A stretch of DNA of 64,000 nt from Ectocarpus siliculosus (lineage: Eukaryota > Sar > Phaeophyceae > Ectocarpales > Ectocarpaceae): contig FN649751.1 in assembly GCA_000310025.1 (NCBI GenBank), positions 5,404,253-5,468,252 of the forward strand, read 5' to 3'. The translations under genes were made by a program, and so were the position numbers. Shown here piece by piece: positions 1 through 64,000 of the stretch. The first letter of the stretch is position 1. Every line of letters starts with the position of its first letter. Under the pieces are notes generated by a model. That model was not told the origin of the DNA. It was given only the letters and a program-made list of their open reading frames with translations, and did no database searches.

Positions 1-1266
1 CTCCAGTCCAAAGCTAAAACTACTCCAGTCAGTGTACTACATTCCATCCGTCTTTCAAGTCAAAATACCCCCGCGTACAAGAGCCCTTGACAAGTGTAGG
101 GTGATGTAGGATAGTTTTGGGGGGCTGTTTTTCTGTCGTGTTTGGTGTTGATACGTGCGCATATCCAGCTTTACTTTCCACGCACTTTCTTCGTGTTGTT
201 GAAGAAAGGTGTGGTTACAAACATGGTTACAAACATGTGCTGTGCGTTGAACATGCGAATCGGTGCATAGACACAGGTTCGACGGGGGGGGAGATGACGT
301 CCATCGAATCAATTCACTTGTCCCACCGACAGCAGTAGATTGGATCAGAGCTCCTCCTGCCTATATTCCAGGGTACACTCCGGAGTACCTAAAGTCACAC
401 GCCCATCCATGTCAACTGCACATTGATATATCGATCTCACCAACGTGCATACATATATTCATCCACAAATAGACTATCAATGGAGGTGTCCGTTGTATGT
501 GAACACCACCGCGTTTCAGCAGATAACACGCAAAATTGGTGGGTTCGCTGTCAGCACATACATCACGAACCCCGAGGTGATACACAGCAGTCAGTCCTGC
601 GTTGTGGTGTGGTGTAGACCAGGTCTATTGAAACCCATGCGCGTACATACATCTGCGGCCTTGTGGTCCTGAGTGACTAAATGTTACTTTGTCAAAGTAT
701 AGCAGCAAGTGTTTTATTTAGTCCTCGATCCTGCGGGTAAACAAAACAAAAAAAACGAAACAGACTTGGCTGGCAGCCGGTGCCTGACGTACATACAAGA
801 AGAATATTTTTTCCGATCTGAAAGGTTCACAAGTTCAAAGTATCCTCTCGCTCGCTCTCTGTTCACCCCGCCCGCCCGTTGGTCACTACGACACAGTACA
901 CACACAGCATAGTAGCTTGTGTGTGTGAGGTGTCCTTCTTGCTGCTCCCCGAGAAGACAGACAGCAAGCGAGGGAAGGAGAGAGAGCACAGAGAGAGAAC
1001 GTCGGGGCGTGGCATCACCGCTCTTTTTTTTTTTTCGACATCCCCCTCTCCGCCCCTCTCTCTCCACCGGATGGATATTTAGGGATTACCTCCCCCCCTC
1101 CTCCCCATCACACACACCCATAGCTCTTCCGTCTCCTTCCCCGGTTGTCACGCACCACACACCGGGCAGCGACCTTCCCCCCTTTGGCGCAAGCGGAAGA
1201 TATCAACCTCATCATCTTCTACGCGAGGACGAGCTCCCGTTTTCCGTGGTGACGGCAGTACGCACC
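1..1266. other. Upstream region of the beta-helix gene, no gene seen
   Basis: No convincing coding exon is seen on either strand. The last 400 bases before the first ATG are rich in C and T, with several CT-rich runs and a T tract at 1023-1035. This suits a promoter or 5' untranslated region of the gene that starts at 1267. No TATA box or other named regulatory site stands out, so promoter function is inferred from position only. Confidence 0.4.
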
Positions 1267-4200
1267 ATGATGAGGTCCATCCGGACGGCGGCGGCGGCGG
1301 TGCTTTTTTCAGGCTTGGTGAGTCTTCTTTTGCGCAGACTAACGCCGGTCTCCAGCAGAGAAGGAAATTCAGATCAGTTTTCCGCGTCGTAGTGTCCTCC
1401 AACTCCAGTCATCATTTGGTTGTTGTTGCGTCTCGCAGTTCAGTCAGTCAGTCTTTTTCCAACCACGTTGTTTGTTTATTACGGCCCCGAACGCCTGCTG
1501 AATCAACCATTCGCCTAGCTGGCTAGCTAGATGGTGGTCTACAAGATACACAACATACATGCGAACACACAGAACGGCGCACATTTCCTTTCCTCCTGCC
1601 TTTTTTTTTTTTTCTTAAAATGACACCACGAAACTATCTCCATCATAGAAAAGAGTCTGAGACAGATTAGCAATGGATTCATAGCGTCAGAAAAGTACCT
1701 GTATGTCTACGATTTCCCAGACAGCATATAGGGACATCTCCCCTGCGGGTAACAGTCTTTTGTGTTGTCCATCTGTTTATTATTTGATTTATGCGAATCG
1801 TTTACACTTCTTTTTTTGGTGAAATCCGCGTGGTGGGCAACCTTGAGAGACGGAAAGAAGGTAAGAGCCTGAAAAGATACGAGAGACGAGAGCCGCCGCC
1901 GGACGACCGACCACCAACAACCCTCACCTTGCAGTCAACGGCTCCATACAACTATAATAAATAACTGTTAGTTGTATATATAGTGGTCCGATGCACCACC
2001 ACTTGATCCACGGTGAGTGAGTGGTGGATATTGGTCTGTCCATCGTATCTTGGCACCACCACCAGAAGAAGAACCAACCCTCCTCGCTTTGAAAATTTAG
2101 TGACCTCTTCCCGTAATAACTATACTTTGTGTGACGTCCTCCATGTACGTACGTACGTGCATAACGACAGACAGACGTCCCACCTTTGAAAATCCATCCA
2201 TCCATCCTCACACACAGAATACGAGATTCCTCAGGCACAAACCAAACGTGTGGAGTTTGTTCTTTCTCTTCGCCTGCTGCGCAGTGCGTGGCGGGCCCTG
2301 CCGCACTCACTCACTCACTCGCGTTGTTGGCGAACAGCCGTTGATATGCGTTTAGTATGTTGCAACTTTCATCCACCACGTTTCTTCGCATTGATTAATT
2401 TTAGAGTGTATGCGTTGGCTAAATTAGCGCTAATTTCACTTTTTATTCGTTATTTACTCATCTCATCATATATTATATATATTCCGATTTCAAAAGTTTC
2501 CTATAGGAGGAGTATTTGACCTACACAAGTAAGACAGAACACCCAGGTTTGTTTGTAGGTGCACCGAGCTATATTTTGGGAAGTTTACAAGAAACTTCAC
2601 GGAAAAGCGCGTCCCCTACCCACTGAAAATAAACGAGCCTCCATGTCTCTAAATAAATAATAATTAATCGGATCTTGTTAAGGAGGACCCGATTCGCAGG
2701 GTATCCGTCGATTGACTTTTACCAGAATCGGTACACCTTCGCATATGGCGTCAGCTGGATACTGGTTCGAATCTCCTTGGGTGCACGTTTTTTCTCCTGA
2801 CTTGGACATTTTCCCATGGACACCATGTGTGTCAGTCCTGAGAACACCTCTTCTTGGAATCGATCCTATAAAGAACCTTGTGACACTTCCATCGAATTAC
2901 CCGTCCTGGCCACAAGAGGTTCCCAGTTGAGGGTAAATTCTGTGGGTGGAGAGTGTTAAGGAGGACCCGATTCGCAGGGTATCCGTCGATTGACTTTTAC
3001 CAGAATCGGTACACCTTCGCAATCTTCTTTTCACCGTTCGTTCCGTGAAAAAAAGCGTTTTTTTTTCGTTGCGTTTTTAACAATAAAAAAGAACCGGCGC
3101 GCGCGCGGCAGAATGAGGGAGGACAGACAGAGTGAGAGAGAAGGCGAGGAGGCACAACAACCACCTGTCTCTACCGTCGGCTTTCATAACAACAGCAGCA
3201 GCAGCAGTAGTATCAATATAATAAATATCTTTTTGCGAAATGGAGTCGACCGTTTTCCATGTCGACAAACAATACGCGCCTTGCAAATACTGTAGTCACA
3301 GTCTACGTATCTATCTATAGAATATCTATAGAATAGAATACATACATACATACGCGCCTTGCGAATAGTCTACGTATCATCTATAGACAGAGAATGAAAG
3401 CAATACCGAGCGGCCCGCTATGTATAGCACCACAGCAGCAGCACTGCAGCAGCAGCTGTCAGTATACTGTAATCTTTGTAGCATCGCGTCATCATCATCA
3501 TCATCAGCAGCAAATAAAATAATAACAGATCATCATCTTCACTCACTCGGGGAAAATAAATATTCCGGAGTTCATACATACATACGAAGGCCACAGCAGT
3601 CAGTTAGTCAGTCGTATCATCATCCATCGTGTGTTGTTCATGGCTTTAGGTGTCTTCAGTTTGTGGTCGTCCCTCACAATATATAGAGAGCGGAGGCGAG
3701 TGAGTCTAACGCGCCTGCCCTATCTATACTACTGTATTTCTTACACACCCATCCGACGATTCGCGAACAAACAAACGTCGGATAGAGAGAAAGGTATACC
3801 GACCCAACCAAATAGATAGAGTACCAACGGAAGATAGATCTCTTCAACCGCTTTGTAATGATGAGGAGGGGTTTTTTCTTGACTTACAACGTGGACCAGC
3901 GAGTGAGTCTAACGCGCCTGCCCTATCTATACTGTATTTCTTACACACCCATCCGACGATTCGCGAACAAACGTCGGATAGAGAGAAAGGTATACCGACC
4001 CAACCAAATAGATAGATAGATCTCTTCAACCGCTTTGTAATGATGAGGAGGGTTTTTTTCTTGACTTACTACGTGGACCAGCAACTAACTGTGGTTCTTT
4101 CGTTCTGGTCTGCGACCCACGAATCGGTCCCCGCATCCACGCCTTTATTACAAGCAAGCCGGTTCACGCAAGAAACCCAAACTAAATGTGTTCCCCCGGA

Positions 4201-7200
4201 TAATTAACGCAATTACTCACCAATCAACACACTTTTTATACCTATATATAGTGACCCCCACGCTTAGCCGAAGACGGTGACTGACATAGATAGTAGCTGG
4301 AATTTCCGAAAACACCTTTCTACGGTGGTTAGGCGCACTTATTATGTGTCTGGCCAATCAGCGGCCTTCAAGCTGTTCGAGAATTAAAAACTCAAAATAC
4401 CACCCAATACAACACGAACCTTCTTCGGCCGGCCGTAGTTCAACCCCTAAGTGACCTTCGAGCTCTAGGGAACCCAACGAAAAAAACAAAAGTGAAAACG
4501 GCCACCGTTGGAGCGAGTTACGCCCAAAAAGGTGGGATTTCCGGTGTTATGGCCCTTTGGCGTCGTCAGATAGACACCGGATGTACGAAGCAACCGCTCA
4601 GACAGCATCGAAACGGTTTCCGTCGTACATATCTGAGGAAAAGCTTAGATCGTCCCCAACTTTGGCAGCTTGACAGGTATTGATGCTATGAATCTTAAAC
4701 AATATTCTTGAACACTAATCACGAAGTTTTCGCGCTCCTACCGGCTTATTGGGGTCCAACGGATAGGACCCCCGTAAGGCGGTAAGTAAGCCTCAAATAA
4801 AAAAAATCGAATGCGGTCGGCTCCGGTGTAGGGTGTGCAAGGATTGTACAAAGTTTCGTTGCCCAAGGAGCGAAACTGAGGTAGAGCGGTCGATTCAAGC
4901 GTAAAGTTGTGCCCAAACAGCTCATTTTAGTCTAAATCCAAGTAAATGAGGGGTTCACAGAGGAAATTTCAGGTTCTTGTTACAACAAGCAAATCCTTCG
5001 TTCGGTTTTTTGGAGATAGGTCACCAAATTTTGCACACTTGTCCGCAATAAATATCGATGCCAAACTTTTTACGAACGGGATTTTTCTTTTTTAGATTTT
5101 TTTCTTATTCACCGAATATTCAGGGTCCAGCGCAGCCTTTCTGTGCCAGGAACGTGCGGGACCCCGATTATTCGGTGAATAAGAAAAAAATCGAAAAAAC
5201 TCTGTCTAATCTGTCTCAGACTCTTTTCTATGATAGAGATGGTTTCGTTGTGTCATATTAAGAAAAAAAAAAAAACACGCGTGAAAAGTTAGGTATCGAT
5301 CTTGCGGACAAGTGTGCAAAATTGGGTGACCTATCTCCAAAAAAACGAACGAAGGATTTGTGGGGAATAAATTTTGTTTTTCTTGCGTGAACCAGCTTGT
5401 ACCTGGTATTGGCTAACCAACACCAAAAACGTTGTGAGAATACTAACGTTGTGTGTTTCTGTTGTTGTTGGAACCGTTCTGAACCTACAGTAGTAGCAGT
5501 ACCTCTCAAGCAGAACATATATCCAGTACAGTAGTACCTCTCTCTTGTTGCCTAGTCTACTACAGAAACCATTGTCCGTGGCCACAAGGTGGCCCAAACA
5601 ACGGTCGTACGTACACGTGCGTGCGTAGATTGATTCCAAGCAGAGAGAGGGGAGCACAAGACGAAAAAGGACACACACACGTAAAGTATGTATATGCATT
5701 CCAGCACTCACTCGCGAAGAACCTACACAACTAGCTAGCTCCACCGCAGGAGAAAACAAAACAACAGCGAGAGGACGACGTGTGAGCCTCACAGAGAAAA
5801 CAGGCACAAACGTTCTGTGAAAACAACGAATAGAAAGCCCACATTGCCCCGACCGAACACTCGCCAGCGGGATTCGAAAACAATGAATCAAGCGAGCTAT
5901 GCCAGGGAGCTCTCTGCCGGATTTGTAAACGATATGAACGGCCTTCCGTAGACACAGCAATAACTATACCATCTCTACTTTCCGTCCTCCGTGGAATGCT
6001 CTGAGTTTTCATTCGCATTATGCATAATATCCCGTGGTATCGACAGAGTCGCCCGTACTAGTCTATCCTCTTTGCTCCAATTTTTGTTTTCTGTTGTACT
6101 GCTGTAGTACGGTAGTGCCTACATAGGGTAATAGCCTCAAACTGCGTTCGCCTGTAACCAACGGCAAATTAATTGCCTTGTAGAGCGGGGAAGAGAGGCT
6201 AGAACCACTCTTTTCGAGGAGGCAACTTGTTTGTGCCCAAACTGCACATACATGCCCCATGACTTGTCGCTCACGTAAGCCCCGTGTACCCTCCCTGTCT
6301 CCTGTTCTCGCCCCCCCCTCCCCCCCCCAACCGCAGGTGATTGCTCCCGCAACGGCGACAACCTATGAGATTTCCCCAGGCGATGACTACGAGGAAACTT
6401 GCCTCAAGATGGTTCAGCCCGGAGACACCTGTTACTTCCTTTCCGGCGACCACAAGTTTGACGGCATGACCCAAGTGCACGGGACGGAGAAAAACCGCAT
6501 CACCCTCACCGGAGATTCGGACGCGTGCCTCAAGGGCTCCAACACCCAGGACCGCTTGTTTCAGATCGCCCACGACTACTACACGGTCAAGGACATCTGC
6601 TTCGACGGCTACCACGAAGACGACGACGAGTACGTGTCGAGCGCGATCTACATCCTGGGGGCAGACAAGGCCAGGAAAAAGGACAGCAACGGAGAGAAGG
6701 CTTCCGTCACCGGGACTCAGCTGTTCGACCTGGAGATCAAGAACTTCGACGAAGAGTGCATTCACTTCCGGTACTTCGTGACCCAGACCGAGGTTAGCGG
6801 ATGCACCGTCCAGCACTGCGGCAAGCATTCGTTTGAGGAAGGAGGAGGGGGGAAGGTGGGCGAAGGTATCTACATCGGCACTGCTCTGGACCAGGTCGAC
6901 GACAACAAGGTGAGCCGAGATCTACGACAAACCCACCCATGGCATGGCATGTGGCTATGCACATTTGTTCTTTTCGAGGGGAGGAGAGGAGAGGGGGGTG
7001 GGGTGGGGGGGGGGTACTCATAGCCCTGCATGCCGTAGTCGTTAGACCATTGACCTCGCATCCCGACAAAGGGGGGGCGGGGGTGATGTATGACGGGTTT
7101 ACATGGCATGTGCTCTTGTTTCTGTGTCTGGTCTACCAATCGTTTCATAATCAATCCTGCTTTACTTTTTCCGTGAGTATCGATGCAAGCGTACGCGTGT

Positions 7201-10200
7201 CTTCATATTTTTTCCCGAAGGGTGCGTGAAGGTCAATAGTCTGCCGCCGACCCGTGTCAAAGCTCAACACGGAAAACCGTTTCTGCATCACCCCATTGAA
7301 AGCTAGTCACCTTTTCCCATCATCAGCAGTATCTTACATGCCCGTATCTTGTGGGGTACAGCAGTATTTAGTCGACCCCGCTTCCTTGACGCAAGGAATC
7401 ATCGTTTAGACTGAGGGCACGGTTAACTCACTCCCAGCTTATGTGGAGGCAGTTCATTCCTTAGCTGGCGCGCCTGTAGCTGGGCGGGCCTAGTTATGTA
7501 CCCGCCATGAGGGTGCTTTTGCAGAGGGATTCAATCGGGAACGGCTTGACCCTTCCAGCCACCGGTTATCGTCAGGAAGCCTCACCACATATATTTGTTT
7601 TTGACCGTTTGCTGCTCAACAGTGTATCCGCGTTCAAAGCCGACGACCGCCGTGTTTCTCCCAACAGCTTCTTGTATCGTGCGGTTCTAGTTAGTGTTGT
7701 TGCATCGTTTTCAAAAGGCCGTGCCAAATGTTCTGTACTTTGCACCACATGGGGATGAATTTTGCGCTGGATTGGGGGGTGGTCGCTCAATTCAACACAA
7801 TGCCAGTCGTTCATATAAATCGAAGTACCCGACAGAACAAGAGGCCCTCCCTACACCCCCCGTCTGCAGCGAGCACCAGCACCGCCGCCCTCTTCGCTGC
7901 TCCTGCCCTGCTTTGATTCCTCCTCGCTGACCGTATGCTGTTCTTACCCCCGCCGCCGCTATCTACACCCCAAACCCCGCGATCGGCACACAGACCCCAG
8001 AGCCCAAGCTCAGGACCGTTTCGGCCGACAACATCGACGCAGACGTGACGAAGCACAACTGGATCCACCACAACACCTTCCGCACGTACGGCAACGAGTG
8101 CGTCGACATCAAGGAGGGGAGCAGGGAGAACCTCGTCGAGTACAACATCTGTGAGCAACAGCATGACGCCAACTCGGGGTGTTTCGGCTCCCGTGGCTCG
8201 GCGAACACCTTCCGCTGGAACAAGATCAGCCACTGCGTGGGGGCCGGCTTCCGGTTCGGCGGTGACGCGGATTACGGGGTGGACAACAACGCGTACGGCA
8301 ACGAGATTAACGACGCGGCGTACGGGGCCTACAACGTCATGGCGTACCCCCAGGGACAGATCTGCAAGAACAAGCACAGCGACATCGATTATGCAGTGAG
8401 TCAACGCCTGCCCCCCTCCCCCCAACGTTGTTTGTCTTCCTCGCTAGAAGGCATAGCATTTGAATAGCGGTGGCTGGCTACAACGCACGGTACGTTCCCT
8501 GATTGTCGTGGTGTGGTAAGATGGCACACAACGCCGCTCGATGATGCAGCAGCGGATGTTCGTTTTTGTTACACCCAGTGTTCGGAAATGCCAGCCTTGA
8601 GACCCTGCTATGTTCGGCCAGAAGTTGTCCACGTTCGGAAGCGACTCGGCCGCTGCTGCTGTGTAACGGCGGTGTATGTATTTAGTCGCTCTGCTTCGCT
8701 CCGGTCTCCTGTCTAATCTCGAACCCCCACCCCGCGCACCGACTCTGCTGCGTCGTGTCGTATGTGTCGGGCTTCAGTTCGTGGGCGACTACAAAAAAAA
8801 CTTCGACTCCGAAGCGGCGATTGCCGACTGCCCCGACGGCAGCACGCCCGGTGACATCGAAAACTTCTCCTCCAGCGAGCTCCCGGATGACTGGGACGAC
8901 CAGGTTGTCGGCGCCACCACCACCTCCTCCTCTTCGGGAGCCGGCGACGACGGTGGAGATGACGGAGATGACGGAGATGATGACGATGACGACGAGGCTG
9001 ACGATGACGACGACGACGCAAAAACGGTAAGAGGTTTCGCGGACGACACAGAGGTCGGGATCCTCTGCGCCGGCGTGAACTGCCTGCCCGGCGTGCGCGC
9101 GGCCACCGCCGAGGAGGAGAAGATCTTCGAGATCGGCACCAACTCCATGGCCGGCACGTCCGGCGAGGGAGAGTGCGGGGTGGTGGCGTCCATCGGGAAG
9201 GTGAAGGTCGAGCACGTGGACAACATCGACCCCTCGACGAGCCCGAGCAACCTCTTCGACGGGGATATCGACACGTACTTCTCCATCAACCGCGAGAGCA
9301 CGAGCATGATCATGGAGCTCGAGGTGGAGCAGGAGGTCGACGGCATCTCCATCTCCTTCTTCATGAAGGACCCCTCCGAGGACCGGGTCCAGACCTTCAG
9401 CGTCTCCGTGCGCGCCGCCGACGACACCGAGTACACGACCGTCATCTCCGACAGGACGTCGTCCGGCGAGAAGGACGTCCACCAGCACTTCACGTTCACT
9501 GGCACGACTACCAAGTACATCAAGCTCACGACCAACGGCAACACGTTCAACAAGTAAGGCTTTCGCTTCTTCCTCCTCCGTGCCGTGCTGAAACAAACAT
9601 AAAAAAAAAAAGAGCCTTGGATTTTTCGGGGCGTTGACAACAAGTTTATTGTTGTGGAAGGTTGTTGTTCTCTCGTGCGTGTGCTGCGTGGGAAAGAAAA
9701 GAAGAAAAGAGGAGACATTAATTCGATTTTGGCTTGTCTTGGCGGCGGGGCAGGTGTTTGCTTGGTTGGCTCCATTTGTTTTAGAGATGGTTGAGGGCGA
9801 AAACAAGAGCTTTAAGCCTGTTGGCCGCATGCTCACCGCAACAATATACCTTCTGTGATTTTGTGCTCCCTGAACAATCTAGTTCTTTTCTCCTAGTATT
9901 GTAGGCAATCAATCTTAGCGCCCCGTACGTCAGCAGCCGGCCGGAGTCCTTCCATACACCAAATGCACCCCCCGAAATCCCCCGTTAGCTCAGAACAACT
10001 TTTGTGTACTGGTCCCCTTCTCTCATTCCCCCTGTCTTGGCCTCAACCCCCCCCCCCCCCGATGCCTCCCTTCGATATCGACACGCAGTTGGTCTGCCTT
10101 CAACGAGTTCGAGGTCTGCGGGGAGGAAGTGGAGTCCAACGCCCTGTTTTCGGGAATTAGAGCGGCCAAGAAGAAGCTCGCGCAGCTCGAGGGCGACTCG

Positions 10201-10629
10201 GTGTGCGTCGAGCCCGTGAAGCTGGCCGTGCAGAACGCCCACGTCACCGACAGCAGCGATTCCAACAACGTCAGGTCGATCTTCGACCTCAACTTCCACA
10301 CCTGGTGGGCGTCCGCAAACACCCAGAACGAGAACCCCATGGAAAACGCTAAGATCAGGCTGCACTTCCAGGGGGACCAGAACGTGTCGTACGTCAAGAT
10401 TGCCTTCTTTGATGGGCACCTGGCCAGCTACCACATGGACTTGTACAAGAGGGCCGCGGCAAATAAGGAGTGGACAAGCGTTCTGACGGGGCAGGTGGTC
10501 GAAGCTGTGTCCACGTTCCAGACTTTCACCATCGAGGAGACGGGTGTCAACGTTTTGTACATCGTTGGCCTGGGGAACGACGTCGGGAACAAGTTCAAGG
10601 TTTCCGAGGTCGAGGTTTACGGTTGCTAG
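1267..10629 (+). CDS. Secreted right-handed beta-helix protein with two CBM32/discoidin-like domains
   Basis: Five exons: 1267-1317, 6337-6909, 7994-8395, 8778-9553 and 10089-10629, giving about 780 aa. Exon 1 supplies a signal peptide (MMRSIRTAAAAVLFSGL) that continues in phase into VIAPATA, with a likely cleavage site after ATA. Exons 2-3 form a beta-helix with repeated short turns and many Asn, Asp and Gly; typical stretches are NWIHHNTFRTYGNECVDI and GAGFRFGG. An acidic Asp-rich linker follows (about 8940-9020). Two beta-sandwich modules come next. The first ends NNWSAFNEFEVCG, the second VGNKFKVSEVEVYGC, and both match the closing strand of CBM32/F5-8C modules carried by alginate lyases. 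All junction phases agree (0, 0, 0, 2). The role is probably binding, and perhaps cleaving or modifying, an extracellular polysaccharide such as alginate. No catalytic residues were assigned, so a lyase or epimerase label would be speculative. Exon 1 lies 5 kb upstream and is the least certain exon. Confidence 0.82.
2676..3021. mobile_element. TRIM-like miniature LTR element, looks whole
   Basis: Two identical 68-bp direct repeats (2676-2743 and 2954-3021) begin TG and end CA. They flank a 210-bp interior with no coding capacity. The element is bracketed by a 4-bp target duplication, atct (2672-2675 and 3022-3025). Just inside the left repeat is a tRNA-like stretch starting at 2746 (TGG..., with GGTTCGAATCTCC at 2767) that could act as a primer-binding site. 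A purine-rich stretch (GTGGGTGGAGAG) lies directly before the right repeat. This is the layout of terminal-repeat retrotransposons in miniature (TRIM). Identical ends suggest a young insertion. It sits in intron 1 of the beta-helix gene. Confidence 0.75.
3696..4082. repeat. Tandem duplication of about 0.2 kb, two copies
   Basis: A 203-bp unit starting gcgagtgagtctaacgcg at 3696 is repeated at 3899. The second copy is about 184 bp and differs by small deletions, for example of a CAAA and of part of a GATA-rich tract. Both copies contain the same short inverted motif, CCGACGATT...ACGTCGGAT. The unit lies in intron 1 of the beta-helix gene and has no coding signal. Confidence 0.8.
4083..4989. 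other. Intronic sequence, nothing recognised
   Basis: AT-richer intron sequence between the tandem duplication and the palindromic element. Only short unsupported reading frames are present, and no repeats or known motifs were seen. Confidence 0.4.
4990..5360. mobile_element. Palindromic foldback / MITE-like element
   Basis: The left end (caaatccttcgttcg at 4990) is the exact reverse complement of the right end, which closes at 5360. Complementarity continues inward through ttttttggagataggtcacc, gcacacttgtccgcaa, atcgat and ttcttattcaccgaat. The centre is near 5140, around gggtccagcgcagcctt. The right arm holds about 60 bp not matched on the left (roughly 5205-5265). No clear target-site duplication is seen. 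It could be a non-autonomous DNA transposon (foldback MITE) or a hairpin small-RNA source. It lies in intron 1 of the beta-helix gene. Confidence 0.7.
7014..7065 (-). repeat. tRNA-like short repeat (SINE-like), copy 1
   Basis: On the minus strand this reads ggtcaatggtctaacgacta...gcatgcagggctatgagtac followed by a long C-rich run. TGGTCTAACGAC resembles a tRNA A-box (RNA polymerase III promoter). Related copies lie at 23851 and 25109, always in introns and next to a C-rich tract. A tRNA-derived SINE fragment is the simplest reading. Confidence 0.5.
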
Positions 10630-13600
10630 ACCCAGGCAGGCGGGCCCCACGGTGTTTTGGTTTCGCGAACCCGCTACAACCGTTCCAGTTTTTTTGTGTG
10701 TCTCGCCGAGTACGTATTCAGCCCGTGCGTTTCGTGGGAGGCTAGATGAGTAGAAAGGAGAACTGTTGTAGATCCCTCTCGCGTTTGACAGAGGAGAAAA
10801 AGAGAGCGGTGAATGTAGGGGATAATGCTGCCACCTTGAGCGTGAATTTTTTGTATACTGGCGACGTAACTTACCTGAGGCAACCGCGCTGGTCCTGTTT
10901 AAGAGCTTCTGGTTATTATGTGTTTAGGTGGTGTTGTTGGCATCACGGTGCGTATAGTGAGGACGGTTTTTGTCATGAGGAAAGCGGTGAGCAAAAATAC
11001 GGACAATCGTTGCCTAGTCTACAAGCTGGCGTAGCGCGTACAGACGAGACAAGATTCGCACGCAACCAACTAATTCCTGTGTGCGAAAGAGTGTGCGTGC
11101 TGTCCCAAAGCGTTTGATGTCACAGATATCCGTGCTGCCGCTTTGCATGTGATATTTTTCTGTATTTTGTCTTGGCTCTCTTGTTTGCGTGACGTTTTTT
11201 TTTTCATATTGTTAGACTCTGCCGGCCTGCGGAGAGCAAAAAAAGCTCATACCCCCCCCCTGCCCCCGGCCTCGCGTCTGCCATTGACACGCCTGTGATT
11301 GTGTTGGTCCGTTGTTGGGGTGGCAGTATCCAAATATCCAAAGCAAGTTTGAGTGGTGTTTTTTTTTCGCGGGTGGTTTAACTGTGACGGATGGATCCGC
11401 TTCGTATCTTTCGTAGTGTAGGTTGGACCGGTGTCCCGTTTGTCGCGTTGTTAAATAGTAATCGCAGCAATCCCTTGTTTTTTGCATTACCAGTGAACAC
11501 AAAAAAGGTGGAAGGCATTGTGCCTGTTTGAGTTTTTTAGTTGTCCTTCTTGCGCGTGCGCCACTCGCTGCTGCTGCGTATTTTATATGTTTTAAGGTTC
11601 TATACGCGACAAGCGGAGGTCATACGTGAAGTGGTTGATACAACATAAACGTTACATATTTCATATAAATTTGTTTTTGAATGGTGTTGTTTCTTGTGTT
11701 CTGGAGAGGGGGTGTGTTCTTGTTGTGTGTTCGAAGGAGCAGTGGCGAAAGGTGCCGCAACTCAGGTGTGGCGGAGAGTTTACTAAGCGACGAAAATACT
11801 AGACGCAACATAGGGCAAAGGGACCCCCCCCAACCCTACTTTGTAGAGCTCAGTTACTCGCTCAGAAGCTGGGCCACTCAAGAAGCCCAGGGAGCTATCC
11901 TTGCACCCCTACGAAGCCGAGGAAGGAAGTGTTCTATCCGTCGGGTTTTGTTTTTGCCCCCCAGACTATAATAAGTGGAGAGGGCGAAACCAAACAACGA
12001 AAGTAGACAAACGTGTTGAGCCACGCACACCATGCGAGTAGACACAGAAACGATATGCATGTATACCGCAAAAGTGCGAATGATTGCACCGCAGGACAAC
12101 AGACGTGCGATTTATCTCTCACTTTTTTCGCACATGCCTGCGTCCACGACTTGTTTGTCCGATCGCTCCGACCACACAACGCGAATCGAGTCTTTGGTAC
12201 GCTGTTCCAACGAACACCCCTCTCCGATCGCTACTACCCCCACATCCCCCGTCCTCTATCTCCTTCTTGGAGAATCTTCCCTTCCTTCCCTCCTGCCGCT
12301 GATAGGTTCCGGGGTACCACATCGCAACGCAACGCGTCATCAGCAGCACCCGATATACATTCCTCCAACCCGTCCGCTTCGAGTACCTGGTACCGCTTGT
12401 TTTCCAACCACAGCATAACGATGCAAACATGCCGCAGCCGTCCATACAACACTGCCTTCATAGAGGTGGTCCATACAACACTGCCTTCATAGAGGTGGTG
12501 TATGCGTGCTGGGGCCTGTCCGGTGATGGTCTCTTTTCAGCCAGTCCACACCTACCTCCAGCTAGCTCTGCCAATTTGCTATTTATGTAACAGGGAAGGG
12601 CCAAATCGGAGATTTACACAAGTCTACAGTGAGTGGGGTTCTCGGTTTTGCGACCCCTGTAGAGAAACATGCCCTGTACAGCGGCCACAAAATCACGTTG
12701 CACCACCGCAACCCGGTACAGTATAACTGTTTGCTATAATAATTGTTTCAGTAGTTCGGTTTTGCGACCTGCCCTTATTAGCGGACACATTTATTTCGTC
12801 GTGACACCAGACCAGGGGTCGCTATACCGGCCCCCCCACTGCTGTAGGTGGATCTCGTCACCAGGGTCGATATCCAGAATGCCGGTCGCATCAAGACATC
12901 TTCGCGCAGCCCTTCACCCTGACATCTAGCCTCCTCTTTCTCGTGGGCACTCTCAACATTGCCACTTGAATCCGGCGAGTGTTCCTTGTCAGGGAGAGCA
13001 CGTAGGATCGGAAGCACGTCTTGAGGCTACGTTACGGTGGCCACGTCTGTCTGTCTGTCTATGAACAGGCTCGTGTCTTGTGGGTCGTAGTTGTGATCGC
13101 TAGCTCCGTCTTCTCGAACGTATGCTGGCGGTCTATAATATTGGTGCCGATCTTCTCCATGACTCTTGCCACTCCATGGCGTGATCAAGGGCCGATTATC
13201 GGAGGCTGTCAGCTTGAGGTGGGACTCTCCCAGCTCCATCTTCGCGCGACGTACGGGAGGCACGGCAGAATAGACTTGTATGTACTGCATACAGGCAGTA
13301 GATCTTGACGAGTCGCCCATAGCGGCAATTTACAGACAAATATGCATACGTTCCATCAATCGATTATGTGTGCAGTTGTCAGAGCTACAGCAGTAGCTGC
13401 GTGTTGCGCGTCCTGCTCCTCCATCATGCGCGCATGACGCATGACGCATGACTCGTCCGATCTGCGATAGGTTCACTCTGCGGTGAACCGTCAATAAACT
13501 GTCCGCATTTCGACAGACGCACTTTCTGGCGCCTGCCACCCCATCTTGTGTTGGTGGTTCCTTGTTTGTGATAGGCCATGTCGCTAGACGCCGGGAGATA

Positions 13601-13850
13601 CAAGTGTTGGTGGTATCAGCCAGTGGTGGAAGAATTCCTCTTTCCTACGTGGTGTGGCAGAAGTCGAGCCGGGGCTGTTTTTTTTTTTTTCAAAATCTCG
13701 GAACATTATTGTAGTAACCGTCGTTCTTCTTTCGGTCTATGGACACAACGACGCAACCTCTTGCCTGGACGCAACTCACAAAGAAGGCATTACCTCCTCT
13801 GCTCCTGAGACCACTCCTTGCACCTCTAGAGGAAAAATCTTCTGCGTGCC
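10630..13850. other. Intergenic region between the beta-helix gene and CFAP58
   Basis: No family-level similarity was recognised. Several open frames of 60-160 codons exist on both strands (for example around 12013-12492 plus and 13027-13320 minus), but they overlap each other, lack splice or start support and match nothing I know. A short tandem gcatgac repeat lies near 13431-13452. A strong T run at 13679-13690 and C/T-rich sequence precede the CFAP58 start. Confidence 0.4.
12442..12499. repeat. Perfect 29-bp tandem duplication
   Basis: A 29-bp unit beginning ccatacaacactgcc occurs twice back to back (12442-12470 and 12471-12499) without a mismatch, which implies a recent slippage event. 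Intergenic. Confidence 0.9.
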
Positions 13851-16800
13851 ATGCAGGATGGCGGTACCATCGATGGAGGCCAAGTCGGTGGCGGCAAGAA
13901 AGGCGGCGAGATGGAAGTTGACTTCAACTCGTCCGCGTTTGAGGCGCTCGAGCGCGACTTCCAGGAAGTGCTCTCAGAGTTAGTAGGGGACAAGAGCCTC
14001 GAGCGCTTCAGGTGATCATACGGGAGATATATTTCGGGACGGGGGGGGGCGATTCACCCCCCCATATCCAGGCTGGTGTCGTGGATTGTGAAGGAATGGT
14101 CGTGGAAAGATTTTTGTCGGAGGTGTACTTGGACTGGCGAAACATGCAGCAGCAGGTCGTCGTCACTCTGTGCATTGACCGTATACAGCGGTGCAAGGCC
14201 AATTGCGCGCGCCATGGTTTTCAAGTTGTTACAGCAATACGATCGTGATTGAGTGTGTACAGTAGGGACCCGGAGATAAATTACGTTTCAGTTTCTAGTT
14301 TCAGTTCGCCACCACCGTCGAGCACCAGCAATATTCTTTGTGTAAGTTTTGGGTAAGATCCTCGGCTGAGCTGTGTTTCTTCACCCAATGTTCATGTTTT
14401 TCGTGGGGACAGATGAGTCTTTATTTTTTCTCAGCGATATTTTTCTCAACTGCGAGCCCACACTGTAGCAGAGAGAAGCCTTGAAACTGGTAGGAAGTGC
14501 GTGTCGGATGATGATGTCATACTTCTCGTTTCCCTCTCCGGTGGACCGAAGGCTAGAGTACGAAAAACTCCATCGAGCGCTCAAGAAGTCGCACGAGCAA
14601 GAGAAGCGGCTCATCAAGAAATGTCGCGAGCTAAATGGGGAGATCGTCAACAACGCAGCAAAGGTTCAGACAGCCCTCAAGCTCTCGCAGGAGGACCAGG
14701 CCACCATCGGGTCTCTCCGGAAAGAAATAGAGAAAGCCTGGACTATGGTGGACGTCGCTCACGAAAAAGAAGGTGGAGTTGTCTCCCAACAACACCTTTT
14801 CGTCCTCCAGGACACGCCCCTTTTGGGGGTTTGTGCTCGGCAGAGTACTGTCTACGGGGCCTCCGGGGGGTATACATTGATGGACATGCCGCGCGGGGAT
14901 CGTCTTGCATCCCGCATGTCTTGTCGCTTGTTATTCTACGTGAAGGTCTTGAGTTAGCCCTCTTTCTCTCGTTCGGCCTATCTATGAGGAAGCTGCCGCA
15001 CCCAAACACGATACAGTACTGCCGCTCCCAAACACCCCTACTTGCGTTTTACATGCATGCTACCCCGTTCAGAGAGGGTGGTGACCTGCAGCATACATAA
15101 ATCATATGGTATCTCGAATGCCCTCTCAGAACTAACGCTAACGCCAAGATCGCCAACGTTAATTCCCGCTTGCCAGTTCGAGCAAAGGACACAATCAACC
15201 AGCTGAAGGAGGAAATCTCAAACCTGAGCAAACTCGTGGAGAAGGGTGCGGGCCTGAGCGTTGGGCAGGAAAACATGGTGAAGGAGCTCATCAGGGTCAG
15301 GGACGACCTCACCCGGAAGACCGACGAACAAGGCCAAACAATAGCGGTGGGGGGAATCTGCATGTAGTACTGACCAACCACGGGTTTTACCAAGAAAACG
15401 AGCGAGTCCCCTATCACGACCTCAATATCTCGCTGACTGAGAATCGCTTCACGGACTTCGTCATAAATGTGGGCAGCTGCGCAGTTCGTCATGCACACAA
15501 CTACCGGTATGTTGTAACCTACGTTCGTGAGTTTCATGCGGAGCAACTGAAGCCAATCACCGAGGTCGTTTGAACTCGTGATTCTCCATGTTTCCGTCGC
15601 AAGTTGGCATTGTACACACGCGATGCCCCTCCTCCCACGACAACACAGATTTACGAGACACAGCTGAACGAGTTGAGCAACCAGACACAGTCGCTGTCGG
15701 CGGACGTCGGTGCCAAGGATGCCTTGCTGCATGAAGCTCGAGACATCATCAATAGCAAGGTCTGACGACGGCAGAGAAGTTCTTACCCTACATGTACATC
15801 TCTACGTAACATGACAAAACGAGACGCGGAGTTGAGCGGCACCAAACTGGTAGAACACACTGTGCGGCTCACTGTTGCTCTTGGCGTCCACCTTTCACCC
15901 CAGGACAACGAGATCTCGCGAGAGCAGCGCCGGAGGCAGAGGACGGACAAAGAGCTGCGCGATGTGCGCTCGAAGCTGGACCTCAAAACTGCCGAGCACG
16001 AACAGGTACATGCAAGATACATCACTGGTATATCCTGCGTATGCGCATTGCAGTTCAGCGCCAAAATAATAGTGTAGTGCCGTGTAAATCGTTTGGTAGA
16101 GAGGAGGACAAACCACGAGACCTGGGACATATCACGATGCTTAGATCACTGAAACAGTCCAGTTGAACTATTCCAGGAAAAAAAAGGGGGTGCTTGGCAT
16201 TTCTAGAGTGTACAGATAGATAGATGCCGTTTACAGATAGACGGTTAGGCGCACCGCAATGGCCCGGGGCAATATCCGTGGACGAAGTAGACCACACAGT
16301 CGACCGACAGCGACCGGCGGCTCTACCGGAAGCGCTCATTCAAGTGCAATTGCATGGCATTGCTGATACAGACCTCAAAACCGTGGAAGCATCAGCCGCT
16401 CGCCCCCTGTGCTGATAGATGGTTTCCTGTAGATCTCTGTCGTGATTTATTTCGCCCACCAACGCCCTCCCCCCCCCCCCTTGTCGTGGCCACGAATCCT
16501 GCAACGCCTACCTCCGGAGATGAGCGCGGAGCTGGCCACCGCCCAGGGATCCGGCCAGACTCTCGACAAGCAGCTCAGCGAGGCTCGAGCCACGATGGAA
16601 AAGTACTTGCGAGACTACGACACGCTCTTCAACCGCACGCAAAAGCTCACCGAAGACCTGGAGGATCAGGTACTGCTGTATCACTCACCCCAACCCAGTC
16701 GCGAGGCAGTACCCCGTAGAGGACCACACGGGGCTGGTTTATTTGTTGATCAGCACTCTTTTGGGTTGTTGCTTCCAGCTGTGCTGGAGTGCAGCCACGC

Positions 16801-19800
16801 GGGTCGCCGTCTTGTGGCGGGCTAGTTGGGGTTCCACTGGATTCTGCCCCGTGTACGGTAGTCCAGGTCGGCGAGAGGTAGGAGAAGACCTGTAGTTGTC
16901 GTTCGTGCGCAAAGAGTGGGGCGCTCTTGGTGCGGGGGGTGGTTTGCGGACCAATTCTGCCGGGCCGAACAACCGGCTTGATGCGCTCTGCTCAACCAAT
17001 CTGAGCGGAAACCGGCCAACGGGGAGAGGAGAAGTCTTTTTTTTTTAACGCTCCGCCGTAGAGTCGTCTCGTGGTTTCTATGGGGCCCACGCGGCCCTGC
17101 TCAGATTCCAGCCTCTTATCTCCGGCGAGTTGTCGATGGCGTGGTCTTCGCTCTCTTCTCCCCCCCCCCCCCCCCCTGCAGATGTACAAAAACAGCCAGC
17201 TTAGCCTGGAGAACATCAACGCCGACAAGGAAATAAAGACGAAGGTAAGAACTTTTCTAAGGAGGCGACTAGCTCCCAGCGCGGGCCGCCAGGTTTTGTT
17301 TTCCCACGGGATGGCAAGCGTTCATCCTCACGCTCACCTTCATCAGGTCTCGACAGCTGACCAAGCTCCTCCCCGCAATCTAGACCGCTGTCGAGTGTCG
17401 AGCAACAACCACCGGGCACTTTGGTCCACTGTTCATTTCGACTTTTTCTGAGAGACTGGACCGGGAATCTCGAAGGAAGGAATCCACACCAAGGTCGTGA
17501 TACGACTCCCTGATTCGCCCCCGCCCCCCTGGCCAGGACAACGAGATCGCGCGACATCTCACCGAGCTGGGCCAGTGGGAGCGCAAGATGGAAAGAGAGA
17601 AGAACGTCACCGAGAGGTACCGGAGGATGCTCGAGGAGAGCAAAACCCCGCTCGCCATCGCGCAGGTGAACGTCGACGTCACCTGATTCCCCCGACGACC
17701 CTACCACCCCCCAAAGCACGGAACAAACGTAGAGTGGGTGGACGTTGTTGGTGTCGCTTGTCGGGGGCGGCAGACGCGATAGTGCTCCGCGGAATGCAAC
17801 TTGTTCAAGCACCCCCCCCTAACCCTGCCCCCCTCGTCATCTTCTGGTTCGTCGCGGGTGCACACCTCAACAACTAGTTGGAGCGGTGGTTGCCCGCCAG
17901 CTCCCCCCCGCGCGTTCTTGTTGGTGACATCCTATGCAGGCCGAGTAACTTTATTCCCTTGGATTCGTTTCCAAACGTAACCGGTTTTCCGGCCTGCATC
18001 ATAGGAATCATCACCAAAGTCAATTGTTTGCTTGTTGAGGTTTTTATCACGTATCACGTGATAGATGCATCAGAAAAAACTTTGAGAGATGAGCAAAAGG
18101 CGGAAAAGGGGATAGACCAGTGACGCTTTTGCCGCACACTGGTCTAGGACCAGTGTGAAAATTGCTATCATCTGCAATCATGAAGGTGAAACCTGCCACG
18201 ACTGCTCAGCGCCTTGTTGGGTGTTGATCTCGGAGAGGGTGCTGCGATCTTCGTTTTTTCGTACCATGGTATTCCGCACCACCACCAACGTAAGGACATG
18301 CACCACCTCCTCCGCCTCCTCGATCTCCAGACCAACGGTACGATCAGCGACATTTCAAGGAAGACGCAGCGTTAGCAAGAAGGATAAACTAGCACTTTCG
18401 ACCGTTGTGATGATCGATCTTCTTCGAATTGTGGATGATAAACACACAAGGACTGCTTCTCTCACGGCCCGACGTTTCTACTTTGCCGGCGGCCACAGAC
18501 GAGCATCCAGAGCCTGGAAAAAGAAATGAGCGTGCTGCGGAAGCGAGAGGAGTTGGCGCGGAAAGAGGCGGACACGTCGTCCAGGGAGAAGGGGCTGCAG
18601 TTGCAGGTGTGCATGACGACGCCTACAACGACAAATCCGCGCTTTGCAAGAGCAGCTTTGGGCAATAACTGCCCGTTGGGCAGGGTTCATCGTTGGCAGA
18701 GCGGTGTGGGGTGTTGGCTGCTGAATACCCAGCGTAATGTTCTTTGGGGTCCCACGGACGAGAGAGTGACCAACGGTTGCGGTGAAGAATAGCAGTAGCG
18801 TGGAAGACGTGGATGAGATATCAACACTTGAGGCGGACGGCCGTATGTCCTCGAGTCACCCTCCCCCCCCGCGCCCCCGTTCGCTATACCCCGGTCTCTG
18901 TACCTCTATCTGTTGTCTCTCCGTCTCTCCCGCTCTGTCGCCCTCTCTCTGTACCGGCTTCACCGTTTCTCTCTGACTCTGAAACGATGGCGAGTAGGCT
19001 ACGCAGAAGGCGGAAGATCGCATGAAGATCACGGAGGATCTGGTCAAGGAGAGGGAGATGATCATCTCTTCGCTAGAGGCAGAGCTCACCTCCTACAAGA
19101 ACGAGGTACGTGCGTGGCTGTAGACCACCAACGTGTGGTCTTCTTTCGAGTTGATTTCCTCATCCCTGAGAATACCAGAAACAGGGTTAGCAGACGCAAT
19201 CGGTGTCTGAGCAGAAACGACTCAGAACTTGTTGTCGAAAGCAAGAGGCACAGCATGCCAGCGCAAAGCCGGAAAAATAGTTGTGCCAACAGCGAGAAAC
19301 ACCAACGCGGAATAAGCCCTCATACGCCATGGACGATGCGATTTACAACTCTGTCCCAACTCCCAGAAAAGAGACATTGCCGTTCTCCACGCCGCTTTGG
19401 ACGTCCAGGTACCGTCCATAAGCAGCGGGGAAAGCCCGCATGCGGTACAAACAACGCTGGCCCATCTGCCCCCCTCCCCCCCTAGCTCTTTCTCTGGCCA
19501 CCCACCCTCTGCACCGCGATCACGAGACGATTTACACCAATTGTTTTGCGTTGTCATGAATTGCGTTTACGTGAACCTTGCTTCTCCCGTCGGACTGCAT
19601 CGCAAATGCAACAATAGGTGTCGCGGCAGCGGAAAGACGTGTTCCGGCTGGAGCAAGAGAGGGAGAAGCTGGGAAGCGAGCTCAGTGAGGCGCAGAACAT
19701 CTACATGCAATCTCTGGAGGACGTCAAGGTTAGCTAGTTGTTGCTGTTGTTGTTCTTGCTGCTGTCGCGGTTTTCGTTTGTATTGTTCCCGTACAACTTT

Positions 19801-22800
19801 CACCATCATCTCACGTAGTAAGTCATGCGTTGATTCCGACACGACGATGAGGAAGTCCAGCGTCTTTCACCTGCATGGATGTACAGTGGGCACGGTAAAC
19901 ACGCCGCAATTGGAGAGTGTCAAGATTGCGAACATTATTCTTTGAGATACGGCAATATCCGTGAATTTTCGAGGACTGGTCAGAATTACTGTAGTTAAGT
20001 CGCTCTACATTCGTAGCCGTCGACAGGCTAGATTCTGACTGTCAAGGAAGATCGCCAACCCACCTTCGAGGAGAAGCCAGACGTATTCAAGATGCTCGTG
20101 AAATTTCTTTTTCCACGTTGTTCTTGCTGTCGTTGCTGTTGTCTTCACGCCAAGTAACGCTCTGAACTCTATCCAGAGCATCATCCGGCTCGTCGAACCG
20201 AGTTGAAGGAGATGGTGTTTCCTACCCGTTGTGTACGACAAACCATTTAATTGTGACTATGATCAACACCCCCCCCCCTCCGCTTGACCCTTCCTCGATA
20301 TTGCAATAGTACTTTAAACGAAATAGTTCGGAACTCTAAACACAGAAAGACGAGACCGAACGGAACCTCGCACGACGGATAACAAACAGGACGAGAACGA
20401 AAATAAATTGTGAATACACCGGTTTTATCGCACCGTACGGTATCTTCTTCAAGATGCCATGCTGTAAGGCAGGAGTCGTTTTCGAGCGGCCCCACAGTCG
20501 AAGCAGGTTAACACGTTCACGAAGGCACCGTACACGACCGACAGAGGTTAGCCCGCAAGCTTGCTCTATTGCGCGAACAACTGGTTGTCCTCGCTGCTTG
20601 CATCAACCACTCTATGTGTCTTCCTCCGTAAACACAAACAAACTCGGGAGCAGCTCCGTCAGATGCGCATCAACGAGCTCGGCAACAAGATCAGCGACTG
20701 GGAGGTGAAGCTGAAGCAGCAGCAGCAGCTCTACGAGAGCGTGAGGAGCGACCGCAACCTGTACAGTAAGAACCTCATCGAGGCGCAGGATGAGATTGCG
20801 GAGATGAAGCGCAAGCTCAAGATCATGAACCACCAGATAGAGCAGCTTAAGGAAGACATCACCGCCAAGGTGAGTGCCTTCTCGTGCAAACTTAATTTAG
20901 GTACGGTTAGACATGGGGGCAAGCCAGCAAGTCCCGCCGCAGCAGCAATCCACTTCGCTTCTCCTTGCCCGAGTTAGTCGTGTTTCGTCCAAGTGGAGAA
21001 AACGCAACATTGGTTTTTGGGCGCCCCATTCTTGAATCGTCGTTCGCGGTTTCTACCCGCTCAGCGGTCTTGCGTTTCACGACCGGGGTGCGATTCGCAG
21101 CAACACAGCGGAACAACAACAACCGCCGGCAGCTATCGTAGACCACGCCTCCCTTCCTTCACTTTTTCACCCGAAAGGGGGCCGACGCTAAATGACGTGT
21201 CACGTGAACACGTGCTGTACTGCAGGACCACGCCTTGGTGAAAGAGCATTTCGACCACCAGAAGGCCGAGACGCAAAGGGAGCAGATGCGCAACGAGATC
21301 GACCGCATGAAGCGCCTCCTGGAGAACAATGATACCGTCGTGCACAAGCAGGTAAACCAAAACTACAGAGTTTTTTCCGCCGTTCGTTCCTTGCATTTCT
21401 CTGCGGATGTTCTCCTCTCGCGTGTGTCTTGTTTAGAGTCACGATGTCGGTGCTCTAGGGTTGCTTGGGCGCCGGTTAAACAGTTCCTCGCGTGCGTCAA
21501 ATACGTGGAATGGACAAGGCCGTGCGCGGGTGCAATGGAGGCGCGATACTATAGCACAAGAACAATGTGAACAGAAGGAATCGTCCTAGACAGACGTTGG
21601 AGAGGTTATCCCCTCAATGAAGAGGATCTCTACAACAACGCTCAATACTACTCTACTCTCTACACACTCTGTCAGGCAATGATGTCCATTTGCTATGGTG
21701 AGACCGGCAAAAACTTCGGTGTGTACTCGGTCACATAATGTGACTGATTGTCTTGTGTGTGCGTTGAACTCAGATCGAATCGAGTACTCGCAGACAACTG
21801 AAAGCGTTCAGCATAACCGACTTTTTTCTAGGATGCCGAAGTGCGGCGGCTAGCGGGGATGTTGAGCAAAATGGACGAGGATGCGCTCAAGCAAAGGAAA
21901 GAGTATGATCAGGTGAGCGAGCCTGACTCAGCAGAACCGGCTTGACTACAACACAAAGAAGCCTTTTTTTTATCTGGCATCATACAGTCCTTGTTGCAAA
22001 GACTTTTGGTTGGACGCACCTCGTAAGCCCAGAGTATCCGGCACGTGCCGATCAATAATTTTCACCGTGAATGTTTCAACACGTCTCGCTGGAAGCTAGC
22101 TCGAACGAGTGGTCCTTCTGTGGTGCTTCGTTCATTTTCTGACGAAAGAAACGCCAACACCACGTTGAAGGCCACACCAACAGAAGGCCAACATCCTGTG
22201 TTGCATACACGAGAGATATCCGTATGTACAGTTTCTGACGAAAGAAACGCCATCACCACGTTGAAGGCCACACCAACAGAAGGCCAACATCCTGTGTTGC
22301 AAACACGAGAGATATCCGTATGTACAGTTTCTGACGAAAGAAACGCCAACACCACGTTGAAGGCCACACCAACAGAAGGCCAACATCCTGTGTTGCAAAC
22401 ACGAGAGATATCCGTATGTGCAGTTAGCGCCGGCACTTGAGAACCGCTAGTTTTGGCCGAGGCTGGGGCTCTTACATAGTCACTATGCTGTAGGGTTACG
22501 CTACAAATGGTCGCTATAGAGGTTTTTAGTCTAGAGGTTCTAGAGGTTCTTAACCGGGCGCACAAATAGTGCGCAAGTTCTCAGATTTTGGGCTTTTCGA
22601 GACAATTTCATAGCTGCCAAGTTCCTGAGTGCGGGACCTAACTGTATACCACATGGGACAAAATCTCAGCGCACACCGGGCCCCCAGTACCAGGTACGTT
22701 CTAGTAATGCGTCGGATCGGAGAGGACAACCACCGCCTTGTTCCTATTCGGTGCGATGACTAACAACGCCAACAACGACGAACAACAACCACCCAGTTTC

Positions 22801-25800
22801 GACGTCCTCTCACAACACGCGGCGGGCTCTGTTCTCTTGATCCTTGTTGTCAACAACGCGACAAAATACACACAAGGTCATAAACGAACGGGACATTCTG
22901 GGAACGCAGCTCATTCGCCGCAACGACGAGCTGGCCCTCCTCTACGAGAAGCTCAAGATTCAGCAGAGCACCCTAAAGAAGGTGGGCCGCACCGACCAGC
23001 GAAACGTTCGGAGAGGCGTCGGGTCGGGGTAATATGGGCTTGTGACCTGCGACCGCAGCCATTTCGTTTCAGACTCTATCTTATTTCCTCTTGCCGAGCC
23101 GGTGTTCTCGTTTTGCTCGTCAGAAAATCGCCCTGTTATAAGGAAACACGTATGTAGTGTGCAATACTTCTCCTTTGGGTTACCAACATGTGTGCATCGC
23201 GTACACACCTGCTGGTGCGCGATACATACTCCGAAAAAGTACCCGTCCTGAAGGAACCACGCAGAGTTTCCCCATCTGCCAGTCGTTTCTCGCCGTCATC
23301 GTTTTGTCCAGGTCTATCCGGCCCTTCAGCCCTTCTCTCGTTCAACGAAATGCAGCCAGCAGCAATCGGTAAAGGTAGAAAGTAGTGCTATTAGTAAATG
23401 TACGCCAGTGCATAGTGTAGCCGCCCCTGCCACGTTGACTGACTTTTCATGCATGTGTCATCTCTCTTTGTCCCTTTGTCCCTCTCCCCTCCCCCCCCCC
23501 CCCCTCTCTCTTCCTGCCAACAATTGTCGACGTTCACAGGGCGAGGCAGGCTACAGCATGCGTTTGATGGACATTCGCACTCTAAAGCTCAAGTGCGGGG
23601 ACCTGATGCGGGACCTCGCCATAGCTCGCGGCTCGAGCAACCAGATGGAGGAGTTGCGTAGGGAGGTCTTTCAGCTGCAGAGGGATCTGCTGCAGGTACT
23701 GCTACCTCGCCCGTCGACAACCCGCCGTTACGACTGCATCTGCCACGACGAATTTCCGTCCATAGTTTCACGTTCGGTCGTCTGGGTGCGAACAATATGT
23801 GACGGAATATAGCTCTTTGCCGCACCCCCTCCCCCCTCGTCTGCCTCTCGCGGGATGTCCATGGCCGAACGACTACAGCATGTACGGTCATGAGTACTTC
23901 ACCCCCATCGACAACCTAGTCGGTCAAGTTCCGATGTGAGGGCCTTTCGGATGTAGGGCAGTGAGTAGCACCCCCACGCCACCCTCTCCGCGCGTCCGCG
24001 AGCCTTCCGCTGAAGGCAAGGGGGGGGCATGCATCATCTACAACATGAAACCAGGAGCAACACAAACGTTTCGCACGATTCGCAGGAGAAAGCCAAGGTA
24101 AAGGCATTGAGCGAGGAGCTGGAGAACCCCATGAACGTGCACCGCTGGCGGAAGCTCGAGGGGAGCGACCCGACGACGTTCGAGATGATCCAAAAGATTC
24201 ACACGCTACAGAAACGCCTCATCTCCAAGACGGAAGAGGTAACCCCGCGTGGTGATTAAAGATCGCCGTTTAACGCTTGTTGCCTTGACGAAGCAAGTAC
24301 GTTTACGTTTATTGTAGTGTTGGTGTAATAGACGTACATTTGAAAAGGGCGCCGTGCTTCAAACAAACGACATGGATATCACACCCCACGTGCTCACAGC
24401 CAACCGTTGTGCCTTCGTTGTGCACACAGAACCCCACCGCCTGCGCACCATCGTCGCAGATGGACATGGGCTAACACCAACAACTTTGTTGGGGCGTTCC
24501 ATTTCCCCCGTTTGCTTCAACCAACTTCTCGTATTGTATTACGTCTCATTTGCTACGGAAGACCGACGAATTCGCATGTCCCGACCCCCCTCCTTCTGGC
24601 AACAAACGCCACAGAAGGGACAAGGTACATGAGATGCGCAAGATATGCAAGATACTGTTGTGAACGAAACAGACGAAACGTACAAGAGCTGTGGACCGTT
24701 GGCCATGTTTCTGCTATCCTTTGTTTTTGAAAGGGGATATTCGTGGTCCTTGCGCATACGACTTTAGTGTAACAACATACGAGTACCTCTTCAGCGCCTG
24801 GCTCGTTGGGCACCTCCCCGCGAGGTTCGCGCTTGGCATGATGCCTGGTCATATGACGGTGCGGAGAGATTTTCACCAGGTCGCTTTGGTCACATGGTGG
24901 AGCAGAGGGTGAATAAGCCGCCGAGCCTTTTCGCTTTGGCTCAAGATGTACGGCCTCAAGTATACGGTCTTGTATCACTATGATGCCCCCCCCCCCCCCG
25001 TTAGGATAGACAGACTAGGGAAGACATTTTTGAGCCACCTTTGGCAAAGTAGGAAGGAACGATTGGCCATCGGTGATGGGCCCTGTGGGAACAATGCTCC
25101 GTCCTCTCGAGGACACGTGGTCAATGGTCTAACCGCTAAGGCATGCAAAACATAAGAGTACGCCCCCTCCCCCCCTCCCCCGTATTTTCCCTGAAGGTGG
25201 TGGAAAGAGATTTGTTGCTGCAGGAGAAGGAGAAGTTGTACAAGGAGATGAAGGACATCCTCGCACGACAGGTGATTCACAGGATGTCTGCGTCCGTCGT
25301 CAAGTACCACGTGACTTTACCAAAGATAGCTATAGCTATTTGCTGGTTGGTTTGACCGAGGGTGGTAGACATCTCTTGCCATCCGTTCTGATGTGTCAAG
25401 AGCACACTGTGAACACCGTCAAGGGGAGAGGGTGCTGGGAACACCGTCAAAGAAGCAGTCGACGGAAATCTGATAGCGTTGCGGTTCATGATCATGGCTG
25501 TGGTTACGATATCGTCTACGCATTTACTACGCGTGCATCGTCGGGGTTCTCCCCCGTTTCCCGGGTCTTACTGCGGGACAGGTACAATGCTGGTGTAGGA
25601 ATGAAGGCAAGGCGATCGCTTATCGCTATTTGGTCGTTCTGCGCACACTATTCATCTATTTGCTGACGCGCTGCAGGGCAGTCGAGCCCTCGGCAAAAGC
25701 CGGCGTGACCAATGCGTATGGTGATATTTACACCATGGTGTTGGTGCGACTGTGCCGGAACATTTGTGTGTATGGTACGGCTCCTCACCAATGATCCCAG

Positions 25801-27575
25801 GAAAGGGAATGGAGTCAAACCCGTTCAAGACTCAGCAGCACCGTTTTCGTACTTCTACGGGGGGGGCGATCGCCGGCATTCAGGCGCTCTATGCCTTGCT
25901 TGCTCGCTTGCTTTTCTTATCCCCTTTTTCTCTTGGCGAGTGGTTGTAGGTTTTATCTCAGTGAGGAAAACGGGCCCCGTGTAGCAGCTTTTTCACCCAA
26001 CTTGTTGAAGGTTTCAGCAGCCAGATAGTTTGCGTCGCCACACCTCACAAGATCAAGCAAACCCCGAATCATGCCTAATTTTCCCGCAAAAACGAACTGG
26101 TCTCCGATACACAATAGCCCGGGCCCGAGGTCGCGGAGCAGCTGTCGGTGTATCAGGCCAGCCTCAAGGAGAAGACGAGGCAGATGAAAGCGATGGCCTC
26201 GGAGCTCAACATGTACCAGGCACAGGTGGGGTCGGTTAGGTAGCCTCGAGTCTACCACCATTGCTTTTCTCTCCTCGTGAAACAACTAAAAGATGCCTCC
26301 TTCTTTGCCCTTCGAATAAGACCAAGAACAACCTGGAAGTGGATCGACGAACGGCTGTGCTTGCTGGGATCGGACAGAATCTCTGCTATCCCCTCGCGCG
26401 TTGATCTCGAACCAACCAGTCAGAGGTTGGGCCGTGAAAGACACAAGTGATGCAGCTTCGGCCCTGTGCACGGTCACAAAGGAGGGGCCAGAAGAAGACA
26501 CATTTCAGAGGATGTAGGGCAAGGACCACCTCCTCCGAGGAAGAGAGGGAACGCCCATACATGCGTGTGGCAAGAATTTGCAGAGCGGCACGATGTTCGC
26601 GAGACCAGCGCGTCATTAGATCAGTGGCCGTGAAGGGACGACGGTAGCTTCCGAACGGAGGAGAATGGTCCTCCCTCTGTCACAATCCCACAGTCTGTCG
26701 TGATCGTATCGAGGTCACTAGACGTCAACCCCACGCTCGACACACTACTCCCAAGCAATTTTCGAGAAGATCCACCGCCACCCATCCTATGTTACCCTCC
26801 ATAACTATTTCGTCCCTAGGTTATTTCAAGACAATTTTGGACCTTTCCCTCTCCACAAGTTATCGTGGACGGAATACTCTTGCTACGCCCTTGCCTACGC
26901 TGCGAACTCTTTCTCTCCGACCTCCTCACTTTTTTCCGACGGCGGTGTGCAGGTGAACGAGTACAAGTACGAGATGGAGCGAATCACCCGCGAGCTGCAA
27001 GACGCCAAGCGCAAGCACTACGAACACAAGCGCCGGGAGCAGGTGCGTGCCAGCGGTCCATCAAAGCGTGATGCGTGGCTGTTTAGTAACGTTTGAAAGA
27101 GCAACGGCTCGTCATGTTAGTTTCACACGTGTGCCTGGGAAAACGTGTCGTATCCTACGATTCTTTGAACTATTTCCTCGTGTTCCACAGTTATCGTCTC
27201 GAGCGCAACACCCATACAACGCATTGACATTGCGAAAGGGCCTGGTGGTGATATCGTGCAGGTGGAGCAGGAACCGGGTTGACTACACCATAATCTCTGT
27301 GGCGTTTGTGTGCCTGCCTTGATGATCTACTTTTGTTTCGTCGCTCCCGCTTGCCCCCGTCCTAACTCTGTGCCCTCGCACATCGTTTTCATTTCTTGAA
27401 ACCGATCTATCTGCCCCCCCTATCTCCTTCGGCGTGATGTGTCACTTTTCTCTAGATGTTGAGGGAGATGCAGGACGAGCAGCGGGCGATGAACAACAAC
27501 CCGGCGGAGATGCAGGCGCAAGCACACGCCTCCGCGGTAAAACGCTTCACAGGGGGGGGCTTCGCTGTAAATTGA
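13851..27575 (+). CDS. CFAP58: Cilia- and flagella-associated protein 58 (CCDC147 family)
   Basis: Twenty-one exons: 13851-14011, 14552-14772, 15177-15346, 15649-15759, 15904-16005, 16520-16669, 17182-17244, 17537-17665, 18499-18606, 19007-19105, 19618-19728, 20654-20869, 21226-21351, 21832-21912, 22877-22981, 23540-23695, 24086-24238, 25197-25271, 26118-26225, 26953-27042 and 27456-27575. They join in phase to about 883 aa, close to the human protein (about 870 aa). The product is nearly all coiled coil. Family landmarks appear in order: FEALERDFQEVLSEL and GDKSLERFR at the N terminus, ATALKLSQ-type ALKLSQEDQATI, VRSDRNLYSKNLIEAQDEI, NERDILGTQLIRRNDELALL, ELENPMNVHRWRKLEGSDP, IQKIHTLQKRLISKTEE, ARQPGPEVAEQL, SELNMYQAQ and the C-terminal FTGGGF. 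CFAP58 acts in the axoneme and in flagellar assembly, so the organism has a flagellated stage. Eighteen of the 20 introns are phase 0; only the first two differ. The start codon was chosen because it opens the conserved N-terminal block directly. Confidence 0.95.
17921..18017. repeat. Short inverted repeat (hairpin) in a CFAP58 intron
   Basis: TTGGTGACATCCTATGCAGG with CCG (17921-17943) is mirrored by CGGCCTGCATCATAGGAATC with ATCACCAA (17990-18017), giving an imperfect stem of about 23 bp around a 46-bp loop. A second perfect 10-bp stem (cacactggtc/gaccagtgtg) follows at 18135-18157, and a 12-bp palindrome (tatcacgtgata) lies between them. Confidence 0.6.
22136..22423. repeat. Minisatellite of three 96-bp units in a CFAP58 intron
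   Basis: Three head-to-tail copies of exactly 96 bp start at 22136, 22232 and 22328, each opening tttctgacgaaagaaacgcc. The copies differ at only a few positions. The period is a multiple of three, so open frames run through all copies on both strands. This explains the long reading frames here and does not show coding. Confidence 0.95.
23851..23897 (+). repeat. tRNA-like short repeat (SINE-like), copy 3
   Basis: Reads cgggatgtccatggccgaac...gcatgtacggtcatgagtac and aligns base for base, with about 20-25 percent differences, to the copies at 7014 (minus strand) and 25109. Flanked by C-rich sequence. Lies in the CFAP58 intron between exons 16 and 17. Confidence 0.45.
25109..25161 (+). repeat. 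tRNA-like short repeat (SINE-like), copy 2
   Basis: Contains ggtcaatggtctaaccgcta followed by aggcatgc and ends agagtac. A C-rich run follows and then serves as the polypyrimidine tract of the next CFAP58 acceptor (exon at 25197). TGGTCTAACCGC resembles a tRNA A-box. Confidence 0.5.
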
Positions 27576-29172
27576 TGAAATCGTGTCCAATAAAGCTAAT
27601 CGATCTCACATGATCTCCTCTCACGGGTACATGGCGACGACAATAATACATGATATACGGTTGAGTTTTAAAAACGCCCGTCAAGTCTTGCAGCACGCGG
27701 GTGTGCGTGGAAAGCTCACGATCGGGGGTTATGCTTTCGGCGCTTGTTGCAGCTGTTCCGGCCGAACGGAGGGCCGGCGCGACGGTTGTCTGCGTGCAAG
27801 GACCCATCTCCTCTGATGCGACGTGCGGTGGTGGCACCACTGAGATTGCTCCGTTTTCGCTGTGAAGTTCGTCGCGTATCACACCATCGAAAAATATCAA
27901 GAACAAAAAGAGGCGCTGCAGTCGTGGCTAAGATACCAGACAAGACCTCTTTTTGATCTGAAGGTTTGATTATTTTCCCAACAACTGACTTTGTCGTGAC
28001 ACTACCAGCTCCATGCTCACTTGTCGGCATGCTGCGCGCGACGTCGGGAATGCCTGGGTTCGATCGTCTCGAGATGCACACGCCCTACACCCGGCACCGA
28101 AGCAATGTCCGTACCATGATGGAGTGACACGTGCCCTTCGTGGTTCTCGCTTCTTTAACACTCATAACAAAAACAAGAGACCTCTCATCATTTTACCGGT
28201 TACTAAATTGCTTCTTGCATTTTACAATCAAACGGGGATATTTCAAGGGCCAACAAGCCAAACACGACGGTCTCGTGACACAAATCAACACCACGCTGCA
28301 GTCGCCTCCACGACCGAGCTGCTCTGTCGAAACACACAACCGCTTCCAAAAGCGGGGCAGCAAGCACAAAACATTCTAACGGTAACACTACTACACCAGT
28401 GTAGGGTGGCACCGACCGCTACACGGATAACATTCAAGGTGTTCGGCACTCATACGCATGGTTGTGTCCCCATTCTGAAAGGTCCCAGCATGGACAAGGA
28501 GAATCCGAGTGCGACAAAGCACCTTCAGCCCTGCGGCAGTTTCGCACAATCATCAACTGCTTCCCGTGCGGTGCTTGTGACGGAGTCCATCGTATCCTGT
28601 CCAGCTAGATCTAGGTGCGAAATGTAAGCATTTCCCACACGGAAGGTATGGTCTAACACGTGGGTCATTTCTATTGCGCATCTTATGCCGAAGCCAGTCA
28701 AGCCAGGAGCGGCCCAAGACGGTTTGATTGCGATGCAGCAGCAGTGAGATATAATATCTATTCAATACTACTCCTTGCACACTCCAGATGAACACTCTCG
28801 AAACGAAAACACTACAGTAGAACAAGATGAAACGACAAAACTATTATAGCTCCCGAGTGAAAGGAATACATATAGTAAGCGAGTACCACGCGAACAAGAC
28901 CGCAAACCGGCCACCCCACATCCTATGTAACCTTCGGACGACTGCACGAAGGCTCCAAGAGAGGGCGCAAAACGACAGTCCGATCAGAGCAAACAAGCTG
29001 AAACCCGGCCCTAGCGAGTCCAAGCGGGTGGGGTTACCACCTCCCCCCTCGGCAACCCCCGCCATCCCTCTCCAAATGCTTCAAGCGAGGGAGCCACCCG
29101 CCACGGGCACGGCTTTCCTCCGGCCCTAGCAGCGTAGAGGAAACAATGGGCGTCTAGCAGGAGTGGTCTAGG
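27576..29172. other. Convergent intergenic region
   Basis: Lies between the 3' ends of CFAP58 (plus) and the small minus-strand gene. An open frame of about 200 codons at 28013-28627 has no recognised domain, no splice support and a composition unlike the neighbouring exons, so it is not called. A tRNA B-box-like GGGTTCGATCGTC occurs near 28058. No other structure was seen. Confidence 0.4.
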
Positions 29173-30527
29173 TCAACAAGAGCTGGCATCCTCTCCATCA
29201 TCGGCATCCGGAGCTCCGTCTCCGTCCGCGGTCTCAGTTGCCCCCATCACCACCCTGAAGTGTTCCGTAGAGAGAACCAGTCGGGGTTGAAACATGCGCG
29301 AGAGCGTGGAGCAGCGTGTGCGTGCATCCGAGCTCGCCGAGCGATGAGTGCTAATGGGTCCCCACCAGGGATTGTGTCGAATCGTCGAATTTGGTGTGAT
29401 GTTTCGAGGTGTGGTATGCAAAGACGGCTGAAAACTGAGGTTCAAATCACTTGAACGCAAAATTGAAACTACAATAGACAAGAACAACGAAGAAAAAAAC
29501 AGACGAGAGCAGAAGGACTGACAGCGTCAGCCGCAGTAGCAGCACGAGAAGCCCCACGTGGAACGTGTAAGCAACGATATCTACAGTTCCCAAATACGTC
29601 CTGCGCGGCATCTCCCTTTTCTGCCCTGTGACTGCGCGAACATCTCCGGTTGCACACGTTTCTGGTTGCCTTTTTCTTTTTTTAGAAAGTAAACAAAACC
29701 TCACAGAAAGACTTGTCTCTTGTGTGTATTAATAGTGTTCGGCACTCACTTGTACTTGCTTTTCAGGACGGCGATCTCGTCGATCATCGGCTGGATGATC
29801 TCGAAGTTAATGGCGCCCGTTTCGGCCACCATTTCGTCCGCTTTCTCTCGCAACACGGTCGCGATCTCAATGATTTCGTCTTCTAGCTTCTCCCCCTTCA
29901 GCACCAGCAAGCAACCACAGCAGCAGCGTTCGTCAGCACACAAGCAGTGCACAGCGGTTTGAAATATTTTTCTACCTGCGCGTACCATCTGCAGCGGAAG
30001 TTCCGTGGGAATATCTGTGCGTGCCAGCGCTGGCCTTTTTGAAAGCTACAGCTCTTGTCTGGCGCAGGAAGCTCAGGATACTTTTGCCTACATGTCGCTG
30101 GGTAACTGCTGCTACTGCTGTATGTAGTTACTGCTGTAACAACTTACCTACTGAGACAGCAGTATGCACGTGGTGCCAACCTTTCCTCAAAATATCGGCG
30201 CGACGCACGGAGCATGTTGTGTCATCATGTGCAACAGCGCGACATACCGTTTTGCCTCAACCATTCTACCACACATGCCCCAGACAAGGCTTTTCTCTCA
30301 AGGTATGCACTAATCTGCTCAGGAAAGAAGGTCATCAGCAGCGCAGAGAGGTGGGGGCTGGTTGCACCTTTGTCATGTACACTGATGTACACTATTGTGC
30401 ACATGACAGCAGCGCGTCAACTTGCCTCCATAGCTCTCTGCGCGCGCTCCTCGGGTGCGAGGTCTCTCGTCGCGTCCGCCCCTAACCTGGACGCCTTGTT
30501 GAAAAACGCTTCGTACTCGTTGGGCAT
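29173..30527 (-). CDS. Small acidic-tailed protein of unknown function
   Basis: Three exons on the minus strand, 30426-30527, 29750-29895 and 29173-29254, give about 109 aa and join in phase (0, then 2). The start MPNEYEAFF is followed by a charged helix ending EERAQRAME. The middle exon encodes an amphipathic helix (EDEIIEIATVLREKADEMVA) and the helical run FEIIQPMIDEIAVLKSKYK. The last exon adds an Asp/Glu-rich tail (ADGDGAPDADDGEDASSC). The first intron would use a GC donor (GAG|GCAAGT), which fits the GC-AG consensus well. I do not recognise the family, and a further exon may be missing. It lies downstream of APE2 on the same strand and converges with CFAP58. Support is coding-like composition plus phase-compatible splice sites. 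Confidence 0.5.
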
Positions 30528-31270
30528 AAGCCGGAGCTGCTGCCTCCTACGTGCTGCTCCAGGCGCCGCAACAGCAGGGGGCCGTCTCGTGGAGCCAGCA
30601 AACCTGCTACTGCTACCCGCTCGAGCGAAGGGCTCACCAACAGCACATCGATGCTGCTGTTGTCGATGTTGGTCAGCACCGACCACGAAAGAAGCCCATC
30701 CCCCGACGAAGGCGTGGGCTATTCCAGGGAGGGCGGCGAGGTGGAGCACAAAACCTGGATGCATTTCCACTGTTGTGGTACTCGAAGCTGAGATGTGATG
30801 CGCGGCCGGCGGTGTCTGGGATGATCAAGCAGGAAGCAACGTTGTAGTTGCGCCGCATCTTGCGCCGGAGTTCGGAGTCATAGCGCGCAACGCTCCTCTG
30901 AGGGGTCAAGCGGGAAGATGGCCAAATTGATCCGATCCCCGGCGGCTGTAAAGGCGTAGTAAACTACTGTAGACTACCTGCATCAGTGTCGTGCGACCAC
31001 TATGATACACTCAACACAACAAGAGCAACCAATAGCGCAAAAACATCGTTCAACTCTCAGCTCAGTACAAAGCTGTGTGTTCGGCATGTTTCTTGTTTTC
31101 TTTGCCTTTTTACGCGCCCCCTTTCGTTCGAAATGGCGCATCGAAGCACTCGTATGTAGAACAGAGTGTGGACACCCAGAAGGGATTCAGGTCAGCAGCA
31201 GGAACGAAGCAAAACGTTCGCGAGTCAAAATCCTACCTTCAACGGTATGCATAGACAGCAGGTCGGTTCT
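30528..31270. other. Gap between APE2 and the small minus-strand gene
   Basis: About 740 bases with no supported exon. It should hold the 3' untranslated region of APE2 and the promoter or 5' region of the small gene. Open frames here are short and overlap. Confidence 0.35.
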
Positions 31271-34200
31271 TCACGTGCGTCGTTTTTTATTACTATTCGT
31301 ACCGCCCTCAGCGCGGGGAGGTTTGTCCTTGTAACCCCTAACCCCGTCCCTTCGCCACTGAAAAAAAGTGCAACGAGCGTTTCGGTCCGTCGGCCAGTTA
31401 CCCGCCGAACGAGCGCAAGTGTAGAACCTCCTGTTGTGGTTTGGACCGGGCTTAAGAACGGTCCGCTGGATGGACGGCTCCCCGTGCTCGCAGGTCGGTG
31501 CGCTCTTCTTCCGTCCGAAAATGGCCTTCCACGCCTCCGCGCTGTCCCGACTACCACCACCCCCGTTCGGCCCCTCGCCTGGCCCTGTTTCGACCCCGCC
31601 TTCACCGCCAGGGTTGCTTAGTCTGCAACTACCAATCGTGCTAACGCTGCCTGACCCCCCACCGGCCCCTGCTGTGTCGTGCCCCCCACCCGATGCGTGA
31701 ACCCTCGAACGGGGTGGTTGAATCGCCTGAGAGGTCTGTGCACCACCACCACCACCACCACCACCACCTCGCTGGTTGCACGTGCGTAAAGGCACGGTGC
31801 CTTCAGCTCTTCTACTAGTCCCCGACCCCGCGCCATTGCCGCCCGCAGTCGCTTCCCGACTGGTGGCGCCCGCGGAGGTCGAAACATTACCATTTGCCGC
31901 GGGCCCGAACGCAAGCTTGCTCTGACGAGACCCACCGGAGCCAGGCCGCCGTGCCGTCAAGCTACCGCCGCCGCTGCTGCTAGTGCTCGATGTACGGCCC
32001 ACAGACCCTACTTTCTTCCCGCGCATCATCAAACTTCCAGCAACACTGGCACCGTCTTTCCCCGTTACGCCTGCACCCGGCAAAGCCCTCATGAACGCGG
32101 CCACGCCCTTTCCGCCGCCCGCGGCAGGCCGCGTAGCGCCGCTCTCCCTGGCGCCGTTCCCGTCTCTTACCAACCTGCCATCAGCCCCCTTCCCTTCGGT
32201 ACCCACGGCAGACTCTTCATTCTGGCCGCCGGCCACGAAATACTTGGCGAGCTTCTCCTGCTTCGCCGTCAGCTCTGGGTAAAAGCAGGAGCACTCGGGC
32301 GGGTGCTCCGGCCATTCGCTCGCAGACCGGCTTCTTGCGATTTCGTCGCCTTCGCTCTCGCCCGGGGCATCCGCCGCCAACCCCGCCGCCAAAGGGAACG
32401 CGAACCTCGCGCGCACGGGGCAGTGATCCGATCCCAGAAAGTCCGGCATGATGTCGCATGCCCGGAGAGCTCGGTCTGCGAAGTCCGTCCCCGCGATGAT
32501 GTAGTCAATGCGCGTGCCATAGTTGTTGTCACGCGCCCCTGTCTGGGTGTTCCAACATGTGAAGGCGCTCTTGCGGTCCGGGTGAAGATGCCGGAAGCAG
32601 TCCACTAGCCTTAGCACAGCGTATATGATTTTGGACCAAAACGCGATTAGGGGGGGTGGAATCAGCTGATACCCACGGCAAGCAGTAGTATACTTGTAGA
32701 AGACACCGACAACAACAGCTTTGTGTGCCGAAAAACTACGCGCGTCGAAGCATCCAAAAAATATTTGAGTCAGGGTCGGGATGCATGCGCCATCGAAAGG
32801 CACGAAGCACGTCAACCGACAAGATTACAACAGGAAAATGCTTGAGCGCAAAGAAGAGCAACAACAAGTAACACATGCCATACACACAACAAGAACATCC
32901 ATTCCCCCTCGGCAAAGATCTTTTGGAAGATCAACCCTCAAACCGTCCCCCTACTTCGCGAAAGTCGAGACGCCAGCCGTCGACCAAACACGGAGACCGC
33001 AGCCGTTGGTTCCCCCGCCCGTAGTAAGACAAAAGAAGGCCTTACTTACTTCTTCACCAGCAGATAGCAAAACGAGAGGCCACCTTGTGGAGAGCGGGCA
33101 AGACCAAGGCAAGCCAAAATCAAAACCAATGCATTTTGGGGCGCTACCAACCTCGGCGGCTCCGGCGAGCCCAACCCCAGCATCCCCCGGATCCACTTGG
33201 ACCAGTTGGAGGCGTAGAACTCGGAATCCGTCATGGTGAAGCCGTGGTCCAGCTGACTAGCGCAGGCGTTCAAATCGCCCACCTTAAGGTCAACGACATA
33301 AACAAAAATGAGTGCGGAGCAGGAACAACCGCGGCCGAAGGCACAAAAAATTGCGACGTGTCCGAAAAGAGGCTCAAACGTGCGCTGATGGCAGGCACGT
33401 TCCGAGTGGTCATGTGGCAGAATGCCAACCTCGCAAATTTGCGGCGGGTAGAGTGTCCACAATCGCTGCGCTACAGTCGGCGACGGGATGGAACGAATGG
33501 AATGAAGTTTTTCAAAGCGCTCGGCTCGCAGAAGCTATGTAGCGTTGTGCATATGTGTAACCAAAACTGCCAAGAGTGGGCCATCGGTACACCTAAACTG
33601 CTGCACGTGGGGGTCGTTAGGAGGGAGACCAACCTCACCAGCACGACTCCTCGCCCACGGCTTCGGATCTCGAAGATGCGCGCTTCCAGCGTGGCCAAGA
33701 AATCTCGCTTAAAGGCCCGGCGATCTTCCGTCTTCTCCTTCTCGTCGTCGGAGCTGGAGCTGCACCGGTAAAACCACCAAGACGGGGGGCCTTGGGGCTG
33801 TGAAACGAGCACGAGACAAGAGGGGAAGACTGCCTGGAGTATGGTGGCCCTCCTGGTTTCAAGAGGGCCAATACATCGTGCCGTAAAAACAACGTGTCAA
33901 ACATGAGGGGCTCTGCTCCGAAGCGAGATTCAGAAGCATCTCGGTCATGCGAGGCGCTTTCGTGAAGGACGAGAGAGAACAAAACTCAAAAGAATATACA
34001 GCACGTAGTGGGGCCTTTATAGTGACGGTCGAATAGTGCCCGTGTTTTCGGCTCGCACACACTGAACTACCAAGTCATTATGTATGTTTTTTTAATAGTC
34101 CCGGTGTCCAGAAAAATGGCGGTAAAATATACCGGCACTATGCAGGGTCCCACTACTGCTGTACCAGAGAGTGGGACCGACCCCACCTGACGCACGGAGC

Positions 34201-35403
34201 GTACACATTGAAGAGCACGAAGTGCCCATGGTCCGTCACCAGCACCCGCCCCTCAGAATCCAGCGCCGCTAGTCTGTCCGGGCTTAGCCTTCGCTCCCCG
34301 ACAAAGCTCCCGGGAGAGCCGAAAAACGCCGAGTCTCCGAGCGACGTCGTCGACGCCAAGGTCTTCAGCCCGGACTCCGATCGGACGAAGGTCGCAACGC
34401 CGGAGTATGACACCTTTCGGGGCAGCTTGCAGTGGTTGAAGAAGCCGTGGTAACCCTGCGCCCGCGCCAACTCGTGCTCAACTGCGGGTGGCAGGCGGGG
34501 GCACAGCGAGACAGATCACGACCCGGTGAAGTTGCGCCGCACTGCTGACTCGAGGCGGGAAGATCGTGCTGTGTTTTTGTGGGAGGCTGTCGGTGACGGC
34601 GATCATGCGTTCACAACCAAACTGCGCGGTAGACATCGCCGAAATATGGTGAAAGACAAATGAGTGTGCCTTGAGCACATCGAAAATAACCCTCCAGTGG
34701 AGGAGTTAAACACGCTCCACCTTTTCCGGTACCCGGCAGGCATCCACGACACTTGACCTGTGGAGACCTGCCAACACCCGGAGGACTGGTGTCCCGATAC
34801 CTACACAAACCTGGAGGCTATAGCAGTAGTAGACATCCAGACTCGGAGGCGAGGCCACCGCCAAGAGGCACGGCCTGGCGTCACTATCGTGGTAGGCAGA
34901 ATCGTGGATGATCAATCTCACCTAGACCGGCCCTCGTAATCTTGATCTCTTGGAAGCAAACTGTCCGTTGGTTGGTTGAAGTCGGGTTTTGGCGGGAACC
35001 GGCAGGAGAGCCAGCGACAATTCGCGCCGCAAGGGAAAACAAACAGCGTAAAACGAGTAAAACGAGACAAGTAGTGTAAACGGATTTTTGCTTAGAGCGT
35101 GTTAGCAGGTGGGTTTAGGTTGCTGTGGCAAATATACAAAATAGCAACCGAACGGTGGGGGGCAGGCTGAAGACCCAGCAACCACGTACAGCGACTGCTG
35201 TGTAGGCCCGCGGCTACGGCGAAGGTCTGCGGCTTACCGATGTCCGCGTTGAACTGGTCCAACAGCTGCTGCACCCCTCCGTGACTCGCGGCCACCTTCC
35301 TCAGCCCATTGATATTCCACGTTAGAATGCGTGCCTCGCGTTCCGCAGATGCGTGGCCGTCCTCGCGCAGAGCACCGGGGTGTTCCTGGGACGGCTGATC
35401 CAT
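31271..35403 (-). CDS. APE2: AP endonuclease 2 (ExoIII-type) with C-terminal GRF zinc finger
   Basis: Six exons on the minus strand: 35238-35403, 34922-34960, 34196-34481, 33639-33759, 33152-33282 and 31271-32609, about 693 aa. It cleaves DNA at abasic sites and trims 3' ends in base-excision repair. ExoIII-family motifs appear in order: LTWNINGLRK, VCFQEIKI (catalytic Glu), VSYSGVATF, LVGDLNACASQLDHG, SAFTCWNTQTGARDNNYGTR followed by IDYIIAG, and LGSDHCPVRARF. A long low-complexity linker rich in Gly, Ser and Ala follows (about residues 320-620), including a poly-Gly run from a (CAC)n tract near 31741. The protein ends with a GRF zinc finger (CEHGEPSIQRTVLKPGPNHN, then RRFYTCAR and CTFFQW), the hallmark of APE2 rather than APE1. 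The 39-base second exon carries the catalytic Glu. The start is the ATG at 35403 (MDQPSQEHPG); no better upstream ATG was found. The linker makes it longer than human APE2 (518 aa). RQSKLAF in the linker might be a degenerate PCNA-binding motif. Confidence 0.92.
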
Positions 35404-35806
35404 GCCGAGGGTGGCAATGTTGTATGCTGCTGTAATACTGCAACAGCTACTTCCAGACGGCAGTGTGGGTGCCGATGATGCTTTACACTCTGTGTTTTCG
35501 ATACAACTCTCCTGAACAATCACCTACCATAGAGCCACATGCTTTGTTAAGACGCTATATACACATGACAGGCTCGTTGGTGTGCCAGGTGCGAGGTGTG
35601 TAGGTCGACATGATCGGCGGCGGCGGCGCAAGGCGGCGCAATCGGGGTCTCGGCGGAAAGCGCTTTCATAGTTCGCGGGTATGCGCTATTGTGGGTTCGT
35701 GCGTCCTCGAAGCTGGCCACACATCATGTGTACTTGGCCACACAGAGCAGTGCATTGCAGTGTGTTAGCGCAACGGTGTCACAAACGATCACACCGTGAC
35801 GTTAGG
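35404..35806. promoter_or_regulatory. Shared divergent promoter region, APE2 / Rossmann gene
   Basis: The two start codons point away from each other across only about 400 bp, so both core promoters and 5' untranslated regions must fit here unless non-coding first exons lie further out. No consensus element was identified. The function is inferred from gene orientation. Confidence 0.5.
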
Positions 35807-38800
35807 ATGCGACGTCCGTCTTCAACGTCGTCCGTTTTTCTTCTATGGGCGTCGTTGCAGGGCGTGGACGCGGGTCGTTCCTCGCTCATTGCCGGAAGGA
35901 TGGCAGCATCTCCGCCTGGTGCTGCAACAAGCGGCGCAACTGCGACGACGTTTTGTTCCAGCAGCGGCCACGGCAGTAGGATGCGTTGGTCTAGGCCCGA
36001 GGAAAGAAAGAAGCCTCGAATAAGCGCGCTAACGCCTGGTGCTCGAAGCCTGTCCGCAGCGCAGACGGCGTGGGCAACATCTCCAGCAGCAGGAAGTGCT
36101 GCCACGCGTTGCTCGAACAACAGACGTCGTCTGGCACGAGCAGCGTCTCACACAACGACGCGCTTGCCTGCGAACGCCCACGCACGCCGACGGCGCCAGG
36201 CCATCCCACCGCTATCTTCGGCCGACACGGAAGACCCCGAGGCTGCTGCCGGTCAGTCGTTGTTCATCTTCGGCGTGGGATACGTCGCCACGGCTGTTGC
36301 CCTGACCTTTCTGAGGAAGGGCTGGACCGTACACGGCACTTGCACCGACCCGAGAAAGGTCAAGTCCCTGGGAGATCAGGGAATAAAGGTGCAATATGCT
36401 GTCCGACTCCTTGTGCTGACGCATGTTGCCATGGACATCAATACAAGCTGCTGTTGTGATTGCACAGCGAGAGTTACTGGTCGTTGCGTGTCCGCTGTTC
36501 TGCTCGGCCTAGCGTAGACCCCGCACCAACGTGTGTACCTACTACGGTGTTGCAGCCTATGGAGCTCCTTCCCTGCGGCGCTCTGCGTGGTGGCAGCAGA
36601 GGAGCATCGAGCCACGCGGCGGCGAGATATGTTGGCATCTTCAGCGGTGCTTAGAGAGTAGCAACGGCACCGTACAAGTCATTTGCTAGATGCGTTTCGC
36701 GTGTGCTGATGTCGTTCGATTCTCAACAATGGGTCGGCCAATGACCACGTCTGAGATCGACTAGTCTTCTCTTCGTTGGCCTTATCGTGGTGTGTTTCGG
36801 GACGCGTCCGTCAGGCGTTCATTTTTGACGACTGGAGCGGGCCGATGATGCAGCCGGAGCCTCTGTCGGTACTCGCGAGCGCCACCTGTGTCCTGAGCAC
36901 AGTGCCACCAGCCCTGCAGTGAGCCCGTCTTAGCTCTGTGGTACACGTTAGGCCGCGCATTGCTCTTCTTCTTCATATGTATGGATCGTGGAGCCCGATG
37001 CCTTGGTTTGTTGAAAAGTATCACGCCGGCTCGACGATTTTTCTTTTTTGGTACGAGCCATGGCGGGAGGCTTCGCAAGCGCTTTACGACAGTAGTGAGT
37101 CGGTACCAGCTGCGTTGTGATGCGCCCTCACCGGCGTCAATGACATGTATGCCCTGGTTTTACTCTGAGCAGGTCGGGTGCAGACCCCGTCCTCGTGGCG
37201 CATGAGGCGGAGCTGCAGTGGGCCCGTAGCAAGGGTAACCTTCGATGGGTGGGCTACCTCTCTTCCACGGGTAAGGGTACCATTTGGTTTATTTTCCTTC
37301 CGACTTCCTTCCATTATGTAGAATGGTGTACCCTTTGGGGGGTGGTTGGCTTGTGAACACGGACGTCCGCGTTAGTTGGACCAGTGGATATTTTACAGTG
37401 CTGAGCGGAGACCGGAAGACAAACAACAACAACAACAACAACAACAAGTTCCATGAAGGTCGGACAGTACCTGAAGAGGGTGGGATGGCCTGCAGAAGTT
37501 GCTTCTGCTTTAGCTCCCTCAGCAAAGGGGGGGTACAATGAGAAGATGCAGTTCGAGGGAGTTGAGTCGTCTGCTCGTGCGTTTGAACCCGGTGTTGCGA
37601 CCCCGACGGTGACGACTTTGCAACAACGACAGACTTGGGGGGTAATGACCGCACCGGTTGAGAATGGAAAAAGAGAGCCTGCCGGTGGGTAGGTTTCTTG
37701 GGTGGCACACCTCCGAAAACCCTGTAGCTGAAAACCTAAGCTCCTCCAATGTCGCAACCCACAGCACCTGTAGTCCTTCCACCCTGTGCTACAACAGCAG
37801 CTACATGGCAACGGGTAAGGCGTGGTCGTGCAATGACGTTCCGGCGCGCGCTTCTCGCGGCCTTGTTCCAGGGGTGTACGGGGATCGGGGTGGGGGTTGG
37901 GTGACCGAGGAGGACGAGCCATGGCCTGCAGCGCCGAGGACGAAGGCGAGGCTGAAGGCGGAGAGGTCCTGGCTTCGGCTTCATGTGAGAGAAAGAGAGA
38001 GGGCTAGGAAGTTTGTGATCGTGTCGAGGGGCGGGAGAAATGGGTGCATACATTTCGCAGCGAGAGGCACGGTACAGTGTGTACGAGGGAGGGTAAACAG
38101 ACAAAGGGTGAACACAGAAGGCCAGAGCGAGAGGCAGAAAGACAGCTATGAAGTCGAGTGGCGTTGGCAGCAACTGTCATAGCTCACACGATCGTTTCGC
38201 AGCCCATCATCAGCGATGGACTGGAATGGACGCAGTGCCCCGAAGGAGAGGCCTGTCGGTTGACTGCTTGATTTCTTCCCAAGGCCAGACATCCATCCCT
38301 TAGATGCAAGTCGGGAGGACATAATCCAAGCGGCAAGCAGCGTACCCGGAAATTTGAGGGACACACAGCAGTTGATTGTGTCGCCTTCGTTTTTGAGTGG
38401 ATTTTTTGTGTAACGTCCGCTCTTCCTGCACACTGCCTGTTTGACCGTCTCGGACCCCCGCCCTGCTCGCTGTGCTACGGCAGGAGCGCGACGGTCTCCC
38501 CGTGCATGTCTTCCGCCTGGCCGGGATCTACGGTCCCGGCAGAAGCGCTCTGGACGCCGTCGCGAGGTTTGTTGACGCGTCGGGTGCCCGTCAGCTGGTG
38601 TGCTCGATTTGCATTTAGTGGAGTTAGATTGAGGTTTGATTTTTGCCGGCTGGTTGGCCGTGAAGCGAGCTGGCAGGTTCGGCCTTGGCTCATGCAAGAA
38701 CACGCCGTGGACACCCGGATTGAGAATTTTTGCTGTGAGTATCTGCTCACGTTCGGTTCGTCTTCTGCACGGTCGTGTAACCTCCTTGGTAGAACAAGTG

Positions 38801-41257
38801 TGCCGCGGCTAATGTAGCTTGCGCCTGACAGCCACCTGTGTCTTGCTCAGTACAGTACACTTGCTTCCCTCTTCCGTAGTTGTTGTAGCCCTCTCGAAAA
38901 TTTGAACGCCCTGCTTGAGCAAGTTCCAGCGCTCAGACGAGTACATTACACCTGCTTCCCTCTCCTCAATCGTTATTGCCCTCTCAAGACAGACATTGAA
39001 CGCCCTGCTTGAACACGTTGCACAGGCATAACGGGGACATTCGACTGGCCGGCTCTGACGACGGGACGATGGTTTCTCGGACGCACGTGTCCGACATTGT
39101 TGGGGTGGTGGAGGCCTCGATCGAGCTGCCCGCACCTGGCATGGTGCTCAACGTCGCGGACGATCTCCCGTCTACGAGATACGAGGCGAGGAGGTGCTTT
39201 GCCCTCGAGCGTGTGGGGGTACCTGCAGAGTGGTGGCCCTGTCGTTGTGGTTTTTGGGAGCAGGTGTCCCGTTGTTGCGGTGCTACGACCTCTTGGGATG
39301 CGGCCGCTCACCGTCATAGTGTGGACGCTCGTCTCCTTTCGAACGCGTTACCTGTTACGCCGGGCTACGACCGTCGAAGCAACGTACCACACCCGAGGGC
39401 ACTTAGAAACTGGCCTCTATTTTTTGTCGCATGGTATGCGTATGACACGCTGAGCTCCCGCTACGTGATACTCTGTTCTGCATGGAGCTAGACCTACAGC
39501 AAAAGAGGGCTGTTTGGCGATTGATTGTCCAGTGTAGGGAAGGAGCCTCGGTGCCGCGAGTGACCCGCTCTCAAACGCCTCTAACCGGTCTGCTCGTTTC
39601 GGAACATTATTTGGTCGGATGCCTCACCTTTGCTCTTCTTTTTCTTGCCCAGACGTTGGCGTACGGGTGCAAGTTGTTAGGATTCCCTCGCCAAGACCCA
39701 GATCCCGCGGAGAAGTACGTCAATCGAAGGTGCGGCCAGCGGGTGTGATTATTAAGGTTTTCGTGGGAAGAACTGGACCAGAGTGCTGTGCCGCTGTTTC
39801 GGCCGTTTCAAGACTCCTTGCCTCGGATGCATGCGTGTGGTGCGAGTCTGGGTGAACGTCCCCGTTCGAAATGTCCTCGCTGTTTAGAGTGTCCTGCCTA
39901 CGCCAGCACCCTGTGTATTAACCTAGAGGCTCTTTGAGAATGAGGTATTGTGGACAAGTATGTACTCAGCATGTGTATGAATACTAATATTTCCCCCCAA
40001 AGTTGTCCCGTCAAAGGGTATGGAAATTCTGTGGCAGATAGAGAGTCAGCGCGAAGCCCTTGACACTGAGGAAGGCTTGACCGAGCTTAGTTGTATAGCA
40101 ATTTGTCGAGACTTGTTCCCGCCAGGTTTTCCATTGGTTTTAGCAGCAGCAGCAGAAGCAGCCTCCTACACCGAATACCGAAGTGTCCCAACTCCTGCCA
40201 CTCCGGGCAATATTAGCCACGCGCTCCCTCACGCGTTCATTCCTTCCGCCAATCAAAATTCGTCGTTGCCGCTCAAACGATTGTTGGACCTTGTAGGGGT
40301 GGGGGCAACAAGCGGGTGGACAACGAAAGAATGCGTGCGTTGCTGGCGGCGAGTGGCCGGTCGCTGACCTTCCCAGACTACCGATCGTGAGTGTGGACCG
40401 ATGGCGGTGCCGCGGAGATTTACGACGACGGAACGACACGCTGACCTGTGCGAAAGGAGCACCGCTTTGTCTTCGGGCGCGCGAACTTTCGCGGCTTGTG
40501 TCTCATGCTTGTCCTTCTTCGGTAGACACGGGGACTGCTGTGCTTCCCGTTATCTTGCCATGAGAATGCTGTAGTTTACAGCAGCAGTAATGGCTATTTG
40601 AAGGTTGTTCCAGCGTCGGCCCGCACTCACGAGCTTTCGTGGAAATGCGTCCGGGGTAGGCCACCGTAACCGTTGCTATTGCGATGCGCAGAGGGCGACC
40701 GGCTGCCGGGCGTTTTCTCCCGTCCCAAGCTCACAACGAGCCGCCACCCTCGTACACGTGTACCTCTTGCATCCATCCACAGAGGGCTAAAGGCCGTGCA
40801 CGAAGGGGACGGTCGCCCCTTCACAGCAGAGGAGCCGACTGTCGAGCCCGCCTCTGGACAACACGGCGGTCGTTCCGTAGCGCCCTCCTTCGACGCTGCT
40901 AACGCTAACGCTACCACTGCTGCTGCTGCGGGTGGCCGACAGGAGGAGGGAGACGTGTCGGCACAGCTGGGAGCGTTGAACGCGCAAGTAGCGCGCCTGG
41001 AGGCGAAGCTGGGCCGAATGTTGACCATTCTCGAAGAACGAGATACTAGTAGCAGTGGTGGTGGTGTTGTTGCCGCCGTTGGAGCGGCGGCAAACGAAGA
41101 CGGCAAGCCGGCCTCCGATGGTGGTTGTGTCGGGGGCCAGTCAGAGGAGGGCGTTGTTGGCGAAGCTAGTATCAGTAGAGGCGAAACGGTATTGTGGGAG
41201 GAGGGCGAGGCGTTGCCGGACGGGATCAAACACCTTGCGGGAGACGCCGACTCGTGA
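35807..41257 (+). CDS. NAD(P)-binding Rossmann protein, YeeZ-like epimerase/dehydratase, organelle-targeted
   Basis: Nine exons: 35807-36388, 36815-36918, 37173-37270, 37872-37984, 38484-38566, 39026-39185, 39653-39714, 40297-40386 and 40783-41257, about 588 aa. The first 140 residues are Ser/Ala/Arg-rich with a hydrophobic start (SVFLLWASLQG), which suggests a targeting presequence. The Rossmann part starts SLFIFGVGYVATAVALTFL. VLSTVPPAL, DPVLVAHE, WVGYLSSTGVYGD, HVFRLAGIYGPGRSALDAVA, SRTHVSDIV, VLNVADDLP, LAYGCKLLGFP, NKRVDNERMRALL and LTFPDYRSGLKAV follow in the order seen in YeeZ-type SDRs of bacteria and plants. The substrate is unknown. The last exon adds a roughly 130-residue tail with a coiled coil (ALNAQVARLEAKLGRMLTIL), unusual for the family. 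Intron 6 needs a GC donor (GAG|GCGAGG) to keep phase. A short exon between 39714 and 40297 (family region before NKRV) may be missing. The start could be an upstream in-frame ATG at 35681. Confidence 0.85.
37421..37447. repeat. (AAC)n microsatellite
   Basis: About nine AAC units in intron 3 of the Rossmann gene. Confidence 0.9.
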
Positions 41258-43023
41258 CGAGACATAGATATGTCACCACGTCACAATTGATGGAGCCTCC
41301 TCGTGTGTGTGTGTATATCGTGTTGTCGCTTTGGCTGGCTTCCTTTGACCCCGGCATTTCGCAAGCTTGAGAGGAACAATTTTTGCTGAATGCGTTTGAG
41401 CGAGAGACCCGAGGTTGGGACCCTCGCACAGAAGTTATTTACAGGTCGAACGGTATATGCTACGGTGGTTCGTTGCGCTGCTTGCAAATAAAACTAGCCC
41501 GGGAACCCGCGGGCTCAACTGGCTCAAATGAAGCCCGCTTCCCTTTCCCCCCACAATCCCGCTGCGAGGGAGACAGGGGGGAGAGCAACTCAAAGACGAA
41601 TTTGAGAGCCTGACATCTACTTTAAAGCAGAACCTAGAGATAGTCGCTGTTGGGATACATACTCAAGACAGAAGAAACAAGCCGTTACTGTCGGAGCGCC
41701 CCTGTGAATAGTGACAGCACGCTTTTGAAGTTTTCATGCAAGAACGTCCTGTAGGACGTCAGAATCAATCAAGTGCTTCTCAACCCGAATCGGGACCTCC
41801 ATTTTGTTGCCCCCCCCCGCCGGGAATGGTTGGATGTGTTTTCGTGACCTCGTCAGCACCATTCCCAAGGGCATCCGCACGCTTCACTGTGTGGTGAGGG
41901 CGGCGCGACTCGGGAGAGCACGTGATGGGCATCCTGTCGATCACCCAGAGAGTACCGTCGTAGTAGTGCAGAACTTGCTCAACCTGCAAGGTTTAGTCGT
42001 TCTCCCGAAGCTAGTACAGTTGCTGTGTTTGGATGGGTTCCTTTCCGGCGATGATGTGGCGCTCGCCTCGCGACATCCATTGTAGCCCCATCACGGCAGT
42101 GCTCCAACAGACATATAATAAAAACGCTCTAAGAGAAATACATGCTCAGGAAACTTCCCCCAGGGTAAATATCAGAAAAACGCGAGAACAACGACCGACG
42201 ACGCACGCACGCACCAAGTGCACTCATCCTACGTTGCTTCCGCGTGGACCCGACGTATTTCTCTGGTCCTCTTTCTCTCCCCGTTCGCTCTCTCGACTAA
42301 TCATCGAGCTGCTGGAGATCCCACGATAAGACACAAAATACTACCACTGTGGACGTTCCATGAAAAAAAAAAAAAACTCCCAGCCAGCTTGCGATTCGAT
42401 CACCTGCTTATCGTACCTCGTGCAGAAATCATCAACATATAAAATCTATCTCACTGCGTCTCATGTACAACGATGTCCTAGCACGTGGCTTCTCACAAAC
42501 TCCCCGCCAGCCGAGCACTTTGAAAACAATCAAACTCACAAGCCAACACGAACGAGTTTATACGTCAGAATAACCACACACACACACACGGTAGGGCTAC
42601 GCGGGGGTGGGATGGTGGACGAAATTTTGCGTTCTCTTCGAGGTGAAGCAATCAAGCAACACTATGACGCCTCTGCGCACAACGGTCAAGAAAGTCGCGG
42701 CGGCCCCGCCCACCGCGTGCTCTCGCGTGCCAAACCAAAGCCCTGGAACAGAAAAAAAAAAAAAACGCAAGCGAATCGAAGAAGAACCACGCACACGTGC
42801 AAAAGCAGTAGTTCTGAAAAACGCACACCACGTGTCTCAACACACCACAGACAAAATAAGACACAATATATGACCACAGTATAGTATTCAATTTTTGGGA
42901 CTTTTGGGACCACCAATCCTTCCTCTCGGCAGATAGGTCCCGTCGCCGCATCCCTCCCTTCCCCCCCCCAACCCTCCCGAAAAAAGGAGGATGCCCCCCC
43001 CCCCCCGCGCCCATGCCTCGCCG
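41258..43023. other. Convergent intergenic region
   Basis: Lies between the 3' ends of the Rossmann gene and the CW gene. It contains A runs (42363-42375, 42751-42764), a short CA run near 42577-42590 and C runs (41811-41818, 42961-42970 and 42996-43006). Open frames of up to about 170 codons have no recognised domain. No gene is called. Confidence 0.4.
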
Positions 43024-46000
43024 TCACCTCCACGGCTTCACCATCTTGATCGGCCTCGACTTCATGATCCGCACGCCTCCGGCCAGCATCGACGACGCTC
43101 CTGCCCCCGCTGTGCCGGACGTCCCCGTTGCCACGGCGGCGGCCACCCTTGCCCCCGCGCCGGGGGCGGCAGACTCGGGCCCGCCGGGTTCCACCGCCGC
43201 CTCCTCGTCCTCCTTCACGACGGCCACGAACCGCGCCTCCCTCTCGCCCGCCCCGTCCAACTGCGCCGCCAGCCCGTCGACCACAAGCCACCGGAGGTGC
43301 CGCTCCAGGGTCGGCGCCAGGTGCTCCAGCCACTCCGCCCAGTCTTGAGCGGAACCGGCGTTGGGCCTGCCTTCCCACGGCCGCTCCCGCATTGCCGCTA
43401 ACAGAGCCGCTGCCGTCGCGCCTTCCGGGCGTGTCGTCGACGACGTCGAAGGAGAAACGGCGTCGCTTGTGGCGGTGACCGTACTGCCGGCGTCCACAGA
43501 AGCGGCGGCCGGTCGAGGGGTAGAAGCCATCGTCAGGTAGTGCAGCACCGAGCACCGTTGCTGCCGCTCTCGCTCGTAGGTTCCGACGCGACGGGTCGCC
43601 GGCCGCGCCCGCGGCTGATCAGGCGCAGCCGCCGCCGCTAAAAGCGCCGCCCNNNNNNNNNNNNNNNNNNNNNNNNNNNNNNNNNNNNNNNNNNNNNNNN
43701 NNNNNNNNNNNNNNNNNNNNNNNNNNNNNNNNNNNNNNNNNNNNNNNNNNNNTTTCCCGTTCGAACTCGCCCACCTCGCCGCCGCCGCCGCCGCCGCCCC
43801 GCCCTCAACAACGCCTCCTGCTCTGCCGGCGCTCGCTTGCTCTCCGTTGGCCTTGGCCGTGGCTCCGACCTCGTCCACATCCCGAAACCTCCCGAGCGAT
43901 AGCTTGTGCTGACCGGTGAGCTTGAGGGAAGCGGTGAGGAGGTCAAGCGGCGGCGCAGGCCTACCCGGGCCGGTGGCCGTAGCTGGGCAGTATCTCTCCG
44001 AAAAGTAGAAATCGTTGCGGGGTGTTGAACTCGTCTCGTCCATCCGGGAACTCGCTCTTCAAAACGCATCACAAGGGGCGGCGCGCGAAAAAGACGACAA
44101 TGGAGCACAAGAACGATGTACAGGAACAAATAAGGTCTTTGTGTTTTTCGCCTCTTGAACCTCCCCCCTACACTGCAAGAGGCGTGACAATCTAGTAAAA
44201 TGCCCCGCCACAACAACGCAGATACGACGAGAGGCTGAGAGGGAGGGGAAACGGGTTGCGCGACGACTCAAAACACGAGTAGCCCGAGGAACGGTGGATA
44301 CGATACCCAGCGCCAAATTTGGCGCCAAGTCGAGCTCCCCAAATCCACAACTACACCGTACCCGCCGCTGACTTCTGCCGCTGCCATGGGGCGGGGTATC
44401 GTCAATAACGATGGCGGGACCGGAAGGCGCAAGGAAACCGAAAAAAACAGAGTACAACAACCCGCCAAACTTGCGGCCTGTTCGGTCTTTGCAGAACAAC
44501 GACCCGTGCTTTTCACACCACATGTGGCGGACGTCGTCCCCTCTCTCACGAAAGGACACGCACGGCACCCACCCGCGAAACACGCTTACGTACGACGGGA
44601 GGAACAAGCGACAACGCCGGGGCGGACATGCTCACCTCGGGACAGCCGCCGTGCCGCCAGCAGGCTTCGGGAAGAGGTACCCGGCGGACGCGCTCGCGCA
44701 CGGCCCAGCAGAGTAGGGGGGCCTGAGTTTCCCGTCGTTGTTGAACAGGATCTCGCGGTACGAGAGGCGGCCGTTCGCCTTCTGCAGCCCGCCGCCGGCG
44801 CCCCTCGACAGGAGCCCCCCCCCGCCAGCGCCGGAAGCTCTGGCCCCGCCGCCGCCGCCCCCGCCGCCGCTGCTGCCGCCGCCGCCGCCCGCCGCGGCCT
44901 GGTCCCTCTCCCCCTTGGCCTGCTTCGTCTCGGCGTCGTACTCGTCCGGGTAGCTGCAGTGGTTCGCCGGGCTCCAGGTGTTCATCTTGCAGTACCTTCG
45001 GAACGCACCGAGGGGCAGACCGAGGGGCAGAGGAGTGTTGGCGTGGATGAGGTCTAGGGCGGGAGGGTGGCACGAAAAGGCTTGACTGTCGCCGAGCGCG
45101 AACGCGGTCCAAACGGTCAAGCACGGAGAAAAAGATCGGGGCTTGTACCGTCACTATATGGACGCGTGCATACCAACAACAACCGTTGAGGCTGCCGTAA
45201 AAAAATCCGTGGGGATGGATGCCTCTCCAGCAAGAGGGCAAACCGGCACCGTAAAGCGTCCGAACATCGGAAATACCAGAACCAGGAAAATGTCATCAAC
45301 ACTGTCCCGCAAGGTTGAACGCACAACATATGGTTCCCGAGTCATAAATATATGCGAACGATAAACAAGGCGGCGGCGGCGGCGGGGCTGCGCCTGATCA
45401 AACACGGTGTCTCAGACTCAACACGTACCACGAACAGCCACATGGTACCACGACGAAAGCAAGCACCATTGCCGTCAGCACCGCTGTGCGAGTGCTCGGT
45501 AGCGGCAGCCTTGCCGTGTATTATCCCTTGTCTACTCTAAAGGGACCCCTCTACTGCTGTCGTTCGATGCTGTTGATGTGGGCGACGGGGAACTACAGAT
45601 GGCACCACTATATTCTCGGCATTAAAAAGTTTCGACCCGCGACGACACTCAGGAGGGGACTGTTGAAACATCCTCGCTATTATAACAAAAATGGAGGCGT
45701 GGTGCGTGCAGGCAGGTGTATGGGTTGATTCGCAGAAAAGATGGAAGGAAGGGTACTGTGCGATCCCTTCAGTAGACGAGAGCCGGGGGCACCATGACCA
45801 CGAGCGCGACAGAGAATACCAGAACGGTACCTCAAGACAAAAAAACACAAATCAACGTCGGCAGCGATGGGATCGCCGATTGCTGGCACAACGCTGATCA
45901 CTGCGTTAGGAATACATCTACTGTTGCTCTTTCGGCAACCTGCTACTAACACCCACGACAAGTGTCTCTCTACCTCTGGACCTCTTGCCCACGCCATATT

Positions 46001-48344
46001 GGCATTCAGCAAACGTCGTACAAGGGAGCCTCAATCCTCCGGAGAATCCGTCCGAGAAGGTCACAGGCGGATCAAACAGGAAAAAGGGTTCCCTCTTGCA
46101 ATGATTGCTGCACACCAAAACTAACGTCACTCGCACAAGTCTTGAGGTCTCGTCTCGCAGCTTCAAGCAAACAAGTGGAGTTCCGGAGTAAAGACCACCA
46201 ACCAACAACGGGTCTGTGCCGTTCAATTTACGCCAAAACACGCATGGACAGAAGAACCCCAAGGCGCTTTGGGTTCGCTTCGCGACGCGGTAGTCTACGC
46301 AGCAAAATTGATTAAGCAAGCGTATGGGATGAAGTATTCAATCCGTGCGTTGGGGTTAGGGATAGGGATAGTGATAGGGTCTGCGTGCGCCCCCTCCCTG
46401 TTATTTTTCATGTACAGTAGATACTTTCATGTACAGTAGATACTCTGAAAATCCTGCGTAGGCGGTCCACGAGCAAAACACTCGACAACCGTCGCGTCCA
46501 GTGGCAGCACGCTCGTCGTCTCTCACATGGCGACGAGGTCTGTCTTTCTGCACTCACCACTTGTCGGGCAGGTTCTCCAGCCGCATGCCGAGCGCCAGCT
46601 TTCTCCACCGCAGGCACCGGTCGCACTGCACCCACAACACGTCGTCTTTCTTCGACCTGCCCCGACCCCTCCCGCCGCCACGAGACCCGGCGTCCGACTC
46701 GTGTCGCTCCAGCCCGCTCCCCGAGCCCGGATCCCTCCTCCAGGCCCTCTCGTCCGACGCGTCGACCGACTCCGACGCAGCGCGAGCTCGGGAGCCGATT
46801 CGGCGGCCTCTAACACTGGCACCGCCGCCTCTGCTCCCGGCCCCGCCTCTCACGACGAAGGACCTGCCGCCCGCGGTGCCGTTGGTCGCCGGGGTTGGGA
46901 TCGAGGTGCTGTCCTCGGGCTGCTCGCAGCTTGCAGATGGGTTCCAGGTGCCCATGTGGCAGTACCTGATACGCGGGGAAATTGCCAGAGAGAGAGAAGA
47001 ACACACATACGCGCGCGCGCCTCTGAGGTGTGTGTGCCGTCATGCATCTCACGTGGATGACAACCCGTCTGTTGTGTAAAGGAAAGCCCACTCGATTCGG
47101 TATAGCTCCCCTGGCGCCCGCGTTGATGCTCGCTGCGAAGCCGCACTGCCTTCGACATCGGAAGGTCAAACCACAGCCACTACTCCCCCTTCCCGACCAA
47201 CTATTGGGCACGTTTTTTGGGAACAACAAGCAGCGCAGCGCAGCGCAGCGCAGCGCAGCGCATGGCCTCCAATCTGCCAACACTACTGCGACGACATCAA
47301 CCTAACCCCCAACAACAGCCCGTTCCTAGTTTGGAAAACAACCAAACATGGCCAACAACAACACTAAAAACAGGCGGTGTGTTATCTAGCAAAAACGCAC
47401 ACTCGCGGCCGGCAAGAGCATCCCCCCCCACTCACCACTTGTCGATACCCTGCACGCTCACACCAGGAGGGACGCGCCTCCACTTCCCGCAGTGGGCGTA
47501 GTCGCACATCACCCACTGGTCAGCCTTCGGAGGGGCTTCGAAAACCGCTCCGCCACCACCATCGGAGCGAGCCGCCGCATGCATGCCCGACGCCGCCGCC
47601 GCCGCCGCCGCCGCTGCTGCCCCGCCTCGCCCTCCCGACCTAACCTTCGGTGGCGCGGGCGCGATCTCGCCCCGGCTAGACTCCGCGGCCCTGAGGAGCG
47701 AAGCAACGGCGTCCCTCCCCATGCTGCCCCCGCCGCCGCTGCTGCCCTTCCTCCCCCTTCCCCGGCACGACGACACCCCCACGCCGTTCGGTCTGGCTCG
47801 AGCTTCCGGCACTCCCTGGCTCCCCCCCGCCCCTGCGTCCCGCCCTCCCGCCAACCCGGCACCGTCGTCGTCGGAGCCGGAGCCCACGTGCGCGCCGCCG
47901 CCGCCGCCCTCCCGCCTCCTCTTGCGTCTGATCGGGGCAGCGGTGCCGGTGGTGGTCGGCCTGTCGTCGATCGTGGTCCCGGCCGCCGCCGCCCTCTGGT
48001 TTTCCGCGGTGAGGGCCGGAGGAAACTGCAGCACGGGCCGCGTCTGCGCCACCAACGCTGCCGCTGCTACTGCCGCCGCGTGCACCGGGGGAGGACGCAA
48101 CGCCGCCGCCGGTTGCTGCTGTTGCTGCCGTGGTTCCGGGCCGTTGGCGGGGTGTGGGAACCTTTTCGATGGGCCGATGGCAGGAGCCTCGCGCTGAAGA
48201 TGATGATGACCAGCCGGGTCGAAAGCGGCGAGCCGGGAAGCAGCCGGGGGAATGTTCGCCACGTCCATCGCTGCCGCTGTTGTCGCCACCGCCGCAACCA
48301 TGGCCAGTCCCGCGTCCGCCTTCGCCGCAGCATTTGCTTCTACA

Positions 48345-48377
<33 letters not shown>

Positions 48378-51300
48378 GCCGCCGCCCCTGCCCCTGGCGC
48401 TGCTAAGGTCGGGACGGGTGCCACCACCGCCGGCGCCGCTGCCGGCGCCGCTGCCGCTGCCGCTGCCGCTTTGGTTGACGCCGCTTCCGCCGCTGCCACC
48501 GCTGCCCCTACCGCTCCCCCTACGGTTGGCGCGGCCAGCAGCCCGCGCTCAGCACGAGATCGCTCGGGCTGAACCACCCCCCTAGCCCCCTTGACAGCAG
48601 CACCAGCAGCGACCTGGGGCGGTGGTTGTTTTGGAAGAAAACAATCCACCACCGGCTTTCCCCAGTTCTGCATGCGGCAGTGCCACACGTCCGGGAGGGC
48701 GTCGGCGCTCAGGGTGCTCGGCAGCGTCCACCACTCCTCGCAGTTATCGCACTGGACCCACTCCAAGTCGTCCGCGTCGTCCTCCTCTTCATCCTCCTCC
48801 TCCTCCTCCTCAGACTCCACCTCGTGGTGCTCTTTCGCGACGCTTCTTGACCCACCGCCTCGCCCTCCTCCTCCCCCCCGCCCCCGCCGCCCCCCCCCCC
48901 TCCCTCTGCCGCCCCCGGAATCGTGCCCCCGCCCACGGCCTGCCCGCCGGATCGGGGCACTCGCGGCGAGCCGCTTGGTCGCCAGCACCGCGGCCTGGCG
49001 CTCGTGCCTCTCGGGGCGCTGCCCGAGTCGATTTCGGTCGGGGTCCATGCTGGGCTCAAAGCGGGTGACGCCCGACCGCTTCCTGCCGACGTGCCGGGGC
49101 TCCTCACCACCGGTGCCGTCGCTGCCGTCCGCGCTTCCGCTGCGGGCGACCTTTGAAGCGGGGGCCTGGGTTTCCTCTTGAGACTCTTCTCCTTCCGAGT
49201 CGTCCTTGGTGCTGCTGCTCTGCTGCTGCTGCGGCTTCGCCTTAGCCGCAGGAGCCTCCTCCTCCTCGTTCTCTTTGCGCTCTTCTTCCTTCGGCTTGTG
49301 CACCACGGTCGATTTCCCGACCGTAGTTGGTCGCCGATCAGCAGCTTCCGCCGGGACAGACGCTTCCTGGTCGCGTGGCTCGGGCTCTGGCTGCTTCGTA
49401 GGAGATCTCGGCTGCTTCGTAGGAGATTTTGGTTCCTTCGTGGGAGATCTCGGCTCCTTCGTGGGAGATCTTGGCTCCTTCGTGGGAGATCTCGGCTGCT
49501 TGGTGGGAGACCTGGGCTGCTTGGTTGGAGGTTCCGGTTCTTGCTGCTTTGTGGGAAATTCGGGCTGTTGCTTCGTGGGAGATTCCGGCTGCTGCTTCGT
49601 GGGGGACGAGTCCAGCGGTTTCGCGGTAGATTCCGGCTGCTTCGAGGGAGAAGAGCAAAGCGGCTTCGCGGGGGAGTCCGGTTGCTGCTCCTTCGTGGGA
49701 GACTCACGTGCGCCGTCGGGATCTTTCGCGGCGGGAGCAGCAGCACCAACCGGCGGCGGTCGGGGACCGGTGTGAGTGCCATCTGCAGCAGCAGAAACAG
49801 CCGCCCACACCCTCTCCAACGCAGCGCCCGGCGCGGACTGCGCCGGCCGTCCCTCCTTTTTCCCGTTCTCGACCTGACGGTGCTCGCTGCCCTTGCTACC
49901 CCCCTCCCTCTCTAGGCCGATCGTCGTCGACGGGCGCCGTGCATCCGAGGAAGAAGAGACGGCGGTGCCATTCCGGCGCTTCTTGTTGCCATCCTCGCCC
50001 TTTTCACCGCCCCCGCTCCCGGGGTCCTGCCCTTGGTGGCCCCCGTCCGCCTCTACCTTCGCACCGCCGCTGCCCACCGCCGAGGAAGGCGGGTCGATCG
50101 TGGGTTCCGGCGAGTCGATGCCCTCGTCGGTCGTCTGCTGCTCCTCTGACAGACTCGACGCTCGATCGTCAGCCTCCAGAGCCGCGGGCGCACGCTCGTC
50201 CCGTTGCGTCGCCGGCTTTGGCTCCGAACGGGGCAGCCCAACAGCGCCCGATGCAACATCCTTCTTCGGGGGCGGAGACGCGGGACCGGCGCCTGCCGAG
50301 TTCGTATCTCGCACGCCTTTCTCCTCGTCGATGTCCATGCTTTCCGGGCCTGCCCGCGCCGAGCGCGAGGGCACGGGGGGAGGCCAACCGCTCTTCGCTT
50401 CGGCCCCCTGCTTTTCCTCGCTCCGTGGCCTCTTGCGGACAGGGCTACCCCCAACTCGTCCGCCTCTACCGGCACCGCTTCCGGAAGCGGTCTCGCCCAT
50501 CTTGCTGCTGTTGGTGGCCTTGCAGCCGGTTTTCACGGGACCGGCCACAACCACCGCCGCCTCTTCCCGCTTCGGAGTGGCCGCACCACCGCCTCCCTCC
50601 TCCCCTCCCGAGTCTACGTCCATCGCATCCTGGGCCTTGGGGCAGGGGGGTGACGGGACAGCGCTCGGCGCCGGCGGGTCCGCCACGGGGGCACGACTCT
50701 CGGTAGGCTCCTCCCCCCTCGTGTTACCGCTCTCGTCCGCGGAGTCAACTTCCATCGCGCCGCTCGCCACGTCTCGGATACCGTTCGCCAGGAGACCCTC
50801 TTCCGCCTTGTCGTTGCTGACGGCGGCGAGCTCCTCGGCCGCAGGGGGGGGCTCGTCGACAGGCGACGCAGCGGCAGCGGTACCGGCGGGCTTGGAAGGG
50901 GAGGAGCCCCCCGACTTCACGGCGTCGGCGTCGCGTTGTTGGGCGGCTGGTGGGGGACCGGACGCCACCACCTCTGCCTTCGAAACCATAACCTTAGCCT
51001 TTGCGGTCACCTCGGTGGTCGGGGCCCTGCTGGTGCTCTCGGCGCCGGTCTTGCCTTCTTCCGCCGCCTCAAGGACGCCCTCGCCCTTCGGCTTGTTCGC
51101 GGAGGGCCGTCGGGGAACGCTTGCCTCAGCCGCTGCCGCCGAACCACCACCCGCTCTCGTGTCCTCCCGTCGTGTCCCGGCCCCGTCCGCCTTCCGGGCG
51201 TCTGGTTTGCTAGCCTCCGCCTCCCCCTTGTCCGAATCACGCGAAGCATCCTTTCCTGACACGACGGCAGCAGGGCCCGTACCGCTCTTCTTCGCGGAGC

Positions 51301-51640
51301 CCCCCCCTCGTTCCCCCGCACTCTTTCCTGACGGGCCTTCCAAGTCGTAGACGCCCTCAGAGCTCGACGCACTGGCGGGAGACGTCGACCTCCGCTGCGC
51401 GCACGCCACGGGACCGGCCTTGGCCTCCGCCACCTCGGGGGGACCGCTGCTGAACTCGTTCTCCTTGACCCCCCTACCCACCAAGCGAGGGGAGCAGGGC
51501 GTCTGCCGCAAAGAGGGGAGGAAAGTCGCGAGGGACGGGTTGTCAATGTTCACAGTACAGGAGAGGGTTCCGTAAGGGAGCCGAGACGAGCGACGGTGGA
51601 AGTTTGGCTTAGACCCGCCGCACCGTACCGCACCCGACAT
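43024..51640 (-). CDS. Triple CW-type zinc-finger protein (downstream part of the locus)
   Basis: Four exons on the minus strand: 47436-51640, 46558-46965, 44636-44995 and 43024-44056. They encode about 2,000 aa; the last exon spans a 100-N assembly gap. There are three CW domains, the family that reads methylated histone H3 Lys4. CW1 (about residue 958) is WVQCDNCEEWW...DVWHCRMQNW. CW2 (about 1373) is WVMCDYAHCGKWRRVP...DKWYCHMGTW. CW3 (about 1510) is WVQCDRCLRWRKLA...DKWYCKMNTW. Each has the four Cys and the key Trp residues. The first 950 residues are disordered, rich in Ser, Pro, Ala, Glu and Lys, with an SPTK repeat tract. Poly-Ala and RGG-like runs surround CW1. The C-terminal exon has a conserved-looking helix region (WAEWLEHLAPTLERHLRWLV) and ends VRIMKSRPIKMVKPWR. 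Junctions E-F, F-G and G-H are all phase 2. The start was set at MSGAVRCGG (51640), but the frame is open to a splice-acceptor-like AAG near 51682, so this may be the continuation of the Tudor-encoding exons upstream. Nuclear chromatin reader is the likely role. Confidence 0.85.
43653..43752. other. Assembly gap (100 N)
   Basis: Exactly 100 N, the usual placeholder for a gap of unknown size. It lies inside the last exon of the CW gene in GCC/GCG-rich sequence, so true length and frame across it are unknown. The frame happens to stay open on both sides. Confidence 0.98.
47228..47262. repeat. (GCAGC)n microsatellite
   Basis: Six or seven units of GCAGC in the CW-gene intron between the exons carrying the two halves of CW2. 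Confidence 0.85.
49385..49690 (-). repeat. In-frame SPTK repeat tract in the CW protein
   Basis: Read on the minus strand, a 21-base unit encodes about seven PRSPTK(Q/E) heptads in direct succession. Less regular SPTKQQPE and SPSKQPES versions occur on the N-terminal side. SP and SPTK sites are typical of proline-directed kinase targets and of basic DNA-binding tails such as those of linker histones. The tract is coding, so the repeat is constrained to stay in frame. Confidence 0.85.
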
Positions 51641-53050
51641 GGTCTCGAAAAACACTTGAACCTCGCTAGATTCGCCCACGTCTTGCAGCGGGCGTCATCA
51701 ACGGCAGCGGTGGCACAGGGCGCTACCTGCAGACGGCAGTTTTGCTCTCGGCAAGTCTAGCTCTTCGTGCAAGAGGAATAGAAGTGAAAATTTCTTTTGG
51801 TTGGCACACCTCACGGTTAGGCAAATGCCTTCCATCGTGTTAATCGCAACCACACAGGAGGTGGCACCTACACCAGCGAACCATTTCCCCGGTTTTTTCC
51901 GCCAGCTGTACAGTAGCACTTCGGAAATCCTCAAATGACTGATGCTCAGGATCAAATCATGACCGCAACTTCTTCAACTGCAACCACGCCTGTATGGATC
52001 TACATATGACCGAAACGCTGTTTTAGGATGGAAGGTAGATGAGTTCTACCACTACCTGGGTCTACGCCAAGCTATGACGATGTTGTGTTCAGAAGTGGAT
52101 CGTAGCCACGACCAAACATCCAAGCGTGTCCCGCGGTTTCGACTTTGCGTGTGCCGAGAACAATGGTGGCGTTCAAAACCCACCGTCACCACCACCACAA
52201 CCACCTCGCGTCCATTTTTATGGCGAAACAGTAGTTGGGAGGCAATACTAGTGAGCACATCGCAATCCGTCTGAAACTCCACTGCAAACAAGGGACGTGT
52301 TCCACATGGTCAGTCGTCTTTGCAGCCGCCCCGAAACATCGGGCGACGTGCGGGAAGGCTTTCTTCGCCTCTTCGATTCCTCCTCCTCTTGCTCCTCGTA
52401 AACGTGAAAACATAGTTCTGGCTGCAGGCGTTCCTTCAAGCCTACCAACGGGGCATCACCGGACTGATCGTTTTCTCTTGAGCTCGTTCGCGAATAACCT
52501 TTGGATTTGCGAAGCGTTTACTACTGTGGGAGAGGACGGCCAAACACACAAATAACGGAAGGACCCCCAACCGTATCCGACGGCATCTATCGCGCACAAC
52601 AGGTAGGTGTACGTGAGTACTGAGCCCTTGAAGGCATAAGTTCTTCCTCCGTCTGTCAATGGTAGTCGAGGCAGACTACACAATAGTTAACTCTATTCTA
52701 GGTCACGGCACGCGTTGCAAACAAGAGTATCAACCAATCCATTTCTATTTCACCGCAAACGCTTTGTCCATATGAAGAACTCGGCGAATGATACAGGTGA
52801 TCCCAGTGGACACAAGACGAGCTGCGATCCTCACGCCAAACGCACGGTTTCAAAGAGCTGGGGCGGTCTTTCGCTCTCCACAAAAAGCTGCAGCAGCAAG
52901 CAGAATGCGCAAGATCTTAGCTCGAACAGAGAGGACGCACGAAGATAAGGATGGCTTGCTTGTTTGCTGCTTTTGGGTAACATACGTGTCAGGTTTACTT
53001 GGTGGCACTTTCCCCCTCATATCACAACGCCATGGACCCTACGTATGCGA
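51641..53050. other. Linker between the CW and Tudor parts of the locus
   Basis: About 1.4 kb in which no exon is certain. If the two parts are one gene, at least one exon entering at phase 0 and leaving at phase 1 is needed here. The best minus-strand candidate lies around 52290-52400 (EQEEEESKRRRKPSRTSPDV), bounded by an AG and followed by a possible donor, but its phase was not made to fit. Otherwise this is the 3' region of one gene and the promoter of the next. Confidence 0.35.
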
Positions 53051-56000
53051 CTAGACGGGAGAGATGGCCATCGGGCCCAGACGTTTCATTTTCTTGTTGC
53101 GACATTTACCAAAAAACCTTGCTCTCACCTCCTTGCTTCGTGGGCTCTTGCGCGTGCTCGAAGACACATCTGTCGACAGCCCCGCCTTCCTCTCCGCTGA
53201 CCCTTGCAAGACGGGCGCAGTCACCCCAGCCGCCGCCGCCGCCGCCGCCGCCGCCGCAGCAGCAGCAGCAGCCGTGCTCTCGCCCCGCTCCTTGCCCTCC
53301 GCTGGCCGGACATCGATAGCAGCAGGCTCGGCGCGCTTGGTCTGCTGCTTCGCCCTTCCTCCTGCCCCCCGCGCCTGCCCGCGGCCGCCGCCCCTTCCCC
53401 TCCCCCTCGACCCGCCCCCCCCCCCGTTGGAACTCCGTGCAGCGGCGGCGGTGGCGGGAGTCGGGAGGACTTCCACCGGCGGGGTCGCTTCTCGTCGGTC
53501 CGCGGGGGGCTTCGCTCCGTCCTTCCACCCGCTTGACGCGTTCCCTCCCCCACGCAGAACGGCCTCCGGCTTGACGACGGTGCTGGTGCGGGCGCCTTTG
53601 GCCGCGGCAGCGGTTGGTGGCTTGGCCTGCTTGCTTTTCTTTGGCTGCGGAACACGGGGAACGGCCGTGCATGCCGACGAGAAAAGGGGCAAGACAATTG
53701 AGTCGCGAGCGCGTTCATGCAAAAAAGGGCGAAATGAGCGTACACACGCGCGCAGAGCGACACCCGGAAGTGACCCGGGCGAAGGCGAGCAAGCCGTGCA
53801 AAAATAGCGGTCTATGCCTGCGAGGACATGTCCTTAGGTCTGCGACCAGGACTTGTCGTGGGGCAAACGGGGCACCCCAGCCAAATGTAATGTTCCCACT
53901 CCCACAAAGGTACACACACACGCTGACGCGTCTACCAGACCCACCACACTCATATACAAAAGCCACACAACTTTTTCCACCCCTTACCTCCTGCGTTCTA
54001 TGTGGTCGGCGCCCCTCCTCCCCCTGAACGCCGCCGTTTCGCAGGGCGGCGGCGGCGGCTGCCTTGGCATCCCTTCCCTTCTCTTCCCTAACACCTTTGC
54101 TCCCGTCCTCCTTCTTGACCGCCGCCGTCGCCGCAACAGCTACGGCTGCGTCCCGCCCCTCCTCGGGCTTCCCCACCTCCCGCTCACCCTCGCCCTTCTG
54201 GCGAGCTTCGCCCCCTCCCCCGGACGTAGCCTTGGACGCTGGGCCGCCCTTCGCGCTCCCCGACGCTTTCTTCTGCCCGCCGCTCCGCCCCTCTACCGCC
54301 GCCGCCGCCGCGACCGGGCGCGCGTCCTCAGAGCCAGCGGACGAGCTCGAAGAAGAAGAGGAGCTCTCCGAGCCGGAACAGGCGGATGGGGATGATACGG
54401 GCGGAGCCGCGCGAGATGATCTCGCGGAGCCCCCCGTCCGCGGAGCCCCTGCTGCCGCCCTCCGCGGCGCTTCCTTCGAGCCGTCTTTGCCGCCGCCGAG
54501 CCTCTGCCCCTTGCGCTGCTTGGGTGGCGGGGAGGCGGCCGGCTTCCTCCGGGGGCTCGCGCGCGGGCTGCGGGCCTTTGCCTTGATGCCCAGGGACATG
54601 TCGTCCAGCTCCTCCTCTTCTTCCTCCTCCTCGGAAGCTGAACCGGATTCGCTCGTCTGTCCGCTCGGGGTGTTGGTACCTGTACCCGGGGAAAAGGGCG
54701 CGGTTTCGACGTCAAGGATAAGAAACAATGCTCCAACGCGTGGCTTGCTAAAGAGAGAGAGAGAGAGGACAAAGACTTCGAACACTACAGACGCGTTGCG
54801 CAAGAGGAAAAAGCCGAGCCGAGCCGAGTCACGCATGGTAAAGCGTAAGGCATGTGGAGGACTTGACATCGTTTCGAAAGCGCCGGGCCCGGGGTTCGCC
54901 ACTGGTTCGACAAGTGGCGACTCTTCAAAAACATGATCTCGCTCGAAAATTGAGATGGATGTCGGGAGGTGCTATACAGTATTCTTCTAGAAAGTCAAGG
55001 CCACAACGCATACGACGACACACCCTACTTACATATTCGAAGTACGTCGTAGTTCCGTAAAAAATGGCCAAAAAATACGAGTGAACGTACAACGTACAGC
55101 TCGACGCTGCACACGGGCTGAACGCCATACATAGCCCGGGCCAGGTTCCGGGCGTACGGGCGAGTTTGTTTCGCAATACTCGGTCATCACAACAGGTGAC
55201 CGCAAAAAAAGCAAGAGCGGCACGACTGAATTGACGTAGTTCGATTTCTACACCGGGATCGGTGTTTACTGCTGAACCAGATGCGGCAACCCCGACCAAA
55301 ATCCTACGCTTCGGGCGTCCAAAGATGACGCGATACATAGCGCAAATGTCTCCGTGCCACTTTTTGAGTTGCGTCGGGGGAATATGCAGTTGGCACTTCA
55401 CATGCGGCAAGGGTTACCATCGGGGTGGGACTTCTCAGATGTATTACACCGTCGCTGTGCACGTGGAATGAGTCAAGATGCTTCCAGTCGCGGTATCGAA
55501 GTACGTACCACTTCGGAATAATTGGCATAAACAAGACACATCCCGCGACCCACAAACGACCGAACACAGAAGGAAGCCATTTCGCTACCGTGCTCGCTGT
55601 TACAGACAAAACGACAAGGGGGGGGGCTTCAGCCAACTCGACGCCAACAGAAAAACTGATTACTCCCAGCACGAGGCCATACCATTGATAGTCTTTGGCA
55701 CACGACATAACTCAAGACGCATTCGACCCCATCACAGGTCAACACTCGCTGCATGTGCTGGCACGCAAGCTGCTACATAAGCACCAATATCATCGCTACA
55801 CCCATCAAGGTCATTGCATCGCAAGGTCGTTGCGTCGGGGTGCTTGTGTGCCGCACTGCAGGCCGGGATAGGGACGCTTCATTTCACTATCACACCTATC
55901 TGAGTTACCTCACCGGGGGTGTCCTGGGTTGGAACAGCTGTAGAACAAAATGATTCGTTGTATCTCCGCACCGGGATCGGGGGGTTCGCACCCATACGGG

Positions 56001-57959
56001 GTTGTCGCAACTAACACCAACAGACAATATTAGAACACGTCGCGCTCCGGTGCCCTGGACCCACACTCTGCCGTAGCTAGATAGCCACGCGGTCTTCTCA
56101 TGTCGCAGCAAAGTACAGCCCGGTTTGCGCCCACCGTCAACGCAAATCGTAAAAAGCCTAGCACGTAGAGATTTACGGCCCGACAAAAACGCCTGCAGAG
56201 GGAAAACCCTCCGGCTCACATCTTCACGATAAAGGAGGCTCCGTCGGTTCACACTACTGGTCGCCCCGGTGGTCTAGTGGGTACCCTCGCAGCCTACTAA
56301 GGGTCAGGTCATGGGTGAGAGTCCCGGCAAAGTGAGTTCTTTTTCTCACTAAATAAATCCTGGTCTAAGTTGGAAGCGACGCGCTGCAATGCTCACCATC
56401 AAGGGCGCCTCGCCGGCGTTTCGGCGCGCTCCCGCCCCGCCCGTGGCGTCTTCCCGGTCGTTTTCGGGGGGCCGACCGCTGGGACGACTGGCGCCCCCTA
56501 GCTGCCGCCGCCGATAGCATCTTGCCGTTCCTCGGCTGCTGCTGCTGCTGCTGCTGCTGCTGTAACCGGCCGTTCTTCCTCGCCTCGCGCGCGTCCCTCG
56601 CGCCGCCGCCGCCGCCGCTATGGACCGATTCATCGTCTCCGTCTTCCCCTTCGTCCTCCTCCTCCTCCTCCTCCTCTTCAGACTCCTCTGAATCGTCCTC
56701 CTCCTCCTCCTCCTCTTCCGATGAAGACGACGAAGCCGCTGTTGCCGCCGCCTTCGGTGCCCCACGCCCGCTGCCTGCCCGCGCGGGCGCGCTCGAATGC
56801 TGCTGCTGCTCGCGCCTGCTGCTGTTGGCCATCTGCCGATGCTGGCGGCCCTGCGCCTGCTTGCTTCGCGGGGGGGCCCAGGGGAGACGCGCCTCGGTCT
56901 TCACCGCCACCTTGGGCGAGCTCCCGGTCGTCGTGCCCCCCGCGGCGTCAGATTTGGTGGCGTTGGCCTTGGCCTCCGCCTCTTCGTCCCGCATCTGAGC
57001 GAGGGTCCGCGGGCGGACGCGCTGCTCCAGCGGGCGCCAGGGGTAGATCACGATGTCACTGTCGGGGATGTCGGAGACCTCTTGCGTGCCGTCGTCGTAG
57101 TCGATGCGAATCATACCCCTGGAGCACAACGAAAAGCCGGGCCCCAAACGACACAAGTTGATAAATGTCTCGCAAATCGTGGTTAATTGTGAGCGACGCA
57201 AGGCTTCATGAACAAGGCGCGGGGCACACCAATACGATACCGGTACTGCTACATACCTGGCATGACGCCTACAGCCAGCCTTCAGCGCAGAGACAACTTG
57301 GTGACGAATGGGACCGACGGGGTTACTTTTAGGAAAACAGGCACGACCAAGAACAAAGACGCAACGAATGCCGAAAGTCTCCAGGATAACTTCACACAAA
57401 AGCCCTGAAACAATGTACTATTACAAGACCTGCGCGGGGTGAGATCGAACTCCAGCACCCACCCCGTATGGCCCTACCAGAAGCAGGCCATAGACATGGG
57501 GGGTCGATAGACCGAGCTGGCTGCCGACAGTTTGGCCGGCCACTTCTAACTCCGGCCTGTGGAGGGTACATACTCCCGAGCCACACCTGTCCGAAACAAT
57601 CACGCACAAGACAAACGTCCAACGCATTGTAAGCTCTGCTCTCACCCTTTCTTGTCGACCTTGAGGATAGTCCCGCTGTACCAGTGGCCGGTGTCGAACT
57701 TGACCTTGATCTGTGACCCCACCTCTGCCCCGTGGGCCGCCGCGATAACGCTCTGCCTCGGCGGCGACACCGGCTCCGCCTCTCCCTGCTTGGGCTTCGT
57801 GGCGCCCCCCGACCCGTGACGTCGGTCCGGTACCGTCGCCCTGCCGCGGCTGCTGGTCATGGGGGTTTCATCATCGGAGTCCGATTCGTCCATTTCGTCG
57901 CTGTCCGCCTCTTCGGAGGAGTCGTCGCCTCCATCTCCCGAGCTGTCGACAGTAAGCAT
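53051..57959 (-). CDS. Tudor/Agenet-like domain protein with acidic low-complexity regions (upstream part of the locus)
   Basis: Four exons on the minus strand: 57646-57959, 56397-57118, 53988-54679 and 53129-53644. If translation runs past the last donor it stops at 53051, giving about 773 aa. The start MLTVDSSGDGG leads into an acidic Ser/Asp/Glu stretch. A Tudor/Agenet-like barrel follows: VGSQIKVKFDTGHWYSGTIL, then VDKKGGMIRIDYDDGTQEV and SDIPDSDIVIYPW, split by a phase-2 intron between DKKG and GMIRI. The rest is low complexity: poly-Ser/Glu, poly-Gln from (CTG)n at 56537-56563, poly-Ala from (CCG)n at 53228-53260, and basic RGG-like runs. The last exon ends at a strong donor (GAG|GTGAGA at 53128), which argues for continuation into the CW exons. 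Tudor folds bind methylated Lys or Arg, so a histone-reader role fits the neighbouring CW domains. Phases between exons are 2, 1 and 0. Confidence 0.78.
56263..56340 (+). repeat. tRNA-like sequence (degenerate tRNA or SINE head)
   Basis: Begins GCCCCGGTGGTCTAGTGGGT, a good A-box context. About 45 bases later comes GGTGAGAGTCCCGGC, which resembles a B-box plus T-stem (GGTTCGAATCCCGGC in intact tRNAs). The acceptor stem does not pair well, so an intact tRNA gene is unlikely. It lies within the intron between the second and third exons of the Tudor-type gene. Confidence 0.4.
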
Positions 57960-58009
57960 AAGAGAGCGACGGCAGCAGAGTGTGAACACATGATATTTGC
58001 GATGTACGG

Positions 58010-59180
58010 TATCCTGTGGTGGTAGTCGTACATCGTCCGAGCGAAGCAGCGTTCGCGAGCTCCGACTGCTGTTGTCCCCTCTCGTTTGCGGACACCGCAC
58101 GCCTGCGTGATGTGGTTTCCCCGTGCGCACCGTTTCCTTCCTCCAAGCAGCCCCTTGTGGCGAGAGCGGCAACCGCCATGGCGATCTGTCCTTGAAGCCG
58201 AGCTCGGGACAACAGCTGGCCAAGAAGGAGAGTCCGGACGTGAGCTCGCCGGGCTGGAGGGAAAAACTCGCCCTCTTCAACAAGGCCGGCGGTAGGAAGG
58301 ATGGTAGAGCAGCAGCACGTGTATTTTCTTCGCCTTCTCATGTCCTCTTCCCATGAAAGTATCGCATCCGTCATATCCCCCCATCATAATCTCAAGTGCC
58401 AATATCCAACCTCCTATATTGATATTGCAATCCGCCAGTTTTGCTCTCTAGCCCATAGGATATACTCCCGCAACCACTCGTCATAACCCTCCTCCCAGGC
58501 GTCGTAAACGCTACTCCTGCTCTTCTTTCTTGATTGACCAGTCCAAGCGGTCAGCCGTTCGCGTTCGTTCATTGCGGCAAGACGCCCCATGTCTTTGCCG
58601 CGACGTACGTCTCGCGGCAATGGATGAACGTCAACCGCTCCACCACTCGGACTGGTCCATCGAGCACGGGAAAAAAAAGCCGAGGTACGACGCCTGGCGG
58701 GAAGATTTTCACGAATGGTTGCGGGAGCATATCCAATGGGCTAGAGAGCAAAACTAGCGAAGGGGATTGCAACGTGTACAGGTTTCCGATCTTGGCGCTT
58801 AAGACTGCGATCGGGGGTAATACCGGATGCGATACTTTCGGGGGAAGAGAACATAACCAGGCGAGGAAAACGCCCGCCCACCCACGCCCCCGTGCTGCTG
58901 CTCTACCGTCCTTTTTACCGCCGGCCGTGTTCAAGAAGACGAGTTTTTTGCTCCAAACAGGGGAGCTCTCGCCGCCGGGCTCTCCGTCTTGGTCATACTC
59001 GAGCTCGCCTTCAAGGACAGATCGCCGTGGCGCTCTCGCCACAGAAGGGGAAGGAAAGGGAGAACCGGCGCACGGGAAGCCACAACACACAGGCGTGCCG
59101 TGGCAGTAACAGCAGGCGGTTCGGAGCTCGCGAACGCTACTTCGTTGATGTGCTCGCACGACGACACGACATGATAAGAC
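58010..59180. repeat. Diverged inverted repeat with about 0.58-kb arms
   Basis: The left arm (about 58010-58590) and right arm (about 58600-59180) are reverse complements with roughly 75-80 percent identity along their length. Landmarks pair symmetrically about 58600: gttcgcgagc at 58051 with gctcgcgaac at 59126, gcgatctgtccttgaag at 58181 with cttcaaggacagatcgc at 59009, and ttttgctctctagccca at 58439 with tgggctagagagcaaaa at 58737. Mirror-image small ORFs share a motif. The minus strand (58414-58620) has YDAWEEGYDEWLREYILWAR followed by EQN. The plus strand (58530-58757) has YDAWREDFHEWLREHIQWAR followed by EQN. Both read outward from the centre. It lies directly upstream of the Tudor-type gene start. 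A foldback transposon remnant or an inverted duplication is possible. Confidence 0.8.
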
Positions 59181-62086
59181 AACCACCACAACACCTCACG
59201 TGCCTGCTAGCCCGACCTGACAGCACTGCTGTTCTTAACATTTGGTGCGAGCGACAACACCCGATTCAAAATCTTTACCGAACAATAATGCATACAAGAA
59301 CCTCATGCCTCCTACTGCTGTACCGACGACCTGCGTCTCGAAGAGTTTACTACGTCATCGGCAGCCTTGTGGTACAGCAGTTGTGTCATGACATGTATCT
59401 GCACGTAGAATATGTGATTTTGGTTTTGGAAAACGTAAGCAGCTCGTGCAGGAATACCTAGATTTATTCAATCAAGGCGGGTCCCGGCGCATTGATTTGC
59501 CTAAAAACGTGTGCCGCTACCCTTTATTCGCCTCTCAGATTGACATCCCGTCGCCCGATTACAGACTTCAAATATTGAAAAAGCTGATCAGATTCTCGAC
59601 CAACATCCCTTCCACGACTCAGGCTGGCAAATGCAACTATAATGGACCCGCAAAGAATGGTTCGCTGATCTGCGCTGGCGGAAAAATCAAGGCAGAGACA
59701 AGCTCGAAGGGAATCGCTGGGCCTGAAGCCCAAAGAGCGAAAAATCTGCAGGAACGTTAAACGTGCCCCGGTTGCTGGAGTAACACACACCCACACGCCG
59801 GTTAGCGCGGTCGATGCTAATAAAAAAGACACACACAAACACACACACACACACACACAGCAGCCCCCCTCGGTTAAGAGAGGAACACCACATGCTCCAT
59901 CGCTACAAGTTCCTACCGAAAACAACATCACATGCTACCAAACGCCACCAGCGGCGAAATCCACGCAACCGTGACGCCGACGACGGCCATTTGTCACAAA
60001 AGACCAACCCCTTCGGCAATAGTTACCCCGTGCCAACAAAGCGCCTTGAGGCCCCTTTTACATACCTTCGTCCGCGGCGTCCGGCTCGGCCCCTGGAGCT
60101 ACTCCCGCTCCCGGTGCGATTCCGGTCGGAGCTCACGCCGAACCTGTCCCCTCCGACATCGTCCCCACAACGCCTGCCGAAGAGATGGGACGACGGGGTG
60201 GAAAAGAAACGGCATATGTCCGCAGTTACGGTCTTGACTGCCGCGGTGGCGGGTTGGGAAACGACAGATTCACCGGCTGCTGTATGATTGATTCCTGGCA
60301 AGCCACAATTCTGTGCTTCGGGCGGCCAGTCTACACAACGGCCCTGCCCTGCTTGTGGTGGCTGCTTGTGGTGGCCATCGCGTAAGGTGTACGGTCTGTT
60401 GGGATTGGGCAGACAAGAGGGACGCGCGCGTGCGACTATCAAGCAACGACACGTGTGGTGTCTGGGGCGGCTTGTTTTCTTCGTTTTTTTTCAGCGCAAG
60501 AGAAAACGACTTAAAAAATAACAGAACCGCACATTGAACTTGTCGCGCGTCGGCTTCAGCAATAACCAAGACCCGAGCATATATCATACCACAAAATCCT
60601 ATTCGTACGGCGGTGCCGGGGCCTCCTCGCAAAGCGTGACCGGATGCACGTTCCGGAAGCCGAAGGATGGCCATTCGTCTCCATGGAGCCGGGTGGAACA
60701 CCCCCAACGCCTGTGCGGCTACTTTTCCACGTGGTGTGTATGCATATGCGTCCTCGCTTCAAAAACTGGCTACCCCAGCGGGAGGAAACAGCCGTTTTCG
60801 GCGTTATGAACGCGCATTCCGACATCCCTTGGGTGCGTCGAGCTCAGAACCACGCAGAAAAGCTCACTTCCCCTCTCACGGAACAGAGTGGGCGAGGCGG
60901 ATCTAGATGGTGCCTGCCCTGTGGGCATGCGAGGAGCCGGAGCTCGAATCGTCGCGGAAAAGGAAACATATCCCTCACTTTGGATGATGATGCGCGTTGC
61001 CAAAAAAAGAGCAGAAGTGCAGGACCGAAAACAAAGAGCAAAAAGCCCCTTCGTACTTTCAAATCAATCCGCCACTGGCAACGCGCGGTGAGCTGATCGA
61101 AGACAAACCGGCCTCCACTACGATCCTAGCGCAGGTCTCCCCTTGAATCCCGTCGACGTACGGCGAGCACGGCCCTGGCCCCCAAACTTAATCCTTTCCC
61201 CAAAACGCGCACCTGTGTCTATCCGCCGGGCCACCTGCAGAATTGCCCCCACGCCCTCTGTGCGATGTCGAAGGAGGAGGCTTCTCAACATTCAAAGATG
61301 CCTTGAGCGCCCTCCGGAGCGAGGTCATTTCATCCGCCTACCCGCCGCCGCCGTCGCACGCGCACACACCCTCCCGACGAAGACAGATAGACGAGGCAGC
61401 CAGGCGCTGATCCGAGCCAGGCGCAAAAAAGAGGAGGAGCGCACGACACACCACCCACACGGACACACGCCGAGGAGAAGAATCAGGCGTGATTTTCTGG
61501 CTTTGTGAAACAGCGCGTTCCCGGATGATGTCGCTTGTTCGTTCCCACGCGAAAACGCCACGCCCCCGCGCCCGGCGCGAAACAGTAAGGGAGGGGGGTA
61601 TCTCACGCGTGCACACACAGCCCCTCTCCCTTCCGAAAAGGGAGGCGCTTGTTGTATTCGTTTTGTGATGACAACGCAGACACAGACGAGATAGCGAGCT
61701 CGGCTCGGAGCCCGGGCGGCACCGCGGGCGACAATTTTCGTGGTGTGTGTGCACGTTTCAGACTCTGGAACCTTCCGCCAGCCCCCCCCGTCTCATGTAC
61801 ACACGACACGTCGCTGCTGCACTCGTGCGTGAAAGGAGCTGCAATCAAGGTGAGGTGTGAAAGTTGCGCAACGTTAGTGACAAGCCGCTTGGTGTAGTAA
61901 AGTGACGTGAGCTTGGGGCTTGTAGGGGATGATGGTTACTGGGGTGCAAATACAATGTGTAATGTCAAACATACCCTCCACGCCTCTCTCCCCACACGCA
62001 CGCATACACGCATACATGCAACCACCTTGCTCGTGGATCCAGCAGAGGATCGCACCAGTGTCCGGGAAGCCATCGAAGTTACTAGC
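59181..62086. other. Mostly unassigned region
   Basis: No family was recognised. Weak candidates are a plus-strand frame at 60534-60809 (containing CTFRKPKDGHSSPWSRVEHP), a minus-strand Arg/Gly-rich frame ending at a GTATGT donor near 60059, and a plus-strand stretch near 61246-61330 (LCDVEGGGFSTFKDALSALR) with an acceptor-like CAG before it. None has enough support for a gene call. A CA microsatellite lies inside. Confidence 0.35.
59829..59859. repeat. (CA)n microsatellite
   Basis: About 15 CA units with one interrupting AA, in the unassigned region. Confidence 0.9.
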
Positions 62087-62258
62087 ATGATGGTTAGCGG
62101 AAGGGCAGTCGCCACGGCTTTATGTGCTCTGGGCACCACCTCCGCGTTCACAGCCCCCCTGGCAGGCTTCCGAGCGGTGAGCGAAGTGTGCGAGATGACA
62201 GGTTCAACACACGGTTGCCAACCAACTACATTTGTAGGCTACAGCAGTATGCATACAA

Positions 62259-62308
<50 letters not shown>

Positions 62309-62582
62309 CAGGAGTGCTCTGGTGTATCGTCGTACGGCCGCGTTTGCGTGTCTTTAACTCTCAAGGTAGCCTGACCTTTGCGTGGACTGTTTTCTTGAGC
62401 ATGCTAGTCGTTTGTTTTGGCACGAGCTTTACACGTTGTGTGTTGGCCTGGTCGTTGATGTCGCTCGCTCGGTGCGCGTCGTGTGTGCGTGTCTCTCGAT
62501 GTTCCTGGTGCTGGTACAGGCTAAGGGCGTGTCGAGGCAGGTCACCCGGAATGTCGGGAGAAACTTGCAGATGGCCACCGTG
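62087..62582 (+). CDS. N-terminal exons of a plastid-targeted protein (partial)
   Basis: Exon 1 (62087-62176) encodes MMVSGRAVATALCALGTTSA followed by FTAPLAGFRA. The hydrophobic signal peptide runs into TSAFTAP, which fits the ASAFAP-type cleavage motif, with Phe at +1, of heterokont bipartite plastid presequences. Exon 2 (62520-62582) joins at phase 0 and encodes a basic transit-peptide-like stretch (AKGVSRQVTRNVGRNLQMAT). It ends at a GTGAGT donor. The next exon may start at 62788 (ERKFVLMSHGETGDFSQGG), after an AG at 62786-62787, but this is uncertain, and the mature protein was not recognised. The gene may run past the window edge. Function beyond plastid targeting cannot be stated. Confidence 0.6.
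62261..62305. repeat. (CAG)15 microsatellite
   Basis: Fifteen perfect CAG units inside intron 1 of the putative plastid-targeted gene. If the intron were retained it would be read as poly-Gln. Confidence 0.95.
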
Positions 62583-64000
62583 GTGAGTTCCCGTGGAACC
62601 AGACTACGGTCTTCCAGTCGGTGTTGGTGGCGAAATGAACTGCCGTGGAGGTTTTAACAGCAGTCATGACACAGCAGGCAGCGGTGAAGATCAGGTGTCC
62701 GCACACGGCTGACAAACTGTTCCTGCTGGCTTGCACGTCCATGTTATCAAGAGACACGTGCGATGTGTCCCTTTGTTATTTCTTAGGAGAGAAAGTTTGT
62801 GCTGATGTCACATGGCGAAACCGGAGATTTCTCCCAAGGGGGGGTTGTTGTTGACCTGGCAGAATCGTGCAAGCAAGGCTCTCGTATGTACACACATGCA
62901 TTCCGTCTCCGCCGGCGCCACCTCTTCGATAAGGTGTCGCACACTCACACCCCGGAAATCCCTTCTCGAGTGGGTAGTCTTCCCCTAGAGCCATGAGTGT
63001 GCCCTGTGTAGAACCGGCCTCTCATCATCGCGGCTTCAGTACCCAAGAGGTGCTGTTTTACAGCAGACAAGTGCGCCCCGGCAGCACCTACGAGCTCTGT
63101 TGTTCCAATTTCCCGTACCCAACAACGAACGGTGCAATGCTTTCCGAAGTCAGTCGGGGTCAGGGCTTTCGTGGTGGCTTGCCTCGAACAGGTCGTATAG
63201 ATGCGACGAGCGAGGTGTGGGTGATGTCGCACGCATTGTCCCTGTGAGTGGGCCTCTCAACCCTGAAACACTCCCCATGCATGTTTGTGTCGTCGTGCCT
63301 TACCGCAATAGTCGGAGAGATAGCACCGGGTTGTTGTTGTTGTCTTCACATGGAACCGTTCTGATCTCTCTACCGGTACATATCTTCATATGTCCGTTCT
63401 AGTCTAGCACTTGACGCGGTCGATTCCCGTTGTAAATGTTATCCCGGTGCTTGCATTTTGTACCAGAGAGTTGTCTTCTTGTCTCGGATCGTTGTGGCCC
63501 TCCAGCTCTGGACTCTTTCCTTTCCTTTCCTTTCCTTTCCTCTCTCTGGTGCATACCCTCACAGCTCGCGGTGTCTCTGCCACCCTCACCGTGTGCGATC
63601 GTTATTTTCTACGCCATTAAGTTTTTTCTCCGTGCTCTTTGTCGCACCCCGGTGCGGAAATGCAAACCAATCACTTAATTTAGTTGTTTCCAAGGCACCC
63701 GGTGCGATCTCTCCGACCGGTGCGATGCCCAGTGGAATGGACACACACGGGCCTACTCGTGCTCGGCAGTGTTGTATGCACGCACCCGGGTGCCATCTCC
63801 CCGACCGGTGACATCTCTCCACCTCTGAGTATATTGGTACCGGTACAGGTACCAACAAGCAGACGTAGGCTGGTAGCACATGGCAGCTTTCCATGCAGCG
63901 AATGGTCATGAGTTTGAATGCGAGTTGGACTGTGGCGTGACAAGGACAACAAACGATGTTTTGCATCTGGGGTACCGTTACATACGGTATGAGGTTGTCT
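62583..64000. other. Right end, no certain exon
   Basis: Probably intron or further exons of the plastid-targeted gene. A (CTTTC)n pentanucleotide run lies at about 63514-63541. Two imperfect copies of CACCCGGTGCGATCTCTCCG with ACCGGTG lie near 63697 and 63782. Open frames are short and unsupported. Confidence 0.35.

Follow-up and report, generated by a model that had tools for sequence, protein, structure and literature searches.

Results

An eight-exon model at the locus

The minus strand of the window (the whole 64-kb stretch of Ectocarpus DNA that was analysed) carries an eight-exon model running from an ATG at 57959 to a TGA at 43024, in which the reading frame stays open for 2,682 codons (Table 1). 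This is probably a single long gene encoding three CW zinc fingers and one Tudor-like module, an unusual rather than outlandish combination of known parts. Splice sites were chosen by eye ahead of scoring with hand-set consensus weights, and at all seven junctions the pair used in the model ranked first among the frame-compatible pairs tested. Two junctions are independently supported because they restore CW2 and CW3, and a third, between exons 1 and 2, is supported more weakly because it restores the Tudor-like match. The exon 1 donor at 57645 lies within the top 0.6% of GTs. Exons 7 and 8 have weak acceptors, which rank in the top 17% and 20% of AGs, respectively. The 5' end and start of the model are uncertain; an alternative, weak acceptor lies at 57942, within the top 7.3% of AGs. 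Codon bias in the model frame was evident in every exon (exons 1-7 belonged to the training set), and exon 8, which was held out of training, was coding-like in that frame on either side of a 100-N gap at 43653-43752. Scans of the window with Rfam (at the gathering threshold) and for tRNAs returned nothing.

Table 1. Coordinates of the modelled exons, the disputed intron and the protein features at the locus.
Feature	Position	Strand	Content and support
Exon 1	57646..57959	-	Acidic N-terminus; Tudor-like first half (57728-57646)
Exon 2	56397..57118	-	Tudor-like second half (57118-57037), then acidic and basic low-complexity; best of 70 splice pairs
Exon 3	53988..54679	-	Low-complexity, S/E/K/A-rich; top-scoring of 38 splice pairs linking it to exon 2
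Exon 4	53129..53644	-	Low-complexity, RGRG-rich; top-scoring of 211 splice pairs linking it to exon 3; strong donor 53128
Disputed intron (1,626 bp), Tudor part / CW part	51503..53128	-	Best frame-compatible pair
Exon 5 (4,067 bp)	47436..51502	-	Disordered region, SPTK repeats, CW1, CW2 first half
Nine-SPTK stretch	49394..49702	-	In exon 5, before CW1
CW1	48632..48763	-	Within exon 5, no intron; 36.8 bits; MORC3 is the nearest solved chain (E 3e-5)
CW2 first half (C-x4-C variant)	47436..47521	-	Spliced domain 52.8 bits; nearest solved chain MORC3, E 6.4e-6
Exon 6	46558..46965	-	CW2 end, linker, CW3 first half; top-scoring of 64 splice pairs linking it to exon 5
CW2 second half	46911..46965	-	Start of exon 6; join TG/G restores third Trp codon
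CW3 first half	46558..46637	-	Spliced domain 56.6 bits; nearest solved chain MORC3, E 1.2e-11
Exon 7	44636..44995	-	CW3 end, Gly-rich linker, segment GRLSYREILFNNDGKLRPPYS; top-scoring of 92 splice pairs linking it to exon 6
CW3 second half	44941..44995	-	Start of exon 7; join TG/G restores third Trp codon, like CW2
Exon 8 (last)	43024..43993	-	100-N gap inside; predicted long helix near C-terminus; best of 37 splice pairs

Three complete CW fingers and a Tudor-like module

The first-pass annotation had proposed three complete CW domains on the minus strand, a claim that low scores for CW2 or CW3 would have broken. All three spliced domains in fact exceed the curated Pfam cut-off for zf-CW (PF07496, 27.5 bits), CW2 and CW3 by the widest margins (Table 1), and even the unspliced exons match the family (47.1 bits for exon 5, in two stretches, and 33.5 bits for exon 6). 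The four zinc-binding cysteines and the three family tryptophans, two of the pocket and one of the core, are kept in each finger, with a cysteine spacing of C-x2-C in CW1 and CW3 and C-x4-C in CW2. CW2 and CW3 are each interrupted by a phase-2 intron at the same position inside the third Trp codon and are complete only once spliced. CW1, the lowest scoring of the three, has EWW where MORC3 has KWR, and a single-sequence structure model of it alone was poor (pLDDT 64.7, pTM 0.36). Since the residue that closes the pocket on the C-terminal side of CW domains is variable, the methylation state preferred by these fingers is not predictable; the conserved pocket residues suggest that they bind methylated H3K4.

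The Tudor/Agenet-like fold proposed upstream is borne out as a weak match to that group of families, but under every curated cut-off. Its best Pfam relation, PTM_DIR17_Tudor (PF21743), spans the join of exons 1 and 2 and scores 23.2 bits (cut-off 27.2; E 6.1e-5), and Agenet (PF05641) scores 19.6 bits (cut-off 27). A phmmer alignment to the RDM15 Tudor domain (7DE9) is weak and, with an E of 0.55, serves as a guide only. The RDM15 domain reads H3K4me1, and roles are assigned to its residues W616, Y623, Y641, D643, D645 and E647 in the part of the RDM15 study consulted (PMC8184781). In this weak alignment, the cage positions W616/Y623/Y641 are F/Y/Y at our locus, D643 and E647 are D and E, and D645 is T. 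With W616 replaced by F and D645 by T, the monomethyl selectivity of RDM15 is not predicted to carry over.

Exon 5 also holds a stretch of nine SPTK motifs that had been overlooked previously, seven of which fall in its last 63 residues in KQPRSPT-type heptads; the underlying DNA repeat (49389-49530) has a period of 21 and 6.8 copies. The stretch contains 16 S/T-P-x-K/R motifs, compared with a mean of 4.6 and a maximum of 11 in 2000 shuffles. Beyond zf-CW and the Tudor-like match, the eight exons yielded no further credible Pfam domain; the search took exons 2-8 in eight pieces (E up to 0.01) and exon 1 together with the beginning of exon 2 (E up to 1), and exons 3 and 4 gave no match at all at E up to 0.01. 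The exon 7 segment listed in Table 1 is of unknown family, with no Pfam match and a best other place in the genome at E 0.123. A 79-residue C-terminal piece was modelled from its single sequence as helices only (pLDDT 72.7, pTM 0.39).

One gene or two

The Tudor-like and CW parts had been placed in one locus, and this turns on the link between exons 4 and 5. The strong open donor described at the end of the Tudor-like part is indeed there: the site at 53128 (GAG/GTGAGA) ranks within the top 0.21% of the window's GTs by hand-set consensus. Its pairing with the exon 5 acceptor is the best of 94 frame-compatible pairs, 4.8 bits ahead of the next, and the best of 617 in a wider span, 1.6 bits ahead. 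When codon scoring was trained without exons 5 and 8, exon 5 was coding-like from the acceptor over the 171 codons that precede any in-frame Met (0.339 bits per codon). The splice pair and the coding signal past the acceptor favour a single gene, but chance targets score equally well, 597 of 3000 random 900-nt targets reaching the splice score of this link, and an in-frame ATG lies at 51640. Overall, a single gene is favoured and likely, though unproven.

Rather less probable, in our judgement, are two neighbouring genes that share a strand: exons 1-4 would encode a Tudor-like low-complexity protein, and a separate triple-CW protein would start at ATG 51640 or in an unseen short first exon. 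Besides the frequency of equally good chance links, this arrangement draws on the exon 4 frame, which continues beyond the donor to a stop at 53051; the read-through, however, was not coding-like (-0.021 over 26 codons). The exon 5 frame is itself open from 51694, and the interval from the ATG to 51503 is weakly coding-like (0.175 over 46 codons), so a separate start is possible. With exon 5 in the training set, 20-codon windows at 51694 and 51664 reached coding scores of 0.39-0.40, in keeping with two genes, whereas those starting from 51634 to 51544 scored 0.0 to -0.22 and rose only from 51514 on, which, like the rank of the donor and the lead of its splice pair, argues against them. The change in GC content near exon 5 was broad (51776-51500), which also leans towards two genes: it peaked at 51737 in a wide window, upstream of both the ATG and the acceptor, and at 51539 in a narrower one. 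As a marker of the start of exon 5, the GC change-points gave no sharp placement.

A candidate multivalent reader of H3K4 methylation

We consider it somewhat better than an even chance (roughly 0.55) that the locus is one gene for a large H3K4-methyl reader, multivalent and mostly disordered, that acts at active promoters, a reading in which binding is deduced from sequence. The domains, their key residues and the exon anatomy are seen directly; the single transcript, the binding, the nuclear location and the regulation are all features that we infer. The product, at least about 2,680 residues long, would be a mostly disordered nuclear scaffold with the Tudor-like module near its N-terminus and the three CW fingers near its C-terminus. 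Each finger would grip methylated H3 lysine 4 between its two pocket tryptophans, and the Tudor-like module would take a second methyl mark, possibly H3K4me as well. Four weak contacts per chain could then provide avidity for the H3K4me-dense nucleosomes of active promoters. The SPTK repeats might add a DNA contact that is turned off by CDK-type phosphorylation. According to the portion of the Ectocarpus chromatin study consulted, H3K4me2/3 peak at transcription start sites in this alga (PMC7784034). A more elaborate version is speculative and probably goes too far: all four modules (three CW fingers and one RDM15/PTM-like Tudor) would bind H3K4 methylation, the SPTK array would be a CDK-switchable DNA-binding element, the whole would act as an avidity sensor of densely H3K4-methylated promoters releasable in the cell cycle, and CW2 and CW3 would derive from an internal duplication.

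It is unlikely that the CW fingers serve a structural or DNA-binding role instead of reading H3K4 methylation. The EWW of the low-scoring CW1 would fit such a role, as would the basic low-complexity stretches, which suggest contact with nucleic acid, and activation of MORC4 is described, in the section of the MORC article consulted, as requiring contact of its CW domain with DNA too (PMC9043364); against this, all three fingers retain both pocket tryptophans and the core tryptophan. Very improbable is an artefact, be it a pseudogene, a mis-assembly or a chance open frame, since although many frames stay open in GC-rich low-complexity DNA and exon 8 holds the 100-N gap, three fingers above threshold, seven leading splice pairs and in-frame codon bias in every exon (exons 1-7 in the training set) oppose it.

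A candidate H3K4-methyl reader at this locus would matter because readers of histone marks are poorly known in brown algae, and it offers a natural case of multivalency that is testable domain by domain. In the portion of the Ectocarpus study consulted, core components of PRC1 and PRC2 are apparently not encoded, and the writers and readers of many histone marks are said to call for experimental identification (PMC7784034).

Comparison with known CW and Tudor proteins

The CW domain of MORC3 (5SVX/5SVY and relatives) is the best solved-structure match of all three fingers and shares their four cysteines and three tryptophans. MORC-family CW domains recognise H3K4me2/3, the two pocket tryptophans and the core tryptophan having assigned roles, and MORC proteins carry an ATPase, as the same partly consulted MORC article describes (PMC9043364); by comparison, exons 1-8 of our model gave no ATPase Pfam match, and the MORC3 chain has one matched CW stretch where the model has three fingers. 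ZCWPW1 and ZCWPW2 (CW plus PWWP) likewise join a CW domain to a second type of methyl reader in one chain, and bring with them the idea of dual reading, but no PWWP match was found in exons 1-8, there are three CW fingers, and the Tudor-like module lies N-terminally, far from them. With the RDM15 Tudor (7DE9), the weak alignment matches the cage aromatics and the Glu that contacts H3R2; the module nevertheless differs from the RDM15/PTM_DIR17 type in falling under the Pfam cut-off and in the two substitutions described above. ASHH2/SDG8 (CW plus SET) also carries its CW domain in a large chromatin protein, and that domain is reported to read H3K4me1 in the part of the source consulted (PMC13361950); exons 1-8 gave no SET match, and, among CW-only chains, the ASHH2 domain scored under that of MORC3 for each of the three fingers. 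In the section consulted of a review on protozoan readers, T. brucei ZCW1 is the one characterised parasite CW reader named, and no multi-CW protein is mentioned (PMC8638923). Our search of the open-access literature gave no relevant hit for proteins carrying more than one CW domain, one unrelated paper on root barriers aside, and none of the titles listed by broader searches describes a multi-CW protein, which is weak evidence of novelty.

Relatives in the genome and in other collections

In the rest of the genome only one other CW locus was found (C26:6993321; L001/L026), near SDG2/ATXR3-like sequence. It resembles the present locus in that its CW (60.8 bits) precedes a stretch like Agenet/PWWP (22.4 bits for Agenet and 20.4 bits for PWWP, both sub-threshold), and differs in having a single CW, without an intron, downstream of SDG2_C-like segments. 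Two further collections, genome contigs and viral contigs, cover viruses and prokaryotes and are uninformative on eukaryotes. CW3 gave 72 pattern stretches and no confirmed match in the genome contigs, and the Tudor-like part gave 48 pattern stretches in the viral contigs, likewise with none confirmed. CW3 found two loci in viral contigs, L031 and L032. L031 was rejected as a chance match, lying off-frame from a long open frame inside a phage-like contig, and L032 matches the same 16 query residues of CW3. The genome looks phaeophycean: 150 of 880 candidates for the EsV-1-7 motif, whose family marks brown algae, were scored, and all 150 were over the cut-off.

Gene model and the probable link between Tudor-like and CW exons

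In the window, C26:5404253-5468252, eight minus-strand exons join into an open model of 2,682 codons with consistent phases throughout, in which 34 residues are X over an N gap. Splice sites were picked by eye first, and frame-compatible donor-acceptor pairs were scored around each junction afterwards, with consensus weights set by hand and no training on this genome. The picked pair ranked first at all seven junctions (n = 70, 38, 211, 94, 64, 92 and 37 pairs), though exons 7 and 8 have weak acceptors. Two of the seven junctions have independent backing because they rebuild CW2 and CW3, and the exon 1-2 junction has weaker backing of this kind because it rebuilds the Tudor-like match. GC content is 0.65-0.74 in the exons versus 0.52-0.57 in the introns. 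When exon 8 is excluded from training, the part before the gap reaches 0.221 bits per codon in the model frame and the part after it 0.233, and the other frames are negative; this agreement could be luck, the true gap length being uncertain.

Exons of the joined model and other features of the window
Feature	Position	Strand	Remarks
Exon 1	57959-57646	minus	joined open model
Exon 2	57118-56397	minus	joined open model
Exon 3	54679-53988	minus	joined open model
Exon 4	53644-53129	minus	joined open model
Exon 5	51502-47436	minus	joined open model
Exon 6	46965-46558	minus	joined open model
Exon 7	44995-44636	minus	joined open model
Exon 8	43993-43024	minus	joined open model; spans 100-N gap
Imperfect palindrome	58015-59190		1.2 kb
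Stretch with GRF zinc finger	31271-32824	minus	43.7 bits (over cut-off), after endonuclease/exonuclease match (18.6 bits, sub-threshold)
Stretch with F5/8 type C domain	8667-10629	plus	37.2 bits (over cut-off), with exon-like frames and laminin N-terminal match (23.3 bits, sub-threshold)
96-bp tandem repeat	22136-22425		three copies, 97% matches; open on minus strand

In our judgement the Tudor-like and CW exons form a single gene with a probability of roughly 70%. This reading is favoured by the strength of the donor at 53128, the top rank of its pairing with the acceptor at 51502, the rise in coding score at that acceptor and the 171 coding-like codons that follow before a Met. The donor lies in the top 0.21% of GTs, in agreement with the first-pass annotation, which had called a strong donor at the end of the Tudor part. 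The next in-frame Met is at 50989, and the 171 codons before it reach 0.339 when exon 5 is left out of training. Two genes instead of one, the less probable reading, would fit the fact that 597 of 3000 random 900-nt targets gave the same best splice score, yet the 53128-51502 pair came first among 94 pairs and again among 617 in a second scoring. The stretch from the ATG at 51640 to the acceptor scores 0.175 (exon 5 held out), below the following sequence yet not negative, windows at 51694 and 51664 score 0.39-0.40, and a broad GC change-point peaks at 51737 (wide window) or 51539 (narrower window), all of which would suit a separate downstream gene. For scale, 51694-51503 scores 0.118 when exon 5 is part of the training set, a value reached or exceeded by 38 of 969 overlapping intron stretches that contain no stop. 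Against two genes, 20-codon windows starting at 51634-51544 score 0.0 to -0.22 and the values rise at the acceptor (exon 5 within the training set).

The palindrome ends 56 bp upstream of the model ATG; across 1.1 kb it shares ~70% identity with its reverse complement, with arm pieces reaching 96%; a genome DNA search, in which one candidate was scored, returned no other copies. It could give rise to hairpin RNA or stem from an old inverted duplication, and may be relevant to where the gene begins.

Three CW fingers

Once spliced, CW1, CW2 and CW3 score 36.8, 52.8 and 56.6 bits against Pfam zf-CW (cut-off 27.5), so that the proposed triple-CW architecture holds, CW2 and CW3 included. Their alignment with the other genomic CW and that of MORC3 has eight invariant columns (W, C, D, C, W, W, C, C); passages of PMC9043364 describe four Cys and three Trp in CW domains, two Trp in the pocket and one in the core. 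MORC3 CW is the closest solved chain to all three fingers (22/44 columns identical with CW3) but lacks one Trp (NTW/QNW/GTW) that all four CWs detected in the genome carry beyond their third Cys. In CW2 the loop that separates the first two Cys is two residues longer, and ZCWPW1 carries a longer insert there (same passages of PMC9043364). CW2 and CW3 are interrupted by an intron at the same position (TG|G within the third Trp codon), whereas CW1 and the other genomic CW are intronless. This shared position suggests that CW2 and CW3 arose by duplication; identity gives no such hint (CW2-CW3 19/46, CW1-CW3 18/45 and CW1-CW2 16/47 columns).

The Tudor-like part

The Tudor/Agenet-like fold proposed for the upstream exons shows as a weak family relation: the best Pfam match of the joined exons 1 and 2, PTM_DIR17_Tudor (23.2 bits, E 6.1e-5), falls below its cut-off of 27.2. 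The matches to MORC2 chromo-like (20.0), Agenet (19.6) and four families with lower scores are likewise below their cut-offs. Solved structures match weakly (53BP1 Tudor, E 0.46; RDM15 Tudor 7DE9, E 0.55). The weak RDM15 alignment, with residue numbers placed on the printed alignment by hand count, puts F, Y and Y at cage residues W616, Y623 and Y641; D643 and the H3R2 contact E647 face the same residue, whereas D645 faces T (roles from passages of PMC8184781). We regard this as a lead to methyl-lysine binding, with the methylation state unpredicted.

Elsewhere in the genome, a Tudor-like profile matched L005, the integrase frame of a retroelement, with Integrase_H2C2 at 51.9 bits and rve below threshold at 29.2. 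A PTM/DIR17-like Tudor stretch, also below threshold (20.8 bits), closes this frame, at the position where chromoviruses carry a chromodomain. Six further loci share the L005 score of 25.4 bits over profile positions 1-48, L005 alone having been read.

The remaining chain and a possible mode of action

Besides zf-CW, a Pfam scan of exons 2-8 in eight pieces (E up to 0.01) returned just NOA36, which matched the acidic part of exon 2 at 16.6 bits (cut-off 32.6); exon 1 was covered by the separate scan of the exon 1-2 join. Neither GRLSYREILFNNDGKLRPPYS in exon 7 nor a predicted long helix near the C-terminus received a family in the Pfam scan. A, G, S, P, E and R make up ~65% of residues, and from this composition, rather than from a predictor, the chain is read as largely disordered. 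Nine SPTK motifs occupy residues 1349-1451, and S/T-P-x-K/R, the CDK consensus, occurs 16 times, whereas 2000 shuffles averaged 4.6 and never exceeded 11; a 21-bp tandem repeat accounts for most of the difference. SPTK is close, though not identical, to the sperm H2B SP(K/R)(K/R) motifs, which, according to PMC9903204, bind the DNA minor groove, a contact inhibited by serine phosphorylation.

Three CWs and a Tudor-like module would together provide avidity for H3K4me-rich nucleosomes; active TSSs of Ectocarpus carry H3K4me2/3 (passages of PMC7784034). CW2 begins 415 residues after CW1, and CW3 137 residues after CW2, a spacing that in a disordered chain would reach two tails of the same nucleosome or of neighbouring ones. 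Of the multivalent histone reader put forward by the first-pass annotation, the three CWs score over the cut-off, the Tudor-like module is sub-cut-off and the avidity is what we infer. The domains are known and the predicted functions are those of their families; three CWs plus a Tudor-like module on one chain were not found among the open-access papers searched, mostly by title.

Other CW sites and features

We searched 189 Mb in 492 contigs. The CW family gave three matches (CW1, the first half of CW3 and one other locus), and a CW3 protein search (E up to 10) gave four (two CW3 halves, CW1 and the same locus); since intron-split CWs can escape such searches, as CW2 did, the count of two loci should be read as a minimum. 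The other locus (C26:6975100-6994900) has a CW of 60.8 bits followed by a sub-threshold Agenet/PWWP-like stretch. Upstream lie colinear segments of SDG2_C, the C-terminal part of the H3K4 methyltransferase ATXR3/SDG2: profile 2-32 (24.9 bits) and 158-189 (13.7) are sub-cut-off, and 221-284, the one of three at or over the cut-off of 27, scores 30.8 on a shorter piece and 27.1 on the whole ORF. No SET domain was found there at E up to 0.01; by eye, the piece before the first segment resembles a SET domain end. The locus may encode an H3K4 writer that carries its own CW reader, a combination that SDG2 proteins are not known to have; if it is one gene, its CW would sit on an ATXR3/SDG2-type writer. 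Motifs of EsV-1-7, a family that is a hallmark of brown algae, abound in the genome: all 150 scored matches of 880 candidates exceeded the family cut-off.

Within the window, the GRF-bearing stretch looks like a DNA repair gene, which we take to be APE2-like, and the domain mix around the F5/8 type C match resembles that of extracellular proteins.
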